Shown here: positions 1 to 64,000 of the stretch, piece by piece
Numbering within the stretch: position 1 is the stretch's first letter
Layout: each line of letters begins with the position of its first letter
Assembly: GCF_001485575.1 (NCBI RefSeq)
Contig: NZ_BCNB01000006.1
Span: 558,001 to 622,000, forward strand
Origin: Haloarcula sp. CBA1127
Lineage (GTDB): Archaea; Halobacteriota; Halobacteria; Halobacteriales; Haloarculaceae
DNA: 64,000 nucleotides
Direction: 5' to 3'
Notes under the pieces: generated by a model
What the model was told of the DNA's origin: nothing
Database searches by the model: none
Seen by the model: only the letters and a program-made list of their open reading frames with translations
Position numbers and translations under genes: made by a program

Positions 1-2
1 TG

Positions 3-797
3 CTCGACCGGACCTGTCACTATCTGGAACTGCTGAAAGACGAGTTCGGCGAGGACCACCACACGCACCTCTACACCGGCATCCCTGGCGGCCGCGAGAA
101 TATGCGCCGCCTCTCGGAAGCCGGCCTCGACGAGATCCGCTTCCACCCGCCGCTGGAGCAGTGGGGCGACCTCCACGGCACCGAGTGGGAGGACATCCTC
201 TACATCGCCCGCGAAGAAGGACTGACGCCGGCCTTCGAGATTCCGGGCATCCGCGCCGAGGAGGAGTTCCTCGAATTCCTCGACGAGGGCGCAGCCGACT
301 TCTGTAACATCAACGAGTTCGAGATGTCCGACGGGAACTACCGCCGGATGCAGGAGGAAGGCTTCGAACTGAAAGAGGACCACATGAGCGCCGTCGAGGG
401 GTCCCACGATATTCTGGAGAAGATGGGCGACCACGAGAAGGTGTACTTCTGTACGAGCGTGTTCAAGGACGCCGCCCAGCACCGCTCGCGGCTCAAGCGG
501 ATGGCCCGCAACATCCGCCGTCCGTTCGACGACGTGACCGACGACGGGACGCTCGTCTACGGGAAGGCGTGGACCTCTGAAGCGCGACTCGAAACCCTCG
601 GCGTCCCCGAGGAGTACTACACCGTCAAGTCCGAGCACGTCGAACTCGCCTGGTGGCTGCTGGAGGAGATGGTCGAGGAGGGCGATGTCGAGAAGGGCGA
701 AATCGTCGAGCAGTACCCGACCTACGACGGGACGGTCGTTGAACGGACGCCGCTGTCGAACGGTGCTGACGCCGGACGAGCGACGGCCGACGACTAG
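3..797 (+). CDS. Radical SAM protein of the COG2108 type (5' truncated by window edge)
   Basis: The reading frame is open from the first complete codon at position 3, so the gene begins outside the window; the ATG at 102 is internal. The visible part resembles the haloarchaeal radical SAM family related to pyruvate formate-lyase activases (COG2108): HLYTGIPGG, RFHPPLEQWG, and the conserved FCNINEFEMS stretch near the barrel end. The CxxxCxxC cluster motif would lie upstream and is not seen. Substrate and pathway are unknown. Family assignment is by motif memory; the truncated N-terminus limits certainty. Confidence 0.75.
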   Translation, partial: LDRTCHYLELLKDEFGEDHHTHLYTGIPGGRENMRRLSEAGLDEIRFHPPLEQWGDLHGTEWEDILYIAREEGLTPAFEIPGIRAEEEFLEFLDEGAADFCNINEFEMSDGNYRRMQEEGFELKEDHMSAVEGSHDILEKMGDHEKVYFCTSVFKDAAQHRSRLKRMARNIRRPFDDVTDDGTLVYGKAWTSEARLETLGVPEEYYTVKSEHVELAWWLLEEMVEEGDVEKGEIVEQYPTYDGTVVERTPLSNGADAGRATADD

Positions 798-898
798 CGA
801 CCCAGTTCGGTTTGTCTTCTCGGTTGCCGCAATTCGCGGGCCTGCACTGTCCAGCCGTGGCTTTATTTATCAGCTAAGAGAAATGCCGGTGACCCTCC

Positions 899-1738
899 AT
901 GCGCCTTGCTATCGACAGCGGTAAGCTCCTGTACGCACTCGGTGTCCTGTTCGCCGCAACGGCGCTGCTGTATTTCGTCCGCGATGTTGTGTTCGACCTC
1001 TCGATAACGGTGAAAGCGGCGCTGCTGTTGCTGGGCTTTATTGCGCTGTTCGTTGCGGGTGTGGCCCTCGAGCGGGACGTGCTAGATGTCGTCGCCTTCG
1101 CTCTCAGTGGCGTGACCTACGTCGTGTTCGTCGGCTACGTCGTCGTTCGGTATTCGCCGGGCGAGACGGGGACGTTCCTGTTGCTCGCCGCGTCCGCGGG
1201 GCTGTTCGTCGGGCTCGGCTACGCGCTTCGGGCAGGGATTCCGACGCCGTCGCGGCGAACGGCAGCAGCCGCCCTCGGTGGCCTCCTCATCGTGAGCGCC
1301 GTTCTCGTGGGAGCCGACGCGCTCAGCGGCGGGGTGACCTACGATGTGCAGACAAGCGAGTCGGTCACCGTGTCGGTCCCTGAGACAGAGCGAGGAGGTG
1401 GCGGGTACGCACCCGTCAGCAGGCAGATCGGAACGGTTACCGCTTCGAACCCGTCACCGTTCCTGCGGGCACTCAACCCCCCGACCGTCTCAAGCTGTCT
1501 CGTCGGACCTGCCGAGAACCCCCGGGAGGACGTGTGGGTGGATGTAGATAGAGACTGGGACGAAGATACACTCGCCGGGTCGACCACGAAGTCCTACGCA
1601 GTGACGGGCGAGTTCCGACTGGACACGAACCGCACCGGACAGGTAACGTTCGCCATCGAGCGAGGCAGCGACTGCAGCGTCGTTCGGTCCGAACCGACGA
1701 TAGCGATTCAGGTCGACGAAGGCGACTCGTTAGACTGA
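899..1738 (+). CDS. Membrane protein: five TM helices plus C-terminal exported domain
   Basis: A 279-aa protein with five hydrophobic segments (about residues 8-27, 36-55, 60-82, 91-111, 121-142) followed by a polar domain of about 135 residues rich in Thr, Ser and Val with two cysteines (SSCLVGP, GSDCSVV), probably a beta-rich domain facing outside. I do not recognise the family and assign no function. The ATG at 899 fits the start of the first helix. It is convergent with the next gene and overlaps it by 9 bp at the 3' ends. Confidence 0.7.
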   Translation: MRLAIDSGKLLYALGVLFAATALLYFVRDVVFDLSITVKAALLLLGFIALFVAGVALERDVLDVVAFALSGVTYVVFVGYVVVRYSPGETGTFLLLAASAGLFVGLGYALRAGIPTPSRRTAAAALGGLLIVSAVLVGADALSGGVTYDVQTSESVTVSVPETERGGGGYAPVSRQIGTVTASNPSPFLRALNPPTVSSCLVGPAENPREDVWVDVDRDWDEDTLAGSTTKSYAVTGEFRLDTNRTGQVTFAIERGSDCSVVRSEPTIAIQVDEGDSLD

Positions 1739-2059
1739 TTCCTCTAGTTCTGTGAGACACGACTGACAGTAGCTGGCGTCTTGCATGTTCGGCGTGCCGC
1801 AGGTGTCACAGGTCACGACCGACATCTTTGTTTCAGACAGCAGTGACGCCTCAGCGTCGGTGAGCACGTCGACTGGCCAGTCAGGTCCAGTCGGCGACTG
1901 GTCCTGCATCTCGGCACGCTGGTGGGCCTGCTGGATGAGTTCGTCGTCACGCATCGCTTCGAGGCCGCGCCACAGCCCCAGAAACAGCAACGTCGGCGCG
2001 ACGATGACGAACAGGCCAGCGATGACGCGCAGCGCCAGTTCCACCTGGCCGAGTGGCAT
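1730..2059 (-). CDS. Small membrane-anchored zinc-ribbon protein
   Basis: A 109-aa protein when started at the ATG at 2059 (MPLGQVELAL); a longer frame to 2101 adds only 14 basic residues atypical of haloarchaea. One hydrophobic helix lies at about residues 7-27, followed by a charged helix and a C-terminal zinc ribbon (CDTCG, then CQSC 13 residues later). Zinc ribbons of this kind are common in haloarchaeal membrane proteins, often without a known partner. Function unknown. Its 3' end overlaps the preceding convergent gene. Confidence 0.6.
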   Translation of the reverse strand: MPLGQVELALRVIAGLFVIVAPTLLFLGLWRGLEAMRDDELIQQAHQRAEMQDQSPTGPDWPVDVLTDAEASLLSETKMSVVTCDTCGTPNMQDASYCQSCLTELEESV

Positions 2060-2295
2060 ACGGTCACAATGGGCTGGAACGTCGAGTATCCTTCGCCGCA
2101 TCTGTCGGTTCGTGGGCTGTCAGGCCACGTCGACGCCTTCTTGCCCCGTCTTCGTAACGGCGAGGTCTGCGTGGCCCTCTCGTGGGCGTCGCCGGTCCAA
2201 GGCCCGTATGTTCTCCGTTTGACGGCATCACCACACCAATAAACGCTCTCATCATCGTCGAGACGGATATCGAGAAGCCGTATCTGGACTGACCG

Positions 2296-2670
2296 TCAGT
2301 ACTGGTACAGCGAAACGACAAAGGGGAGCCTGTTGTACATCCATATCGCCAGCGGCAGGCCGACGATTGTTAACGATAGCGCGTACGCGATGCCAGTCCA
2401 GACCCCACTGGCCCACCAGCCGACGAAGACGAACCAGACCGCGCGGCTGGGCAGTGAGTGTTGCGAGCCGCCATCACTCTCCGTGACGAGCCGGTCGCGT
2501 CGCTTGAGCGTCAGCACCAGCGGTACCTTGTTTATCATCTTGATGCCCAGCGGGAGACCGATGAGTGTGACGTTCAGGAACCACGCGACCGAGAGCCAGA
2601 TGCCGGTCACCCACCAGCCGACGAGCAGAAACCACGCCGCCCGAACGAGGAGGGACCGCTGTTCACTCAT
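2296..2670 (-). CDS. YccF-domain (DUF307) inner membrane protein, two repeats
   Basis: A 124-aa protein starting at the ATG at 2670 (MSEQRSLLVR). It carries two tandem copies of the YccF domain: residues about 8-56 (RAAWFLLVGWW ... LIGLPLGIKMINKVP) and about 74-121 (RAVWFVFVGWW ... IVGLPLAIWMYNRLP). Each has a tryptophan-rich helix and a glycine-proline turn before the second helix. Bacterial YccF proteins have the same duplicated layout; their role is not established. Transcribed away from the chemotaxis transducer gene, with about 270 bp between start codons. Confidence 0.8.
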   Translation of the reverse strand: MSEQRSLLVRAAWFLLVGWWVTGIWLSVAWFLNVTLIGLPLGIKMINKVPLVLTLKRRDRLVTESDGGSQHSLPSRAVWFVFVGWWASGVWTGIAYALSLTIVGLPLAIWMYNRLPFVVSLYQY

Positions 2671-2910
2671 AGCGGCACTACCACACCTGCCGGCATAAGT
2701 TTCCGGTTCGAAGGGAGACGACCGCGTCAGCAAGCGGACAGCTGCGGTGGTCCTCTTCTATCGGTATTGAATCTGAAAATGTTCGAGCGTCTTCGAGAAT
2801 TGTGTAATCGAGCAGAGGATTCAGAGAGTGGCATTTCAACCCGTCTATCGCCAAATTTCGGTCGAAATATTCGTATATATCTCTGTCAGTAACCCTATAT
2901 ATCTCGTAGT

Positions 2911-2919
2911 TTTTTATAC
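2911..2919 (+). promoter_or_regulatory. TATA box of the chemotaxis transducer gene
   Basis: The T-rich TTTTTTATACG stretch lies about 28 nt before the ATG at 2943, the spacing of archaeal TATA boxes for leaderless transcripts. The surrounding 100 bp are distinctly AT-richer than the coding flanks. Confidence 0.5.
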
Positions 2920-2942
2920 GATAACTGGAAATCGCCGAACGA

Positions 2943-5297
2943 ATGGTGAGCCAAGATTTCCGTTCCCGAGTCGCCCACCTCGTCCCGGCCGCTGTGCGAG
3001 GGAGCTTCGTCCGGAAGTTCGTGGCCGCGGTGCTGGTGGCGGTCCTGGTTGCCGGAGGAATCGGAGCGGTGTTCTACACCGAGACGACGCAAACGCTTGA
3101 CCAGCGCGTAGAGACACAGGTCGTCTCGACCGCCGAGTTACAGGCTGACGGCCTCGACAACTGGGTAGACGGCTTCCAGCGCCAGACCCGCACGCTCTCG
3201 TCGGTCAAAGAGTTCCAGAACGGGCAGCCGGGCGTCATCAAGGACTACCTCTTGCTCGAATCGGACGACCTCACGTCCGAGTTCGTGGCCGTCCACTACG
3301 TCCAGGCTTCCGACGGCACGGTAGAAGCGAGCACCGCAAGCGGCGTTAGTGGGGAGACGCTGGCATCTCTCGGCGTCCCGTGGGGCGCAGATATGGCGGC
3401 CATCGACGACGAGACCGACACGCCAGGGAGCGTCGTCGTTCCGGAGGAGCCCTACCGGTCACCGGTGACAAACGACAGCGTTCTGGCGTTCGTCAGCTCC
3501 GCGCCACAGAACACAGAACACGTTGTCGTCGTCGAGGCCAACCTCTCCGCCCGCACCGAATCGTTCCGCGGGTCGCTGGCCGACAGCGAGACGACGATTG
3601 TCGGACCAGCGGGCGCGGCCGTCGTCGGCAACAGTGTGCCGGGGGAGACCGCCGCGACGGTCACGGACGATGGAACCAACGGCTTTACCCAGTCATCTGA
3701 GACAGTGTACGGGTACGCGAGCCTCGATAGTATTAGGTGGACAGTCGTGACGCAGGTTCCGGTGTCAAGCGCCTATGCCCTCCGGAACCAGATCGCGACC
3801 AGCCTCCTCCTGACGCTTGTGTCCGCGGTGGTGGTCCTCGGCGGCGTGACCATCGCGATGAGCAGGCGCTCGGCGACAGTCCTCTCAGAGCTCGCCGAGA
3901 CAGCCGACGAGATGCGCGCTGGCGACCTTGACGTGACGCTCGACACGTCCCGTTCTGACGAGATCGGCCGGCTGTTCGACGCCTTCGACGAGATGAGGGA
4001 GTCGCTCCGCGAGCAAATCGCTGACGCGGAGGCAGCCAGGGAAAACGCCGAATCCGCCAAGAGCGAGGCCGAGTCGGCAAAACGAGAGGCCGAAGCGGCT
4101 CGTGAGGCCGCGGAGGAACTCAGCGATAGCCTCCAGAACCGCGCCGAGGACTACGCCGAGGTCATGGCCGCCTGTGCCGACGGCGACCTGACAGCGCGGA
4201 TGTCGTCCGACGCCGACGCCGAGTCGATGGCCCGGATCGCAACAGCCTACAACGACTTGCTCGACGAGTGGGAAGACACCATCCGCGAGGTCCGGTCGTT
4301 CAGCGAGGCCGTCGACACCGCGAGCGAAACGGTCTCGGAGAACGTCGACGCGGTTCAGGACCGCAGCGCCAGTGTGAAATCCTCGGCCGCGGAGATGGCC
4401 GACGGGGCGGCGACACAGTCGGAGAAACTCGAAACCGTCTGGACGGAACTAGAAGACCTCTCGGCGACCGTCGAGGAGGTGTCTACCGCCGCCGACACCG
4501 TCAGGAACCGAGCTGACGAAGCCCTCAGTCGGTCACAGAGTGGGCGAACGGCCGCCGAGCGGGCGGCGACGGCTCTCGACGATATCGAGCGGTCGACCGG
4601 CGAGACCGTCGCACAAGTCGAAGAACTGGACGCGCTGATGGGGGGAATCGAATCCGTCACCGACCTCATCACCAATATCGCTGACCAGACGACGATGCTC
4701 GCGCTGAACGCCAACATCGAGGCCGCCCGCGCCGGAAACGGGGGCGATGGCGACGGCTTTGCCGTCGTCGCCGACGAGGTGAAGACGCTGGCCGACGAGA
4801 CGGTGGCTGCGACTGCTGACATCGAAGCCGCTATCGGCGAGATGCGTCAGCAGGTCGAGCGCACCGTCGACGAAATGCACGCCACCCAGTCGAAAGTCGA
4901 CACTGGAACGGAGACCGTCAGCGACGCCCTCGATGCGTTCGACAACATCGTCGGCGATATCGAGGACGCGACCAGCGGGATGCGAGAGATCGACCGTGCG
5001 ACCGACGAGCAGGCTGAGTCGACACAGGAGGTCGTCTCGATGGTCGAGACAGTCGGCGACATTAGCGACGACACGGCTGTCGAAGCGGCCGCCGTCGCCG
5101 ACGCGGCGACCGAGCAGGTCGGGGTCGTCGACGACGTTGAGTCCTCCGTCGCGCAACTCTCGGACCGCGCCACCGACCTCGGGCAACTGCTGGAAACGTT
5201 CACCCTCGACGAACCCGGCAGTATTGACAGCGGGACCGACGTGTTTGAGACAGCGCCCGAGAACCACATGGGGACAGAGTCAACCGGGGACGACTGA
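2943..5297 (+). CDS. Methyl-accepting chemotaxis protein (halobacterial transducer)
   Basis: A 784-aa membrane transducer. TM1 is at about residues 25-45 and TM2 at about 283-305, with an extracytoplasmic sensor region of roughly 235 residues between them. A HAMP domain follows TM2, then coiled coil, a second HAMP-like segment (about 395-450), and the signalling domain. The conserved hairpin tip is visible (IADQTTMLALNANIEAARAG, about 577-597) followed by FAVVADEVKTLADET, the contact surface for CheA and CheW. The ligand is not predictable from the sensor region. It stands alone, with no che genes beside it. Confidence 0.93.
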   Translation: MVSQDFRSRVAHLVPAAVRGSFVRKFVAAVLVAVLVAGGIGAVFYTETTQTLDQRVETQVVSTAELQADGLDNWVDGFQRQTRTLSSVKEFQNGQPGVIKDYLLLESDDLTSEFVAVHYVQASDGTVEASTASGVSGETLASLGVPWGADMAAIDDETDTPGSVVVPEEPYRSPVTNDSVLAFVSSAPQNTEHVVVVEANLSARTESFRGSLADSETTIVGPAGAAVVGNSVPGETAATVTDDGTNGFTQSSETVYGYASLDSIRWTVVTQVPVSSAYALRNQIATSLLLTLVSAVVVLGGVTIAMSRRSATVLSELAETADEMRAGDLDVTLDTSRSDEIGRLFDAFDEMRESLREQIADAEAARENAESAKSEAESAKREAEAAREAAEELSDSLQNRAEDYAEVMAACADGDLTARMSSDADAESMARIATAYNDLLDEWEDTIREVRSFSEAVDTASETVSENVDAVQDRSASVKSSAAEMADGAATQSEKLETVWTELEDLSATVEEVSTAADTVRNRADEALSRSQSGRTAAERAATALDDIERSTGETVAQVEELDALMGGIESVTDLITNIADQTTMLALNANIEAARAGNGGDGDGFAVVADEVKTLADETVAATADIEAAIGEMRQQVERTVDEMHATQSKVDTGTETVSDALDAFDNIVGDIEDATSGMREIDRATDEQAESTQEVVSMVETVGDISDDTAVEAAAVADAATEQVGVVDDVESSVAQLSDRATDLGQLLETFTLDEPGSIDSGTDVFETAPENHMGTESTGDD

Positions 5298-5335
5298 GCG
5301 ATTAGCGCCCGGCAGACGACGTTTGCGGTCGGTCC

Positions 5336-6427
5336 TCAGTCCTCAAATCCATCCTCGAAGACAAACGTCCCGTTTCGCTGGACGACTTCGCCATCGACTT
5401 CAATGAACGAGTCCTCGCTCATGTCGACAATCATGTCCACGTGGACGGCCGACTCGTTTTGTTCGTTGTCCTCGCCAACTGTCTCGTCGTAGGCTCGCCC
5501 TACTGCCATATGGACGGTATCGCCCATCTTTTCATCGAACAGCATATTGTAGGAGAACTGGTCGATATCCCGGTTCATTCCGATACCCAGTTCGCCGAGT
5601 CGGCTCGCACCGTCATCAGTTGACAGCACCTCTGTCAGAAGCTCCTCGTTCTTGCCGGCGCTGTGCTCGACGACTTCACCGTCCTCGAACCGGAGGAAGA
5701 CATCAGTCACTTCCCGGCCCTGATGGTACAGCGGCTTGTCGAACAACACCTCACCCTCGACGCTATCGGGGACTGGCGCAGTGAACACCTCGCCGCCGGG
5801 AAGGTTCTTCTCGCCGTAGTCATTGAGCGTCTCGTTACCGGTGACAGACATCGTCACGTCCGTTGTCTCCCCGGAAACGATGCGGACCTCGTCGGCGGGG
5901 TCCAGAATCTCGACCATCTGTGCCTGATGCTCGCGGACAGCGTCCCAGTCTTTGAGGACGGCATCCCAGACGAAGTTCTCGTACCCCTCCGTGGAGGTCT
6001 GGGCGAGCTGGGCGTTGGCGGGCGCGGGGTACTGTGTGAGACACCAGGTCTTCGAGAGACGTTCGTTCAGGAGCGGCTGCTGGGACTGCTGATAGGCGGC
6101 CGTCGTTTCGGGGTCGACGTCGCTGGTCTCGGTGACGTTGTCGCTGCCCTTTATTGCGATGTAGGCGTCCATCTCCTCGTACAGCGCCTCAATGTGGCTG
6201 GGCGTCTCGAACTCGTCCCGGTTGCGGAGATAGGCGCGACGGAATCGCTCGCCGAGGCGATCCTGCACGACAAGCGGATTTGCGCCACGGTCGGCGGCGA
6301 ACTCGTGTAGCGCGGTAACGAGATCCGCAGCTTGCGGGTGAGCGTCGATAACGAGGTTGTCGCCTTCGCTCAGGTCGATAGAGTGGTCGACGATGACTTC
6401 CGCGTGTTCGCGGATACGTGGGTCCAT
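5336..6427 (-). CDS. Aminopeptidase, M29 metalloprotease family
   Basis: A 363-aa protein typical of the AmpS/AmpT (thermophilic aminopeptidase, M29) family, which removes N-terminal residues using a two-metal site. The ATG at 6427 (MDPRIREHAEVIV) is chosen over one five codons upstream because it matches the usual family start. Family motifs include MNRDIDQFSYNMLFDEKM, then HMAVGRAY and NESAVHVDMIVDM near the C-terminus, which hold the metal ligands His, Glu and Asp. Cytoplasmic; probably peptide turnover. Convergent with the transducer gene, 38 bp between stops. Confidence 0.9.
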   Translation of the reverse strand: MDPRIREHAEVIVDHSIDLSEGDNLVIDAHPQAADLVTALHEFAADRGANPLVVQDRLGERFRRAYLRNRDEFETPSHIEALYEEMDAYIAIKGSDNVTETSDVDPETTAAYQQSQQPLLNERLSKTWCLTQYPAPANAQLAQTSTEGYENFVWDAVLKDWDAVREHQAQMVEILDPADEVRIVSGETTDVTMSVTGNETLNDYGEKNLPGGEVFTAPVPDSVEGEVLFDKPLYHQGREVTDVFLRFEDGEVVEHSAGKNEELLTEVLSTDDGASRLGELGIGMNRDIDQFSYNMLFDEKMGDTVHMAVGRAYDETVGEDNEQNESAVHVDMIVDMSEDSFIEVDGEVVQRNGTFVFEDGFED

Positions 6428-6470
6428 ACAGATACGCACCACCGACGCCCCCTAATCGTTACCCTCCCGG

Positions 6471-6596
6471 CTACTTCTTCTTGCTCTGCTGGAACCCCTC
6501 TTTGAAGCCCTGGAAAGTCCGGCGGAGCATCAGATACATAAAAAAGAAAAACAGGAGCACAGCAGCGAGGAGTGCGTACGTGAGCAGGTCAGCCAT
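6471..6596 (-). CDS. 41-aa single-pass membrane protein
   Basis: From the ATG at 6596 the frame gives MADLLTYALLAAVLLFFFF, a single transmembrane helix, followed by a basic cytoplasmic tail ending QQSKKK. A longer frame upstream is basic and unconvincing. Small proteins of this layout are frequent in haloarchaea, but I cannot name a family. It lies just upstream of the aminopeptidase gene on the same strand (43 bp) and may be co-transcribed with it. Function unknown. Confidence 0.55.
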   Translation of the reverse strand: MADLLTYALLAAVLLFFFFMYLMLRRTFQGFKEGFQQSKKK

Positions 6597-6755
6597 ACCG
6601 GCGGTTGTCGAGCCGACATCAAAGTCCTTTCGGGAGTCGCGCCTTCGGGCGTCTACCGGACGATATTGGAGGGTAAAATACGGGTTTGACCGATAGCTAC
6701 AACGACCACTGTGCCTTGGCAAAGACTCATAATCCCATAGAACATACAGATAATC

Positions 6756-7439
6756 ATGTCGTTGCTGCCCTCTCGGGACCCGGCGACCCCGGACGCCGAA
6801 CCCCGAGTTATCGGTGTCGACAGTGATGACGCGGACGACGTGCTGTCGGCACTCTCGGCAGAGACAGCGCGTAACTTACTGTCAGAGCTAAACAAGGAGC
6901 CAGCACCGCCGTCAGAGCTAGCCGACCGGGTGGATACGTCGCTACAAAACGCCCAGTACCACCTGAAGAAACTCAAGAACGCCGGTGCGGTCGAGGTCGT
7001 CGACACGGCGTACTCCGAGAAAGGCCGTGAGATGGACGTGTTCGCGCCGGCCAACCAGCCACTCGTCATCTGTGCCGGTGACGAACAGGAGACGTCGGGA
7101 CTGCGGGCAGCGCTGGCGAACATCATCGGCGGTCTCGCGATCATCGGCTTCGCCAGCCTGCTGATCCAGCAGGTGTTCGGGAGCGGGCTTGGATCGCTGT
7201 TCGGTGGCCCAACAGTGTCGACCGGGAGTGCTGACACTGGCGCCCGGGATCCGAGTTTTTACGCCGAGAACGCGACCGTGACCGACGGGGGCTTCGAGGC
7301 CACTGCGGGCGCACTCGATACCGCCGCACAGGGCGGTGCAGAGGCCGCCGCCGCTGCGATTCCGCCGGGACTGGCGTTCTTCGCCGGCGGCGCGTTCGTC
7401 ATTGCCGGCATGGCGGCGCTGTGGTATATGCGCCAGTAG
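6756..7439 (+). CDS. Membrane-anchored winged-helix (ArsR-like) regulator
   Basis: A 227-aa protein. Residues about 25-95 form an ArsR-type winged helix (VLSALSAETARNLLSELN, then TSLQNAQYHLKKLKNAGAVE, the recognition-helix region). A hydrophobic segment at about 119-141, a polar loop of about 60 residues and a C-terminal helix (about 203-224) follow. HTH-plus-membrane architecture is a recurring haloarchaeal type, suggesting that an external or membrane signal reaches DNA directly. Target genes are unknown. Divergent from the 41-aa membrane protein gene, with 159 bp between. Confidence 0.8.
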   Translation: MSLLPSRDPATPDAEPRVIGVDSDDADDVLSALSAETARNLLSELNKEPAPPSELADRVDTSLQNAQYHLKKLKNAGAVEVVDTAYSEKGREMDVFAPANQPLVICAGDEQETSGLRAALANIIGGLAIIGFASLLIQQVFGSGLGSLFGGPTVSTGSADTGARDPSFYAENATVTDGGFEATAGALDTAAQGGAEAAAAAIPPGLAFFAGGAFVIAGMAALWYMRQ

Positions 7440-7496
7440 CGCGGATTCGGTTCACTGTGACGCGAGCTTTTGGCGGAAAGTTACAGTGTAACTGTC

Positions 7497-8006
7497 TTAC
7501 CGTTCGATAATAGTCGTCGAAATCGGCGTCCCGTCCGGGGAGCGAAGACGGACGCGAGCGTCACCAGCCATGACATCCAGTTCCGCGTGGGCCGGCTGGT
7601 ATCGCCGCGGGTCGGCGTAGCTGCCCGGATTGACGAGCGTCCAGCCGCCAAAGTCGGTCAGGACAGGCTTGTGTGAGTGACCGACGACGACGATATCGGC
7701 GTTTTCCTGCCGAGCGAGCATTCCGAGGGCGGTTTCGGTGTGCTCGTGCCCGTGCACAATAACGATGGTCAGCCCCTCCCAGGAGACGGTCGCAACGTCG
7801 GAAAGGCGGCCCCTGACTGCCGGTCTGTCGTTGTTCCCGACAACGCCGGTCAGTTCGTCGCATTCGGCGTCGATGGCATCGAGGACCTGCTCGGTCATGA
7901 AATCGCCCGCATGGAGAACGTGGTCGGCTTCGCGGACGGCGTCAAGCGTCCGACCTGTCAACCGATGGTCGTTCGTTCCGTGCGTGTCTGAGATAGCAGT
8001 GAGCAT
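7497..8006 (-). CDS. YfcE/MJ0936-type phosphodiesterase (calcineurin-like)
   Basis: A 169-aa metallophosphoesterase. All family motifs are present: SDTHG (D-x-H) at the N-terminus, HAGD, GNND, VHGHEH and GHSHKP, together forming the two-metal site. VNPGSYADPR is typical of the YfcE/MJ0936 group, small enzymes that hydrolyse phosphodiesters; the physiological substrate is not known. The ATG at 8006 (MLTAISDTHG) is used because the family begins almost at the first metal motif. Divergent from the CDF transporter gene, 66 bp between starts. Confidence 0.9.
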   Translation of the reverse strand: MLTAISDTHGTNDHRLTGRTLDAVREADHVLHAGDFMTEQVLDAIDAECDELTGVVGNNDRPAVRGRLSDVATVSWEGLTIVIVHGHEHTETALGMLARQENADIVVVGHSHKPVLTDFGGWTLVNPGSYADPRRYQPAHAELDVMAGDARVRLRSPDGTPISTTIIER

Positions 8007-8072
8007 ACTGCCGGTAGTGGAGCCAGGTATAAATCCAGAAGCATTTTGCGTCATGAATGTGACGGAAAAATA

Positions 8073-9044
8073 ATGGCAGGGAGCAAGTCAGTCGTCATCG
8101 CTGCACTGATAGCCAACGGCGCGATTGCGATTCTGAAGTTCTTCGGCTTCCTTCTAACGGGGAGTGCCGCGATGTTGTCAGAAACGTACCACAGCATCTC
8201 TGACACCGGGAATCAGGTGTTCCTGCTTATCGGGATTCGGTTCAGCGAGCGGGAGCGCGACCGTCGCCATCCCTTTGGCTACGGCAAGGCACAGTTCTTC
8301 TACAGCTTTCTCGTCTCTGTGTTCCTGTTCGGCATCGCTGGGTGGGAGAGCGCAAAACACGGCTATAACCAACTGACTGCCGGCGGCCATGGTGGCGGCG
8401 GACACGCCGGCGAGGCGGTCGAGTTCCTGTTTTTCTCCTTCCAGCCCCCAGCGTGGCTGGACCCGCTGTGGGTCAATTACACCGTCCTCATCGGCGCGTT
8501 CGTGTTCGAAACGTACGCGCTGATAAAGGCCCGCGCCGAGATGAAACGCCAGATCGACCGGAACAACTGGTCGGGGTACCGCGAGGCCTTCCGCAAGACC
8601 AGCGACGTGACGACGCTGACCGCGCTGACTGAGGACACCATCGCGCTCGCGGGGATCGTCATCGCACTGGTCGGGCTGGTCCTCGAGCAGATGACCGGCA
8701 ACCCATTTTTCGACCGGATCTCCGCACTACTCATCGGGATCATGCTGATGGGCTTCGCTCTGGCGCTAGCCTGGGAGAACAAGCGCCTCCTGCTGGGGGA
8801 AAGCCTCCCAACAGACGAGGAACAGCGCCTCCGTGACATCGTCATGCAGAACGAACACGTGGACGAAGTCATCGGCTTCCGGACGGTCTACTTCGGGCCG
8901 AACGAGGTCATCGTCTTCGCAGATCTGCAGTTCGACCCAGCGCTGGACACGGAAGCAATCGATGACGAGATAACGACGCTTGAGTCCGCGATGCAAGACA
9001 CCAACGGCGACATCAGGAAAGTCTACATCGAGCCAGAGCTGTAG
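8073..9044 (+). CDS. Cation diffusion facilitator (CDF) transporter
   Basis: A 323-aa membrane protein of the CDF family, which exports divalent metals such as zinc or manganese by proton antiport. The ATG at 8073 (MAGSKSVVIAAL) starts close to the first helix. The metal-site signature SETYHSISDTGNQ, followed by RRHPFGYGKAQFFYSF, resembles the subgroup that includes SLC30A9-like proteins. A cytoplasmic C-terminal domain (about 240-323) follows the last helix. A short Gly-His run (GGHGGGGHAG) in a loop may bind metal. Metal specificity cannot be read from sequence alone. Confidence 0.9.
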   Translation: MAGSKSVVIAALIANGAIAILKFFGFLLTGSAAMLSETYHSISDTGNQVFLLIGIRFSERERDRRHPFGYGKAQFFYSFLVSVFLFGIAGWESAKHGYNQLTAGGHGGGGHAGEAVEFLFFSFQPPAWLDPLWVNYTVLIGAFVFETYALIKARAEMKRQIDRNNWSGYREAFRKTSDVTTLTALTEDTIALAGIVIALVGLVLEQMTGNPFFDRISALLIGIMLMGFALALAWENKRLLLGESLPTDEEQRLRDIVMQNEHVDEVIGFRTVYFGPNEVIVFADLQFDPALDTEAIDDEITTLESAMQDTNGDIRKVYIEPEL

Positions 9045-9775
9045 GGGTCGTTCTCTGCGAGCCACCACGGAATCGGGACGCGCTCAATATCGGTCGTGAC
9101 TGTCACTGTCGTGTCGATATCCGGCCGGTCCGGTCGTCGTTCGGTGTGTTCGACGTATCTGATTACCCCCTGCCGGTCGACGTACAGCCGCGACCGTCCG
9201 ATTTCGGACCCGTTCTCGGTGGTCGGTGTCTCAACTGTGTTCGTCATGGCAAGAACAGCGACAGGCCGTCCGTTCCACCGGACGGAGTCCACCTGCCGAT
9301 ACGCAGTATCCGACAGGAGCTGTCGGAGCAGGTCAGTCCCGGCCGGTGAGGCGAGCAGCGACGTGTTCGATGTCGCGGGCGTGGCGGCGTACGGCGTGTC
9401 GGGGTCATCGCGAACGTTGGTGTACACCGTCCCGTTGGCGAGAACCACGTCGTCGGATATCGGTCCGAACCGCCGCCGGACGCGCCGAATCTCCCGCTCC
9501 CGGTCAATCCAGACATCGAGCGTGTTCTGTGGCCCCGCCTGTTCGACATGGCGGTGGAAGCTCCGGGTCGCCAACGCCTGTTCATGACGGTCCAGTAGTC
9601 GAGCCACGTCGACCGTTCCGTCACTGGTTGGGACCGCCACCGTCGCCTCCGGCGTGTTAGTGGGGACGGGCACTGGCGTCACCGGGTCGCTGTCGTCCGC
9701 CGTTGGGCCAGCCGGAAAGACGCCGGAACAGCCCGCGAGAAGCGTGATACCGACGGCGAGCGTGACGCGCCACAT
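9023..9775 (-). CDS. Secreted lipoprotein, haloarchaeal family
   Basis: A 250-aa protein with an N-terminal signal peptide ending in a lipobox (TLLAGCSG, lipidated Cys about residue 16) and a Thr/Pro-rich linker (PVTPVPVPTNTPEATV). The rest is a beta-rich domain with repeated DVWID, RSRLYVDRQG and TTVTVTTDIERV-like strands, resembling the haloarchaeal lipoproteins that are relatives of LolA/LppX-type folds. The ATG at 9775 begins directly before the signal peptide. It overlaps the convergent CDF gene by 22 bp. Function unknown; cell surface location inferred. Confidence 0.75.
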   Translation of the reverse strand: MWRVTLAVGITLLAGCSGVFPAGPTADDSDPVTPVPVPTNTPEATVAVPTSDGTVDVARLLDRHEQALATRSFHRHVEQAGPQNTLDVWIDREREIRRVRRRFGPISDDVVLANGTVYTNVRDDPDTPYAATPATSNTSLLASPAGTDLLRQLLSDTAYRQVDSVRWNGRPVAVLAMTNTVETPTTENGSEIGRSRLYVDRQGVIRYVEHTERRPDRPDIDTTVTVTTDIERVPIPWWLAENDPYSSGSM

Positions 9776-9851
9776 ATGGTTCTGGAAGGGCGCTCGTGGC
9801 AAGTAGCTGTGGGGGCGAACCCTTTTGCCGGTGAACGGCCAATCGGGGCAC

Positions 9852-12029
9852 GTGGCAACGACGGACGACGGCTACATGCGGTTTTTCCCCTTCGAGGAGC
9901 CGTACGACCATCAGCAGGAGGCGATGGGAACGATATACGACGCGCTCGATGAGGGCCGTGACGTGCTGTTCGAAGGGGCCTGCGGGACCGGAAAGACGCT
10001 CGCGTCGCTGGTCCCCGCGCTAGAACACGCCCGCGAGACGGGCAAGACCGTCGTCATCACGACGAACGTCCATCAGCAGATGCGCCAGTTCGTCGAGGAC
10101 GCCAGAGCGATTACCGATCAGGAACGCCTGCGAGCGGTCGTCTTCCGGGGGAAAGGGTCGATGTGTCACATCGACGTAGACTACGAGGAGTGTCAGGCGC
10201 TCCGGGACACGACCCGTGATCTGGTCGAGGTCGAAAGCGACATCGCCGAACTCGAACAGCGCGAGGGGGAACTCCTTTCTGATGGCCAGGCTGGCAGCAG
10301 CGAGGCAATGGAGGCCCGCAACGCCGTTGTCGAGGAACTCCGGGACCTGCAGGACGAGCGCGAGGATATCGAAACCGAGCGCTCGACCTGTGACCACTAC
10401 TACCGAAACCTCACCGTCGACACCAGCGAGTTCTATTCCTGGCTGTTCGACGACGTTCGGACGCCCGACGACGTGTACGAGTACGCCCACCAGCAAGGGC
10501 TGTGTGGCTACGAACTACTGAAGGAAGGAATGGACGGCGTCGACCTCGTCGTCTGTAACTACCACCACTTGCTGGACCCGACCATCCGCGAACAGTTCTT
10601 CCACTGGATTGGGCGCGACCCCGAAGACATCATCGCCGTCTTCGACGAGGCCCACAACGTCGAGTCGGCCGCCCGCGACCACGCCCGGCGGACGCTTACC
10701 GAGAACACGCTCGACCAAGCGCTGGACGAGCTCGACAACGAGGAGGACGCCCGGACCGACGCCGCAGCGAACGTCATCGAGACGTTCCGGGACGCACTCG
10801 TCGAGGCCTACGAGGATTCCTTCGGGTTCGGCGGCCGCGAGGCCGTCGACGACCACTGGGACGACATCACCATCGCTAACGACGACCGGAAAGACGACCT
10901 GACACTCGCCTTCCTGCAGGGCTACACCGGTCCCGGCTTCCACGAGGAGCTAGACCACGCGCTGGCCCTCGGCCGGGACCTCGACGCCCGCTATCAAGAG
11001 GCGTTCAAAGAGGGCGACCTGGACACCAGAAAGGAGTGTCAGACCCTGCAGGCCGCCGGTTTCATTTCCGACTGGCTCGACGAATCAGACGACACCGGCC
11101 AGTACCCCGTCGTCAGCGTCCGCCGCGACGAATCGACCGACGATGTGTATGGCCGCGCGGAGCTGTACACCTGCATCCCCGAAGAGGTCACTCGCGACCT
11201 GTTTTCTGACCTCCATGCCGCTGTGTTGATGAGCGCCACGCTCCGTCCCTTCGACGTGACCGAGAACGTCGTCGGGGTCGAGGACCCGGTGACGATGGCC
11301 TACGGGGCACAGTTCCCCGAGGCGCGCCGCCGGACCTACGCCGTCGACGGCCCGGCGCTGTTTTCCAGCGAACGGGACAACCCACAGACCCAGCAACGCA
11401 TCGCACGCACGCTCGAAGACATCGTCCGCTTCACGCCCGGGAACACGCTCGTGTTCTGTCCGTCCTACAGCGAGGCCGAGCGCTATCATGACATGACCGC
11501 TGTGAGCGCGACCCGATATCTTGACAAGCCGGGTACGCAAGCTCGTGACCTCCGAGAGGCCTTTACCGACGGCGACGACGGCGTTCTCTACACCTCGCTG
11601 TGGGGGACACTGGGCGAGGGCGTGAGCTACGACGGCGACGATGCCCGAACCGTCGTGGTTGTCGGCGTCCCGTACCCGCACCTCGACGACCGGATGGACG
11701 CCGTACAGGACGCCTACGACGTGGCCTTCGGCGATGACGAGGACGATGCGGGCTGGCGCTACGCCGTCGAGATTCCGACAATTCGCAAGACAAGGCAGGC
11801 CCTCGGGCGTGTGGTCCGTTCGCCGGACGACTTCGGCGCACGTATCCTGCTTGACAAGCGCTACACTGAAGCCGCCGAGATGGAGATGCACGACTACGCC
11901 GTCCGTGGGACCTTTCCACCAGAGGAACGCCGCGAGATGGTCGATATCGGCCCCGAGAAGCTCAAGTTCGCGATGCTGAATTTCTATCAGGACATGGACG
12001 CCTACGACGGCCCGCCACCGAAGCCCTGA
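9852..12029 (+). CDS. Rad3/XPD-type 5'-3' DNA helicase (DinG family)
   Basis: About 725 aa. SF2 motifs are clear: EGACGTGKT (Walker A), FDEAHNVES (DEAH), VCNYHHLLDP, LMSATLRPF, and RQALGRVVRSPDDFG (motif VI). Four cysteines between motifs I and II (SMCHID, EECQ, STCDH, GLCGYE) match the 4Fe-4S domain of XPD. Probable role in nucleotide excision repair or fork repair. The GTG at 9852 is chosen because a T-rich box lies about 25 nt upstream; an ATG at 9876 is a possible alternative, and the TTG at 9825 is unlikely. Confidence 0.88.
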   Translation: MATTDDGYMRFFPFEEPYDHQQEAMGTIYDALDEGRDVLFEGACGTGKTLASLVPALEHARETGKTVVITTNVHQQMRQFVEDARAITDQERLRAVVFRGKGSMCHIDVDYEECQALRDTTRDLVEVESDIAELEQREGELLSDGQAGSSEAMEARNAVVEELRDLQDEREDIETERSTCDHYYRNLTVDTSEFYSWLFDDVRTPDDVYEYAHQQGLCGYELLKEGMDGVDLVVCNYHHLLDPTIREQFFHWIGRDPEDIIAVFDEAHNVESAARDHARRTLTENTLDQALDELDNEEDARTDAAANVIETFRDALVEAYEDSFGFGGREAVDDHWDDITIANDDRKDDLTLAFLQGYTGPGFHEELDHALALGRDLDARYQEAFKEGDLDTRKECQTLQAAGFISDWLDESDDTGQYPVVSVRRDESTDDVYGRAELYTCIPEEVTRDLFSDLHAAVLMSATLRPFDVTENVVGVEDPVTMAYGAQFPEARRRTYAVDGPALFSSERDNPQTQQRIARTLEDIVRFTPGNTLVFCPSYSEAERYHDMTAVSATRYLDKPGTQARDLREAFTDGDDGVLYTSLWGTLGEGVSYDGDDARTVVVVGVPYPHLDDRMDAVQDAYDVAFGDDEDDAGWRYAVEIPTIRKTRQALGRVVRSPDDFGARILLDKRYTEAAEMEMHDYAVRGTFPPEERREMVDIGPEKLKFAMLNFYQDMDAYDGPPPKP

Positions 12030-12087
12030 GACGGGTCGGAACGACTGTTACAGTCCGGTTCTAACACTCGGTTACGACCACGAGCCG

Positions 12088-12567
12088 CTAGAGGTCCGGT
12101 TCAAGTTCGGTGCCACAGTCAGGACAGACCAGCAGGAAGCCCTTGTCAGCCGGTTCCAGCGCGAGGACATCGCTATCACACTCTGGACAGGGCTGTGCGA
12201 CGCGGCCCTCGGTCGAGTCCCTAGGCGCACCGAGTGCCAGCGCGACCACCCGGTCGTCGCTTTCGTTCCGACCCTGCTGATACTCTCCGGGCGCGAACCG
12301 GACGACTTCGTCGGGCCCGACGGTGACCATCTCACTCTCACCCGCGGGGTCAGTCCGGTGTTCGAAGGTGGCGGTGCCCTCAACGACGTAGAACACCTCT
12401 TCCTGGTCAAGATGTGCGTGTAATCCGCCCGAGAAGGCCTCGCCAGGGTCCAGAACATACCGGTTGATTGCGACGTCCGTCGTTCCCAGCGGGTCCGCAA
12501 GCCCACGCCGGTCAACGTCGCCACCCATCGCCTGTGGTTCGATTTCGTCGACGGAGACGTGCTCCAT
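12088..12567 (-). CDS. Cupin protein with C-terminal zinc ribbon
   Basis: A 159-aa protein from the ATG at 12567 (MEHVSVDEIE). The cupin barrel shows the metal motif GGLHAHLDQEEVFYVVEGT (HxH-x4-E) and FAPGEYQQG in the second motif. A zinc ribbon follows at the C-terminus (CPECDSD, then CPDCGTELE). The combination is common in haloarchaea; the ligand or reaction is unknown. The start is set by the match to the cupin fold; the longer open frame runs into serB antisense. Divergent from serB, 94 bp between starts. Confidence 0.82.
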   Translation of the reverse strand: MEHVSVDEIEPQAMGGDVDRRGLADPLGTTDVAINRYVLDPGEAFSGGLHAHLDQEEVFYVVEGTATFEHRTDPAGESEMVTVGPDEVVRFAPGEYQQGRNESDDRVVALALGAPRDSTEGRVAQPCPECDSDVLALEPADKGFLLVCPDCGTELEPDL

Positions 12568-12661
12568 ACGGGGACAGTAGCAGGGAATACACAAAAATAA
12601 ACCCCAGTTGGTCGGCTGGAAACCGGATGTTTTGAAACCCTCCACACGAAACTCGCGGACA

Positions 12662-13294
12662 ATGCTAGTCGCCTTCGACTTCGACGGGACGCTCTCCGAC
12701 TCGGAGATGACGGTCCTGCTCGGGAGCCAGAACGGGACGGCCGAGGACATGGCCGACATCACCGAGCGCGCGATGAACAACGAAATCGAGTACGCCGAGA
12801 GCCTCCGCCAGCGGTGTGCGCTGCTGGAGGACCTCCCGGACGAGCAGGCTCAGGCGGCCTTCGACGAGGTCGCCCTGCGGCCCGGCGCGGCGGAAGTCAT
12901 CGAAGCCCTGCGGAACGCCGGCGTCTACGTTGCGATTCTCACCGGCGGGTTCGAGCGCGGCGTCGAAGCTGCACTCGAAACGGAGGGGGTCGAGGTCGAC
13001 GCTATCGTCGCAAACCGACTGCCAGTTGAGGCGGACAAACTGACCGGCGAGGTCCGCGGGCCGCTCATCTCCGGCACGAAAGACGACGCGATGGAGGTCG
13101 TGACCGCCGTTACTGGAGAAGACCGCGACACGACTGTCGCCGTCGGCGACGGGGCCAATGACCTGCCGATGCTCGAAGTCGCAAATCTGGCTATCGGCTT
13201 CGACCCGAAACCAGCCGTCGCACCGTCGTGTGACACGTCGGTCGAGACAATGGACGAACTGTACGACCTGCTGGAAGCCGAGGCAATCCTGTAG
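12662..13294 (+). CDS. serB: Phosphoserine phosphatase
   Basis: A 210-aa HAD-family hydrolase catalysing the last step of serine synthesis. The start at 12662 puts the nucleophile motif directly at the N-terminus (FDFDGTLSDSEM, DxDGT). Motif II is ILTGGF, the lysine is in SGTKDDAM, and motif III is VGDGANDLPML. These, with the helical cap between motifs I and II, fit SerB. The first pathway enzyme, SerA, is at 31303 in the same window but not in one operon. Upstream 12647-12656 has a CCACACGAAAC match to part of an ORB, without the G-run. Confidence 0.88.
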   Translation: MLVAFDFDGTLSDSEMTVLLGSQNGTAEDMADITERAMNNEIEYAESLRQRCALLEDLPDEQAQAAFDEVALRPGAAEVIEALRNAGVYVAILTGGFERGVEAALETEGVEVDAIVANRLPVEADKLTGEVRGPLISGTKDDAMEVVTAVTGEDRDTTVAVGDGANDLPMLEVANLAIGFDPKPAVAPSCDTSVETMDELYDLLEAEAIL

Positions 13295-13577
13295 CGACGC
13301 CTTCGTTTTCGCACATAGAAATCGCTACCAAGTGTTCTCGTCGTTATACGGCGGTTGAAAGGTTGAACGAGGGAGTGGCACGCTCCCCACGGATGCGAGC
13401 AGTCGTTGTCGGACCAATGACAGAGTATGGTTGAGCGTGAACCGACGCGTGCTCGCTATCGGCGACGGTTCATTGAATACATTATTCTCTCCCGTAATAA
13501 GCCTAATGAACAGGTGAATTATTGCAGAACATCGGGACGGTCGTCCAGAAATGTTCCGAAAAGTACTGTATCTTTGG

Positions 13578-14873
13578 TTAGTTGGTTGCCTGGCCGATTG
13601 CCTGATCGAGGTCGGCTTTGATGTCCTCAACGGACTCGGTGCCGACGGAGAGACGGACCATGTCGTCGGTGACGCCGGCGGCAGCCTTTTCCTCGTCAGT
13701 GAGTTGCTGGTGGGTGGTCGAGGCCGGGTGGATGATAAGCGTCTTCGCGTCGCCGACGTTTGCCAGCAGAGAGGCGATTTCCGTCGATTCGACGGTCGTT
13801 CGGGCAGCATCGTAGCCCGCGTCGAGGCCGAACGTTATCATGCCGCCGTAGCCGCCGTCGAGGTACTTGCTGGCGGTGTCGTGCGTTTCGTGGTCTTCGA
13901 GGCCAGGGTAGGTGACCCACGAGACCTCGGGGTGGTCCGCGAGGAACTCGGCGACGCCCATCGCGTTGTCGCAGTGGCGGTCCATCCGTGCGGGCAGCGT
14001 CTCTAGGCCCTGCATCGTCTGCCACGCGTCGAAGGGAGACTGCTGGCAACCCAGATCGCGGAGACCACGGGCGATGGCAGCATAGGTGAAGGCTGCGTCC
14101 TCGAATCGCTCCCGGAAGTTGACGCCGTGGTAGGCTGGGTTGTCGCCGGCGATTTCGGGGTACTTGTCGGCGTGTTCCTCCCACGGGAAGGAACCCCCGT
14201 CGACGAGAACGCCGCCGACGGTGGTGCCGTGGCCGTGAATCCACTTCGTCGTGGAGTTCCAGACGAGGTCGGCCCCGTGTTCGATTGGGTTGCAGAGGTA
14301 CGGTGTTGCGAACGTGTTGTCGACGAAGAAGGGGACGCCGTGGTCGTGGGCGATCTCGGCGAGGCGCTCGAAGTCGGGCGTCACGAGCGACGGATTGCCG
14401 ATGGTCTCACAGTGGACATAGGCCGTGTTTTCGTCGATGGCCTCAGCGTAGGCGTCGTAGTCGAGCGTGTCGACAAAGCGCGTCTCGACACCGTTGCGCG
14501 GCGCAGTGTGGGTGTAGTAGGTGTAGGTGCCGCCGTACAGTGACGACGCCGTGACGACGTTGTCGCCGACATCTGCGAGCAGGAAGGTTGCGAGGTTCAG
14601 CGACGCCATCCCGGAGGCCGTGGCGACCGCGCCGACGCCGCCCTCCAGCGCCGCCAGCCGCTCCTGCAGCATCCCAACGGTGGGGTTCATCAGCCGCGAA
14701 TAGATGTGACCCGGCTTCTCCAATGCAAACTGCTTGGCCGCGTCTTCGGCGTCCTCGAACACGTATGAGGTGGTCTGGTACAGCGGCGGCGCACGCGAGC
14801 GGGCCTCGGCGTCCGGCTCCTGCCCGACGTGCAGCGCGTCGGTTTCGAATCCGTGGTCTTGGTCGTCACTCAT
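13578..14873 (-). CDS. metY: O-acetylhomoserine aminocarboxypropyltransferase (sulfhydrylase)
   Basis: A 431-aa PLP enzyme of the Cys/Met metabolism family that makes homocysteine from O-acetylhomoserine and sulfide. Visible motifs: TSYVFEDAEDA, SRLMNPTVGMLQERLAALEGG, the PLP lysine in NSTTKWIHGHGTT, and the C-terminal HPASTTHQQL with VRLSVGTESVEDI. Length and HPASTTHQ favour MetY over cystathionine gamma-synthase, though substrate choice cannot be proved here. Start is the ATG at 14873 with no alternative nearby. No metX lies beside it. The 283 bp between serB and this stop hold no convincing gene. Confidence 0.88.
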   Translation of the reverse strand: MSDDQDHGFETDALHVGQEPDAEARSRAPPLYQTTSYVFEDAEDAAKQFALEKPGHIYSRLMNPTVGMLQERLAALEGGVGAVATASGMASLNLATFLLADVGDNVVTASSLYGGTYTYYTHTAPRNGVETRFVDTLDYDAYAEAIDENTAYVHCETIGNPSLVTPDFERLAEIAHDHGVPFFVDNTFATPYLCNPIEHGADLVWNSTTKWIHGHGTTVGGVLVDGGSFPWEEHADKYPEIAGDNPAYHGVNFRERFEDAAFTYAAIARGLRDLGCQQSPFDAWQTMQGLETLPARMDRHCDNAMGVAEFLADHPEVSWVTYPGLEDHETHDTASKYLDGGYGGMITFGLDAGYDAARTTVESTEIASLLANVGDAKTLIIHPASTTHQQLTDEEKAAAGVTDDMVRLSVGTESVEDIKADLDQAIGQATN

Positions 14874-15036
14874 ACTCTTTCGTTTTACCGGACGGGTCTT
14901 AATTGCGCCTCAATCGGTGAGGCCCGCCACTGCTACGAGATACCGGTGATTCTTCGCGCCGTTTGCAAACAGATTTGGGTACAGTAGACCGAATAGAGCC
15001 GTTATCGTGCTTATACATAAACAGGTTGACGGCTTC

Positions 15037-15190
15037 TGGCCGGGAACGAGTGGTGCGACGGCTGTCGCACCCGGAGCGACCCGGGGAAGGGCAGGCTTGC
15101 ATTAGTGAGCTTCTGACATAGCTGACGAGCATACCGCGCGCCGACGGGGCGCGGTTTCTCCGGAATCGCAGAGCGATTCCGGCCTTTTTC
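15037..15190 (+). ncRNA. Candidate structured small RNA
   Basis: No protein gene is convincing between metY and polB (14874-15266). A good TATA sequence (CTTATACATAAA, 15010-15021) is followed after about 25 nt by three adjacent hairpins: around 15030-15043, a perfect 8-bp stem GGTGCGAC/GTCGCACC (15052-15059 with 15064-15071), and CCCGG/CCGGG just after. It would end at the perfect palindrome 15160-15182 and its CCTTTTT run. It does not match tRNA, SRP RNA or RNase P RNA as I know them. Candidate only. Confidence 0.28.
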
Positions 15191-15266
15191 GCCCACGTTT
15201 TTCGAGGAGCCGTCCCACAGCGCGCTCGTAGAGCGCGCGAGGAACGGCGACACTGAAAAAGGTGGT
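15160..15266. terminator. Palindromic 3'-end module / likely terminator of polB
   Basis: Directly after the polB stop on the minus strand come CCACCTTTTTC, a palindrome GCGCGCTC/GAGCGCGC with a 3-nt loop (15220-15238), CTTTTTCGCCCACGTTTTT on the plus strand (15184-15202), and a second palindrome CCGGAATCGC/GCGATTCCGG with a 3-nt loop (15160-15182). T-runs in both directions would allow termination from both sides. The same hairpin, T-run, hairpin layout recurs after argF. Confidence 0.55.
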
Positions 15267-16835
15267 TTAGCTGAACTTCCGGACCGTCATATCCAGCGTA
15301 TCAAGGTCCAAAATCGGCGCGAAACCGGCGTCAGGGTCGATGTTGACACTTTTCTGGAATTCAGTCTGGGCCTGCCAGCAGCCGGAGTTCAGGGCAACGA
15401 CGTTGTGATACTCGCCCCAGCCGAGTTTGTGGACGTGGCCGGTGTGGAACACGTCGGGCACCTCTTCCATGACCAGATAATCGCGGTCCTCGGGAGCGAG
15501 TCGGGTGTGGCCGCCGTACTGCGGCGCAACGTGGCGCTTCTTCAAGAGCTGGTACATCGCCTTGTGTGGCTCCTCGTAGCTGGCCTCCTCTTCCGGGAGT
15601 TCGGCGATGACTTCGTCGAGCGAGACGCCGTGGTACATCAGCACCGTGACGCCCTCAACAGTGACCAGCGAGGGGTTTGAATGGACCTGGGCGTCGTGGG
15701 CACTCATGATATCCCGGAGTTCCTCGTCGAAGCCGGGCTGGGGTTCGGCCAGCCGAACGGCGTCGTGGTTGCCCGGGATCATCCGGATTTCCATGTCAGC
15801 CGGGACTTCCTTGAGGTACTCCGAGAACGCGCGGTACTGGTCGTAGATATCGATGATGTCCAGTTCCTTGTCCTGCTCGGGATAGATGCCGACACCTTCG
15901 ACCATGTCGCCGGCGATGAGCAGGTATTCGACGTGCTCGGCCTCCGGCGTGTGGAGCCAGTCGGTGAAGCGGTGCCAGGCGTCCTCCATGAACTCCTGAC
16001 TGCCGACGTGGACATCGGAGATGAGCGCCGCCTGAACGTGGCGGTCGGCGGTCGAGGGGCTGTGCGTTCGGGGCACGTCCGGGAAGTACAGCGAGTCGAC
16101 GAACAGGATGCCAGCGTCGTCGGCCAGCGTCCCCTCGACGGCGATAACCTCGTCCATGAGCAACTGCTGGACGAGGTCGGCGATAGGGCGGTCTTTCATG
16201 ACCAGGCAGGGGAATGTCCCGTTCGTGTCTTCCAGTTCGACCAGCCAATGACCGCTGGCGGTCGAGCGGATGTCAGAGACCATGCCGATCAGCGCCGCGT
16301 CGCTGCCACCGCCCATGTTCTCGATGGCGTCGGTCGGTCGGTGGTTCACTCTGCCGCGCAGTTTGCCCGCCAGTTTCTCGTAGCGGTCCCGGAACACCGC
16401 GACGAAGTCCGAGTATTCGCCGGTCCCAGTTGACTGGCCGGTCATGTCGTTCGCAACGTCGATAGCTCGAAGGGATGTGTCCACGTCCCGTGACCCCCCC
16501 GTTTCAGGTGGAACTGGGGCACCCGGTTCGGTCGACGTGGTTTCGTCATTTCCAGTTGAAACGGAGGGGTGTGACTGGGCCGGAGCGCCGGTCATTTCAT
16601 TTCCGTGGTCTGGCTCGGTATTCGACGTTCCGTCGCCGCTTTCTATCGCTTCAACCACAGATTCGACATGGTCGGTCGTCAGCTTCAGTGCTTCATCGGG
16701 GAGCGTTTCGAGTGCGCGTTCCAGCGTCGCCGACGGATCTCGGGTGTCGGCGATCCGAGTCACTGCCTCGCGTTCCGCGTTATAGCCGCGGCTCGCGAGT
16801 TCGCTGACGATGCGTGCCGGCGTCTCCAGAGGCAC
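15267..16835 (-). CDS. polB: DNA polymerase D small subunit (DP1, phosphoesterase subunit)
   Basis: About 522 aa; the 3'-5' exonuclease subunit of the archaeal replicative polymerase PolD. An N-terminal helical domain and an acidic Ser/Thr/Pro linker (about residues 70-150) precede an OB fold and the calcineurin-like domain, with active-site motifs ALISDVHVGS, LIAGDMVEG, PGNHDAVR, MYHGVS and FHTGHVHKLG all intact. GTG codons at 16844 and 16835 are both possible; VPLETPARIV from 16835 looks like the family start. Its partner DP2 is at 46461. The linker codons contain two ORB-like motifs. Confidence 0.92.
   Translation of the reverse strand: MPLETPARIVSELASRGYNAEREAVTRIADTRDPSATLERALETLPDEALKLTTDHVESVVEAIESGDGTSNTEPDHGNEMTGAPAQSHPSVSTGNDETTSTEPGAPVPPETGGSRDVDTSLRAIDVANDMTGQSTGTGEYSDFVAVFRDRYEKLAGKLRGRVNHRPTDAIENMGGGSDAALIGMVSDIRSTASGHWLVELEDTNGTFPCLVMKDRPIADLVQQLLMDEVIAVEGTLADDAGILFVDSLYFPDVPRTHSPSTADRHVQAALISDVHVGSQEFMEDAWHRFTDWLHTPEAEHVEYLLIAGDMVEGVGIYPEQDKELDIIDIYDQYRAFSEYLKEVPADMEIRMIPGNHDAVRLAEPQPGFDEELRDIMSAHDAQVHSNPSLVTVEGVTVLMYHGVSLDEVIAELPEEEASYEEPHKAMYQLLKKRHVAPQYGGHTRLAPEDRDYLVMEEVPDVFHTGHVHKLGWGEYHNVVALNSGCWQAQTEFQKSVNIDPDAGFAPILDLDTLDMTVRKFS
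16494..16571. repeat. Inverted pair of ORB-like motifs inside polB
   Basis: First motif: a run of seven C (16494-16500) then GTTTCAGGTGGAAC (16501-16514), whose reverse complement GTTCCACCTGAAAC equals the 14-bp core of the right origin ORB at 20741. Second motif: TTTCCAGTTGAAAC (16549-16562) then GGAGGGGTG. Orientation is inverted with G-runs outward, as at the origin. They lie in the disordered-linker codons. ORB function is not shown. Confidence 0.5.
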
Positions 16836-16923
16836 GTTCCACACTCCGTGTCTGTGGGCAAAAGGATAGCGGACCGACAGCCGTCACAAGATTGATACCC
16901 CGCTGTCGGCAATCCGAGATAGG

Positions 16924-17634
16924 ATGGGCCGGGACGGATCGACCAGCAGCACGCCTTCAGGCGGGACAGACGAGTCTGTGGACGCCAGCCCTACGTTTCG
17001 TTTCGGCCTGTACGTCCGTGACATCGGGACGAGTGTCGGAGCGGTCCTGCTTGTGGGCGGGTTCCTGTTCGCTGTCAGTGGGGTGTGGCCGCCGCTCGTC
17101 GCCATCGAAAGCGGGAGCATGGAGCCACACATCGACACCGGCGATATGGTGTTTGTCATGGACGCAGAACGCTTCTCGGGGCAAGAGGCCCGTCACGGCG
17201 TTGTAACGGCAGCGGCCGGGACAGAGACCGGATATCAGACCTTTCAACAGCCCGGTGACGTCATCGTCTTCGAGCCCAACGGTAACGAGCAACGAACGCC
17301 GATCATCCACCGGTCAATGCTGTGGGTCAGTGCCGGCGAGAACTGGTACGACCGCGCGAACCGGGAGTACATCGGGAGCGCGGACAGTTGCGACGAGCTT
17401 CGGAACTGTCCAGCGCCGCATGCTGGGTTTATCACGAAGGGTGACAACAAAGTAACCAACAGTAGATACGATCAGGTCACCGGGGCGAGTACTGTTGTCC
17501 GCCCGGAGTGGGTCATTGGAACCGGGACCTTCCGAATCCCACGTCTTGGGTACGTTCGGGTCCAGCCGTCCCAGCTATGGCACACGTCGGTGTCGATACC
17601 GGTCGGAGGAGCTTCAGCACCGACGGCAGCCTGA
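16924..17634 (+). CDS. Signal peptidase I, Sec11-like (first of a tandem pair)
   Basis: A 236-aa S26B-family serine protease that cleaves Sec and Tat signal peptides outside the membrane. One TM segment (about residues 36-58, SVGAVLLVGGFLFAVSGVW) precedes the catalytic serine in ESGSMEPHI. The general base is histidine (PIIHRSM), as in archaeal and ER Sec11 rather than the Ser-Lys bacterial type, and an aspartate follows in TKGDNK. A second TM anchor is not obvious at the C-terminus. Start at the ATG at 16924, 88 bp from the divergent polB start. Confidence 0.88.
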   Translation: MGRDGSTSSTPSGGTDESVDASPTFRFGLYVRDIGTSVGAVLLVGGFLFAVSGVWPPLVAIESGSMEPHIDTGDMVFVMDAERFSGQEARHGVVTAAAGTETGYQTFQQPGDVIVFEPNGNEQRTPIIHRSMLWVSAGENWYDRANREYIGSADSCDELRNCPAPHAGFITKGDNKVTNSRYDQVTGASTVVRPEWVIGTGTFRIPRLGYVRVQPSQLWHTSVSIPVGGASAPTAA

Positions 17635-17705
17635 GTAAATCGGAAGATAGCGTTCTGTCCAACAACAGAAAGTTGATTGGCCGCCTCCGAGTATTCGTGG
17701 TACGA

Positions 17706-18416
17706 ATGGCCGGGCCAGACCGTCGGTCGTCGGACGGAGACGAAACCGAGGGACCGGGAGGGATGATGTACGTGGCCGATATCGTCAGTAGCGCCGGCTC
17801 AGTCCTGCTCGTCGGGGTGTTGCTGTTCGCAGTCAGCGGTGTGTGGCCTCCGCTCGTCGCTATCGAAAGCCCGAGCATGGACCCCCATATCAAAGAAGGC
17901 GACCTCGTGTTCGTGATGGAAGAAGAGCGGTTCTCCGGCCCGGACGATCACGGGGGCGTCGTCACCGCAGCGAACGACGATAGCTATCGGACGTTCCAGC
18001 GTCCAGGCGACGTTATCGTATACGAACCCGACGGTAACAGTCGGCAAACGCCGATCATCCACCGAGCGATGTTGTGGGTCGAGGAAGATGAGAACTGGTA
18101 CAACCGCGCGAACAAGGACTACATCGGTAGTGCGGACAGCTGTGACGACCTCAGCTCCTGTCCGGCCGACCACGCCGGCTTCATCACCAAGGGCGACAAC
18201 AACGGTCGGTACGACCAGGTCGGCTCCAGCCCCATCAGCGAACCAGTTAAGCCCGGGTGGGTCGTCGGAACTGCGGAGATACGGGTTCCGTTGCTGGGCC
18301 AGGTTCGACTCCAGTGGAACAAAGCCGGAGCGACTGATGTAGTAACGGACGAGGCGGGGCCGACGGTGACGAACGAGACAGGACCCACAGCGGTGAACGG
18401 AACCGCGGCCGGGTAG
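17706..18416 (+). CDS. Signal peptidase I, Sec11-like (second of a tandem pair)
   Basis: Also 236 aa, from the ATG at 17706 (MAGPDRRSSDGDE); a longer frame reaching into the previous gene is not credible. It keeps the catalytic serine (ESPSMDPHI), histidine (PIIHRAM) and aspartate (TKGDNNGRYDQ) and the insert ANKDYIGSADSCDDLSSCPA shared with its neighbour. The two genes have exactly equal length and align along their whole span, so they are a tandem duplication that has diverged. The C-terminal tail is Thr/Asn-rich (TVTNETGPTAVNGTAAG). Confidence 0.87.
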   Translation: MAGPDRRSSDGDETEGPGGMMYVADIVSSAGSVLLVGVLLFAVSGVWPPLVAIESPSMDPHIKEGDLVFVMEEERFSGPDDHGGVVTAANDDSYRTFQRPGDVIVYEPDGNSRQTPIIHRAMLWVEEDENWYNRANKDYIGSADSCDDLSSCPADHAGFITKGDNNGRYDQVGSSPISEPVKPGWVVGTAEIRVPLLGQVRLQWNKAGATDVVTDEAGPTVTNETGPTAVNGTAAG

Positions 18417-18486
18417 CCGTATCACTCGAAGGGGACTGTTTCATCTGGAACGAGAGTGACTATCGGGCGCTAGTGCAACTCGAAGA

Positions 18487-20061
18487 TCAGTTGTCGAACC
18501 GGGCCTGAACGAACGGCTGGACGTCGTCGATATCGCCGAGTCTCGAATCCGACAGGAGCACCGCTTCCGTCTCTTCGGTTGGAACTGACAGCGAGATTTC
18601 TTTCGTCCGGCCGTAACGGCCCTTCGAGACGACGACAGCGTTGACGATGCCGAGCATATCCAGTTCGGAGATGAGGTCGGTGACGCGACGCTGTGTCAGG
18701 ATATCGGCGTCAATCTCCTCACAGAGGTTCTTGTAGATGTTGAACACCTCGCCGGTGTTGATGTTGTGAACACCGTTCTTTTCGAGGAGGATGATAGCGA
18801 AGAGGACAATTTTCGACTGTGTGGGGAGCGTCCGGACGACCTCGACGACGCGGTCGAGTTCGATTTTCTCCTGGGCCTGCCGGACGTGATCTTCGAGGAC
18901 GTTGTCCGTCTGGTCCCGTTCAGCAAGTTCGCCGGCCGTCCGAAGGAGATCAAGCGCGCGGCGCGCGTCGCCGTGTTCCTGTGCGGCGAAGGCCGCACAC
19001 AGCGGGATCACATCCTCGGTGAGCGCGTCGCCTTTGAACGCCACGTCCGAGCGTGCCTGCAAGATGTCCCGGAGCTGGTTCGCGTCGTAGGGCGGGAAGA
19101 CGATTTCCTCTTCGCCGAGACTTGACTTGACCCGAGGGTCGAGGAAGTCGGTGAACTTCAGATCGTTCGAGATGCCCATGATCGAGACGCGGGAGTTCTC
19201 CAGTTCGGAGTTCATCCGGGAGAGGTTGTACAGGGTGTCGTCGCCGCTTTTCTCGACAAGCTTGTCGATCTCGTCGAGCATGATGACGACCACACGCTCG
19301 TGGTAGTCGACAGCGTCGAAAAAGGAGCTGTAGACCCGGTCCGTTGGCCACCCCGTCATCGGTACTTCTTCAAACTCGGACTTGTCGGCTTCCAGCGAAC
19401 TGATTTCGGCTTCGATGTCGTCGAGGGAATCGAACGCCGTCTCTTCGAGTGCAGCCGCATTCTCGCGTGCGCGCGACAGGGCATCCTCGAGTTCTGCGAT
19501 GCGGTCGTCGATGAGCTGGGCGTTCTTGTCGATGAACTTGTTCGCGAGCTGTGCCAGCACGCGGTACTGGGTATCGGTCACCTCGCAGTTGATATACTCG
19601 ACCTCACAGGGGACCTCGTACTTCTGTGAAGTCGTTTCGAGTTCCTCGCTGACGAACTTCGCGGATGCGGTTTTCCCCGTTCCCGTCTTGCCATAGATGA
19701 GGATGTTCGACGGTGTATCGCCGCGCAAGGCAGTGACGAGAATCGTCGCCATGTTGTTGATCTGCTCCTCGCGGTGGGGGAGTTTGTGCGGCGTGTAGGA
19801 GGGCCGGAGGACCTCCTTGTTCTCGAAAATGGGTTCCCCTTCGAGAAGGTCGTCGAACAGGCCACGGGACGCCTCGTCTGAGGGGTCGTCGGATCCGGCA
19901 TCGAGATTATCGAGAATAACGTCGTCGAGATCGGACGGCCCGGTCGATGTCCCGGGGTCTGTTTCGACGTCGAACTGCCCGTCAGACCCGTCGGCATCAT
20001 TCGACGTCTCTGTCGTCGACGGATCGGATGCCGGGGCCGGGTTGTTGCTTTCGTCAGTCAT
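18487..20061 (-). CDS. orc1: Orc1/Cdc6 origin-recognition initiator
   Basis: A 524-aa AAA+ initiator that binds ORB repeats and loads MCM. After an acidic disordered N-terminus (about 75 residues), Walker A is YGKTGTGKTASAKF, Walker B VVIMLDEIDKLVEKSGDD, sensor 1 MGISNDLKFTDFLDPR, and sensor 2 the HGDARRALDLLRTAG segment. A coiled-coil insert of about 50 residues sits inside the ATPase domain. The C-terminal winged helix covers about 430-500. Its own leader contains an ORB, suggesting autoregulation, and the origin lies immediately upstream, as is usual for haloarchaeal oriC1 (cdc6A). Confidence 0.94.
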   Translation of the reverse strand: MTDESNNPAPASDPSTTETSNDADGSDGQFDVETDPGTSTGPSDLDDVILDNLDAGSDDPSDEASRGLFDDLLEGEPIFENKEVLRPSYTPHKLPHREEQINNMATILVTALRGDTPSNILIYGKTGTGKTASAKFVSEELETTSQKYEVPCEVEYINCEVTDTQYRVLAQLANKFIDKNAQLIDDRIAELEDALSRARENAAALEETAFDSLDDIEAEISSLEADKSEFEEVPMTGWPTDRVYSSFFDAVDYHERVVVIMLDEIDKLVEKSGDDTLYNLSRMNSELENSRVSIMGISNDLKFTDFLDPRVKSSLGEEEIVFPPYDANQLRDILQARSDVAFKGDALTEDVIPLCAAFAAQEHGDARRALDLLRTAGELAERDQTDNVLEDHVRQAQEKIELDRVVEVVRTLPTQSKIVLFAIILLEKNGVHNINTGEVFNIYKNLCEEIDADILTQRRVTDLISELDMLGIVNAVVVSKGRYGRTKEISLSVPTEETEAVLLSDSRLGDIDDVQPFVQARFDN

Positions 20062-20073
20062 AGTCGATCAAGA

Positions 20074-20098
20074 GGGTCCCCCTTCGTTTCGTGTGGAG
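20074..20098 (-). promoter_or_regulatory. ORB in the orc1 leader
   Basis: Read on the minus strand: CTCCACACGAAAC followed by GAAGGGGGACCC. It keeps the palindromic half and the G-run of the origin ORBs but the left arm is weaker. It lies between the predicted orc1 promoter (about 20217) and the orc1 start codon (20061), so bound Orc1 would sit in its own 5' leader. Confidence 0.7.
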
Positions 20099-20210
20099 AG
20101 AGTTGGAGACACCGGAACAGAGGGAGCGAGGAGTGCGTCAGTGCCGTCGTTAGTGAGCATCAGCGCTCTCCGGTGCGTCCAGTTGAACCACATGAACCGT
20201 ACCGTGAGTC

Positions 20211-20224
20211 GATATTAAATATTT
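20211..20224 (-). promoter_or_regulatory. TATA box for orc1
   Basis: GATATTAAATATTT is the strongest TATA-like sequence upstream of orc1. It predicts a transcript start near 20190 and a leader of roughly 125 nt containing an ORB, which is unusual for haloarchaea where most mRNAs are leaderless. Confidence 0.45.
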
Positions 20225-20463
20225 CGGTACACCACCCATGAAAGATATATGTTGTTATATTGATTGTTTCTGTCGGGTGGGTACTGTTGTCGTAAAGAGG
20301 ACTATAGCTTCAGTCTCGCTGGGGACGGTGAACATGGTACGGCGGGGTAGTGAATGGGGGGCGAAAGGGGGCCATGAGGAGGGTCCAGGAGCTGGTACGC
20401 TGTGTGAACACGAGTGGTGGTATCACGGAGGGACTGCAGGACAAAGTGACCGTAACGGGCCAA

Positions 20464-20492
20464 CCCCCCCACCCCTTTGTTTCCGGTGGAAC
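20464..20492 (-). promoter_or_regulatory. Left origin recognition box (ORB)
   Basis: Read on the minus strand: GTTCCACCGGAAAC, then AAAGGGGTGGGGGG. The palindromic core and the long G-run are both complete. Inverted relative to the right ORB, 248 bp away. Confidence 0.88.
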
Positions 20493-20519
20493 GGGAAACA
20501 GGCCCGGGGGAGGGGGTGG

Positions 20520-20640
20520 GGGTGGCCGATAATGTTCTCTAGTAAGGGGAAAGATTTAATATGGTATCCTATAAATCAAACCCGCACTAGATAAAACAAA
20601 TAGCTAGTAGGGGATAGTGTACGGTTTTCTAGTGTCTAGG
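20520..20640. other. AT-rich duplex-unwinding zone of the origin
   Basis: The only long AT-rich stretch between the two main ORBs, with runs such as AAAGATTTAATATGG, CCTATAAATCAAA and several CTAGT words. Its position between inverted ORBs fits a duplex unwinding element. Confidence 0.65.
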
Positions 20641-20740
20641 CCACTCTAGCTAGCGAAGTCACGAGTCGCACCGATCTGAACAACTGGTGCGCTCCCGATT
20701 CGACCGGCAATTCTCCCACCCCACCCCAGGGGTATGTGGC

Positions 20741-20768
20741 GTTCCACCTGAAACGAAGGGGTGGGGGG
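20741..20768 (+). promoter_or_regulatory. Right origin recognition box (ORB)
   Basis: GTTCCACCTGAAAC followed by GAAGGGGTGGGGGG. It differs from the left ORB at one core position and one spacer position. The identical 14-bp core occurs again inside polB at 16501-16514. Confidence 0.88.
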
Positions 20769-21001
20769 CTAGGATGGTACACCCCAATCCGAATCGTCTG
20801 GTTTCGGATGATCAGACTCCACCCGAACAGCTCCCGGCCAACCGTACCACATCCGTAGCAACGCCACACGTTGGTCTGTACCATGATATGCCCTCTCGTG
20901 TCAAAAAGGAAACTCATGTCTGACGTAGGCTTAAGTGAATTCGCCTATCTTTTACGGGCAGAGCCGCCATACCGGACGACTCCGGGCGGCGGGAGGATAG
21001 G

Positions 21002-21643
21002 ATGGGATTGTTAACAAACCTCAAAGATAGCATCTCACGCGCGGCATCGACGCTGTTCTCCGAAGAGGATCCGAAGCGAATCGGTATCTACGGCCCGCCG
21101 AACGCCGGCAAGACGACGCTGGCAAACCGCATCGCACGGGACTGGACTGGCGACGCCGTCGGTCCAGAGAGTCACGTTCCACACGAGACTCGTCGTGCGC
21201 GCCGAAAGGAGAACGTCGAGATCGAACGCGACGGGAAGAAAGTGACAATCGACATCGTCGACACGCCGGGCGTGACGACGAAGGTCGACTACACCGAGTT
21301 CCTCGAACACGACATGGAGAAAGACGACGCCGTCCGTCGCTCCCGCGAAGCGACCGAGGGCGTCGCCGAAGCGATGCACTGGCTCCGCGAGGACGTCGAC
21401 GGTGTCATCTACGTGCTGGACTCCGCGACCGATCCGTTCACGCAGGTCAACACCATGCTCATCGGAATCATCGAGAGTCAGGACCTTCCGGTGTTGATCC
21501 TCGCGAACAAGATCGATCTGGAGGAGTCTTCGGTTCAACGCATTCGAAACGCCTACCCCCAGCACGAGACGATTCCGCTGTCGGCGCTCGAGGGCGACAA
21601 CATGGACGAAGTCTACGACAAAATCGCGGAGTACTTCGGGTGA
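21002..21643 (+). CDS. oapA: Era-like small GTPase, origin-associated (OapA/ArvA)
   Basis: A 213-aa GTPase. G motifs: GPPNAGKTTLANR (P-loop), VDTPGVTTKVDY (G3), LILANKIDLEES (G4) and SALEGDN (G5). It is the first gene of the conserved oapABC operon next to haloarchaeal oriC1. In Haloferax the same GTPase, called ArvA, was reported to drive extracellular vesicle formation, so a membrane-remodelling role is more likely than a replication role. A GGGAGG sequence lies 5 nt before the ATG, a clear Shine-Dalgarno site, unusual here. Confidence 0.9.
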   Translation: MGLLTNLKDSISRAASTLFSEEDPKRIGIYGPPNAGKTTLANRIARDWTGDAVGPESHVPHETRRARRKENVEIERDGKKVTIDIVDTPGVTTKVDYTEFLEHDMEKDDAVRRSREATEGVAEAMHWLREDVDGVIYVLDSATDPFTQVNTMLIGIIESQDLPVLILANKIDLEESSVQRIRNAYPQHETIPLSALEGDNMDEVYDKIAEYFG

Positions 21644-21647
21644 TATA

Positions 21648-22031
21648 ATGGCAGAAGTCAAAGACCCAGACGACGGCGTCCAGATCGACCTCATCAGCGG
21701 CGAACGTATGGCCGGGCTGGCCTCGATGGAGAAGATCCGAATGATTCTCGACGGGGTCCGTGACGGCAACATCGTCATCCTCGAAGAGGGACTCTCCCCG
21801 GACGAGGAGTCCCGCCTGATCGAAGTGACGATGACCGAAATCAGCCCCGACGAATTCAACGGCATCGAAATCGAGACCTACCCCAAGTCCGAGGCTGCCG
21901 ACGCTAGCATCCTCGACCGGCTGATGGGCAAGCAGTCGACCCAGAAGCTGACGGTCATCGGGCCGGCGAACCAGATAGAGACGCTCCACAAGGACGAAAC
22001 GCTCATCAGCGCCCTCGTCTCCCGGAAATAA
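21648..22031 (+). CDS. oapB: OapB/ArvB family protein (DUF2073)
   Basis: A 127-aa protein that matches the haloarchaeal OapB/ArvB (DUF2073) family: short, acidic, with GVQIDLISGERMAGL near the N-terminus and SPDEDFNGIEIETYP-like strands in the middle. No catalytic motif is visible. It starts 4 nt after oapA and its stop overlaps the oapC start by one base (TAATG), so the three genes are one operon. A role with the GTPase in vesicle formation is known for the Haloferax counterpart by association; mechanism unknown. Confidence 0.85.
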   Translation: MAEVKDPDDGVQIDLISGERMAGLASMEKIRMILDGVRDGNIVILEEGLSPDEESRLIEVTMTEISPDEFNGIEIETYPKSEAADASILDRLMGKQSTQKLTVIGPANQIETLHKDETLISALVSRK

Positions 22032-22717
22032 TGCCCCACCAGTGTACGGACTGTGGCCGTGGCTTCGACGACGGGTCGAAGGAGATGCTCTCGGGCTGTC
22101 CCAACTGCGGCGGGAACAAGTTCCAGTACCAGCCCGAAGGGGCCGACATCTCTGAGGCCCCGGATGCGGAGCCACCGGAACCACCGGGACCTGACAGCAC
22201 TGTCGCCCGCACCGTCGGCAAGACCGCCGCCTCGGTGCGCGACTTCGTCAGTGGCTCCACTACGGACGGGGACCGTCCTGCCGAGCAGTCCCATCTCGAC
22301 GCCGACCGGTCGGCTGATGCACAGCCGAGTGACCCATCCCACACGTCCGGCTCGCCGTCGACCGAACCCGACCGCACGTCTGCGACTGAGGATTCAGCCC
22401 AGGCCAGTGCTCGCGGTGATATTGTCGAACCGGACGAACTCCCATCCGACGCGCCGTCTGCGTCCGAATCAGAACACCAGTTCCGCCCTGTCGGTGCAGA
22501 CCCCGACCCACCGGCGGAACCAGACCGCGAGGACCGCCCCGATCTTGAGGAACTGCGCGCGGAACTCAACGACCAGTTCGAGTCGATCAAGGTACTGGAA
22601 CCCGGCCAGTACGAACTGAACCTGATGGAACTGTACGACCGCGAGGAATACATCATCGCGCTGCAGGAAGACGGGCACTACTCTATTCAGGTCCCGGAAA
22701 CTATTCGCTCCGACTGA
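22031..22717 (+). CDS. oapC: OapC/ArvC zinc-ribbon protein
   Basis: A 228-aa protein. The N-terminal zinc ribbon has HQCTDCGRGFDDG and SGCPNCGGNKFQYQ. A long acidic Ser/Asp/Pro linker (about residues 40-170) leads to a conserved C-terminal domain (LEELRAELNDQFESIKVLEP ... YDREEYIIALQEDGHYSI). This matches the OapC/ArvC family that always follows OapB. Start overlaps oapB by one base. Likely partner of the GTPase module; biochemical role unknown. Confidence 0.87.
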   Translation: MPHQCTDCGRGFDDGSKEMLSGCPNCGGNKFQYQPEGADISEAPDAEPPEPPGPDSTVARTVGKTAASVRDFVSGSTTDGDRPAEQSHLDADRSADAQPSDPSHTSGSPSTEPDRTSATEDSAQASARGDIVEPDELPSDAPSASESEHQFRPVGADPDPPAEPDREDRPDLEELRAELNDQFESIKVLEPGQYELNLMELYDREEYIIALQEDGHYSIQVPETIRSD

Positions 22718-22814
22718 TTGCCACGGTTTTCTCGGCGCTTTTCCTGATTCCCCAATCCCGGATTACCCCGTAGAACCGCTGCATACAGCATTACGTATCA
22801 ATGCGGGCACAACC

Positions 22815-22826
22815 ATTATATAATAT
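22815..22826 (+). promoter_or_regulatory. TATA box of the 41-aa protein gene
   Basis: ATTATATAATAT is a near-ideal archaeal TATA element about 30 nt before the ATG at 22851. Confidence 0.6.
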
Positions 22827-22850
22827 GCCGTGGATGCTTCGGATAACGCC

Positions 22851-22976
22851 ATGAGCCACCGAGAACTCTCGACATCGGAGTCACACCTCGAAGAGTGGGC
22901 GTCACTCCTCGGTGCTGATATCGACGACGATGGGCGCGACAGCGATTTGCTTGACGACCAGGACGAACCCGCGTAA
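22851..22976 (+). CDS. Small acidic protein, 41 aa
   Basis: The frame begins MSHRELSTSESHLEEWASLL and continues with an Asp-rich tail (ADIDDDGRDSDLLDDQDEPA). Composition is typically haloarchaeal and the strong TATA box at 22815-22826 has the right spacing for a leaderless mRNA. No domain is recognised. It lies between oapC and the convergent mdh gene, with its own promoter, so it is probably a separate unit. Confidence 0.5.
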   Translation: MSHRELSTSESHLEEWASLLGADIDDDGRDSDLLDDQDEPA

Positions 22977-23052
22977 CGTCGTGGTTCGTCGGGGAGTGCA
23001 ACTCGCAGTTACAGCTACGTCTCTCACGCCGATAGTGGAGCGAAAAGATAGC

Positions 23053-23100
23053 TCGGGACGGATGCCGTCCCGAAACCCGACAGTCGCGATCGGTGTCGGG
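23053..23100 (-). terminator. Double hairpin terminator of mdh
   Basis: Right after the mdh stop (minus strand) lie CCCGACA/TGTCGGG (23076-23082 with 23094-23100), then a perfect 9-bp stem TCGGGACGG/CCGTCCCGA with a 3-nt loop (23053-23073), then TATCTTTTCG. Two stems and a T-rich tail fit a terminator. Confidence 0.55.
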
Positions 23101-24015
23101 TTACGCGATTTTGTCGTACTGGTCGGAGAGCTTCTCGGCGGCGTCGGCCATCAGGTCCTGCTCGTAGTCGTCGAGATCCCACTCGACAATCTCTTCGACG
23201 CCGTTGCTCCCGAGACGGACCGGGACACCGAAGGCAGTATCCTCGTGCCCGAACTCGCCCTCTAGCTTGACCGAGGCCGGCAGCACTTCACCGGTGTCGT
23301 GGAGGATGGCTTCGACCATGTGTGCGACGCCGCGGGCTGGCCCCCACTCGGTCGCGCCCTTGCGCTCGATGACGTCCATCGCCGATTCCTGCAGGTCGCC
23401 GAGCAGCTGCTCTTTCTCGTCGCCGCTGAACTCGGGGTCGGTCCCGTCGACGCGGACCTTTGAGAACACGGGAACCTGTGCATCGCCGTGTTCACCGAGG
23501 ATCGTTCCTTCGACGTTCTGGACCGGCGCGTCGAACTCCTCGCTCAGGACGTAGCGGAACCGCGCGGAGTCCAGCCGGCCGCCGAAGCCGATGACCTGCT
23601 CGCGCGAGCGGTCGCCGGCCTCGTAGAGGTGGCGGTTGAGGAGGTCGACGGGGTTCGAGGTGGTCAGCGAGATGTAGTCGTCGTTGTGTTCGTCCAGTGA
23701 GGACTGGATGTCCTCCATGATGGGCGCGTTGTCGCCCGCGAGGTCGATCCGGGTCTGGCCGGGCTGGCGAGGAATCCCGGCCGTGATGACCACCACGTCC
23801 GAGCCAGCGGTATCCTCGTAGCCGCCCTGGCGGACGCGCGTGTTCGAATCGTAGGCGATGCCGTGGTTCGTGTCAGCGGCCTGCCCGACCGTGTCGTCTT
23901 CCTTGTCCGGGATGTCCACGAAGACGACCTCGTCAGCGATGTCACGGAGCGCGATGTTGTACCCTGCGGCTGCGCCGACCGTTCCGGCTGCGCCGACTAC
24001 GCTTACCTTTGTCAT
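23101..24015 (-). CDS. mdh: Malate dehydrogenase (LDH-like)
   Basis: A 304-aa NAD-dependent enzyme interconverting malate and oxaloacetate in the TCA cycle. The Rossmann motif is [13 protein letters not shown]; the substrate loop [17 protein letters not shown] carries the arginine that selects malate over lactate; the catalytic histidine is in [13 protein letters not shown]. From memory the protein matches the crystallised Haloarcula marismortui halophilic MalDH at nearly every residue, which is my main genus evidence. Start at the ATG at 24015. Divergent from the zinc-ribbon gene at 24143. Confidence 0.96.
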
Positions 24016-24142
24016 ACCATTCGAAATGGCTCGGGCGCGAACGTTAAACGTGTCGAAACCCCGATTCCGCCGCGCATCGTTCAGGCAGTATCGACGTCTC
24101 GCACCCGTAAACTGTTTTCAGCCCCGTGGCGTTGTGACACGT

Positions 24143-24871
24143 ATGAGCGACTTCGACAAGGAAGCCGAACGCGAGAAACTCCGCGAGAAGTTCGAAAAAG
24201 AGGAGGACAACCGGGCGGCGACCGAGCAAATGAGCGAACTCCTGTTGAAGGGCGCGACGATGACGAACGCCCACTGCAGCGAGTGTGGCGACCCCATCTT
24301 CCGCTACGACGGCCAGGAGTTCTGCCCGACCTGCCAGAAGCCGGTCGCTCGCGACACGCAGGAAAACGGCGCTGATCCGTCGGCTACCGACGAACAGGGG
24401 GGCCAGGCCGACGACGGTGACCAGATCGAGGTTGCCGACCCCAGCGACGAGGCCCGCGTCCAGTTCGGTGATGGTGACGAGGCGGCTGCGAGTGCGCCGG
24501 ACACGACGGACGACTCGACCGCTCCACCTGAAGCGGGGGGTGCTCAGTCGACTCGGCAGTCCGACCACTCGGAGCCAGCGCCACAGACTGCTCGAACAGG
24601 GACTTCGTCGGAGCCTAGCGGACGAACTGCCAACGACCAGCCGCGTGGGACAGCGTCACAGAACCCCCCTGTTTCCGCTCGACAGACCCAGTCGACCGAT
24701 AGTCACACAGACGATATCGCGGCGAACATGGATGCGGCGTCGGCGTCATTGGCCGAAACCGCCCGTCGCTTCGCCGAGCGCGCGGCCGCGACCGAGAACC
24801 CACGCGAGGCTCGCGAACATCTGCAGGCGGCCCGAGAAGCAGCGGAAGCGCTGGATGCAGCGCGGTTCTAG
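24143..24871 (+). CDS. Sjogren/scleroderma autoantigen-1 (p27) family zinc-ribbon protein
   Basis: A 242-aa protein from the ATG at 24143 (MSDFDKEAEREKL). The N-terminal helix and zinc ribbon (MTNAHCSECGDPIFRYDGQ, then FCPTCQKP) match the autoantigen p27 family, widespread in archaea and of unknown function. A long disordered Gln/Ser/Thr/Asp linker (about 75-190) leads to a C-terminal helical segment (DAASASLAETARRFAERAAA). The linker codons hold two ORB-like motifs. It overlaps the convergent hef stop by 4 bp. Confidence 0.8.
   Translation: MSDFDKEAEREKLREKFEKEEDNRAATEQMSELLLKGATMTNAHCSECGDPIFRYDGQEFCPTCQKPVARDTQENGADPSATDEQGGQADDGDQIEVADPSDEARVQFGDGDEAAASAPDTTDDSTAPPEAGGAQSTRQSDHSEPAPQTARTGTSSEPSGRTANDQPRGTASQNPPVSARQTQSTDSHTDDIAANMDAASASLAETARRFAERAAATENPREAREHLQAAREAAEALDAARF
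24521..24683. repeat. ORB-like motif pair in the p27-family gene
   Basis: GCTCCACCTGAAGC followed by six G (24521-24540) differs from the ORB core at two symmetric positions and keeps the palindrome. The second, weaker one is CCCCCCT then GTTTCCGCTCGAC (24665-24683). Here the G-runs face inward, unlike the other pairs. Confidence 0.35.
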
Positions 24872-27366
24872 GGCTCGTAGTCGCTGGCGATGACTTCCCG
24901 AATCCGGTCGGCTGTTATATCGCCGATACCGGACACGTCCAGCAGGTCGTCTTTGTCGGCGGTCATCACCGCTTCGACGCTCCCGAAGGACTCCAACAGC
25001 GTGCGCGCGGTCACCGGCCCGACTTCGGCGATTGAAGCGACGACGTACTCCTGTTGCTCGGGGAGCGTCTTGGACTGTTTTTCGCCGTGGACGCTCACCT
25101 CGCGGTCGGCCACCTCCTGTTCCCGTCCGGCGATGACTTCCAGCAGGTCGGCGGTCTCGTCTTCGCCGCTAGTCCGGAGGACGCTCGCGCCGAAATCGAC
25201 CGCAAGCGACGCGAGTGCCCCCTGAATCGCCTTGTGATGGACGTTTCGCGCACCGAAAAGATCCTCGCCTTCGATGATGACGACGGGCCGGCCGTAGTTT
25301 CGCGTGGCGTCCCCGACCTGCTCGAACATCGACCGGTCCCCGCCAGTCAGCGTGTCCATGAAGTCAGCGACGGTCTTTCGCTCGATGACCACCCGGTCCG
25401 AGAGGACGTAGTCCCCGACGGCCAACGTTTCGAGTCGGGTCTCGATACCGTCCCGTGTCGAGAGGTCCCGGGCGATGTTCGAGTCGAGTTCCCGCTGGTC
25501 GGCGACGATTTCGACGGGGTCGTCCTCGGCGTCGCGGCCGGCAGTAGCGACCGTTCCCTCGTCGTCGGTCGCCTCGTCCTGCTCTCCGCCACCAGCCTCC
25601 TCGTCGTCCGGCGCAGACGACTCCGCCGCGAAGGCGTCCAGCCCGGCTTGGCCGTCCCCGCTGTCGCTCCCATCGGCAGACTTGTTAGCTGTGCTACCCC
25701 TCCTGTTTCCAGTGGAGCCCGACTGCCGTGTGGCGGTTTCCGCTTCGTCGGTTCCACTCGAAGCGGTCCCCTCGGCGTCCTCGTACTCGTCGAGACCGGT
25801 CTGGTCGAGGCGGGCCTCCAGTTCGCCGGCGACGCTTTTGAGTTCGTTCAGCTCGCGTTTCATCCGCTTCTGGTCGTTGCGGGCCTTCCAGAAGTACGCC
25901 TCGTCGCGGGTGTCCTCGGCCAGCAGGACGACGACGCGACCCTCGGCCTGTCGTCCAGTTCGGCCCTTCCGCTGAATGGCCCGAATCGCGGTCGGCACCG
26001 GCTCGTAGAACAGCACCAGATCGACCTCGGGCACGTCCAGCCCCTCCTCGGCTACGGACGTCGAGACGAGCACCTCGAACTCGCCGTTGCGGAACCGGTC
26101 CAGCGTCTCCTGTTGTTGGGTCTGTGTCATTCCCTCGCTGCCGTCAGTGTCGCTCTGTCCGACGAACTTCTGTGTCGTGAAGTGGTCCGAGAGGAAGTCA
26201 ACGAGCGTCTCAGCCGTATCGCGGGATTCGGTGAACACGATGACGCGCTCGCCGTTCTCGATACCGAGCGTCTCCGCGAGCAACATCCGAGTCTGGCGGA
26301 ACTTCGGGTGCAGGTCGTTGTAGGACTCGGCTTTCCGCATCGCTTCGCGGACCTTCGGCTCGCTTACAAGGCGCTGGTCGGCCTTGGACGCCCCGGAAGA
26401 CCGAGCGGCTTCCTTCAGGCGCTCGAAGTACCGCCGCAGGGACTCGACGCTTTGGGTCTCGACGTAGGTGACGGCGGTCCGGAGCTTCCGGATCTCGGCG
26501 AGGAGGCTCATCCCCTGATACCCTTCGCTCTGGTCGTTGTTCATCAGGTCCCGCAACTGGCCCTGAATCTGCTGGATTTCACGCTCGGAGATGTCCGCCG
26601 AGGACTTGTTCGTCACCCCGAGTTCTTTCAACTGCGACAGGCGGTCTTTGATGACTTCGTTGATGGCGTCGCGGATTTCCACGACGACCTCGGGGAGTTC
26701 GATGCGGTTCCAGTCGACGCTGGTGTCGTGGGTGTACTCGGCCACGTCGGCGTCGTTTTCGGTCATCACGGCAACGTCGGACAGACCGAGGTTCTCACAC
26801 ACCTCGAGGATGGCTTCCTCGTCGTCTCCGGGGGAGGCGCTCATCCCCGTTACCAGCGGGTTCTCTGCGTCGGCATGGTAGCGGTCGGCGATGTAGTTGT
26901 AGGCGTAGTCGCCGGTCGCTCGGTGACACTCGTCGAAGGTGCAGTGGGTTACGTCGGCAAGGGAGATGCGGTTGCCCACGAGGTCGTTTTCGACGACCTG
27001 TGGCGTCGCGATGACGATGCGGGCGTCGTCCCAGAGCGCGGCCCGGTCGTCGGGTCGGACCTCGCCGGTGAACACGGCGACGTCCTCGTCGTCCAGTTCG
27101 AGCGCTTCGCGGTAGAACTCGGCGTGTTGCTGCACCAGCGGCTTCGTCGGGGCCAGCATGAGGGATTTTCCGCCGACGGCGTTGAGCCGCTCAGCGGTCA
27201 CCAGCAGCGAGACGGTCGTCTTGCCCAGTCCGGTCGGTAGACAGACGAGCGTGTGGCCGGCGCTCGCCGTCTCCGCCAGTTCGGTCTGGTAGCGGCGGTT
27301 CTCCAGGAACTCCGGCGTCACCAGCGGGCGTTCGACGTGTTCGCCACCGGCGTCGGTGGTCGCCAT
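24868..27366 (-). CDS. hef: Hef: fused DEAD/DEAH helicase and XPF-type nuclease
   Basis: An 832-aa protein acting on stalled forks and branched DNA. The helicase half has LPTGLGKTTVSLL (Walker A), TFDECHRATG (DECH), MSASPGDDEE, FVGQSD and AIQRKGRTGRQAEGRV (motif VI). A low-complexity linker (about 530-615) leads to the ERCC4 nuclease, with catalytic VVIERKTVADFMDTL, and two helix-hairpin-helix motifs at the C-terminus (VGPVTARTLLESFG, VSGIGDITADRIREV). Complete and intact. The linker codons contain a pair of ORB-like motifs. Confidence 0.95.
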   Translation of the reverse strand: MATTDAGGEHVERPLVTPEFLENRRYQTELAETASAGHTLVCLPTGLGKTTVSLLVTAERLNAVGGKSLMLAPTKPLVQQHAEFYREALELDDEDVAVFTGEVRPDDRAALWDDARIVIATPQVVENDLVGNRISLADVTHCTFDECHRATGDYAYNYIADRYHADAENPLVTGMSASPGDDEEAILEVCENLGLSDVAVMTENDADVAEYTHDTSVDWNRIELPEVVVEIRDAINEVIKDRLSQLKELGVTNKSSADISEREIQQIQGQLRDLMNNDQSEGYQGMSLLAEIRKLRTAVTYVETQSVESLRRYFERLKEAARSSGASKADQRLVSEPKVREAMRKAESYNDLHPKFRQTRMLLAETLGIENGERVIVFTESRDTAETLVDFLSDHFTTQKFVGQSDTDGSEGMTQTQQQETLDRFRNGEFEVLVSTSVAEEGLDVPEVDLVLFYEPVPTAIRAIQRKGRTGRQAEGRVVVLLAEDTRDEAYFWKARNDQKRMKRELNELKSVAGELEARLDQTGLDEYEDAEGTASSGTDEAETATRQSGSTGNRRGSTANKSADGSDSGDGQAGLDAFAAESSAPDDEEAGGGEQDEATDDEGTVATAGRDAEDDPVEIVADQRELDSNIARDLSTRDGIETRLETLAVGDYVLSDRVVIERKTVADFMDTLTGGDRSMFEQVGDATRNYGRPVVIIEGEDLFGARNVHHKAIQGALASLAVDFGASVLRTSGEDETADLLEVIAGREQEVADREVSVHGEKQSKTLPEQQEYVVASIAEVGPVTARTLLESFGSVEAVMTADKDDLLDVSGIGDITADRIREVIASDYEP
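25697..25768. repeat. Inverted pair of ORB-like motifs inside hef
   Basis: CCCCTCCT then GTTTCCAGTGGAGC (25705-25718), reverse complement GCTCCACTGGAAAC; and GTTCCACTCGAAGC (25751-25764) followed by GGTCCCC. Inverted, 32 bp apart, G-side outward as at the origin. Both lie in linker codons (peptides GSTGN and SSGT). Confidence 0.4.
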
Positions 27367-27432
27367 TACCCACGCGTTTGTCCTGCCGGTGGTTAAGGGT
27401 TCAGATACCAGGGTGAAAGTGAACAGCGGGAA

Positions 27433-28032
27433 TTACAGGCCGATTCCGGGCAGGTACTGGACGCCGACCCACATCGCCAGCGCGCCGAGCACTGGAATCG
27501 AGAAGTTATCGTCAATGACGTAGCCGGCGATGCGTGGCTTGACGCCGTCGGCGAACGTCGCCGCGACGCCACCAAGGATGGCGGCGGCGGGGGGAACGAA
27601 GGGAGCGGCGAGCAGCGTACAGACGCCGAACATCACCAGCAGGACCCAGGCCTGTTTGACGTTGCTGGCATCGCTGGAGCCCAGCAGGCCGCTGATGGGG
27701 TCGCCGATAGCAAGCATCAACATCGCCGGGACGGCGACCGTTACGCTCATACTCGGGAGTTCGACGGCGAAGGCGACGATGGCTATTCCGACGATGTACA
27801 GCGCGTAGCCGGCGGGGTTGTCCTGCTCGTACTCGCGGGTGAGTCGGTCGTACACCACCCAGTCCAGTCCGGTCGTCAGCCGCACCGCTTCGAGCACACA
27901 CACGACGACCAGCGCCACGGCCAGGAATCCCTGGACGACGCGCCACGTAATCAGCTCCGGCCGGAGCAGGTGCGCGAGCGGGACCGCCGCGCCGGTGACG
28001 TGGACGAGCCGCCGGGATACCTCGTCGGCCAT
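27433..28032 (-). CDS. SEC59/DGK1/VTE5-type CTP-dependent polyprenol (dolichol) kinase
   Basis: A 199-aa protein with six or seven hydrophobic helices. The family signature is visible: LAIGDPISGLLG and TFADGVKPRIAGYVIDDNFSIPVLGAL, matching the conserved acidic and glycine motifs of the CTP-dependent lipid kinases. In haloarchaea the likely substrate is dolichol or a phytol-type alcohol, supplying dolichyl phosphate for N-glycosylation. The substrate is inferred. The start ATG follows the glyS stop codon directly (TAGATG), so it is the last gene of the CBS-glyS operon. Confidence 0.8.
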   Translation of the reverse strand: MADEVSRRLVHVTGAAVPLAHLLRPELITWRVVQGFLAVALVVVCVLEAVRLTTGLDWVVYDRLTREYEQDNPAGYALYIVGIAIVAFAVELPSMSVTVAVPAMLMLAIGDPISGLLGSSDASNVKQAWVLLVMFGVCTLLAAPFVPPAAAILGGVAATFADGVKPRIAGYVIDDNFSIPVLGALAMWVGVQYLPGIGL

Positions 28033-29769
28033 CTACAGGTCGTCGAAGGTGAGGTCGCCGCTCGCGAGCCGTTCGAGCTGGTCGGCGAGCCCGTCGATGG
28101 GGAGCCGTTTCTGTTCGGTCGTGTCCCGTTCGCGGACGGTGACCTCGTCGTCCTCTAGGCTTTCGTAATCCACAGTCACGCAGTAGGGCGTGCCGACCTC
28201 GTCTTGTCGGCGGTACCGGCGGCCGATGGCCCCGGAGTCGTCGTAGGTGACCGAGAGGCCGGCGGCCCGGAGGTCGTCGGCGATGTCCGTCGCGAGGTCG
28301 GCCATCCCGTCCTTGTCCATCAGTGGGAAGACGCCGACCGTCGTCGGAGCCTGTTCCGGCGGGAGGTCGAGGTATGTCCGTTCCTCGCCGTCGACCTCGT
28401 CGGACTCGTAGGAATGTGCGAGGACGGTGTAGATGATCCGGCCCACGCCGAACGACGGCTCGACGACGTGTGGGCGGATGTGTTCGCCGTTCTCGGTGAC
28501 CTCGTCGATGCTGAAGTTCGTCTTGTCGACGGGGACGGTGTGGGACTCGCCGTCGACCTCGACGGTAACCTCGTCGTCGTCGAAGGCGTCCGGATTCCGC
28601 TCGGCCAGCGCTTCGAGCGCGTCGGCGACCGCGCCGGCGTCGCCGCCGAACTCCGGCCCGAGGTAGCTCATGTCGGGGTCGACGGTGGCGCGTTCGACGG
28701 TAATCGGCTCGTCGTACTGCTTGAACACCGTGTAGTCCTCGCCGGAATGATCGGCGTGTTTCGAGAGGTCGTAGTCGCCCCGGTAGGCAAACCCGGTAAT
28801 CTCGATCCAGTCGCCGTCGACCTCGCTCTCTGCGTCCCAGCAGTCAGAGGCGTAGTGAGCGCGCTCGCCAGCGAGGTGCTGGCGGTACCGGAAGCGCTCC
28901 ATGTCGACGCCGATGCGCTCGTACCACTCTTTGGAGACGCCGAGGTAGTAGGCGACCCACTCGCTCTCGACGATACCCTGATCGACAGCCTCGCGGACAG
29001 TCAGTTCGCGCTGGCCGCCGTCCTCGGCCTGCTGTTCTGTGGCGGAGTACAGCGGCAGCGTCACGTCCGCCACCTCAGCAAGCGGCGGTTCGTCTTCCTC
29101 GGGGTCGATGAAGTGTTCGAGTTCGGCCTGGGTGAACTCCCGGACGCGGACGAGGGACTTCCGCGGGGAGATCTCGTTCCGGTAGGCCTTCCCGATCTGG
29201 GCGACGCCGAAGGGAAGCTGATTCCGGGCGTACTCGGAGAGCTGCGGGAACTCCACGAAGATGCCCTGTGCGGTCTCCGGCCGGAGATACCCCGGCGACG
29301 ACGACCCCGGGCCGATGTTGGTCTCGAACATCAGGTTGAAGTTGTCGACCGGCTGGTCGGCCAGGGACGTCTGACAGGAGGGACATTCGATCCCGTGCTC
29401 GGCGATGAGATCCATGACCTCCTCGTTGGGGAGCGATTCGGCCTCCTCGATATCCGTGTTGTCCTCGACGAGGTGGTCGGCGCGATGGGTCGCGCCACAC
29501 TCGCCGCATTCGATGATCATGTCGTCGAAGCCGTCGAGATGGCCCGACGCTTCGAAGACGGGTTCGGGCATCACGTCGGGGGCGGAGATCTCCTGGTGCC
29601 CCTCCTTGACGACGTAGCGGTCCCGCCAGGCGTCCTCGATATTCGATTTCAGCGCAGCGCCCTGTGGCCCGTAGGTCCAGAAGCCCGCAGCACCGCCGTA
29701 GGCGCTCGACGAGGGGAAGTAGAAGCCGCGACGCTTGGCCAGCTCGGTGAGGCGTTCGCCTTCGCTCAT
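28033..29769 (-). CDS. glyS: Glycyl-tRNA synthetase (alpha2, class II)
   Basis: A 578-aa class II synthetase charging tRNA-Gly. Motif 1 region is near residues 130-190 (MFETNIGPGSSSPGYLRPET), motif 2 KAYRNEISPRKSLVRVREF, and motif 3 VEPSFGVGRIIYTVLAHSY. An internal zinc-binding segment (ECGECGATH, ECPSCQTS) is as in archaeal enzymes. The C-terminal anticodon-binding domain is present (QAPTTVGVFPLMDKDG). The start overlaps the upstream CBS gene by 4 bp (ATGA) and the stop abuts the kinase gene, giving a three-gene operon. Confidence 0.95.
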   Translation of the reverse strand: MSEGERLTELAKRRGFYFPSSSAYGGAAGFWTYGPQGAALKSNIEDAWRDRYVVKEGHQEISAPDVMPEPVFEASGHLDGFDDMIIECGECGATHRADHLVEDNTDIEEAESLPNEEVMDLIAEHGIECPSCQTSLADQPVDNFNLMFETNIGPGSSSPGYLRPETAQGIFVEFPQLSEYARNQLPFGVAQIGKAYRNEISPRKSLVRVREFTQAELEHFIDPEEDEPPLAEVADVTLPLYSATEQQAEDGGQRELTVREAVDQGIVESEWVAYYLGVSKEWYERIGVDMERFRYRQHLAGERAHYASDCWDAESEVDGDWIEITGFAYRGDYDLSKHADHSGEDYTVFKQYDEPITVERATVDPDMSYLGPEFGGDAGAVADALEALAERNPDAFDDDEVTVEVDGESHTVPVDKTNFSIDEVTENGEHIRPHVVEPSFGVGRIIYTVLAHSYESDEVDGEERTYLDLPPEQAPTTVGVFPLMDKDGMADLATDIADDLRAAGLSVTYDDSGAIGRRYRRQDEVGTPYCVTVDYESLEDDEVTVRERDTTEQKRLPIDGLADQLERLASGDLTFDDL

Positions 29770-30611
29770 AGGCCTCGCAGCAGGTCGATATCCCGTACGA
29801 TGCCGGTGAGTTCGTCACCAGACAGCAGCGGGATCTGCTCGATGTCGTGCTCGATCATCAGCTGTGCCGCCTCCTCAGCGGTGCGGCGCTTGTTCACCGT
29901 CACGACGTCGGCGGTCATGAACTCGCGGACGGGCTCAGCCGGGAGTTCGACGTTGCGGGTGGGCATGTACCGACCGCCGACGGCTTTGATGCCCTCCCAG
30001 GCCCAGTCGTCGTCCTGGTTGGCGATGGAGTCGCCGGTGTCGTCCTCACCCTCGACGACGCGGGCGACCGCGATGATGTCGACCTCGGTGAGCATCCCCG
30101 ACATATCGCCGTCGTCGCCGAGCACGACGCCGTATGGGACGTTCGCGTGGGAAAGCTCCCGTTCGGCGACGGTCAGCGGCGTGCCTTCGTACACGCAGTT
30201 GATGTCGCGGTTAGCGAGTTCACCGACGACCTTGTCGCCGTTGACGTCGCCGTTGGCGATGGACCGAATCACGTCGGTCACTGTGATGATCCCTTCGAGG
30301 CGGTCGTCGACGATGGGGAGGCGTCGCTCGCCGTCCTCGACCATCACCTGTGCGGCAGCCTCGATAGACGTGTCCCCGCTGATCGCTGGGACTTCCTCGA
30401 CGAGCAGGGCTAGCTGGTCTTCGTCGGGGCTCTCGATGAGCGCATCGCGTGAAATAATCCCTCTGAACTCCTCGCCATCGTCGGTCTCCTTGATGACCGG
30501 GACCGACGAGAAGGCCTGCTCCTGGAGGTACTCCAGTGCGTCATCACGGGTACCGGGAATGGTGACCGTGACAACCTCCGAGCGTGGCGTCATAGCGTCT
30601 GCGACGTTCAT
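29766..30611 (-). CDS. Four-CBS-domain protein
   Basis: A 281-aa protein from the ATG at 30611 (MNVADAMTPRSEVV); another ATG eight codons upstream is possible. Four CBS repeats are visible with typical endings FRGIISRDALI, LEGIITVTDVIRS, MSGMLTEVDIIAV and LTGIVRDIDLLRG. CBS pairs bind adenine nucleotides or S-adenosylmethionine and usually regulate another protein. No effector domain is attached. It is the first gene of the operon with glyS, an arrangement I have seen in haloarchaea but cannot explain functionally. Confidence 0.85.
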   Translation of the reverse strand: MNVADAMTPRSEVVTVTIPGTRDDALEYLQEQAFSSVPVIKETDDGEEFRGIISRDALIESPDEDQLALLVEEVPAISGDTSIEAAAQVMVEDGERRLPIVDDRLEGIITVTDVIRSIANGDVNGDKVVGELANRDINCVYEGTPLTVAERELSHANVPYGVVLGDDGDMSGMLTEVDIIAVARVVEGEDDTGDSIANQDDDWAWEGIKAVGGRYMPTRNVELPAEPVREFMTADVVTVNKRRTAEEAAQLMIEHDIEQIPLLSGDELTGIVRDIDLLRGL

Positions 30612-30638
30612 ACTGCCAGAACTTCCTTCCCGCATCTA

Positions 30639-30779
30639 CTAAGTCCTTAACATCCGTCCGTTTTCGGCATCCGGGTAGCACGCCCGGCGGCCATCGGCTA
30701 TCGCCGACGACCGTGCAGACGCCATCTCGGAAACCCGGGGGACTGTACCGTTCTGGGAAACAACTACGTCTTCTGCCAT
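30639..30779 (-). CDS. Possible 46-aa protein in the CBS upstream region
   Basis: From the ATG at 30779 the frame reads MAEDVVVSQNGTVPRVSEMA and ends NGRMLRT. A TATA-like TTCTATTCATACC lies about 25 nt upstream on the minus strand. It is less acidic than its neighbours and has no recognised domain, so it may be chance. Otherwise the 375 bp between the CBS start and 30987 hold only the two divergent promoters as far as I can see. Confidence 0.28.
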   Translation of the reverse strand: MAEDVVVSQNGTVPRVSEMASARSSAIADGRRACYPDAENGRMLRT

Positions 30780-30956
30780 ATTGTTGTTCCGCATCTGGGT
30801 ATGAATAGAATCACGGAGACAGGCTCTGATGGTTGAAGTATAAGGCACTATCGGTGCTAGCTCACGGACCATCTCTTCCCAATATTGACAAGACACGAAC
30901 TATTGTCAGACAGTTGGCTCTGGATCATACTCTTCCCCTCTATGGGTTTCGCTAAG

Positions 30957-30967
30957 TTTTTATATGG
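30957..30967 (+). promoter_or_regulatory. TATA box of the 55-aa protein gene
   Basis: TTTTTATATGG is centred about 24 nt before the ATG at 30987, giving a leaderless transcript. Confidence 0.6.
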
Positions 30968-30986
30968 TTGTTACATATTATCATGC

Positions 30987-31154
30987 ATGGAGTCGGATAC
31001 TGTCGCTCCGGTTGAGATGGCCGCGGACGGAGACATCATGGCGTCCGTCGAAGAGGGTCCAACGGACCAGTTTATCGTCGCTGACGTGACCCGAGACGAC
31101 GCCTATCTCACAACCCCGCTCGCGGACGCCGCCTCGCTCCCGGCCTGGCGGTAG
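30987..31154 (+). CDS. Small conserved-looking acidic protein, 55 aa
   Basis: From the ATG at 30987 the frame gives MESDTVAPVEMAADGDIMAS, then FIVADVTRDDAYLTTPLADA and ends LPAWR. I recall very similar short proteins in other haloarchaea but no assigned function. The strong TATA box and absence of a leader support a real gene. It ends about 150 bp before serA and could share regulation with it. Confidence 0.6.
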   Translation: MESDTVAPVEMAADGDIMASVEEGPTDQFIVADVTRDDAYLTTPLADAASLPAWR

Positions 31155-31302
31155 GTCGCTGTCTGTCGGTTTGTTTTTCCCTGACGGTCCCACCAAGCAG
31201 GACACCCTATCAGCGGCGCGGTCGCTCCGCCCCGAGTGTCCGCACGCAGTCGTTCGGACGGAGAAAACAAGCGTTATGCCGCCCCAGTAAGTTCGATTCG
31301 GT

Positions 31303-32889
31303 ATGAAGGTACTCGTTACGGACCCTATCGCTGATGCCGGTCTCACGCGACTCCGTGAGGCGGGCCACGACGTCGAAACTGCCTACGAGGTCGAGGGCGA
31401 CGCGCTCCTCGACGCGGTGGCCGACGCGAACGCGCTCATCGTCCGCTCGGGCACCGAGGTCACCGAGGAAGTGTTTGCGGCCGCGTCCGACCTCATCATC
31501 GTCGGCCGGGCCGGTATCGGTGTCGACAACATCGACATCGACGCCGCCACGGATCACGGCGTCATCGTCGCCAACGCCCCCGAAGGCAACGTCCGCGCCG
31601 CCGCAGAACACTCCGTCGCAATGGCGTTTGCCACTGCCCGGTCCATCCCACAGGCCCATGACCGCCTGAAAAGCGGTGAATGGGCCAAAGGCGAGTTCCT
31701 CGGCACGGAAGTCAACAACAAGACGCTTGGCGTCGTCGGCTTCGGCCGCGTCGGCCAGCAGGTCGCCAAACGGCTGGGCGGCCTCGGCATGGACATCGTC
31801 ACGTTCGACCCGTACATCAGTCAGGAGCGCGCCGACCAGTTCGGCGCGGAACTGGTCGATGACCTTGAGGACTGTCTCGCCAAGTCCGACTTCATCACGA
31901 TCCACACGCCGCTGACCCCCGAAACCGAGAACATGATCGGCGAGGACGAACTCGCCCTGCTCGACGGCGGCTACGTCGTCAACTGTGCCCGCGGCGGCAT
32001 CATCGACGAGCCGGCCCTGGCCGAAGCGGTCGAAGACGGTGTCCTGAAGGGCGCAGCGCTCGACGTGTTCGGCGAGGAACCCCTGCCCGATGACAGCCCA
32101 CTGCTCGACGTTGAGGACATCATCGTCACGCCCCACCTGGGCGCGTCGACGGAGGCGGCACAGGAGAACGTCGCCACCTCCACGGCCGACCAGATCATCG
32201 CCGCGGCCAACGGCCAGCCCGTCGCCAACGCCCTGAACGCGCCGTCGCTGGACGAGGCGACGTTCAAACAGGTCGGGCCGTACCTCGACCTCGCCGACAC
32301 CGCCGGCCGCATCGCGGTCCAGTTGTTCGGCGGCCATATGTCCGAAGTGCAGGTCACCTACGCCGGCGACATCGCCGAGGAAGACGTAGAGTACGTCACC
32401 GCCAGCGCGCTGAAGGGTGTGTTCGCGCCCTCGGACCTGCAGGTCAACGCCGTCAACGCCCCGCAGATTGCCAAGGACCGTGGCATCGATGTGACCGAGT
32501 CCAAGACCCGAACCTCCGAAGACTACCAGAGCCTCATCACCGTCACCGTCTCCGACGGCGAGGAATCCGTCTCCGTCTGTGGGACCCAGTTCGGCGGCGA
32601 GGAGCCCCGCATCGTCCGTATCGATGACCACCGCATCGAGGCCGTCCCCCACGGGCATATGCTGGTCGTCCGCAACCGCGACGAGCCCGGCACTATCGGC
32701 TTCATCGGGACGGTTCTGGGCGAGGCCGATATCAACATCGCCGGGATGTTCAACGGCCGCGAGACCATCGGCGGGGAGGCCCTGTCCGTCTACAATCTCG
32801 ACGAACAGCCGCCACAGGAGATCATCGAGCGGCTTAACGGCGACAGCCGCATCATCGAAACGACCTACGTCGAACTCGGCGACGAGTAA
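31303..32889 (+). CDS. serA: D-3-phosphoglycerate dehydrogenase
   Basis: A 528-aa enzyme for the first step of serine synthesis (3-phosphoglycerate to 3-phosphohydroxypyruvate, NAD-dependent). Visible: GRAGIGVDNIDIDAAT, the NAD site GVVGFGRVGQQVAKRLG, active-site VNCARGGIIDEPAL and APHLGAST-type TPHLGASTEAAQEN. The intervening domain (about 320-450) and a C-terminal ACT domain (VVRNRDEPGTIGFIGTVLG), which usually mediates serine feedback inhibition, make it the long type. SerB is in the same window at 12662. Confidence 0.95.
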   Translation: MKVLVTDPIADAGLTRLREAGHDVETAYEVEGDALLDAVADANALIVRSGTEVTEEVFAAASDLIIVGRAGIGVDNIDIDAATDHGVIVANAPEGNVRAAAEHSVAMAFATARSIPQAHDRLKSGEWAKGEFLGTEVNNKTLGVVGFGRVGQQVAKRLGGLGMDIVTFDPYISQERADQFGAELVDDLEDCLAKSDFITIHTPLTPETENMIGEDELALLDGGYVVNCARGGIIDEPALAEAVEDGVLKGAALDVFGEEPLPDDSPLLDVEDIIVTPHLGASTEAAQENVATSTADQIIAAANGQPVANALNAPSLDEATFKQVGPYLDLADTAGRIAVQLFGGHMSEVQVTYAGDIAEEDVEYVTASALKGVFAPSDLQVNAVNAPQIAKDRGIDVTESKTRTSEDYQSLITVTVSDGEESVSVCGTQFGGEEPRIVRIDDHRIEAVPHGHMLVVRNRDEPGTIGFIGTVLGEADINIAGMFNGRETIGGEALSVYNLDEQPPQEIIERLNGDSRIIETTYVELGDE

Positions 32890-32921
32890 CACAGCAGAAT
32901 TTTCCGACAGCCGGGTACGGG

Positions 32922-33137
32922 TTATTCCCCGTGGAGAAGGCGCTCGTACCGGTCGACGACGGCCTGACGGTGTTCGCGTTCCTGTTTGAGCGCGGTTTCC
33001 AGCGTGGCCACCTGTGAGCGCAACAGCGCGATCTGTATCTGATAGATCGTGCTGGGCGTCTGTCGGGGCGACGGTAACGGGGTCCCCGACCGGTCCCCGG
33101 AGTCGAACGACGGCGCTGAATCGCGGGACGAGGCCAT
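32922..33137 (-). CDS. 71-aa coiled-coil protein
   Basis: After a polar, disordered N-terminal third (MASSRDSAPSFDSGDRSG) the rest is one amphipathic helix (YQIQIALLRSQVATLETALK, then QEREHRQAVVDRYERLLHG) that should form a coiled coil. ATG at 33137. No family assigned. If the integrative element is removed, this gene lies directly downstream of the PolD large-subunit gene on the same strand, so it may originally have been co-transcribed with it. Confidence 0.6.
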   Translation of the reverse strand: MASSRDSAPSFDSGDRSGTPLPSPRQTPSTIYQIQIALLRSQVATLETALKQEREHRQAVVDRYERLLHGE

Positions 33138-33230
33138 ACCCGTGACAGGACCGCCACGGGCAAAAACACCCGTCGGACGGCTGTCACGCGCCCGTCTGCC
33201 ACCCTGATGAATCCGGGTGGCCGTTATCGC

Positions 33231-33270
33231 TCACATGAAGTCCGCGATACCTGACTGCTTGTTGTGGTCG
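33231..33270 (-). pseudogene. Displaced native 3' end of the PolD large-subunit gene
   Basis: Read on the minus strand, these bases encode DHNKQSGIADFM and a TGA stop. The live polC gene at 46461 ends DHNKPTSLGDFM. Codons align without gaps, and 9 bp (33262-33270 against 46492-46500) are identical. QSGIADFM fits the PCNA-interacting-peptide pattern Q-x-x-I-x-x-F-M expected at the end of archaeal DP2. I read it as the original gene end, cut off by integration. Confidence 0.7.
33259..33270. repeat. attL: Left attachment core
   Basis: TTGTTGTGGTCG. The last nine bases are identical to the right core; across twelve bases there is one difference. To its left is chromosomal sequence, to its right element sequence. 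Confidence 0.6.
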
Positions 33271-33346
33271 AACCAGCCCATGACGTGTGGGGATTCTCCG
33301 GCACTACTATGCGCGTTGAATATGAAAGGTGGAGTGGGTCAAGGGC

Positions 33347-34651
33347 ATGACCACTCCAAGAGAAAAATACGAACGACGACTTGAAACGTTTAACGAATAC
33401 GTCGAATCCGGCGAAATAGACCCAGAGACGGCCGATGCAGTTAGAGAATTGGTGCGCGCTTACGACGACCACAACGTGATGGTGTCGTGTCCGTCGGGAG
33501 AAAGCACCAGAACGCCCGGAACGTTGATGTCGTGGCTCTATCGCCTGGCACAGTTCGCTCGCAACCGCGACTTGACCGAAGCCACGCTAAACGACCTGAA
33601 AGGCGATATGCAGGCGATGCACGACGGCTCACACCCGTATGTCGACAAAAACGGTGGTATCACCAAAGGGACGCTTCGCTCGTATCAGGCGGCGCTACGC
33701 AAGTTCTATCGGTATCATGAGTTTGGTGTCGACCCAGACGAGATTCCGATTCATTCCAAATCCGCCTCGCCAGTCGACCCGAACGACATGCTCACGAAGG
33801 AGGAGATAAACGAGGCGCAAGAAGCTGCTTCCAACGCCCGCGACAGGGCACTGTTCGACCTGCTGCTGTATACCGGCCAGCGGCGTGAGGCGATACGCAC
33901 GCTACGTCTGAAGGATGTTGATGTGCAAGAAGGCACGTACCGACTCAATCCCAATGTGGACGGTCTCAAAGGCGCACAGGACCGGAACGGAAAGCGGCCG
34001 CTACTGGGTGCGAAGGGCGCACTACAGAACTGGCTGGACTATCACCCAGATACGTCGGAGCCAGAGAACTACCTGATTACCGCTCGCCCCAGCTACGCCG
34101 CTGTTGACCCCAGCGACCCCGTATCTGGCGAGACTATCCGCAGGGTAATGTCCGAGATTAAGGAAGAGACCGACATTGAAAAGCCGATGCACCCCCACGC
34201 CTTACGGCATAATTTCGTGACAATTGCGAAGCGGGACCACAACCTACCCGATGATACGATAAAGTATCTCATCGGACATGACGACTCCAGTCAGGTGATG
34301 GAGACCACGTATTCGCACCTCTCTGGCGACGACCACATAAAACGGGCCGAAGAGGGGTGGGGAATACGCGAACCAGACGACGAATCCCCACTCTCGCCGG
34401 ATGTGTGTGGTGTCTGTGGCAATCCGATCGAACCGAACGCAAAGGCTTGCTCTCGGTGTGGGACGGTCTACACGCCCGACGCACGCGGTGCGATAGACCA
34501 AATAGAGGAGACGATCAGCGACGAAAAAGAACAGGCCGAGACGCTGGAAGAGTACAAAGACGCCGACGCTATCGCGCAGGCGCTCGACGACGACCCGAAA
34601 CTGGCGGCCGAGCTGATGGACAAGTTGGGCGAATTGTCTGACGACAGCTAA
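33347..34651 (+). CDS. Tyrosine recombinase (integrase) with C-terminal zinc ribbon
   Basis: 434 aa from the ATG at 33347 (MTTPREKYERRL). An N-terminal SAM-like core-binding domain (about residues 60-135) precedes the catalytic domain with the full set: Arg in LYTGQRREAIRTL, Lys in LKGAQDRNGKRP, HPHALRHNF (HxxR), IGHDDSSQV and the tyrosine in METTYSHL. A zinc ribbon (CGVCGNPIEPN, ACSRCGTVY) and an acidic helical tail follow. It begins 77 bp inside the left attachment core. Likely catalyses integration or excision; division of labour with the second recombinase is unknown. Confidence 0.9.
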   Translation: MTTPREKYERRLETFNEYVESGEIDPETADAVRELVRAYDDHNVMVSCPSGESTRTPGTLMSWLYRLAQFARNRDLTEATLNDLKGDMQAMHDGSHPYVDKNGGITKGTLRSYQAALRKFYRYHEFGVDPDEIPIHSKSASPVDPNDMLTKEEINEAQEAASNARDRALFDLLLYTGQRREAIRTLRLKDVDVQEGTYRLNPNVDGLKGAQDRNGKRPLLGAKGALQNWLDYHPDTSEPENYLITARPSYAAVDPSDPVSGETIRRVMSEIKEETDIEKPMHPHALRHNFVTIAKRDHNLPDDTIKYLIGHDDSSQVMETTYSHLSGDDHIKRAEEGWGIREPDDESPLSPDVCGVCGNPIEPNAKACSRCGTVYTPDARGAIDQIEETISDEKEQAETLEEYKDADAIAQALDDDPKLAAELMDKLGELSDDS

Positions 34652-34762
34652 AACCCCCTCTTCTGGCGATTTAAGCCCGCTTGCACCCAGTCACGTCCGC
34701 GCTACCCCTGGGGTTGACGGCCGGAAAACACACCTGCAGATAGCGCAGAGAACAGACAGCGG

Positions 34763-37600
34763 TCAGACCGGGCCGAGATCGTCGTCGAGCAGATCGCCGC
34801 TGACCGACAGCCCCGCGTCACCGGAGAGCACGTCGTCGGGAGATGCCACGCCGTACTCGAAGCGACGCGTGGCCGTGTCGATGTCACTGCTCCCACCACC
34901 GAACAGGTCGTCGTCGTCGAGCAGGTCGTCGTCGGTGTCGGTCTCGGTGCGTGTCTCGGTCCGCAGCTCGCTCCCGAACTCGGTGCGGGTCTCGACAGCG
35001 GTCTCGGTCGCCAGTTCCTGCCGGGCTTCGGTGCGCGTTTCCTGGCGCTGCTCGCTCCGCGTCTCGGTCACGGGTTCGGTCGCCAGTTCCTGCCGGGCTT
35101 CGAGCGCGAGCGTGGGTTCGGTGACGGCGACGGTCGCCCCGAACTGCTCGGTGTCCAGGCCGACGCCGGTCTCAGTCCCCAGCCCGACCGAGGGCGTCTG
35201 GACGGCGGCCGTCCCGGTCTCGGCTTCGAGGCGCTGGGCCGCTCGAAGCCGCCCGTCCGCTCGGATGCGCGTCTCGATGTCGCTCTCCTGGGCCTGCTGT
35301 CGGCGCTGCCGGGCGCGCACGAGCGGGTCGTTCTCTACGTCGATCTCGACGACAGGTTCCTGTTCGGGGCGCTGCCGTTGGCGCTGTCGCTGCCGTGTCC
35401 GCGACCCCGGCCCGGCCGCCGCGCTCTCGTCGTCGAGGAACTCACCGACGCGCTCACGGACGCGGCCGGTCGTCGACGTACCGCCGGAGTCGCTGCGGAA
35501 GTCCGTGCTCTCGACGGCCGTGCTACTGCTGCCCGTGTCGTCGATGTCGATGTCGACGAGTGGGTCGCCGCTCCCGCCCTTGCTCTCGGGGATTATCTGC
35601 TCCTTGCGAACTCCGGGGACCTTCGACGCCACGCCGGCCGACACCGCGCCCCGCCGAGCGGCCGCGATAGCAAGCTCCTCCCCGGGTTGCACCACGGCGC
35701 TCACCGCTCGGCTGCCGGAGGACCCACCGGCCAGACGCCCCAGCCGAATGAGGCTGGAACTTGTGACCGCGCCGCCCGCGAGCTGGGAGGTGAACCGGAG
35801 CGGATTGCTTGCCGCGAACTCGGCGGCCTGCCCGGCCCGGAGCGCGCCGGCCTCCGTGGCGTCCTGGGCGAACTCGCCCCCGTCGCCTGAGGCGGTCTGC
35901 TCTCCGGCCTCGACGGTGAACGACCCGGCCTCGAACACTGCATTGGCGACGCGCGGGACGTTTGCGATTCCCAGCCCGCCGCGGGTCGTACCCTCGCCGA
36001 GCGTTTCGAGCGCGACCTGCTCGCTCTGCTGCTCGCTCTCTCCGCGGGCCAAATCCTGCACGCGCGTCTCTGTGTTGTTGAGAGCACGCGCCGACTGTTC
36101 CGGGCCGGCGGTCCCCTGTGCTATCGCCACGGGGTTGCCAGCGCCGGCGATCTGGCTGCCCGCCTGGCCGAGAGCGAACACGTCGCCGGCCAGGTCGGCT
36201 GTCGGGGAGATGAAACTCTCCTCGACGAACCCAGCCGCCGCGTCGGACCCCTCGACGAAACCGATGTCGGTGAACGGGATGTCGAGGTCGCCGCCGAAGC
36301 GGTCGCCGGGGTCGGTGGCCGCGTCTTGCCGACCGCGCCCGATCAGGCTGCCCTCCCCGGGCAGGTCGACCGACGCGTTACTGTCGAGGTCACGCGACAG
36401 AAGCAGCGCGCCGGTGTTGATAGCCGTGCCGGGCGACCGTTCGAGAGCGGCGACCGCGCCGGTGAAGATATCGCCCTCCTGCTGTTCGCGCCGCCCGCGT
36501 AGCTCCTGCGCGCCGCTCTCGGTGATGTCGACACGAACGTCGCCCTGCCCGCGCTCGGTCGGCACGCGGTTCGCGGGCGCTTCGCGGGAGGTGGTAAAGT
36601 CCTCGCCCTCGGTGATACCCAGCTCGTTCGAGAGGTTTTCGGCCACACGGTCCTGCGGGTCCGTCTGTTCGCGGTTGACCGTCGGGTCGCCGTCCTCGAA
36701 GGTGATATCGGACTCCCGAACCCCGGGGTTGTTGGCCGCAATCGTCTGTTCCGTGGCCTCGTTCTGGACGTTCTGGGACACGTCGATGTTCCCGCTGTCG
36801 TCGACGGTCACGTCCTCGTTTGTGAACGAGGTGTTTAGCTGCTCCTCGACGACACGCTCGGCGGCTTCGTCGGCCTGCCGGTCGGCGATATTGCCCACGC
36901 GCTCGCGGCCGACCGGCGAGAGTTCGGCCCGGAGCGTGTCGCCGTCACGAACGACCTGCACGTCCTCTTCCCGTAGCTCCGCGCCCGTGGTTTTCAGCCC
37001 GTCGACGGCGTCCGTAACCTTGGTTCCGGTTAGTTGCTGTTCCAGGCTCTGTGCTTGCTCACGGATACGCGGGTCGCTGGCCGTGTCCTCAAGCTCGCCG
37101 GTCTTGGTCGCCTCGATCCCCTCGGTGCTGTCGTTGGTTGGTGCGTCCAGTTCGGCGTCCGGGGTGGCCGCCTCGCTGCCGGACACACCACCGGGGCCGA
37201 TTCCCTGCCCGCTCGTTGCGTTGTCCTCCGGCATGTCGCCGCTCTCGTCGGGCATCTCGTCACCGCCGCTGCTCGACCCGCCACTGTCGTCGTCGGCGAA
37301 GGGGTTGTCGTTGTCACCGAACGGGTCGTCGGGTATCGGGTCGCTCGACCCGCCGCCGCTCGACGAGCTGCCCGTCGACCCGTCCAGCAATTGGTCCTGT
37401 TCCTGCGTGGGTTCGGGCGTGGGGTCTGGCTCCGGGTCGCTTGACCCGCCGCCGCTCAGATTGTTCGGGACGCTGCTGCCCGGCCGTGTCGACCCGCTGT
37501 CGTCGTCCGACCCATCGGAGTCCGACGACCCGGCGCTGTCGTCCTGGGTGTCGGTGAACGACCCGTCGTCGTTCGGCGACCATCTGTCAAAGAATCCCAT
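34763..37600 (-). CDS. 945-aa low-complexity element protein (possible structural protein)
   Basis: The ATG at 37600 (MGFFDRWSPNDDGSF) is chosen; the longer frame starts with TTG. Residues 1-150 are Ser/Gly/Asp/Pro-rich with repeats of SGGGSSDP. The middle (about 160-380) is helical and acidic. Residues about 380-640 alternate Gly/Ala-rich weakly hydrophobic helices (AGDVFALGQAGSQIAGAG, LRFTSQLAGGAVTSS). The C-terminal third is Arg/Gln/Glu-rich with TETRTE and EARQELATE repeats, ending in an Asp-rich tail. No family recognised. Size, composition and position suggest a virion, vesicle or injection-type protein, which is speculative. Confidence 0.8.
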   Translation of the reverse strand: MGFFDRWSPNDDGSFTDTQDDSAGSSDSDGSDDDSGSTRPGSSVPNNLSGGGSSDPEPDPTPEPTQEQDQLLDGSTGSSSSGGGSSDPIPDDPFGDNDNPFADDDSGGSSSGGDEMPDESGDMPEDNATSGQGIGPGGVSGSEAATPDAELDAPTNDSTEGIEATKTGELEDTASDPRIREQAQSLEQQLTGTKVTDAVDGLKTTGAELREEDVQVVRDGDTLRAELSPVGRERVGNIADRQADEAAERVVEEQLNTSFTNEDVTVDDSGNIDVSQNVQNEATEQTIAANNPGVRESDITFEDGDPTVNREQTDPQDRVAENLSNELGITEGEDFTTSREAPANRVPTERGQGDVRVDITESGAQELRGRREQQEGDIFTGAVAALERSPGTAINTGALLLSRDLDSNASVDLPGEGSLIGRGRQDAATDPGDRFGGDLDIPFTDIGFVEGSDAAAGFVEESFISPTADLAGDVFALGQAGSQIAGAGNPVAIAQGTAGPEQSARALNNTETRVQDLARGESEQQSEQVALETLGEGTTRGGLGIANVPRVANAVFEAGSFTVEAGEQTASGDGGEFAQDATEAGALRAGQAAEFAASNPLRFTSQLAGGAVTSSSLIRLGRLAGGSSGSRAVSAVVQPGEELAIAAARRGAVSAGVASKVPGVRKEQIIPESKGGSGDPLVDIDIDDTGSSSTAVESTDFRSDSGGTSTTGRVRERVGEFLDDESAAAGPGSRTRQRQRQRQRPEQEPVVEIDVENDPLVRARQRRQQAQESDIETRIRADGRLRAAQRLEAETGTAAVQTPSVGLGTETGVGLDTEQFGATVAVTEPTLALEARQELATEPVTETRSEQRQETRTEARQELATETAVETRTEFGSELRTETRTETDTDDDLLDDDDLFGGGSSDIDTATRRFEYGVASPDDVLSGDAGLSVSGDLLDDDLGPV
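35004..35102 (-). repeat. 27-bp exact direct repeat inside the 945-aa gene
   Basis: Positions 35004-35030 and 35076-35102 are identical, offset by 72 bp (24 codons). They encode the two EARQELATE copies in the Arg/Glu-rich region. The exact repeat suggests recent in-frame expansion. Confidence 0.75.
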
Positions 37601-37659
37601 AACTGACCGCGCTCCCGCATCTGACAAAAAGGCGTCTCTCAGGCCGGTCTATTGTGTGA

Positions 37660-38022
37660 TTAGCGCGGTGTCTGTGGATGCCCCTGTCGCTCGGCCTGCT
37701 TTCTCAGTCGCTCCTTTTGCCTTTTGGACAGTGACACGTGTGTGTTCTCGTAGTGTTGAGCGGGGCACTCTATCAGTTCCAAATCACGACCTTCGCAATT
37801 ACAGAGTCTGCAGGACTCTCCTTCGCGCACGGGCGGCAGACGTGACATGCTGTGCCCATTCTCGACTGCTTTCTGTCGGCGCACGTCGCCGGCTTCGAGA
37901 TCGTCGCCGCCTTGGTCAGCTCCTATCCGGACCGGGCCGTCCGGCATGTACCAGTCCGGGATGTCGTGGCGGAGTTCGTCGTTCGATTCGTCCGAGCGGT
38001 CGGGGTCGCTTCGGGAAGTCAT
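37660..38022 (-). CDS. 120-aa zinc-finger-like protein of the element
   Basis: ATG at 38022 (MTSRSDPDRSDESND). The N-terminal half is polar and acidic. A cysteine cluster follows (ESCRLCNCEGRDLELIECP, then AQHYENTH) with four Cys and His residues spaced for one zinc, then a basic C-terminal helix (KRQKERLRKQAERQG) that could contact nucleic acid. No family recognised. It lies 59 bp before the 945-aa gene on the same strand and is likely co-transcribed with it. Confidence 0.65.
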   Translation of the reverse strand: MTSRSDPDRSDESNDELRHDIPDWYMPDGPVRIGADQGGDDLEAGDVRRQKAVENGHSMSRLPPVREGESCRLCNCEGRDLELIECPAQHYENTHVSLSKRQKERLRKQAERQGHPQTPR

Positions 38023-38122
38023 GGTTTTGATTCTCTATGTGCGTATGTAGTGTATGCCTATGCGAGGTTACTTGTGGTGGTGACTTACCACGCTGCCGTA
38101 TGGCGTTTTCAGCATTTCTCTA

Positions 38123-39085
38123 TCAAGCCGTTTTGTCCACTGTTGGGTCCGGAACAATGTCTCGGTAGTCCCCATTCTTCCATTCTCGAACGCGGTTTCC
38201 GACCCAGGTGTCGCTGTAGCCGACCGCATCACCTACACGTTCTTGACTGGCCTCGGGTTCGTCCGCCCATGGTTGGTAGAGGCGGATAGCCGTAGCCACT
38301 GCCTGCCGGCGTTCCGCCTGTTCCGGTGTCATGTCGTCGCCGTTGTCGTCGCTGCTGGTTAGATCGTCGGCGTCCCACGTGTCCGAATGAATCAGATCGT
38401 CTTTCTTTTTCGACAGGTGGCGGTAGTACGGGCAATTATTGGCGTCCATATTGGGAAAGTGGATTCGAGTCGTCCCTTCGCCGTATCCCAGTCCCTTCGT
38501 TCGGACGTTTCCGCCGCCCCCAGCGTTGAACGGGACGGTAATCTTGTACGACTGGAATGACCCGATAGGTTCCTCCCGTAGCCATATCCGGTAGTCAGCG
38601 AGCTTCTTTAGCCGCTTGTCCGCTTCGTTCCAATCCGGGAGTGTTGCGAACGTTACCACGCGCTTCGTCCGCAGCAGTTGCCACGCGCTCCCGAAGTCGA
38701 CGTTCTGCTGGGCCATGCTCCGCCGCTTGTCTCCGCTGCCAGCGCCCACGAACTCGTCGAGGACCAACACGCTCGGCTGTTCGTGGCCTGGGTGTTCCTG
38801 ATAGCGTTTCAGATACTCCCCACCGGACAGCGTGAAGTCCTCTTTCTTGAGATCGTAGCCGAACGCCTTGGCGAACAGGCGAGCGAGTGCGACCGCGCCC
38901 GATGTCTTTGCTACGCCTTTGCGGGCGTTCTCGGCATCCATGAAGATGATAGCGCCGCCCTGCCGCGGTCCGAACACGTCGTGACACACCGTATTCCAGA
39001 AATCGGTTTCGCCGATGTGTCGCTCCGGTTCCTGGCGGTCGGCGGCGGTGTCGGTCGGCGTAATCGGGTTCGTGTCGCTACTCAT
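38123..39085 (-). CDS. P-loop ATPase with C-terminal HTH (element packaging/transfer candidate)
   Basis: 320 aa from the ATG at 39085 (MSSDTNPITPTDT). A Walker-A-like loop is degenerate (ARKGVAKTSGAVALARLF); Walker B is PSVLVLDEFVGAGSGDKR, followed by a likely sensor stretch RVVTFATLPDWNEADKR. This resembles Zot/HerA-like element ATPases in spirit, but I cannot place it. The last 60 residues form a helix-turn-helix (RVGDAVGYSDTWVGNRVREW). The start overlaps the 217-aa gene by 8 bp. A role moving DNA is inferred only. Confidence 0.7.
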   Translation of the reverse strand: MSSDTNPITPTDTAADRQEPERHIGETDFWNTVCHDVFGPRQGGAIIFMDAENARKGVAKTSGAVALARLFAKAFGYDLKKEDFTLSGGEYLKRYQEHPGHEQPSVLVLDEFVGAGSGDKRRSMAQQNVDFGSAWQLLRTKRVVTFATLPDWNEADKRLKKLADYRIWLREEPIGSFQSYKITVPFNAGGGGNVRTKGLGYGEGTTRIHFPNMDANNCPYYRHLSKKKDDLIHSDTWDADDLTSSDDNGDDMTPEQAERRQAVATAIRLYQPWADEPEASQERVGDAVGYSDTWVGNRVREWKNGDYRDIVPDPTVDKTA

Positions 39086-39731
39086 CACGCTCACCACCGT
39101 CAGCGGCCAGTTCTGGGTTTGCGGCGTTGTTAAGCAGCTCGCCGTAATCGTACCCGGCGTCTCCCTCGGTCTCACTGAAGGACAGGTCCAGCCCTCGCTC
39201 TTCGTCGAGGAACTGCTTGAGCAGCAGATACGCCTCCATCGTGATATCAACGGGGACCGTCTTGGTGATGCTCTGCTCTTCCATCGTTGCCGGCATGTTC
39301 CGGCGCTGTACCTCCTCTTCCCAGGTCTCCGAGTACATCCGGTTCGCCGTCACGAAATCACGAAGTCCGTAGAAGTGCACGTCCGCGCGGTGCTCAAACT
39401 CAATCACACCCAGCGGTTCGTCGGTCACCCAGTAGCCATCCGGCTTGACCGGCTCGTCCTGTTCTTGGACGCTCTCGTGGTGGTTTCGGAGAGAATTGTA
39501 CGCCTCCCTGATGAACTGTTTCACAGCGCGGAACAGCAGCACCTCACGGGCCTCCATTTTGATGCCGCCGAGCGCGTACTCGCTCATGCTCTCGTTGTCC
39601 CACTCCTCCACCCTGTCGTGGGCGTCCAAGAGCCGCTCCAAGCGCCGTTTGTTTTTGTACTCTTCACTGTCCATCAGCGCCAGGTCGGACTGGCGGCCGG
39701 TGTCACGTTCGGGTATTTGGTCGTCTGTCAT
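39078..39731 (-). CDS. 217-aa element protein, unknown
   Basis: ATG at 39731 (MTDDQIPERDTGRQSD). The protein is mostly helical and acidic, with a well-ordered middle (YALGGIKMEAREVLLFRAVK, YWVTDEPLGVIEFEHRADVH) and a C-terminal segment of long charged helices. No motif I recognise. It is translationally coupled on both sides: its start overlaps the 143-aa gene by 4 bp (ATGA), and its stop overlaps the ATPase start by 8 bp, so it may work with the ATPase. Confidence 0.65.
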   Translation of the reverse strand: MTDDQIPERDTGRQSDLALMDSEEYKNKRRLERLLDAHDRVEEWDNESMSEYALGGIKMEAREVLLFRAVKQFIREAYNSLRNHHESVQEQDEPVKPDGYWVTDEPLGVIEFEHRADVHFYGLRDFVTANRMYSETWEEEVQRRNMPATMEEQSITKTVPVDITMEAYLLLKQFLDEERGLDLSFSETEGDAGYDYGELLNNAANPELAADGGERDE

Positions 39732-40159
39732 AGAGGTTCCAGGTCGTTCATGTCGCCAAGATCGTCGGTCAGTTCGTCCAGCGAGAGGTCCGTGCTCGCC
39801 GCGTCGTCGATGCCGGTGGTCAGGTCGCCCATCTCCGGCAGCCCTGCGTCCAGAAAGTCCCGACTCGTCGGGCCGAGAGAGACGCCGACGTTCGGCGTGT
39901 CGCGCTGCAGGTCGACCGGCCTCCCGTACCCGTCACAGCTCGGTTCGGCCTTGTCAGCGGCCGTGTGTCGCCGGTCACTGCACCATTTGCGCTCGTCGTC
40001 TGCCGCGAGTTCGACACGCTCGCCGACGAGTTCCAGTTCGGTCTCCGGCCCCAGCGTCTGCCGTGGGTGCGTGGGGTCGTCGAGTTCACGCAGTTCGCGC
40101 TCGGCGGCCGCCGACAGACGACCACTGCCTTTGTCAGCCCTCAATTCGTCCCGTTGCAT
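39728..40159 (-). CDS. 143-aa element protein, first gene of the leftward operon
   Basis: ATG at 40159 (MQRDELRADKGSGRLSAAAE). A charged N-terminal helix with ERELRELDDPTHPRQTLG is followed by a Cys-containing loop (RKWCSDRRHT, EPSCDGYG) and an Asp/Leu-rich C-terminal tail (SLDELTDDLGDMNDLEPL) of the kind often used for protein binding. No family recognised. The start codon faces the hairpin-rich intergenic region, so its promoter should lie in 40160-40230. Confidence 0.6.
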   Translation of the reverse strand: MQRDELRADKGSGRLSAAAERELRELDDPTHPRQTLGPETELELVGERVELAADDERKWCSDRRHTAADKAEPSCDGYGRPVDLQRDTPNVGVSLGPTSRDFLDAGLPEMGDLTTGIDDAASTDLSLDELTDDLGDMNDLEPL

Positions 40160-40222
40160 GTTTCTCTATCATTCCGGAAAGGTGGTAAAAAGGGGCGGCC
40201 AGGCGGGATATTGAATGGTTCT

Positions 40223-40238
40223 TGCGTTTCTAAACGCA
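40223..40238. promoter_or_regulatory. Palindrome TGCGTTT/AAACGCA (possible operator)
   Basis: Seven-base arms with a 2-nt centre, located between the two divergent element operons and about 65 bp from the leftward start codon. A related longer palindrome occurs at 45736-45761, before the second recombinase. Confidence 0.5.
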
Positions 40239-40331
40239 CAATAGAGGCGCTAAGAATACTGTTTAGGATTGATGCGACCCAGGGTTTTATCACAGATGCG
40301 GGATCGGGCTTCGGTATAGCAGGAGAACAGA

Positions 40332-40412
40332 CGCACCGCTTGTCGGTGTGAAGGCTGGCCGGGTGGGAACCGGCCGCAGAACGCTATTGGCAATTCGAGC
40401 TACGTTCTGCGG
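40332..40412. other. Three consecutive hairpins between divergent operons
   Basis: In the 301-bp gene-free region (40160-40460): CACCG/CGGTG (40334-40348), GGCCGG/CCGGCC (40357-40375), and a perfect 10-bp stem CCGCAGAACG/CGTTCTGCGG with a 19-nt loop (40374-40412). It could be a replication origin for the excised element, a recombination site or a structured leader RNA. It does not fold as a tRNA. Confidence 0.55.
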
Positions 40413-40460
40413 CATCTTAGTACCCGAGGGCCAGGCAAGTCTGTCCCTGCGCCCGAAAAA

Positions 40461-40730
40461 ATGAGCACGAATCACGCTTCGCAGGACTTGACGGCGAACC
40501 CTACCAAAGACGCACCGTCAAGCCCTGAGCGGGATGGTCGTGAGACCACCCAGAGCGACGATAGCAGAGATAGTGACAATAACCCACCGAATCACGGAGT
40601 GCCGACCCACGGAACGGGGCGGTTTCTGTGGGAATGTGACCCGCGAACGCCCGTCGACGAACTCGGCGAGCTGTATGACCGCTGGAAAGACGACAGTGAG
40701 CAGGCCGACCTTGGAGAGTGGTCCGAATGA
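40461..40730 (+). CDS. 89-aa element protein, first gene of the rightward operon
   Basis: ATG at 40461 (MSTNHASQDLTANPTKDA). The N-terminal half is disordered and polar; the C-terminal half has a compact-looking stretch (TGRFLWECDPRTPVDELGEL, YDRWKDDSEQADLGEWSE) rich in Trp and Asp. No family recognised. Its stop overlaps the next start by 4 bp (ATGA), the first in a chain of overlaps running through the whole rightward operon. Confidence 0.6.
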   Translation: MSTNHASQDLTANPTKDAPSSPERDGRETTQSDDSRDSDNNPPNHGVPTHGTGRFLWECDPRTPVDELGELYDRWKDDSEQADLGEWSE

Positions 40731-40927
40731 GCGGTCCGAACGTCGATTGCCCGCAGTGTGGCGGCCAGCTGCAGGCGACGAACGACCCCGAGAGTTTCCG
40801 CTGCCGCAGTTGTGACCGGGAACTCCGCCAGGTGGTGCTCGAAAATCTGGATTCGTTCCGGCGTGTCGCTGAATCCGACGGACCGGCGGCTGAGATCGCG
40901 GCCGCGGCGCTGGAGGGGACGCAATGA
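40727..40927 (+). CDS. 66-aa zinc-ribbon protein
   Basis: ATG at 40727, overlapping the previous stop. MSGPNVDCPQCGGQLQATND and FRCRSCDRELRQ form a CxxC...CxxC zinc ribbon followed by a helix (VVLENLDSFRRVAESDG). One of three small zinc-binding proteins encoded in a row; possibly transcription or DNA-binding adapters of the element. Confidence 0.65.
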   Translation: MSGPNVDCPQCGGQLQATNDPESFRCRSCDRELRQVVLENLDSFRRVAESDGPAAEIAAAALEGTQ

Positions 40928-41148
40928 GCGGTGCGCGGAGCCCGCAGTCTGGACAGAAACGCGACTGGCCGCACCTGCAGAGGGAGCACTTGGAGGCGCA
41001 CAAGAAGGGCGCTGCCGGAAAACTGCAGCCCACGTTGGAACGGAGAGAGGCCTGGTGCAAGGAGTGCGCGAACCGCGTGACCTGCGGCAGCAAGGAATGG
41101 GGGCACGACCCGGACTGTTCGCACCGTTTCGCGGGAGGGGTCCGATGA
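40924..41148 (+). CDS. 74-aa Cys/His-rich protein
   Basis: ATG at 40924, ATGA overlap with the preceding gene. A basic N-terminal half (WPHLQREHLEAHKKGAAGKL) precedes a Cys/His cluster (AWCKECANRVTCGSKEWGHD, then DCSHRF) that could hold one zinc. The basic composition is unusual for a haloarchaeal protein and suggests nucleic-acid binding. No family recognised. Confidence 0.6.
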   Translation: MSGARSPQSGQKRDWPHLQREHLEAHKKGAAGKLQPTLERREAWCKECANRVTCGSKEWGHDPDCSHRFAGGVR

Positions 41149-41273
41149 ACGGACCGAACACGGTGGATACCAGCGAGGACTGCCCCACCTGCGGCCGCTC
41201 CATCTCCACCCAGTCCCAGGCCCTGCTCGACGACGACGGATGCCCGTTCTGCCGGGGTGGTAAGGATGACTGA
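41145..41273 (+). CDS. 42-aa zinc-ribbon micro-protein
   Basis: ATG at 41145, again an ATGA overlap. MNGPNTVDTSEDCPTCGRSI and GCPFCRGGKDD give CPTC and CPFC knuckles 19 residues apart, a minimal zinc ribbon with almost nothing else. Its coding context, in a chain of coupled genes, makes chance unlikely. Confidence 0.6.
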   Translation: MNGPNTVDTSEDCPTCGRSISTQSQALLDDDGCPFCRGGKDD

Positions 41274-41478
41274 GACGGCTACCTTACTAGACCCTTTCGC
41301 GGGGGATGAGCGAAGCGAGAGCCTGTTTTATATACCCCCAGCGAACAAGGGTGATGTTGGCGAAGGGATCGCGGGGGCAGGAAGTGTCAGGCCGACTATC
41401 TCTATCGGCTCACCCCACGAGGAAGGGTCTATAGAATGGGCCAGCCTGTCCGTTCGTGAGGGTCCTGCTCATGACTGA
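41266..41478 (+). CDS. 70-aa element protein
   Basis: ATG at 41266, overlapping the previous gene by 8 bp (ATGACTGA), and its stop overlaps the next gene by the same ATGACTGA. MTETATLLDPFAGDERSESL, then IPPANKGDVGEGIAGAGS; no motif recognised. Coupling on both sides is the main evidence that it is translated. Confidence 0.5.
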   Translation: MTETATLLDPFAGDERSESLFYIPPANKGDVGEGIAGAGSVRPTISIGSPHEEGSIEWASLSVREGPAHD

Positions 41479-42646
41479 CGACGAACAGGACCAAAGTAAC
41501 GCGGACGCTACCCCAGCGGAACGGGCCCGGGATGCGATGAAAACCGCTGTCGGTGAGCTGGAGGAAGCTCACGCGGACGCTGATAACGCGGCAGCGGCGG
41601 GGATAGCCGAACAGGAGCAGGTGAGCGCGTTCGTTGACGAGATAGCGCGGGCGCTGGCCGATGGGATGAATCAGCCGGTGGGCGCGTTCGCCGGCCCCGT
41701 CGCTCAACAGACTGAGTTCTTCACGAAAACTGATTTGAAACAGCAAATCAAGGACGCGGTTGAGGAGCACCGCGGTGCGGACAAGCAGCCCCTCGACGAA
41801 TTTGTTGAAGAACGGTTAGAGTCGGTGACAGTCGTCAAAACGACGGACCACCGCCAGGGCGCTGAATACATTTGGGACTTCGGCACGTTCAAAGTCGAAA
41901 CCCGCAGCGGGAAGGACGGACGCGGCCATTTCGCTTTCCCGCAATTCCGCGACCTGATTCATGAGTCGGGCGGTGTGAACACCGCAAAACCGGTTCAGGA
42001 CCGGCGAGGCGGTGAGGAATGGCGGGACTTCGTGGTTGACATGATAGACGCCCGCGGGGACACTCAATACACGCGAGGCGCGCGCACAAAGGCCGTCGAG
42101 GCGCTGCAAAACAAGGTGAAACGGCTGACCGGCTACGGAACGCCGGAAAGTGCTCTTGACCACACCGGAATCTGGATCGTCCGTGTCAGCCACAACCTGC
42201 CCGATTGGTGGGCGGACCTGCCGGCTGATTTCAGCGACCCCACGGACGGGCGGGACCTGCCGGACGCCCTCGTAAATGAGGTTCGCGTCCATGAATCGGT
42301 GATTGAGCCCATCCTAGACGACGCTGAGATTACGCGGGCAGCGTTCTACCACGAGCTGAACGCTCGGAACCTCACAGTCCCCGGAACGTCCGGCGCGTCT
42401 ATGAGCAAGTGGGTGAACGGCAGCGATGAACGGTTTTGGACGCTGTTGCCAGACCTGGGGACGCCACGGACCTACGTACCCGACCCGAACGCGGGCGTTA
42501 CGGTCCGTCAAGGCTCGGCGCTCCTTGACGATGGACAGGACGAGCAGGGCGATGAAACACAGGAAGCTACGGAACCCGTCGAATCGGGCGCTGATGACGC
42601 CCAGGACGGCGGTGACGGGTTCAATAGCGTTGGTGATACTGCATGA
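41471..42646 (+). CDS. 391-aa element protein upstream of the helicase
   Basis: ATG at 41471 (MTDDEQDQSNADATPAERAR). N-terminal helices (about 15-90) are followed by a mixed region with YIWDFGTFKVETRSGKDGRG and HFAFPQFRDLIHESGGVNTA, then helical segments (AITRAAFYHELNARNLTVPG-like) with a possible winged helix near 290-330, and an acidic tail. I cannot assign a family. Position directly before helicase and prim-pol, with an ATGA overlap, suggests a replication initiator or DNA-binding factor; this is inference. Confidence 0.65.
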   Translation: MTDDEQDQSNADATPAERARDAMKTAVGELEEAHADADNAAAAGIAEQEQVSAFVDEIARALADGMNQPVGAFAGPVAQQTEFFTKTDLKQQIKDAVEEHRGADKQPLDEFVEERLESVTVVKTTDHRQGAEYIWDFGTFKVETRSGKDGRGHFAFPQFRDLIHESGGVNTAKPVQDRRGGEEWRDFVVDMIDARGDTQYTRGARTKAVEALQNKVKRLTGYGTPESALDHTGIWIVRVSHNLPDWWADLPADFSDPTDGRDLPDALVNEVRVHESVIEPILDDAEITRAAFYHELNARNLTVPGTSGASMSKWVNGSDERFWTLLPDLGTPRTYVPDPNAGVTVRQGSALLDDGQDEQGDETQEATEPVESGADDAQDGGDGFNSVGDTA

Positions 42647-44508
42647 GTAACCTGAGCTTAGGCGATATTGAGATTACCGGAATCGACGAACGTGCAGCAG
42701 ACGAGAGCGTGAAACTGAACGGGCCGCCCGGGACCGGGAAAACCACCGAAAGCGCGGCCAGAGTGGCGCGGCTACTTGATGATCATGATTACCAGCTCGG
42801 AGATGTGCTTTGGGCGACTTACCGCCACTCGCTCGCTATGGAGACCCTCGAACGTCTCGCCGACTGGGGGATAATCCCTGAGGGCGAGCTTTCGGACCCG
42901 GCAGACGGACCCACGCGCTACATAGCGACCACCCACGCTTGCGCGAACCGTATGGTGGGCGGTGTCGGGGACATGGCGACGTGGTACGACCGAAAACAGT
43001 TTGCTGAGGGGCGTAGCCTGAGGTTCGACAAGCGTAATCCGTGGGACGATCCGCCGGGACAGCTACTCTTTCAGGTTTTCGACTACGCCGCGAACAACCT
43101 GTTAAACCTGCAGGAACAGACGGACCGCGAGCAAATCCCCATGATGGATGACCTACGGGACAAATACCCCGGTGACGTGGCGCGGGCGTTCGACGATTGG
43201 CAGGACTACAAGGCTCAAAACGACAAATTCGACTTTTGGGAGCAGTTGCGCGCCCCGATAGACCAGGGTGTCCAGGCGAACAAGGACGTGGTTGTTATCG
43301 ACGAATACCACGACGCTACGCCCCTCATGGCGAAGCTTAGCGAACGGTGGATAAAACAGGCTGAGGTGGCAATAGTCGCGGGGGACCCGCTACAGGTGGT
43401 TAACACCTACGCGGGCGCGGACCCCGAGTTTTTCGAGCGGTTGGACGTGCCTGAGGTTCTCCTACCGAAAGCTCACCAGCGCCCGCCCCGGCAGCATTGG
43501 GCGGCAGCGGCGGCGGTGTTAGAGAACGCCCACCAGCGCCCACCTGTCGAGATCGACAATTCTGGTTCGTTCCACGCTGGCAGCTCGCCCCGGATCAGTC
43601 ACTCCGGCGAAAACGGTTGGAACGTCCCAAGCCCCGATACGCCCCGTTCGCCCGCGCACATGGTGGAAAACTACGGAACGGACATGATGTTTCTAACCCG
43701 GACCCAGCGACAGGCGGCAGGCGTGGCGAGGGCGCTGGAAAAGGCGGGGATATTGTTTGAGGTTCAAAACAGTATGGACGTGGACGGATGGGGAGCGAAA
43801 GAGGATATGGCGGAACGGACGGCCCTGTATAACGCGCTACAGCGCCTTGACGGAGTAACGCCCGAAAGCGGCGGTGGGTCCGGCCTGTTGGCCTACAGCG
43901 CCGACGACAGCGAGGGAACGCGCCCGGCGGACCTGAGGCTACGGGCGCGAGAGGCGGCGGCTATCCTTGACCATACGAACCACCAATACCTGAGCGAGTC
44001 CCGTTCGGACGTGACGCAGGCGGCGAACGAGATCGTGAACGCTGAGGTGGTGGTTCACGGCGACGAGCTGAACGAATACGTCGAGGCGGAGTTTTGGGAC
44101 GTTTACACGCGGGGCAGCGGGTCGGTCCGTCACCTAAACAACTCAGGGGCGTCCGATCTCGGCAGCGCGATAGACGACCGGGACCGCGAGGCGCTGAAAG
44201 CCGCGCTGAGCCGGAACGACGACCCCGTTAGAGGCGTCGAGACTAAGGTTTACACTATCCACGCCTCGAAGGGTAGCGAGGCGAAGAACGTGGTTGTGTA
44301 CGACGGGATAACCCGGACCATAGAGGACGGGATGTTAGAGAGTGAGAAAGCTCGAAAGAACGAATACCGGACGTGGTACGTCGCCCTCACGCGGTCGAGG
44401 GCAAACCTGTTCGTACTGCGGGATGCGTTCGAGTGGACTAGCCCATTCCTGCCCGAGACGTTGTTAGATGCTGCTAAAGAGGCGCACGAACGGGGGGCGA
44501 GCGCATGA
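42643..44508 (+). CDS. SF1 helicase, UvrD/Rep-like
   Basis: 621 aa. Motif I LNGPPGTGKTTESAARVA; motif Ia region ATYRHSLAMETLERL; motif II VVIDEYHDATPLM (DEYH rather than DExx); motif III VAGDPLQVVNTYAGADP; motif IV FLTRTQRQAAGVARAL; motif V VYTIHASKGSEAKNVVVYDG; motif VI RTWYVALTRSRANLFVL. These fit 3'-5' SF1A helicases, somewhat shorter than UvrD (about 720 aa). Coupled by ATGA overlaps to the 391-aa gene and the prim-pol, forming a self-contained replication module. Confidence 0.9.
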   Translation: MSNLSLGDIEITGIDERAADESVKLNGPPGTGKTTESAARVARLLDDHDYQLGDVLWATYRHSLAMETLERLADWGIIPEGELSDPADGPTRYIATTHACANRMVGGVGDMATWYDRKQFAEGRSLRFDKRNPWDDPPGQLLFQVFDYAANNLLNLQEQTDREQIPMMDDLRDKYPGDVARAFDDWQDYKAQNDKFDFWEQLRAPIDQGVQANKDVVVIDEYHDATPLMAKLSERWIKQAEVAIVAGDPLQVVNTYAGADPEFFERLDVPEVLLPKAHQRPPRQHWAAAAAVLENAHQRPPVEIDNSGSFHAGSSPRISHSGENGWNVPSPDTPRSPAHMVENYGTDMMFLTRTQRQAAGVARALEKAGILFEVQNSMDVDGWGAKEDMAERTALYNALQRLDGVTPESGGGSGLLAYSADDSEGTRPADLRLRAREAAAILDHTNHQYLSESRSDVTQAANEIVNAEVVVHGDELNEYVEAEFWDVYTRGSGSVRHLNNSGASDLGSAIDDRDREALKAALSRNDDPVRGVETKVYTIHASKGSEAKNVVVYDGITRTIEDGMLESEKARKNEYRTWYVALTRSRANLFVLRDAFEWTSPFLPETLLDAAKEAHERGASA

Positions 44509-45728
44509 AATTCCCGTTCGAGGAGTTGTATTATCTGAAGGCCCGGGGGCCGGACGATAAACGGCCCGCTGAGGCGTGGGGCGGGTATGACGAGCCGCTG
44601 AGTGAGAACAGCGACGTTTACAACCACGACGATCTGACGAAACTGCCGGGCGAAACGTGGCTACTCAATGGTATCCGCGATAAGGAACACATGAGCCACA
44701 AGCTGCTGATATTCGACCTGGATATTCACAAAGCGCCGGATAGTTTCGACCCGGACAGGGTGACAATCCCCGACGACACGCCGATAGTTAGGAGTCAAAA
44801 CGGCGGTTTCCACGTCTATTTTGTCGTGAACACGCCCACGACCGGCAAGGAGTCGGACTTTCAGGCGGTCGACGAGCTGCCGTTTGGGATAGACGTTCGG
44901 GGCGAATATGTGAAACATCACGTCGTAGCCCCGAACGACGTTCCGGGCGTTTCGAGCGGGTACGACGTGGTGAACGACGAGACGATTAACCACGTATTCG
45001 ACCCCGCTGAGGCGGCAGAGAGTATCAAACTCGACGGGGAACCGGCGTTAGTCCACAACCCCGGTTGTTCGGGAGCTGGGGGCTACGAACGCGACGAGAT
45101 AGACCCGCCGGACGACCTGCCGAAGTGCTACGCCGCCGGGCTGTCGCTGCGGAAAGAAGCCCCTGACGACGAGAACCTTAACACGCATAAAGTGAACGTG
45201 CTAACGGGCATGCTGGGGCTTGCGGCCGGGTATAGCGTCGACGATGTGGTTACGCACTTCGTCGAGGATTATTATCCTGGCGACCCCGACGACGCCGACC
45301 GAGAGCGGACGACGTACCACGTCGAAGATATCGCCGAACGGCTTGATAACAGGTACTCGCCGCCGGCCGTCTCGACCCTCAAAGAGTACGGCATACTCCC
45401 GAAAGACGAGTCGTGCACCTGCGGCCTCCCAGGCCATACGCAGGAGAATATGGCCAAATCCGACTATTACAACGCCGGCCTCGAAGGCGTGGCACGGGCG
45501 GAGGGTTACGGTGATCCGTTCGAGGACAACTTGGCGATGTTGAAAACCTGCCTCAAAGTCCGGGAAGAGACTGGATTAGCAGACGCTAAGCCGCCTTACT
45601 CAGCGCTGCAGGCTGTCGCAGACCATTGCGGGCTGAACATGGAGGACCGCGAAGAGGGCATCTTAGGAAAGTCGAGTTACAAAGTGGCGCGAAGAATATT
45701 CGACGACCTGGCTCCCGGCGACCTGTGA
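44505..45728 (+). CDS. Prim-pol type primase/polymerase
   Basis: 407 aa. The N-terminal archaeo-eukaryotic primase fold carries LLIFDLDIHKAPDSF (metal-binding D-x-D), then NGGFHVYFVVNTP (the G-x-HVY motif) and PFGIDVRGEYVKHHVVAP (D-x-R with following histidines), the three motifs of plasmid and virus prim-pols. The C-terminal part has a Cys/His pair (SCTCGLPGHTQ) and helices, without a fused helicase; the separate SF1 helicase upstream may supply that role. It would prime or copy element DNA. ATGA overlap with the helicase gene. Confidence 0.85.
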   Translation: MKFPFEELYYLKARGPDDKRPAEAWGGYDEPLSENSDVYNHDDLTKLPGETWLLNGIRDKEHMSHKLLIFDLDIHKAPDSFDPDRVTIPDDTPIVRSQNGGFHVYFVVNTPTTGKESDFQAVDELPFGIDVRGEYVKHHVVAPNDVPGVSSGYDVVNDETINHVFDPAEAAESIKLDGEPALVHNPGCSGAGGYERDEIDPPDDLPKCYAAGLSLRKEAPDDENLNTHKVNVLTGMLGLAAGYSVDDVVTHFVEDYYPGDPDDADRERTTYHVEDIAERLDNRYSPPAVSTLKEYGILPKDESCTCGLPGHTQENMAKSDYYNAGLEGVARAEGYGDPFEDNLAMLKTCLKVREETGLADAKPPYSALQAVADHCGLNMEDREEGILGKSSYKVARRIFDDLAPGDL

Positions 45729-45735
45729 TACCAGA

Positions 45736-45761
45736 TTGCGCGTTTGGATAGAAACGCGCAA
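45736..45761. promoter_or_regulatory. Palindrome TTGCGCGTTT/AAACGCGCAA
   Basis: Perfect 10-bp arms with a 6-nt centre, just after the prim-pol stop and about 85 bp before the second recombinase. It shares the GCGTTT/AAACGC half-sites with the palindrome at 40223-40238 and may be bound by the same factor. Confidence 0.55.
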
Positions 45762-45844
45762 GATTCCCGTAGTGACGGCGGAATACCGTCCCAAAACCCG
45801 GCCCGGCCGTCTCACTTCTTGCACGTCCCCTATGAAAAGCGTGT

Positions 45845-46450
45845 ATGCGCACCGAACGAAACAAAGACGGCACGTTCAATGTGTGGCTCAGTCGCGACGA
45901 GTACCGCGAGCTGCCGCGGGCGACTGATACATTTCAACAGGAGATCGCCCTACGGTTGATGGGCGACTGTGGCCTGCGGGTCGCGGAGGTGCTCGACGTG
46001 ACACCCGCCCATATCTCGCGGCGGTCGGATGGGACGCATTTTGAACTTGAGGTAGTGGCTGGAAAGGATACCACGGGCTCTTACTCTGGGGGTAAGCACC
46101 GAGAGACATGGCTCCCCCGCGAGTTCGAGGCCCAAATCAACCGCTATCGCCAGGAAAAGGGAATAGCCGACGGTGAGCCGCTCGTCGACAGAGCGAAGCG
46201 GACCGTACAGGATTGGGTCGACCGCGCGGCCGACCAGGCGGCCGAGAGCACAGGCGACGGTGATTACCGGCGGGTGTCGAGCCACGATCTCCGGCGATGT
46301 TGGGCGAATCACCTGCTGGTAGAAGAGAACGTTTCGCCCCGCATCGTTATGGCTCTCGGCGGCTGGTCGAGTTACGACGCCATAGAGCCGTATCTCGCCG
46401 CTCCTACCGAGGGGAATATCAATCAGTCAATGTCTGAGGTTAACCTGTAA
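45845..46450 (+). CDS. Compact tyrosine recombinase (catalytic domain only)
   Basis: 201 aa from the ATG at 45845 (MRTERNKDGTFNVWLSRDEY). Catalytic residues: Arg in GDCGLRVAEVLDV, basic SGGKHRETWLP, SSHDLRRCWANHLL (HxxR), and Tyr in ALGGWSSYDAIEPYL with Trp in place of the second His. The N-terminal core-binding domain of typical integrases is missing, as in some haloviral recombinases. It ends 10 bp before the polC stop and about 40 bp from the right attachment core. Probably the enzyme that recognises this site. Confidence 0.85.
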   Translation: MRTERNKDGTFNVWLSRDEYRELPRATDTFQQEIALRLMGDCGLRVAEVLDVTPAHISRRSDGTHFELEVVAGKDTTGSYSGGKHRETWLPREFEAQINRYRQEKGIADGEPLVDRAKRTVQDWVDRAADQAAESTGDGDYRRVSSHDLRRCWANHLLVEENVSPRIVMALGGWSSYDAIEPYLAAPTEGNINQSMSEVNL

Positions 46451-46460
46451 CTATTGCCGG

Positions 46461-49400
46461 TTACATGAAATCCCCAAGGCTCGTGGGTTTATTGTGGTCG
46501 TTCTCGAATACCGACTCAATCTTCCGTTCCAGTATCTTGAGCCGCTGTTTCGTGTAGTCCCGTGCGCCGAACTCGTCGGCGACGCGGATGGCTGTGTCGA
46601 TGTACTTGTTGACCGACCCCTCGTGGACGGTGAGGTTGACGCGGCCGCCACACTCCCGGCAGTCGCCGGTCAGTGGCGCGCGGCGGAACGACTCCCCGCA
46701 GTCGAGACACCGGACCTCCTGTCTGGAGAAGGCCCGGAGGTTGCCGATGAGGTCCGGCAGGAAGTGGTACTCGATGATGCGTTCGGCCACGTCGCTCTCG
46801 ACGACGGCCCGCAGTTTTCGGGAAATCTCCAGCTGGGCGTCCATCTTGTCCTCCATTGAACCGAGCGTCTTGTACGCCGAGAGGTCCGGCCCGGCGGCGA
46901 TGTTCGCCGTGTCGTGGGTGTGGCGGAACTCGGTGTACTCGCGGTCGGTCCCCAGCGTCTCTTCGGCGATTTTCATCACGTCCTCGACCTCGGTCGGGTC
47001 TTTCATCTCCCGCGTGGCCTCGTAGAACTCGCGGGGATAGGCGTCCATGATGTCCATGTTGTGGGCCTCGTCGTCGATCTCGCTGGGGTCGATGCGCGAG
47101 GACATCACCAGGGGTGCATCCATCTGGCCGCCACGCTGGTTCGGGAGATACGACTTCGAGAAGTTCAGCAGGCCGTCCATCAGGAGCATCACACAGTCCT
47201 CGTCGCCGTCGCACTGGCCGACGTAGGTGCCTTCGACGGCAACCCGGTGCGTGTCGGCAACCGTGAGACAGTAGACATAGTCCACGTCGCTCTCGACGTA
47301 CTCGACAGCCTCGACGGTGTCTGTCGGGGCTGCGCCGTCGGTAGCCGCCGTCGAGGCCTCGCCGCGTGCCGTCATCGTGGTCGTCTCGCCGCCGTCGTAG
47401 GCAGGGAGGTCGTCGCCGGCGGCTAAATCGCTGGCCGGGACCTCCTCGATCCCGTCGGGACCGGCCCGGAGCATCGTGTGGTCGGGCGTGACCCGGAGCG
47501 TCCGGTCGCCAACGGTTACTTCCACGAGGTGGTCCGGCGCGGGGTGTTTCGAGACGGCGTCGACGGGCTGGCGACAGGGGCCGTTTTCGCCAAGTGATGA
47601 CACCGTGAGGTCGCCGTCTAACTCCTGAACGAGCGTTCCGAAGTCGTCCTCTTGGGGGTCGTGCAGCCGGTTTTCGACCAGTTCCTCGATGGTGCCGTAT
47701 TCCCAGTTGCCATCCTCATCCTCGTACCACAGCCGGGTGTCCGGATGGAAGCAGTTCCGTCGCTTGGCGGCGTGGAAGTACGGATGCGCATAGCCGACGG
47801 CGGCGGAGGTGAAGCCGACCACGCGGCCGACCGTCGCCGCGCTGGTGTGGGGGGCCATTCCGAACACGAGTTCGCCGACGAGGTCCTCGCGGTCGTCGAA
47901 CTCGTAGAACCGCTCCAGCCCGTAGTACTGCTCTAGAAGGTCGTCGACGAAGCGGGCAGTCTGGAGCATGTGCTCGGCCGCGCCGTTCGAGAGGACGATA
48001 TCCTGTACCTTTAGCTCGACCAGTTGGTCCTCGTGGGTCAGCGGGTCGCCGTGGATGTCCTCTGTGTAGCCCAGTCCTCGTAGTCGCTCGGCAGAGACAT
48101 CCAGTTCCGAGGCTCGGACCGCCGTCACCGGTAGGTCCGTCATATCGTAGCGGACCGTGCCGTCCTTGAACGCCGACACGTCGTGTTTCGCCCGGAGGAT
48201 ACCCTTCTCCATCGGCTCCGGGACCTTCTCCTCGGAGGTGAGCCCCTTGACCGCTTTCAGTTGCTCGAAGGCCGTCTCGCGCTCGCCGACGTTCTGCAGG
48301 GCGTCCCGATACGCTTCTTGCAGGTCGAGCACCTTGTACTGGGTCGGCGAGGCGAGCGTCTCACACCGGGAACACTCCGCGCGGCCGGACTCGTCGCGCT
48401 CGACCTCGGCTTCGCAGTCGGGACAGACGTACACCGGTTCGGTGGTCCCGCCACAGTCGGGACAGCCCGCCTGGTGGGTCTCGGTCCCGCAGTCGGGACA
48501 GCGCCGCCGGGCTACTTCGACTTCGACGCGGCCGGGCGTGTCGCTCATGTCGTCGGCGTGTTTCGTCGCCTTGGCCACGTCTCGCTGTGCCCCGCCGGCC
48601 TCGCCGATGGGGCTGAGCGTGTGGACGGCCGGCGAGAGGTCCCGACGCTCTGATTTCTCGGGACGGCCCATCCGGTTGCCGATGCGGGTTGGGGCACGCT
48701 CCCGGACCTGGAACGGCGCGATCTCGTTGACCGCTTTGATGGCGTTCTGACCGTCTTCTTGCTCGGCGTCTTCGGCAACGCCGATGGCGTCGACCGACTC
48801 GCTCTCGCCGTAGGTCTGCGCGTGCTCGGAGAGGTCCGACGGTGTCCAGTCCCGCTCTAGTGACCGGGAGAACCCCAGTGTCCGTACCAGCGGTACCCAG
48901 TCGGTGACCGTAATCGTGTCCTCGTCTTGGGTGTGCTCGATGAGTAGGTGTTCCAGCGTCTGCTGGACGGCGTCGCTCCGTGACAGGACGAGCGCGCCGT
49001 CGTCACTGTGTGCGTCGCCCGCTGTGCCGTCCATCTCTGGGTCGGCGTACGCACCGTCGGCCTGCGCGACCTGTGCGTCCTCGACGGCGGCGGCGAGCGC
49101 ACACACCTGGTCGACGCTCACGTCGTGCCAGAGGTAGGTGTATTTCGGATGCAACGGGACGTCGTACTCGGTCGCCCACTCGATAGCTTCCTCGGCGCTC
49201 GGGTCGGCGAGGTCGATGTGGGGCGAGTCCTGCATCGCCTGCACGTCCGCGCCGGCGGCGTCGAGGTCCTGCTCCCACCACTCGACGGTGTAGGAGGCCG
49301 GTGCGAGCGGATGGTTGTTCTCGACGAACTCGCCGTAGTTGACCAGATACTCACCGAGGTCGAGTATCTTCTCGACGCCGTTGCGGACTGCCAGTGCCTC

Positions 49401-50648
49401 CTCGGCGTCGTCGATGCGCCGCACGTCGCCGTTGGCCAGGCGCACGGTCGGCCCCTCGATGGTGTCGACTGGCACGACGCCAGCAGCCTTCCCCGGCCGC
49501 TCGGTCTTGATCTGAGTTCCGGTCGCGAGGAAGTCGTCGACGAGATGCATCGTCGCCGGGTGGACGCCGGCGGTCGCGAAGCCGTGGTTACGCGACCGGC
49601 CGTAGCGAAGGCGGAACCCGCCCGCCTTCGACGGGTGGGAGAACACCGGGCGGCCGGCGATGAGGTCCCGGAGGTATTTGTCGGCGGGGTCGACCCGCGG
49701 CGGTCCAGCCTCCTCCTCAGCGTCGTCCCCGTCGTCGTTGTCCGCGCCATCACCACCGTCGTCGCTGTTCGCGTCTTCCGAGCCGTCCTCTTGGTCCGCT
49801 TCGTCCTTGCCGATGGTCCCGTCAATGAGGTCCTGGAGCCACGGCCAGTCGACCTCGTCTAGGTTCCGGGTGTAGCGCTGGATCTTCGGCGCTTTCAGCG
49901 CGATGCCCTCTGCCAGCACCAGACACATCCCGCCCCGCGGGGAGTTCGAGTCGACGCGTTCGAGGTCCCGGTAGCCCGACACCTCCTCGTCGCCGGTCGC
50001 CTCGCCGTCGAGCATGATGGGCATGTTCTCGGCGATGAACTTCGTCTCCTTCTCCTTTGGCGAGTACTGGAGGCCGGTATCCTTGTCGTAGAGGTCGATC
50101 TCCTCGGCGTAGCGACCGATCTCTTCCTCGCGGGCCTTGTACTGGTCGATGCCCAGCAGCGCACGAGCGTAGTCGGCGACCAGCACCGAGAGTGCCTGCG
50201 CTGTCCCGCCGGCAGAGCGAATCGGGCCGGCGTAGTAGACGTTGATGAACTCCGTCCCGTCGTCGTTCTCCAGCAGTTCCACGCGGTCGATGCCCTCGAT
50301 AGGGGCGGCGACGACGCCTTCAGTCAGCAGCGCGACGGCAGTCCGGACCGCGCCCTCGACTTTCCCCTCGCGGCTGTCGTAGTCGCCGACAGTCCCCTCC
50401 ACGAAGTCCTCGACCAGTTCCAGTGCGGCTTCTTCGCGGGACATCTGTCCTTCCAGTTCCCGCACTCGCTCAGCAACACCGTCGATGCCGAGGATGTTCT
50501 CGACTCGGTCGGCCATGTCACGGGCGGTCGGAATCTCGACTTCTGGCTTCGGGTCGCCACCGCGCTCTTTAGCCCGCTCGGCGACGTCGAAGGCGGCTTC
50601 GAGCTGGGTTTCGAGCGTTTCGAAGTACTGTTCGTCGGCCTCCCGCAT
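46461..50648 (-). CDS. polC: DNA polymerase D large subunit (DP2) with mini-intein
   Basis: 1395 aa from the ATG at 50648 (MREADEQYFETLETQ), about 1215 without the intein; the catalytic subunit of the replicative polymerase. N-terminal conserved blocks (FINVYYAGPIRSAGGTAQAL), an acidic insert near residues 280-330, zinc clusters CPDCGTETHQAGCPDCGG and RCLDCGESF ... CRECGG, and the active-site region with FHAAKRRNC|DGDEDCVMLLMDG, the two carboxylates of DGDED lying right after the intein. The final codons are supplied by the integrative element. Downstream of and almost touching the PPC gene. Confidence 0.95.
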   Translation of the reverse strand: MREADEQYFETLETQLEAAFDVAERAKERGGDPKPEVEIPTARDMADRVENILGIDGVAERVRELEGQMSREEAALELVEDFVEGTVGDYDSREGKVEGAVRTAVALLTEGVVAAPIEGIDRVELLENDDGTEFINVYYAGPIRSAGGTAQALSVLVADYARALLGIDQYKAREEEIGRYAEEIDLYDKDTGLQYSPKEKETKFIAENMPIMLDGEATGDEEVSGYRDLERVDSNSPRGGMCLVLAEGIALKAPKIQRYTRNLDEVDWPWLQDLIDGTIGKDEADQEDGSEDANSDDGGDGADNDDGDDAEEEAGPPRVDPADKYLRDLIAGRPVFSHPSKAGGFRLRYGRSRNHGFATAGVHPATMHLVDDFLATGTQIKTERPGKAAGVVPVDTIEGPTVRLANGDVRRIDDAEEALAVRNGVEKILDLGEYLVNYGEFVENNHPLAPASYTVEWWEQDLDAAGADVQAMQDSPHIDLADPSAEEAIEWATEYDVPLHPKYTYLWHDVSVDQVCALAAAVEDAQVAQADGAYADPEMDGTAGDAHSDDGALVLSRSDAVQQTLEHLLIEHTQDEDTITVTDWVPLVRTLGFSRSLERDWTPSDLSEHAQTYGESESVDAIGVAEDAEQEDGQNAIKAVNEIAPFQVRERAPTRIGNRMGRPEKSERRDLSPAVHTLSPIGEAGGAQRDVAKATKHADDMSDTPGRVEVEVARRRCPDCGTETHQAGCPDCGGTTEPVYVCPDCEAEVERDESGRAECSRCETLASPTQYKVLDLQEAYRDALQNVGERETAFEQLKAVKGLTSEEKVPEPMEKGILRAKHDVSAFKDGTVRYDMTDLPVTAVRASELDVSAERLRGLGYTEDIHGDPLTHEDQLVELKVQDIVLSNGAAEHMLQTARFVDDLLEQYYGLERFYEFDDREDLVGELVFGMAPHTSAATVGRVVGFTSAAVGYAHPYFHAAKRRNCFHPDTRLWYEDEDGNWEYGTIEELVENRLHDPQEDDFGTLVQELDGDLTVSSLGENGPCRQPVDAVSKHPAPDHLVEVTVGDRTLRVTPDHTMLRAGPDGIEEVPASDLAAGDDLPAYDGGETTTMTARGEASTAATDGAAPTDTVEAVEYVESDVDYVYCLTVADTHRVAVEGTYVGQCDGDEDCVMLLMDGLLNFSKSYLPNQRGGQMDAPLVMSSRIDPSEIDDEAHNMDIMDAYPREFYEATREMKDPTEVEDVMKIAEETLGTDREYTEFRHTHDTANIAAGPDLSAYKTLGSMEDKMDAQLEISRKLRAVVESDVAERIIEYHFLPDLIGNLRAFSRQEVRCLDCGESFRRAPLTGDCRECGGRVNLTVHEGSVNKYIDTAIRVADEFGARDYTKQRLKILERKIESVFENDHNKPTSLGDFM
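46489..46500. repeat. attR: Right attachment core inside polC
   Basis: TTATTGTGGTCG, identical over its last nine bases to 33262-33270. It spans the polC codons D-H-N-K. Bases to its left (46461-46490), which encode the last residues of the polymerase, are element-derived under this reading. Confidence 0.6.
47214..47753 (-). other. 180-aa mini-intein in DP2
   Basis: Begins at Cys (CFHPDTRLWYEDED) after AAKRRN and ends GTYVGQ before the extein CDGDEDC. Hint-domain blocks are present: LRVTPDHTML (block B with TxxH) and VYCLTVADTHRVAVEG (block F). The terminal residue is Gln and the penultimate is Gly instead of the usual His-Asn, as known for some PolII inteins. No homing endonuclease remains; only a short disordered stretch is in its place. 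Confidence 0.9.
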
Positions 50649-50649
50649 C

Positions 50650-51072
50650 TTAGATATTCCAGAGGTCCAGGTCGGTCGGCTCGTCGTGCTCCCGCTGGAG
50701 TTCCGTATCGAACCCGCGGACGTACAGTTCACCCGCCCAGACGGTACCGGCGTTCAGGTGGCCGGCGACCGCCTCGCCGTCGGGCCGCGAGAGGACGGCG
50801 TGCGTATGGGCGAACCGCTCCCCGTCGAGATGCGAGATATTACCCATACAGGCGGCGACCTCAAGCGGTTCATCGAAGGTCAGCGAGTCGTATTCGGTCC
50901 GGTCCTGGTCGTAGAACATGAGTTCCGCGTCCTGCACTGCCCCAAGCCCGTAGAAAAAGCCGGCGTCGATGCCCTGTTCGTCCGCGAAGGCCTCGATCTG
51001 CGCGCGCCAGTCCCCACCGTGCTCCAGTCGGCAGACGAACTCGGACGTACTGTCGACTTCGCGGTAATCCAT
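50650..51072 (-). CDS. PPC/DUF296 domain protein
   Basis: 140 aa from the ATG at 51072 (MDYREVDSTSEFVCR). It matches the PPC (DUF296) fold: GIDAGFFYGLGAVQDAELMF, then SHLDGERFAHTHAVLSRPDG, whose histidines form the conserved metal-binding cluster, and GHLNAGTVWAGELYVRG. In plants the fold occurs in AT-hook proteins; archaeal stand-alone versions are trimeric and of unknown role. Its stop is one base from the polC start, so it is co-transcribed with the replicative polymerase. Confidence 0.87.
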   Translation of the reverse strand: MDYREVDSTSEFVCRLEHGGDWRAQIEAFADEQGIDAGFFYGLGAVQDAELMFYDQDRTEYDSLTFDEPLEVAACMGNISHLDGERFAHTHAVLSRPDGEAVAGHLNAGTVWAGELYVRGFDTELQREHDEPTDLDLWNI

Positions 51073-51259
51073 ATCTGTAGTGGATGGCAGGCCGCTCCAA
51101 AAGCGTTGCTTTCGGTCCAATCGTTTATATCCAAAGCCGAAACCACGGCCGCTGTGACGTAGCTACTGTCCGGCGCGCATAGCAGTCGTGCGGCACACCG
51201 CGCCGGGACCGACGCGTGCCGCCTGTTCGCCATTGCGCCGGAACAGCCGACCGTCCGGC

Positions 51260-51769
51260 CTATGCCGGCAACGATACCCGGCTGACCGGCTGGTTCCGGT
51301 CGGCGTCGTAGAAGGTGAGCTCGTCGACGGTCCACCGGATAGGTTCGATGTCCCGTTCGACCAGCCGTGCAGCCGCGTCCCGGTCCCCGCCGCGGGCAAC
51401 GGTTACGTGCGGGATGTACTCCCCTCCTTCCATCTCGTCGACCGGGTCGAACCGATCACAGAGTCGCTCGTGCAGGTCGACTAGTCCGGGGCTTTCGACG
51501 GCGAGATACACCACCGGCGAGGGACCAGTCACAGCCGTTTCGAACTGCTCGACGCCCGCAATCTGGGCCTCGAACGTCGGTTGGCCGCGAAGCGCCTCGC
51601 GTCCCTGCGCTTCCAGCCGCGCGTAGGCTGTGTGGTCGCCGTTGCCCAGTCGCTTGGCGACCAGCGTGTGTTCGCCCCGTCCCCGTCGCTGTGCGAGCGG
51701 CAGGTCCGTCGCGAGGTCGGCCGCTAGCGACGTGACTTCTGACGGAAGCGGGACGTTGATGCTGTACAC
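51260..51769 (-). CDS. LigT-like 2H phosphoesterase (RNA 2',3'-cyclic phosphodiesterase type)
   Basis: 169 aa from a GTG at 51769 (VYSINVPLPSEVTSL), chosen because a CTTTTTG box lies about 27 nt upstream; the longer frame starts with TTG. Two HxT-type motifs are present, HTLVAKRLG and HVTVARGG, the catalytic pair of the 2H superfamily, spaced about 90 residues apart. Members hydrolyse 2',3'-cyclic phosphates or ligate tRNA halves in vitro. Specific substrate unknown. Confidence 0.75.
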   Translation of the reverse strand: MYSINVPLPSEVTSLAADLATDLPLAQRRGRGEHTLVAKRLGNGDHTAYARLEAQGREALRGQPTFEAQIAGVEQFETAVTGPSPVVYLAVESPGLVDLHERLCDRFDPVDEMEGGEYIPHVTVARGGDRDAAARLVERDIEPIRWTVDELTFYDADRNQPVSRVSLPA

Positions 51770-51809
51770 AGTGAGCGGGTCGCCCGCTGCGGGCAAAAAG
51801 AGCGTGGTC

Positions 51810-51998
51810 CTACAGCCGGTCGACCAGCCACAGGACGATGAGGACGACTAGAATCACGCCGAGGAACGGCTGAAGTATGCCGAGCAGGCCAGTCAACAGT
51901 CCGAGTGCCGTATCGAGTACCTCGAGCACCAACCAGACGACAATGAGGACGAGGACAATCTTCAGCAGGGTGTCCACGTCGAGTTTCGCTCTGTCCAT
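51810..51998 (-). CDS. 62-aa two-helix membrane protein
   Basis: From the ATG at 51998: MDRAKLDVDTLLKIVLVLIV, then two hydrophobic helices (about 11-32 and 38-60) joined by TGLLGILQPF, ending LWLVDRL. Small, conserved-looking haloarchaeal type; family and function unknown. The longer upstream frame is basic and not believable. Confidence 0.6.
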   Translation of the reverse strand: MDRAKLDVDTLLKIVLVLIVVWLVLEVLDTALGLLTGLLGILQPFLGVILVVLIVLWLVDRL

Positions 51999-52156
51999 GC
52001 TCAACCGGACTCCCTCACGGGGCAAACCCCTTGTGGCCACAGCGACCGGTGATTCAGGCCCCGTCAGAGATGCGGCATGGGATGTAAGGCCGCTGACTAT
52101 CAGCTTACACAATCGGCAATAAACGATATACCTGCTGAGAAGGTAGCCGCGGTAGG

Positions 52157-53251
52157 ATGGGCCGGAGCGCTGGAACGCTGGTAGTCGTATTCGTCGCAGT
52201 AGCACTGCTTGTCCCGACAGCGACCGGCGTCGGGTTCGGTAGCCTCGGCCAGCAGTCCGTCGACGCGGACGTGGTCGTCATGACCGCTGACGTAGACACT
52301 GACGGGACCGCTGACTGGACGGTTGCCTACCGAATCCGGCTGGACGACGACAACGCCACGCAGGCCTTCGAGGACCTACGTGCCGATATCCAGACAAACC
52401 CCGCAGCGTACACGGACCGATTTAAGAACCGGATGCAACGCACTGCTGGGGCCGCGGAGAACGCGACTGGCCGCGAGATGGCTATCGAGAACGTCACCGT
52501 GAATGCACGCGAGGAGACGTTTGGCCAGACGTACGGCGTCATCACCTACCGGTTCCAGTGGACGAACTTCGCTGGCGTCTCCAGTGACCGCCTCGAAATC
52601 GGCGACGCACTTTCGGGTCTGTTTCTGGACAGCGAGACCTCACTGACTGTCCGCTGGCCAGCAGACTATCAGGCGGACTCTGTCGCGCCACAGGCCGACG
52701 AACGGCAGAACGCCTCTGTCACTTGGCGCGGCCAACAGACGTTCGGGGAAAGTGAGCCGCGAGTGGTCGTCAGCCCAGAGGACAGCGCCGGTGGTGACAG
52801 CGGATCGAACGGCCTCCTCGTCGGCGGACTTCTCACGCTGGTCGGCATCGTCGCCGGGGCATACGCCCTTCGACGATACGGCATCCTCGGCGGCGGTGAG
52901 CCGGCCGAGCCGCCGGCGTCGATGGTCGCCTCGGACGATTCAGAATCGGAAGCCGCCGCCGGCACCGACGCCGACGCTGGCACGCCGCCGGCTGAACTCC
53001 TGAGCAACGAGGAGCAGGTCCTGCAACTGCTCGAATCGAACGGCGGGCGGCTCAAACAACAGCAGGTGGCCGGCGAACTCGATTGGACCGACGCCAAGAC
53101 AAGTCAGGTCATCGGCGGCTTGCGCGACGAGGACAAGGTCGAGACGTTCCGTATCGGCCGAGAGAACGTGGTGACGCTGCCGGACACCGACGTGACTGGT
53201 GGCGACGGCGGCGAGGGCGACGGAACCGACAGCGGTGACGAAACACAGTAA
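52157..53251 (+). CDS. Membrane-anchored protein: exported domain, TM, winged helix
   Basis: 364 aa. A signal peptide (about 1-24) leads to an extracytoplasmic domain of about 190 residues (VVVMTADVDTDGTADWTVAY, VITYRFQWTNFAGVSSDRLE). A TM helix is at about 217-238 (GLLVGGLLTLVGIVAGAYAL). The cytoplasmic end has an acidic linker then a winged helix (EEQVLQLLESNGGRLKQQQV, DWTDAKTSQVIGGLRDEDKV). This one-component layout suggests surface sensing coupled to gene control. Targets unknown. Convergent promoters are not shared with neighbours. Confidence 0.8.
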   Translation: MGRSAGTLVVVFVAVALLVPTATGVGFGSLGQQSVDADVVVMTADVDTDGTADWTVAYRIRLDDDNATQAFEDLRADIQTNPAAYTDRFKNRMQRTAGAAENATGREMAIENVTVNAREETFGQTYGVITYRFQWTNFAGVSSDRLEIGDALSGLFLDSETSLTVRWPADYQADSVAPQADERQNASVTWRGQQTFGESEPRVVVSPEDSAGGDSGSNGLLVGGLLTLVGIVAGAYALRRYGILGGGEPAEPPASMVASDDSESEAAAGTDADAGTPPAELLSNEEQVLQLLESNGGRLKQQQVAGELDWTDAKTSQVIGGLRDEDKVETFRIGRENVVTLPDTDVTGGDGGEGDGTDSGDETQ

Positions 53252-53350
53252 TAAAGGCACCGACCGTTCACCGCCCCCTCTCGGTTGGTACGAGCGCAGT
53301 ATTGCGGTTTTAATTCGGCTTAATCGGCGCTAACCCGGCATCACTGACGC

Positions 53351-53361
53351 CTATTTATAGG
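53351..53361 (+). promoter_or_regulatory. TATA box of the secreted coiled-coil gene
   Basis: CTATTTATAGG lies about 30 nt before the ATG at 53389. Confidence 0.55.
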
Positions 53362-53388
53362 GTCTTGGGTGGACAAGTACTGGATAGA

Positions 53389-54177
53389 ATGAGACGAGCT
53401 ACCCCGGTCTTGCTGGCGTTGCTGCTCGTGGTGAGCACACTCGCCGCAGTGCCCGCCGCAACGATGGCGCAGGAAACGGAAGCGGTGACCGAACAGGCCA
53501 ACGGGAACGCGACGGCCCCCGGCGCACAGCTGGCGGGCGTCGTCAGCGTGCAGGAAGCTGAACTTGACGGCGAGGTCCAGTCACGGACGTTCGGGGTCCG
53601 CATCGCACAGGCGAACACTGACGATGCGAAGGCGTCTGTCGTCGCCGAGCAGGTGAACGACTCTGAGGCCCGACTCGAAGAACTCCAACAGCGCAAGCAG
53701 GCGCTGGAGCAAGCCCGTGAGAACGGCTCGATGAGCGAGGGCGAGTACCGAGCGAAGGCCGCTCAGCTCCACGCGGAGACGAAGAACGTCCAGCGACTGG
53801 CTACCGAAACGAACGAAACCGCCAGCCAGCTCCCCACCGAAGTGCTGGAACAGAGGGGGATCAATGCGACGGCGATCACGACCCTCTCACAGCGCGCGAG
53901 TGAACTGAGCGGACCGGAAGTCGCCGCTATCGCACAGGGTATCGCCGGCCCGAACGTCGGGCAGCAGACTCGACCTGACGTTGCCAGCGACCGCGGCGGC
54001 GACGTGGCGAACCGAACCGAAGTGGACAACCGTCCGGGTGCAGAGCAGGACGGGACCCAGCCAGGTGAACGGACCGACGATACTGCTGCCACGCCGACCA
54101 ATGAGACAGCCACTGACACTAGGGAAACCGAGCCGCCGACCGGCGGCGGGTACAACACTACTGACGCTGGCCGATAG
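53389..54177 (+). CDS. Secreted coiled-coil protein with Thr/Asn-rich tail
   Basis: 262 aa from the ATG at 53389 (MRRATPVLLALLLVVSTLAA), a clear signal peptide cleaved near ATMAQ. A beta-like segment (GEVQSRTFGVRIAQANTDD) precedes a coiled coil (about 85-150: SEARLEELQQRKQALEQARE and YRAKAAQLHAETKNVQRLAT). The tail is Thr/Asn/Glu-rich and offers N-glycosylation sites (NETATDT). Probably a cell-surface protein following the membrane regulator gene; function unknown. Confidence 0.72.
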   Translation: MRRATPVLLALLLVVSTLAAVPAATMAQETEAVTEQANGNATAPGAQLAGVVSVQEAELDGEVQSRTFGVRIAQANTDDAKASVVAEQVNDSEARLEELQQRKQALEQARENGSMSEGEYRAKAAQLHAETKNVQRLATETNETASQLPTEVLEQRGINATAITTLSQRASELSGPEVAAIAQGIAGPNVGQQTRPDVASDRGGDVANRTEVDNRPGAEQDGTQPGERTDDTAATPTNETATDTRETEPPTGGGYNTTDAGR

Positions 54178-54341
54178 CGCGAGACAGCGAAGACACTGTT
54201 TATACGCTGTACACGCCGGTGTGTGTCGCTACTGGCCACAACGGCGATTCACGGACGCCTGAGGCTATGTGTTTGTTGTCAATACACACGCCACTGCGAA
54301 CACGGAAGCTATTAGTACCCGAGTCACACAGCAGAAAGTAC

Positions 54342-54434
54342 ATGACGCGGACCCCTCTTTCCACGATACTCGCTGCGGACAGCGAGGGGTCCCTTCGTTT
54401 CTCCCCACGACGACGACGACCGGGCCGTTTCTAG
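54342..54434 (+). CDS. Possible arginine-rich leader peptide upstream of argG
   Basis: ATG at 54342 gives a 30-residue peptide, MTRTPLSTILAADSEGSLRF then SPRRRRPGRF and a TAG. Seven of 30 codons are Arg, four of them consecutive CGA. A TATTAG-type box lies about 28 nt upstream. It may be a regulatory leader of the arginine genes or simply a frame through CGA repeats. It sits in the 395-bp region 54178-54572, which holds no other gene I can support. Confidence 0.25.
   Translation: MTRTPLSTILAADSEGSLRFSPRRRRPGRF
54349..54392. promoter_or_regulatory. Inverted repeat upstream of argG
   Basis: GGACCCCTC (54349-54357) and GAGGGGTCC (54384-54392), perfect 9-bp arms 26 nt apart. A second stem GGGCC/GGCCC (54422-54438) overlaps the end of the Arg-rich frame. 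Possible operator or RNA structure. Confidence 0.4.
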
Positions 54435-54572
54435 GCCCACTACTACTTACTCTTCAATTGACAGGTTCGCTTCGTCGCTAGACGCCGTCGTCGTCGGTTC
54501 GATGGGATACTCGATATGTCGTTTGATCGAGAAACCGACAGGCACACCACGGAACCAATCCAGAATACATCC

Positions 54573-55835
54573 ATGCCAGAAGGAAACGGAACCGTCGCGC
54601 TCGCCTTCTCGGGCGGGCTCGACACGACAGTTTGCGTATCGCTGCTGAAAGAAGAGTACGGCTACGACGAGGTCATCGGCGTCACCGTCGACGTTGGCCA
54701 GCCCGACTACGAGTTCGAGGAGGCGGAGGAGACCGCCGAGGCGCTGGGCGTTGAACAGCACGTCGTCGACGCCACAGAGGAGTTCGCGGACCTCTGTATG
54801 GAGGCCGTCAAGGCTAACGCCGACTACCAGGGCTACCCGCTCGGGACCGCTCTCGCGCGCCCGGTCATCGCCAAAGCCATCCTCTCGGTTGCCGAAGAGG
54901 AGGGCTGTTCGGCCGTCGCACACGGCTGTACCGGCAAGGGCAACGACCAACTCCGCTTCGAGTCCGTCTGGCGCGACTCCGACCTCGATGTCATCGCGCC
55001 GGTCCGCGAACTCGGGCTCACCCGCGAGTGGGAAAACGAGTACGCCGCGGAAAAGGGCCTGCCAGTCGAGGGCGGCGACGGCGGCCGCTACTCAATCGAT
55101 ACGAACCTCTGGAGCCGCTCCATCGAGGGCTCCGAACTCGAAGACCCGAGCACTATCCCAGCCGACGACATCTACAAGTGGACCGAGAACCCCTCGGACA
55201 AGGACGCTGAACTCGTCGAGGTCGAATTTGAAGACGGCGTTCCCGTTGCCGTCGATGGCGAGGAACTCGGCGGCGTCGAACTCATCGAACAACTCAACGC
55301 GCAGGCGGGTGCCCACGGTATCGGTCGCACGGACATGATGGAGGACCGCATGCTCGGGCTGAAAGTCCGCGAGAACTACGAACACCCCGCAGCGACGGTG
55401 CTGCTGACGGCTCACGAGGCGCTTGAGGGCCTCGTCCTCACGCAGGAAGAGCGCCAGTTCAAGGCCCAGGTCGATCAGGAATGGTCCCAGAAGGCATATC
55501 AGGGCCTCGTCGACGCGCCGCTGACGGGCGCGCTCGAAGCGTTCATCGACGACACCAACGAGCGCGTTACCGGGACCGTCACGGTCAAACTCGAAGGCGG
55601 TCACTGCCGCCCAGTCTCGCGCGAGTCTGACTACGCCGTCTACAGCGAGTCGGCGGCCTCGTTCAACGAGGAGGATGTCTCCGGTGGTATCACCCAGCAG
55701 GACGCGACCGGCGTCGCGAAGTACCACGGCTTCCAGTCCCGCCTCGCGAACAAGATTCTGGACGACGCGAAGAAAGGGGCCGCCGTGACAGACGGCAGCG
55801 GCGACCACGCCGCGAACGAGGACACGGAGGAGTAA
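54573..55835 (+). CDS. argG: Argininosuccinate synthase
   Basis: 420 aa from the ATG at 54573 (MPEGNGTVALAFSGGLDTT); an in-frame ATG at 54516 would add 19 residues before the usual start. The enzyme joins citrulline and aspartate using ATP. The PP-loop AFSGGLDTTVCVSLL is at the N-terminus, followed by GCTGKGNDQLRFE and the substrate-binding GGRYSIDTNLWSRSIEGSEL. First gene of the arginine cluster; argH starts 4 nt after its stop. Confidence 0.95.
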   Translation: MPEGNGTVALAFSGGLDTTVCVSLLKEEYGYDEVIGVTVDVGQPDYEFEEAEETAEALGVEQHVVDATEEFADLCMEAVKANADYQGYPLGTALARPVIAKAILSVAEEEGCSAVAHGCTGKGNDQLRFESVWRDSDLDVIAPVRELGLTREWENEYAAEKGLPVEGGDGGRYSIDTNLWSRSIEGSELEDPSTIPADDIYKWTENPSDKDAELVEVEFEDGVPVAVDGEELGGVELIEQLNAQAGAHGIGRTDMMEDRMLGLKVRENYEHPAATVLLTAHEALEGLVLTQEERQFKAQVDQEWSQKAYQGLVDAPLTGALEAFIDDTNERVTGTVTVKLEGGHCRPVSRESDYAVYSESAASFNEEDVSGGITQQDATGVAKYHGFQSRLANKILDDAKKGAAVTDGSGDHAANEDTEE

Positions 55836-55839
55836 GCGA

Positions 55840-57339
55840 ATGAGCGACGGCGAGGACCACGAGACGGCACACGCTGACGACCACGACGAGACGGTCGTCC
55901 GCCGGGACCGCTTCGCGGGCGGGCCCGCCCGGTCGTTCCTTTCCTCGCTGTCCGACGACCAGCGCATCTTCGCGGCCGACCTCGCGGTCGACCGCGCCCA
56001 TGTCGTGATGCTGGCCGAACAGGAGATAATCGACCGCGAGACGGCCGGCGAGGTGCTGGCCGCGCTGGCGGACGTGGAAGACGCGGGCCACGGCGCACTA
56101 CCCGACGGCGAGGACGTGCACGAGGCCATCGAGAGCGCGGTCATCGAGCGCGTTGGGCAGTCGGGCGGGAAGATGCACACCGCCCGCTCGCGCAACGACG
56201 AAGTGGCGGCCTGCATCCGCTACCGTCTGCGTGAGGACATTTTGGACCTCGTTGAGACCGTCATCGGTGCCCGCGAGCAACTCATCGAGGTGGCTCGTGC
56301 CGAACGCGAAACGGTGATGCCGGGCTACACGCATCTCCAGCCCGCCCAGCCGACGACGGTCGCCCACTGGGTGCTGTCCTACGAGCAGGCACTCCAGCGC
56401 GACACTGCGCGGCTGCTGGATGCCTACGAGCGCGTCAATCAGAACCCGCTGGGGTCGGCCGCGTTCGCGGGGACGCCCTTCGACGTGGACCGCGAGCGCA
56501 CGGCGGAACTGCTCGGGTTCGACTCGGTGGCGGAGAACTCGATGGACGCCTCGGCGACGCGTGATTTCCTCGTCGAGACGACCAGCGCCGTCGCTACGCT
56601 GGCGACGAATCTGTCGGGGCTGGCCGAGGACGTGGTCGTGATGGCGAGCAAGGGTCACGTCGACCTTGACGACGACTACGCCTCGACGTCCTCAATCATG
56701 CCCCAGAAGAAGAACCCCGACACGCTGGAACTGGTCCGTGGACGCACGGGCGACGCTGTTGGCGGGCTGAACGGCCTGCTGACCAACCTGAAAGGCCAGC
56801 CCCGGGCGTACAACCGTGACCTCCAGCGCGCCGGCCGCCACACCTGGGACGCCATCGACAGCGTCACCGAGAGCGTGGCAGTCGCCGCCGGCGCGGTCGC
56901 GACCGCCGACTGGCCCGCCGAGACGCTCGAAGCGGCGGCGACTGATGGGTTTGCGACGGCGACTGGCGTGGCCGACCTGCTGGCGATGGCCGGTGTGCCG
57001 TTCCGCACGGCCCACGAGGTCGTTGCTGAGGCCGCCGCCGGTCTGGGGCCCGAGGAAAACGCGCCCGACTACGAGGCGCTGTCGGCCGTTGCCGAGGACG
57101 TGTTGGGCGAACCCCTGTCAGCCTACGTCGACCGCGACGCGCTGGCGGACGCACTCGACCCAGCGGAAAGTGTCGCGATGCGGGACTCTCGCGGTGGCCC
57201 GGCCCCCGACGCCGTCGCCGACCAGGTGTCGGTAGCGGAAGATGCCCTCGCCGCCGACAGCGAGGCACTGACTGACCGCCGGCAGGCGGTTTCACAGGCG
57301 ACTGACCGCCGCCAGACGGAGGTGGACCGATATGTCTGA
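55840..57339 (+). CDS. argH: Argininosuccinate lyase
   Basis: 499 aa. It releases arginine and fumarate from argininosuccinate, the final step. Fumarase/aspartase-superfamily blocks: GGKMHTARSRNDEVAA, YTHLQPAQPTTVAHW, NPLGSAAFAGTPFDVDRE and the signature SSIMPQKKNPDTLELVRG with the catalytic serine. Co-transcribed with argG (4 nt gap). A run of DHETAHADDHDE at the N-terminus is a halophilic addition before the conserved fold. Confidence 0.95.
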   Translation: MSDGEDHETAHADDHDETVVRRDRFAGGPARSFLSSLSDDQRIFAADLAVDRAHVVMLAEQEIIDRETAGEVLAALADVEDAGHGALPDGEDVHEAIESAVIERVGQSGGKMHTARSRNDEVAACIRYRLREDILDLVETVIGAREQLIEVARAERETVMPGYTHLQPAQPTTVAHWVLSYEQALQRDTARLLDAYERVNQNPLGSAAFAGTPFDVDRERTAELLGFDSVAENSMDASATRDFLVETTSAVATLATNLSGLAEDVVVMASKGHVDLDDDYASTSSIMPQKKNPDTLELVRGRTGDAVGGLNGLLTNLKGQPRAYNRDLQRAGRHTWDAIDSVTESVAVAAGAVATADWPAETLEAAATDGFATATGVADLLAMAGVPFRTAHEVVAEAAAGLGPEENAPDYEALSAVAEDVLGEPLSAYVDRDALADALDPAESVAMRDSRGGPAPDAVADQVSVAEDALAADSEALTDRRQAVSQATDRRQTEVDRYV

Positions 57340-57504
57340 ACGACCACCGTCCCCTCGCGGGACAATTATACCATACTTCTGATACACGACTCGGAAACGT
57401 GGCGGATTTGGAGCTTTGATACGATTAGAGGGCAGTATATGTTGTTAAACTATTCTGACATGTTCGAAGGCTTTAAGTGGGTCCCTGTCACAGGATGAAC
57501 TACA

Positions 57505-57669
57505 ATGGCAGAATGCATCGAGTGTGGGGCGGACGTGTCCCTGCACGACAACCTCGAAGTCGGAGAGATCGTTGACTGTGCTACCTGTGGTGCCGAGCTG
57601 GAAGTCGTCGGCGCCGACCCCGTCGAGCTCGACAGCGCACCCGAGCTCGAAGAGGACTGGGGTGAGTGA
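57505..57669 (+). CDS. lysW: LysW amino-group carrier protein
   Basis: 54 aa, too short for many gene finders. MAECIECGADVSLHDNLEVG and VDCATCGAELEVVGADP form the zinc ribbon; the end EEDWGE supplies the C-terminal glutamate whose side chain carries the growing intermediate. In this pathway LysW protects the amino group of glutamate (ornithine route) or aminoadipate. The ATG at 57505 lies about 30 nt after a CTTTAAG TATA-like box, and the 165 bp before it look like a promoter region. Start of the second operon of the arginine cluster. Confidence 0.9.
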   Translation: MAECIECGADVSLHDNLEVGEIVDCATCGAELEVVGADPVELDSAPELEEDWGE

Positions 57670-57753
57670 GGTGTTCGCGGTGGCGCGGCGTTCGACGCCG
57701 TACGTGACCGTGGCGCTCGGCGCTGCGAGCCGCGAACCCACGGAGGACTCAGT

Positions 57754-58698
57754 ATGAAAGTCGGACTCCTCTACTCGCGCATCCGCCGGGACGAGAAGCT
57801 CCTCCTGTCGGAACTGCGCGAGCGCGACCACGAGATCGAGAAGATAGACGTTCGCAAACAGCAGTTCAACATCCACGAGGCCCCCAAGGCCTTCGAGGAT
57901 CTGGACATCGTCGTTGACCGCTGCCTGGCGACCAGTCGCAGCGTGTATGCGACGAAGTTCGCGGAGGCCTACGGCGTGCCGGTCGTCAACGGCCCCGAGG
58001 TCGCCGACACCTGTGCGGACAAGGTCAACAACAGCCTTGCGTTAGAGGCCGCTGGCGTGCCGACGCCCAACACCGACGTGGCGTTCACGAAGGACGCCGC
58101 GCTGGAATCCATCGAGAAGTTCGGCTACCCCTGCGTCCTCAAACCCGTTGTCGGCTCGTGGGGTCGTCTGATGGCGAAGATCGACTCCCGCTCGGCCGCT
58201 GAGGCTATCCTCGAACACAAGGAGACACTTGGCCACTACGAGCACAAGATCTTCTACGTACAGGAGTTCGTGGAAAAGCCCGGCCGCGACATGCGCGTGC
58301 TGGCTGTCGACGGCGAGCCCATTGCGGCGATGGTCCGCTCCTCAGACCACTGGCTCACCAACGCTGCCAAGGGCGCAGAGACCAACGAGTTCGAACTGGA
58401 CGACCGCGCGCTGGAACTAGTCGAGAAGGCTTCCGACGCGGTCGGTGGCGGCTTGCTCGGTATTGACCTGATGGAGGTCGGGGTGTCGCAAAGCGACACC
58501 CAGGACGCGAACGGCGACAGCCGTGAGCAAGGCGAGCAGCGAACGCGCGAGTTCGATGACTACACGGTCCACGAGGTCAACCACACTGTCGAGTTCAAGG
58601 CGCTGAACGAGGTTACCGACGTGGACGTGCCGGCGAAGGTCGTCGACTGGCTCGAACAGAAGGCGGCGACCGAGACTGACGCCGAGGTGACAGCATGA
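57754..58698 (+). CDS. lysX: LysW-glutamate ligase, RimK/ATP-grasp (LysX/ArgX)
   Basis: 314 aa. ATP-grasp ligase attaching glutamate (or aminoadipate) to the C-terminal Glu of LysW. Visible: N-terminal KVGLLYSRIRRDEKLLL, ATP-grasp PCVLKPVVGSWGRLMAKI, VQEFVEKPGRDMRVLAVDGE and the metal-binding VHEVNHTVEFKAL. About 25 hydrophilic residues (VSQSDTQDANGDSREQGEQR and following) interrupt the segment between LLGIDLME and DDYTVHEV, encoded by a palindromic insertion. Its stop overlaps argC (ATGA). Confidence 0.9.
   Translation: MKVGLLYSRIRRDEKLLLSELRERDHEIEKIDVRKQQFNIHEAPKAFEDLDIVVDRCLATSRSVYATKFAEAYGVPVVNGPEVADTCADKVNNSLALEAAGVPTPNTDVAFTKDAALESIEKFGYPCVLKPVVGSWGRLMAKIDSRSAAEAILEHKETLGHYEHKIFYVQEFVEKPGRDMRVLAVDGEPIAAMVRSSDHWLTNAAKGAETNEFELDDRALELVEKASDAVGGGLLGIDLMEVGVSQSDTQDANGDSREQGEQRTREFDDYTVHEVNHTVEFKALNEVTDVDVPAKVVDWLEQKAATETDAEVTA
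58481..58501. repeat. Palindrome in an in-frame insertion within lysX
   Basis: Perfect 9-bp arms GGGTGTCGC and GCGACACCC with a 3-nt AAA loop, followed to about 58557 by GAGC/GCGAG-rich sequence resembling the intergenic palindromic modules at 15160 and 63692. The insertion keeps frame. Confidence 0.6.
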
Positions 58699-59732
58699 CG
58701 TACACAGCGAGCGTCGTCGGCGGCTCCGGCTTTACCGGTGGGGAACTGCTTCGCCTGCTTGACGGCCATCCCGAGTTCGAACTGGCGCAGGCGACCAGCC
58801 GCTCGAAGGAGAACAAGACCATCGGGCATTCACATCCGAACCTTCGCCACTCAGACCTGCGGTTTTCCTCGCCGTCGGACCTGGAATCGGTCGACGTGCT
58901 GTTCGCCGCGACGCCCCACGGCGTCTCGATGGAACAGATCGACGCGTTCCAGGACGCAGCCGGCACGGTCGTCGACCTTTCGGCGGACTTCCGCCTCGAG
59001 AGTGAGGCCCAGTACGACGAGTGGTACGACGGACATACACGCCCGGAACTGCTCGAACAGAGCGAGTACGCGCTGCCGGAACTCAACCGTGACAATCTCG
59101 AAGGCGCGAACCTCATCGCCTCTGGCGGCTGTAACGCCACGGCGACGATTCTGGGCCTGCTCCCGCTGTTCGAGGCCGACATCCTCTCCGGCGACGAGCA
59201 GGTCGTCGTCGACGTGAAGGTCGGGTCAAGCGAGGGCGGAGCCGGCGGCGGCGAGGCCTCCAGCCACCCCGAGCGCTCGGGCGTCGTCCGTCCGTACGCG
59301 CCGACGGGACACCGCCACGAGGCCGAGATCCAGCAGTTCCTCGGCATCGACGTGTCCTTCACCGTCCACGCGGTGGACATGATCCGCGGCGCGAGCGCGA
59401 CCTGCCACGTCTTCCCGGAGGGCCCGGTCTCGAAGGGCGACCTCTGGGGCGCCTACCGCGGCGAGTACGAGGACGAACCCTTCGTCGAACTCGTCGCCGG
59501 CGGTGGTGGCGTCTACCGCTACCCCGAACCCAAGTCGGTCGCGGGGACGAACCGCGCCGAGGTCGGCTTCGAACTCGACCCCGGCAACAAACGACTGGTC
59601 GTGTTTTCGGCCATCGACAACATGATGAAAGGGTCGGCGGGACAGGCCGTCCACGCGGCCAACGTCGCCCTCGGCATCGAAGAGACGGCGGGCTTGGAGT
59701 TCCAGGGGCTCCACCCCGTCGGCGCACCGTAA
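58695..59732 (+). CDS. argC: N-acetyl/LysW-glutamyl-phosphate reductase
   Basis: 345 aa. NADPH-dependent reduction of the LysW-bound glutamyl phosphate to the semialdehyde. N-terminal Rossmann motif VVGGSGFTGGELLRLL; the catalytic cysteine in IASGGCNATATILGLLPL; histidine region PYAPTGHRHEAEIQQF; C-terminal NMMKGSAGQAVHAANVALG. ArgC/LysY cannot be told apart by name; the setting with argF and argGH argues for arginine. ATGA overlap with lysX. Confidence 0.92.
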   Translation: MTYTASVVGGSGFTGGELLRLLDGHPEFELAQATSRSKENKTIGHSHPNLRHSDLRFSSPSDLESVDVLFAATPHGVSMEQIDAFQDAAGTVVDLSADFRLESEAQYDEWYDGHTRPELLEQSEYALPELNRDNLEGANLIASGGCNATATILGLLPLFEADILSGDEQVVVDVKVGSSEGGAGGGEASSHPERSGVVRPYAPTGHRHEAEIQQFLGIDVSFTVHAVDMIRGASATCHVFPEGPVSKGDLWGAYRGEYEDEPFVELVAGGGGVYRYPEPKSVAGTNRAEVGFELDPGNKRLVVFSAIDNMMKGSAGQAVHAANVALGIEETAGLEFQGLHPVGAP

Positions 59733-59750
59733 CCCCTGACCCCAGTTCTT

Positions 59751-60611
59751 ATGACAGTCGTTATCAAAGTCGGTGGCGCTCGCGCGGTCGACCCCGCGGG
59801 GGCGCTTGCGGACGTGGCATCGTTAGTGGCCGATGGTGAGCAAGTCGTCGTGGTACACGGCGGCTCCACCAAAGTCGACGAGACGCTCGAACGGCTCGGC
59901 GTCGAGCCCGAATACGTCGAGACGCCGTCGGGCGTCGTCGGCCGGTTCACCGACGAGACCACGATGGAGGTGTTCGAGATGGCCTTCGGGCATCTGAACA
60001 CCCAGCTCGTCGCCGGCCTCCAGAGCGAGGGCGTCGATGCGGTCGGTCTCACCGGTGTCGACGGCAAACTGCTCTACGGACCACGGAAGTCCGCAGTGCG
60101 GGTCGTCGAGGACGGGAAAAAGAAGATCCGCCGCGGCGACCACTCGGGGACCATCAAGCAGGTCAACGGCGACCTGCTGGAGACGCTACTCGACGATGGA
60201 TACACGCCCGTCGCGGCACCGCCAATGGCCGGCGACGATGACGGTGAAGTGATTCCCGTCAACACCGACGCCGACCGCTCGGCGGCGGCCATCGCCAGCG
60301 AACTCGACGCACAGCTGGTGCTCCTCACTGATGTCGAGGGCGTCTACGCGGACCCCGACGACCCGTCGACGCTTATCGACTCAGTCGAGACGGCAGCCGA
60401 CTGGGATGCACTCGAAGACGCCGCCGAGGGGTTCATGGGCCGGAAAATCATGGCCGCCGAGGAGGCGCTCGACGGCGGCGCATCCGAGGTCGTGGTGGCC
60501 GACGCCAACGCCGAGTCACCGATTCTCTCGGCGCTTGACGGCGGCGGGACCCACGTCCATGCGAGCGCACTCGAACAGCACACAGACCAGACAGCGACGG
60601 AGGAACAATGA
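59751..60611 (+). CDS. argB: LysW-glutamate (acetylglutamate-type) kinase
   Basis: 286 aa amino-acid kinase phosphorylating the LysW-bound glutamate. Motifs: VIKVGGARAVDPAGAL (phosphate-binding Lys and Gly), VVVHGGSTKVDETLERLG, GLTGVDGKLLYGPRK, and the ATP site VNTDADRSAAAIASELDAQL, with LTDVEGVYADPDDP. The substitution of the usual KxGG...GAxx pattern is minor and typical for the LysZ group. It starts 18 nt after argC and overlaps argD by 4 bp. Confidence 0.92.
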   Translation: MTVVIKVGGARAVDPAGALADVASLVADGEQVVVVHGGSTKVDETLERLGVEPEYVETPSGVVGRFTDETTMEVFEMAFGHLNTQLVAGLQSEGVDAVGLTGVDGKLLYGPRKSAVRVVEDGKKKIRRGDHSGTIKQVNGDLLETLLDDGYTPVAAPPMAGDDDGEVIPVNTDADRSAAAIASELDAQLVLLTDVEGVYADPDDPSTLIDSVETAADWDALEDAAEGFMGRKIMAAEEALDGGASEVVVADANAESPILSALDGGGTHVHASALEQHTDQTATEEQ

Positions 60612-61735
60612 GCGGATTCGTCTTCAACGAGAAACCCATCCAGATCGAACGTGGCGACGGTGCCTACGTCTACGACGACAGCGGCACAGAGTACCTAGAC
60701 ATGGGCGCGTCCTACGCCTGTGTCCCGCTGGGCCACAAGCACCCGGCGGTCCAGAGCGCCGTCAGCGAACAGCTAGAGAAGATTACGTACGTTCAGGCGT
60801 CGTACCCGAACGCCGAACGGACGGCGCTGTACGACCTGCTCGCCAAGACCGCGCCGGACCCAATCGACAAGACCTGGCTCTGTAACTCCGGGACCGAGGC
60901 CAACGAGGCCGCACTGAAGTTCGCCCGGTCGGCGACGGGGAACTCCAAAATCGTCGCGACGATGCAGGGCTTCCACGGCCGGACGATGGGCGCGCTAGCG
61001 ACCACGTGGAAGAACAAGTACAAGAAACCCTACGAGCCGCTCATCGGCGACGTTGAGTTCGTCCCCTACGACGACAGCGAGGCGCTTGCTGAGGCCGTCG
61101 ACGATGACACCGCCGCGTTCATCGTCGAACCTGTTCAGGGCGAGGGTGGTATCAACCCCACCTCGGACGGCTACCTCGAAGACGCCCGGGAGATTACCGA
61201 GGACGCCAGGGCAGCACTCATCTTTGATGAGGTCCAGACCGGGATGGGACGGACCGGTGCGCTGTGGAACTCCCAACGTGCTGCCGTTGCGCCGGACATG
61301 ATAACCGCGGCGAAGGGGCTCGGTAACGGCCTCCCCATCGGGGCAACGCTGTGCCGGGACTGGATCGCCGAGGACTACGGCTCCCACGCCTCGACGTTCT
61401 CCGGCGGCCCGGTCATCTCGGCGGCCGCCGGTGCAACAGTCTCGACCATCATCGAGGACTCGGTGCCCGGCAACGCCGCCGTCATCGGCGACTACCTCCT
61501 GACCGAACTGGAAGCGGCTATCGGCGACGACGTGCGGGACATTCGTGGTGAGGGGCTGATGATCGGCGTCGAGGTTGGCCGCGGTGCGAACGCGGCGCTG
61601 AAAAAGCTCGCGTTGAACCATCAGGTGCTCGCGCTGCCGGCCGGCCGCACGGTTATCCGCCTCCTCCCGCCACTGACCATTGACAAGGACCACGCCGACG
61701 CCGTCGTCGACGCGATGGCGGAGGTGGTGGGATGA
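60608..61735 (+). CDS. argD: LysW-bound ornithine/lysine aminotransferase
   Basis: 375 aa class III PLP aminotransferase converting the LysW-bound semialdehyde to LysW-ornithine. Visible: GAYVYDDSGTEYLDMGASYA, CNSGTEANEAALKFAR, ALIFDEVQTGMGRTGALW (PLP Asp), and the Schiff-base lysine in MITAAKGLGNGLPIGA. Complete length. Coupled to argB and argE by ATGA overlaps on both sides. Confidence 0.93.
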   Translation: MSGFVFNEKPIQIERGDGAYVYDDSGTEYLDMGASYACVPLGHKHPAVQSAVSEQLEKITYVQASYPNAERTALYDLLAKTAPDPIDKTWLCNSGTEANEAALKFARSATGNSKIVATMQGFHGRTMGALATTWKNKYKKPYEPLIGDVEFVPYDDSEALAEAVDDDTAAFIVEPVQGEGGINPTSDGYLEDAREITEDARAALIFDEVQTGMGRTGALWNSQRAAVAPDMITAAKGLGNGLPIGATLCRDWIAEDYGSHASTFSGGPVISAAAGATVSTIIEDSVPGNAAVIGDYLLTELEAAIGDDVRDIRGEGLMIGVEVGRGANAALKKLALNHQVLALPAGRTVIRLLPPLTIDKDHADAVVDAMAEVVG

Positions 61736-62793
61736 GCGAAACTGCGACGCCTGAGGCTGACACCGAGGCACGTGACCTCCTCGAAGCGGTTGTCCGCATC
61801 CCGTCGGTCTCGCGGAACGAGACGGAGGCGGCCGAGCGACTGGTCGAGTTTTTCGAGGCACACGGCCGCGAGGCGTGGCTCGACGAGGTCGGTAACGTCC
61901 GGGCTCCGGCGGACGACGGCGTCCTGCTCACCTCCCACATCGACACCGTCCCGGGCGACATCCCGGTCCGCGTCGAGGAGACCGACGAGGGCGACGTGCT
62001 CTGGGGCCGCGGCAGCGTCGACGCGAAAGGGCCGCTGTGTGCGATGGCCGTCGCCGCCGTCCGCACCGGCGCTTCGTTCGTCGGCGTCGTCGGCGAGGAA
62101 GTCGATTCGAAAGGCGCTCGATTCCTCGTCAAGGACCGCGAGTCGACACCCGGCACCGTCATTAACGGCGAACCCTCCGGCTGGGAGGGCATCACGCTGG
62201 GCTATCGTGGCCTGCTGGCCGGGACCTACGTCGCCACCAGCGAGTCCGGCCACTCTTCGCGCCCGGAGAACAACGCCATTCAGGACGCTATCGACTGGTG
62301 GTCGTCGGTTGACGACGAGTTCGCCACCGATGAGTGGCACCCCGTCTTCGAGCGCGTCACCTGCAAGCCGGTCGAGTTCAACGGCGGGACATCGAGCGAC
62401 GGGCTGAGCGTCGAAGCGACGATGGACGTCCAGCTGCGCGTCCCGCCGGAGTACAGCACCGGCGAAATCCGCGAAATCGCCGACGGGTTTCTGGAGAACG
62501 GCACGGTCAACTGGGACGACAAGGTCGAACCGGTGATGCAGAGCCCCCGAACCAGCGCCGCCCGGGCGTTCCGGGCCGCCATCCGGCAGCAGGGTGGCGA
62601 GCCCACGCTGCTTCGCAAGACCGGCACCAGCGACATGAACGTCTACGCGAAGACGTGGGACTGCCCCATGGTGACATACGGGCCTGGCGATTCGGACCTC
62701 GACCACGCACCGAACGAGCACCTCCCGCTCGACGAATACGACCGCTCTGTCGCGGTGCTCGAAACCGCGACCGAACGCCTGCTGGAGGACTGA
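61732..62793 (+). CDS. argE: LysW-ornithine hydrolase (ArgE/LysK, M20 family)
   Basis: 353 aa M20 metallohydrolase that releases ornithine from LysW. Metal motifs: LTSHIDTVPGD (His and Asp), GRGSVDAKGPLCAM (bridging Asp), VGVVGEEVDSKG (catalytic Glu), and YGPGDSDLDHAPNEHLPLDE near the C-terminus. The dimerisation domain lies between about 160 and 270. The argF start is one nucleotide after its stop. Confidence 0.92.
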   Translation: MSETATPEADTEARDLLEAVVRIPSVSRNETEAAERLVEFFEAHGREAWLDEVGNVRAPADDGVLLTSHIDTVPGDIPVRVEETDEGDVLWGRGSVDAKGPLCAMAVAAVRTGASFVGVVGEEVDSKGARFLVKDRESTPGTVINGEPSGWEGITLGYRGLLAGTYVATSESGHSSRPENNAIQDAIDWWSSVDDEFATDEWHPVFERVTCKPVEFNGGTSSDGLSVEATMDVQLRVPPEYSTGEIREIADGFLENGTVNWDDKVEPVMQSPRTSAARAFRAAIRQQGGEPTLLRKTGTSDMNVYAKTWDCPMVTYGPGDSDLDHAPNEHLPLDEYDRSVAVLETATERLLED

Positions 62794-62794
62794 G

Positions 62795-63691
62795 ATGGAT
62801 ATACTCGACGTCGACGACCTCACGACCGACGAACTGACGACCGTCCTCGACCGCGCCGCGGCCATCAAGGCCGACCACGGCGAGGGGAGTACGAGCGACC
62901 TGCTCGACCAGCAGACGCTCGGCATGATATTCGAGAAGCCGTCGACGCGGACCCGAGTGTCCTTCGAGACGGGGATGACGCAACTGGGCGGCCACGCCGT
63001 CTTTCTCGGCCCCGACGACATCCATCTGGGCCATGGCGAACCGGTGAAAGACACCGCCCGTGCGCTCGGGCGCTACGTCGATTTCATCATGGCCCGCGTG
63101 TTCGACCATGCGGACGCGGAGGGACTGGCCGAGTACGCCGAAGTTCCGGTCATCAACGGCTTGACCGACGACGCCCACCCTTGCCAGACGCTCGCCGACC
63201 TGCTGACCATCCGAGAGCGGTTCGGCGACTTCGAGGACGTTTCCGTGGCGTGGGTCGGCGACGGTAACAACGTCTGCCAGTCCTTCGTCATCGGCGCGGC
63301 GATGGTCGGCCTCGACCTCACTGTCGCCACGCCCGATGGCTACGGCATCTCTGATGATGTGGCCGACCGTGCCGCCGGCTTCGGTAACGCGCCTGAGACG
63401 ACCCATGACCCAGAGGCCGCCGTGGCTGGCGCGGACGTGGTGTACTCCGATGTGTGGGTCAGCATGGGACAGGAGGACCAGCGCGGCCAGAAACTCGAAG
63501 ACTTCGAGGGGTTCCAGATCACGACGGACCTGCTCGGGGACCGGCCGTTCATGCACTGCCTGCCCGCCCACCGCGGCGAGGAGGTCACCGACGACGCCAT
63601 CGAGTCGGACAACGCTGTCGTCTGGGACCAGGCGGAGAACCGCCTACACGCTCAGAAGGGGCTGCTCGCGTGGTTAGCTGAGCAGGCGTAG
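62795..63691 (+). CDS. argF: Ornithine carbamoyltransferase
   Basis: 298 aa. It makes citrulline from ornithine and carbamoyl phosphate. The carbamoyl-phosphate site is EKPSTRTRVSFETGM, followed by the conserved ADLLTIRERFGDF region (DDAHPCQTLADLLTI), and the ornithine-binding and catalytic HCLPAHRGEEV. Last gene of the arginine cluster. Its final 22 codons and the downstream terminator are repeated in tandem directly after it. Confidence 0.95.
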   Translation: MDILDVDDLTTDELTTVLDRAAAIKADHGEGSTSDLLDQQTLGMIFEKPSTRTRVSFETGMTQLGGHAVFLGPDDIHLGHGEPVKDTARALGRYVDFIMARVFDHADAEGLAEYAEVPVINGLTDDAHPCQTLADLLTIRERFGDFEDVSVAWVGDGNNVCQSFVIGAAMVGLDLTVATPDGYGISDDVADRAAGFGNAPETTHDPEAAVAGADVVYSDVWVSMGQEDQRGQKLEDFEGFQITTDLLGDRPFMHCLPAHRGEEVTDDAIESDNAVVWDQAENRLHAQKGLLAWLAEQA

Positions 63692-63790
63692 ATCGTCCCG
63701 AGCGAAGCGAGGGACGGCTTTTTCCCCACGTTTTTGCGCGAGTGGTCGTGAACGCAGTGAACGACCCGACGCGGAAAAAGTGGCTGCCGG
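63692..63790 (+). terminator. Terminator module after argF
   Basis: GTCCC/GGGAC stem around GAGCGAAGCGA, then CTTTTTCCCCACGTTTTT (63717-63735), then GGTCGT/ACGACC and GGAAAAAGTGG. Same layout as the module after polB. The rest of the window to 64000 holds the second copy and no gene I can support. Confidence 0.6.
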
Positions 63791-63855
63791 ACCAGGCGGA
63801 GAACCGCCGACACGCTCAGAAGGGGCTGCTCGTGTGGTTAGCTGAGCAGGCGTAG
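63791..63855 (+). pseudogene. Orphan copy of the argF C-terminus
   Basis: Encodes DQAENRRHAQKGLLVWLAEQ then Ala and TAG, against DQAENRLHAQKGLLAWLAEQ in the real gene. Two residue changes, no start codon or upstream gene body. A duplicated fragment, not a gene. Confidence 0.85.
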
Positions 63856-64000
63856 ATCGTCCCGAGCGGAGCGAGGGACGGCTTTTTCCCCACGTTTTTG
63901 CGCGAATGGTCCCGTAGCGAGACTGAGGTGTAACTCTTCGTGCTAGCTTTTCTGCTAGGTCCCGCAGCGAACGATGCGTGCTAGGAAACCTGATAAAAAG

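Follow-up and report, generated by a model that had tools for sequence, protein, structure and literature searches.

The window, by which we mean the whole 64,000-nt stretch of DNA analysed, is haloarchaeal by gene content, as are its order and family relatives, and carries an element of ~33.3–46.45 kb with one operon running leftward, one running rightward, and a tyrosine recombinase gene at either end (33329–34651 and 45845–46450; both matching Pfam Phage_integrase). A search for an attachment site found no common word of 12 or more bases between 32801–33400 and 46301–46700. Abutting the right end of the element on the minus strand (46461–50732) is a large gene that we take to resemble the large subunit of DNA polymerase D, apparently with an intein. 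The two operons diverge from a gap of 301 nt (40160–40460), and the hairpins described in the earlier note do lie in this non-coding space. Between the divergent promoters there is also a perfect 7-bp palindrome with a 2-nt spacer (TGCGTTTCTAAACGCA, 40223–40238), a possible operator. The rightward operon opens with orf89 and includes the helicase and prim-pol genes (Table 1); two small Cys-rich, zinc-finger-like ORFs follow 3' of orf89 on the plus strand (40728–40928 and 41145–41274), the second of which has 61–64% identity to its counterparts in two of the relatives introduced below (G024 and G067).

Table 1. Features of the proposed control module and of the rightward operon (positions in the window)
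Feature	Position	Strand	Description
TATA-like box, rightward operon	40285..40291	+	TTTTATC; identified from sequence; about 28–34 nt 5' of P1
Structured 5' leader	40319..40450	+	P1, H1, H2, H3 and a linker with CCAGGC (40413–40438); covariance model R1
H1	40334–40348	+	CACCG-CTTGT-CGGTG
H2	40357–40375	+	GGCCGG-GTGGGAA-CCGGCC
H3	40374–40412	+	CCGCAGAACG-(19 nt)-CGTTCTGCGG
orf89	40461..40730	+	89 aa; first gene of the rightward operon; no known family
P6'	40482..40527	-	Proposed antisense RNA: long hairpin with as many as 21 pairs, its apical loop (UGGU) forming part of a YUNR motif
P7'	40531..40551	-	Proposed antisense RNA: hairpin at its 5' end, with 8 pairs
TATA-like box, proposed antisense RNA	40578..40583	-	GTTATT; 27–32 nt 5' of P7'; predicted start ~40,553
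UvrD-like helicase	42643..44508	+	Same operon as orf89; Pfam UvrD-helicase, 7.2e-13
Prim-pol	44505..45728	+	Same operon as orf89; Pfam Prim-Pol, 1.3e-4, at the curated cut-off

A structured leader upstream of orf89

The three consecutive inverted repeats that had been placed at 40332–40412 were all located in the sequence, and H3 is the one noted for its perfect stem of 10 bp and loop of 19 nt. The interval itself proved too short on both sides: an outer helix, P1 (40319–40332 paired with 40439–40450), surrounds H1–H3 and ends 10 nt 5' of the orf89 ATG, and further covarying hairpins lie at 40482–40551, the whole module extending over ~40,285–40,585 and being larger than the three hairpins. 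Shuffled versions of 40312–40463 fold at a mean of -53.1 kcal/mol, and none of 200 folds as well as the real sequence, whose predicted energy is -72.3 kcal/mol (z -4.83). The full forms of H2 and H3 compete because they have two bases in common; the alternatives within the leader are H2, an extended H3, and a helix formed with the CCAGGC linker, and by our reading of the alignment of relatives H2 and the extended H3 each covary yet are mutually exclusive.

The module accompanies orf89 and precedes different replication genes

Among 146 family genomes searched at the DNA level there was one clear relative besides the window, in Halomicroarcula sp. SYNS111 (G024; E-value 1.3e-26, 90% identity over 40319–40412), the remaining matches having E-values of 0.01 or worse. 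A protein search with orf89 (E-values up to 0.001) found matches in seven of 391 class genomes: the window's own genome (G000), G024, Halorhabdus amylolytica (G067), Haloterrigena turkmenica (G344, where the match is on plasmid pHTUR06), G282, Halapricum hydrolyticum (G002) and, weakly, G058. The G058 match (34% identity, E-value 2.1e-4) had no leader and no hairpins and was dropped before covariation was counted. The module is thus found in six of 391 haloarchaeal genomes, from three families and always with an orf89 homolog.

The earlier suggestion that the rightward operon has a structured leader is borne out by these relatives, four in full and a fifth in part. In G024, G067, pHTUR06 and G282 the region from the promoter to the start codon folds as P1/H1/H2/H3, the stems having changed with complementarity kept, and TATA-like boxes stand at comparable positions as judged by eye; in H. 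hydrolyticum P1 and H1 are kept, the centre has diverged with no recognisable H2, and there is no match to the leader covariance model R1, so this sequence was retained for P1, H1 and the coding-region hairpins P6 and P7 described below. Counted manually from the inner end, six positions of P1 are paired in all 36 cells of the six sequences. The strand of the leader is less certain: by folding energy the plus strand is lower in five of the six sequences, pHTUR06 favouring the minus strand, and consensus folding of five sequences (H. hydrolyticum left out) gave -56.0 for the plus versus -57.6 for the minus strand.

Searched against the 391 genomes, model R1 identified five of the six members plus four weak matches (E-values 0.05–0.1) that we took as chance. 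We found ten prim-pol relatives besides that of the window and looked for the leader at the six best; the stems were absent from all six, R1 had no match there, and one of these loci (L043) had a weak orf89-like match of 36 residues (E-value 0.004). Because R1 finds five of the six orf89 members and none of the six examined prim-pol loci, the structure follows orf89 and not prim-pol, and the conservation that the earlier note had proposed to look for in related elements holds with orf89 and fails with prim-pol. The prim-pol operon of the G188 element has, 5' of its first genes, a long leader hairpin of another kind (GTTCCTGCTTAG...CTAAGCAGGAAC; L043 ~3080–3200, minus strand), perhaps a comparable but unrelated module.

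The genes downstream of orf89 differ between members. The window, G024 and G067 have a UvrD-like helicase gene, accompanied in the window by prim-pol, and the genes after the helicase in G024 and G067 had no Pfam match; pHTUR06 and G282 have a D5-type primase-helicase, and H. hydrolyticum a PriCT-2 primase. A replication gene is therefore found downstream in all six members, in three kinds (co-transcription being read from gene order), so that one 5' module precedes different replication machinery. In the G024 element both recombinases are 90–91% identical to those of the window, and the cargo they enclose is mostly different; by sequence comparison, the two elements appear to have ends and RNA module in common with the middle swapped.

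Other searches were negative or gave matches at the level of chance. Model R2 had weak matches in the 125 genomes of the family of G344, with only G344 strong, and the weak ones were taken as chance, as were the two stretches in viral contigs that fitted the pattern GGCCGGGTGGGAACCGGCC, which lay beside or inside helicase-coding regions of unrelated contigs. None of the 15 stretches fitting the pattern ACCCTACCAAAGAN{3,5}CCG scored better than an E-value of 1 with R2. No relatives were identified in viral contigs searched with prim-pol, orf89 and alignment A6, or in a phage collection by DNA and protein searches. The covariance models of Rfam 15 had no match in the region at E-values up to 5 in the window and up to 1 in the five relatives, and the idea of a tRNA-like structure or tmRNA was rejected as ARAGORN predicted 0 genes.

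Hairpins on the strand opposite the start of orf89

The earlier note missed the part that lies on the opposite strand, and no other part is as informative. When the six loci were aligned past the start codon, two hairpins, P6' and P7', were seen to overlap orf89 codons 8–31. Read on the minus strand, 94.8% of their 174 cells (29 pairs in six sequences) are paired, against at most 48% when the partners are slid in the alignment. Sixteen of the 29 pairs have changed on both sides versus 7.0 in shuffles, none of 500 of which scored as high, a count that is not a probability as related sequences can exceed shuffles by descent. A covariance model of the minus-strand hairpins (R3) scored the six members at 81–96 bits among the 391 genomes; two others, G010 and G352, scored 29–30 bits and were taken as chance.

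An A-C mismatch on one strand of a helix is a G-U wobble on the other, and the cells that depart from Watson–Crick pairing are strongly biased to one strand. The minus strand has 31 G-U cells, 1 A-C and 8 other non-pairs among the 174, or 17 G-U versus 1 A-C when distinct pair types are counted per column; the nearly invariant inner stem contributes 20 of the G-U cells, which are not independent, and 11 versus 1 remain for the outer stem and P7'. This wobble test favours the minus strand and led us to reject P6 and P7 as mRNA hairpins of the plus strand with GNRA loops. Folding energies agree in direction, being -42.9 to -50.4 kcal/mol for the minus and -31.7 to -37.8 kcal/mol for the plus strand, an advantage of 9–17 kcal/mol for the minus strand in all six sequences, and consensus folding gave -82.4 versus -66.2. 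The strand difference is unusual against shuffles in five of the six (at most 11 of 200 as extreme), G282 being the exception (44 of 200). The z scores of the minus strand range from -3.6 to -6.5, and P6/P7 has the lowest minus-strand z among 660 windows taken over the element, its plus-strand z ranking fourth. By our reading of the alignment a YUNR motif occupies identical columns of the P6' loop in all six sequences, and in five of them the loop is nearly invariant while the stems vary. The structures, their covariation, the strand bias and the co-occurrence with orf89 and with replication genes are all direct observations on these sequences.

The minus-strand TATA-like box stands at a constant spacing from P7', with no gap in any of the six sequences, and its sequence is similar in the relatives. 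A T-run at 40456–40461 is not common to the members, and the 3' end of the proposed antisense RNA is without a mark.

Coding constraint on orf89

At codons for the same amino acid, third positions are identical in 93 of 114 comparisons in codons 32–45, the region of the minus-strand TATA-like box, and in 38 of 52 comparisons for the P6 loop, both raised relative to codons 46–89 (154 of 307); these comparisons between relatives are not independent. Identity at codon positions 1, 2 and 3 is 0.61, 0.65 and 0.38 in codons 46–89, an ordinary coding periodicity, and 0.67, 0.67 and 0.56 over P6–P7, where the periodicity is less. AlphaFold2 prediction on six sequences had low confidence and no secondary structure in the first 50 residues of orf89, followed by two helices, and the end of the protein that carries the RNA is probably flexible. 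The N-terminal half can tolerate a second code because no secondary structure is predicted there, and it has apparently been shaped by the RNA on the opposite strand.

By its sequence the protein is hydrophilic, with D, E, N, P and T abundant, and a PHROGs scan found nothing significant for it. A type I toxin-antitoxin pair, in which a small hydrophobic toxin gene lies opposite an antisense RNA, does not fit, orf89 being hydrophilic by its sequence. In G024 (L042 9400–9417, minus strand) the conserved orf89 frame lacks an upstream ATG of its own, and the ATG that follows the leader is offset from this frame by one base; this copy may be decayed or may start elsewhere.

Alternative explanations for the hairpins

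The earlier note had offered a replication origin beside the structured leader, and of these two candidates only the leader is supported. A DNA origin or single-strand priming site to which the prim-pol and helicase would bind once one strand is exposed, such as has been proposed for the 100-nt stem-loop of pRN1, would account for the replication genes in the same operon; the GC-skew analysis that had been suggested does place the cumulative minimum of the element at 40,175, but the operons diverge there too, and the minimum coincides with this divergence of genes. According to the accessible part of the pRN1 study, that plasmid requires its stem-loop, the fold of which is conserved and the sequence poorly so (PMC4234260), and single-stranded DNA could likewise give wobble pairs on one strand. 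However, the hairpins are missing from all six examined prim-pol relatives and yet stand upstream of unrelated replication proteins, they lie 5' of the genes and within a coding start, each of the two parts has a TATA-like box facing it, and a cruciform of both strands would not yield the excess of G-U over A-C cells; we therefore judge an origin unlikely.

We consider it quite unlikely that the module is a structured mRNA acting in cis only, with the leader and coding hairpins bound by a ligand or by a protein, for instance one of the replication proteins or orf89, to control translation, and the minus-strand signal a by-product. Such a role would suit the well-conserved leader fold that reaches to 10 nt before the start codon, the switch-like exclusion between the covarying H2 and extended H3, and the fact that P6/P7 also folds beyond chance on the plus strand (z -3.6 to -5.4). 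However, the eleven non-Watson–Crick cells of the plus-strand P6/P7 helices are ten A-C and one G-U, the opposite of what selection on a plus-strand RNA would leave, and the minus strand is the more stable in every sequence. Very improbable, finally, is a trans-acting small RNA directed against the host or rival elements, its position opposite orf89 being secondary: the loop core that is near-invariant in five of six members over varying stems would fit it, and halovirus phiH1 has a functional antisense RNA (PMC6210493, available part), but the RNA lies opposite orf89 in all six members, at a distance from the start that is fixed bar small indels.

A proposed antisense RNA control of replication

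Based on these features we lean, by a modest degree, towards a module that encodes an antisense RNA throttling the rightward replication operon of a mobile replicon, a reading for which the evidence base is the six members. We infer here antisense transcription, pairing, an effect on translation and a role in copy number. On the plus strand, the operon mRNA would begin with the leader (P1, H1–H3), whose fold stops 10 nt short of the orf89 ATG. The minus strand would yield a short antisense RNA that starts at ~40,553 and forms P7' first and P6' next, ending near or beyond the start codon; it would be complementary to orf89 codons 8–31 and perhaps more, and since the strand of the leader is less certain it may be longer and take in the leader helices. 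Pairing would begin at the YUNR loop of P6' and would seal the start-codon region, leaving the mRNA blocked or destabilised, with translation of orf89 lowered and that of the downstream replication genes lowered by coupling, so that more copies of the element would give less replication protein. The competing helices of the leader may in addition let pairing or translation switch its fold. Three traits of plasmid antisense control are present at sequence level in all six members, each having a predicted structured RNA opposite the start of the operon mRNA, YUNR in the loop that would serve for recognition and a replication gene under the mRNA that would be controlled. Copy-control loops usually diverge between incompatibility groups, in contrast to the P6' loop with its near-invariance in five of six; this counts against the proposal, as do the unmarked 3' end of the RNA, the frame of the ATG in G024, the doubt over the strand of the leader and the ordinary strand difference in G282.

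More tentatively, and with somewhat less than an even chance of being right, we speculate that an antisense RNA, a switching leader and a small protein make up a portable archaeal cassette that has been placed before at least three unrelated replication machineries in haloarchaeal plasmids and integrated elements, the flexible N-terminal half of the small protein doubling as the antisense gene. The module is compact, and its predicted antisense RNA has a defined start, so that how copy number is set in archaeal plasmids and integrated elements, in our judgement a largely open question, could be tested directly in a laboratory haloarchaeon; the module could also provide a tunable copy-number control for haloarchaeal vectors. 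If the proposal is true, replication control in archaea can be RNA-based and can move independently of the replication proteins, and the module would be the first case, within the literature that we searched, of an archaeal replicon whose copy number is controlled by an antisense RNA.

Comparison with known systems

Antisense control of copy number is well established for bacterial plasmids, CopA of R1 and the Inc RNA of ColIb-P9 being examples. Among archaea, a countertranscript has reportedly been claimed for Sulfolobus plasmid pIT3, and the antisense RNA of phiH1 was reportedly described by Stolt and Zillig in 1993. Our literature search, which covered few subscription papers, found no description of antisense-RNA control of replication in an archaeal replicon. 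The pL6-family haloarchaeal plasmids resemble the module in that both of their strands are transcribed, which in the module is predicted only; the part of that paper available to us calls the role of the antisense transcripts unexplored and does not mention a structured control RNA (PMC11431627), and the word antisense is not used in the available part of a paper on a methanoarchaeal plasmid (PMC9569500).

A haloarchaeal precedent for antisense RNA is that of halovirus phiH1 (PMC6210493, PMC6523106), which, in the accessible parts of these papers, concerns early transcription and immunity, unlike the module. Plasmid pRN1 is, like the element in the window, an archaeal replicon with a prim-pol and with a hairpin whose stem varies while pairing is kept; it differs, as far as the available part of the source goes, in that its one stem-loop, of 100 nt, lies 3' of the replication gene (PMC4234260), whereas the module has several hairpins, a wobble bias to one strand, and putative promoters. 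The arrangement of a pRN1-type origin, the main rival model, with one large stem-loop after the replication gene, is thus not what we found, the hairpins of the module being upstream.

The closest parallels are in arrangement, with the bacterial countertranscript systems, such as the control of pMV158 replication by RNAII with its YUNR motif (PMC4485353, accessible part). These have, like the module, a hairpin RNA encoded on the opposite strand at the start of the replication mRNA, a YUNR loop, a structured leader and replication genes downstream. We claim no likeness in sequence or in replication proteins, and the module differs from them in being archaeal, with TATA-like boxes of archaeal type, in overlapping the coding start of a small protein, and in having a strongly conserved loop.
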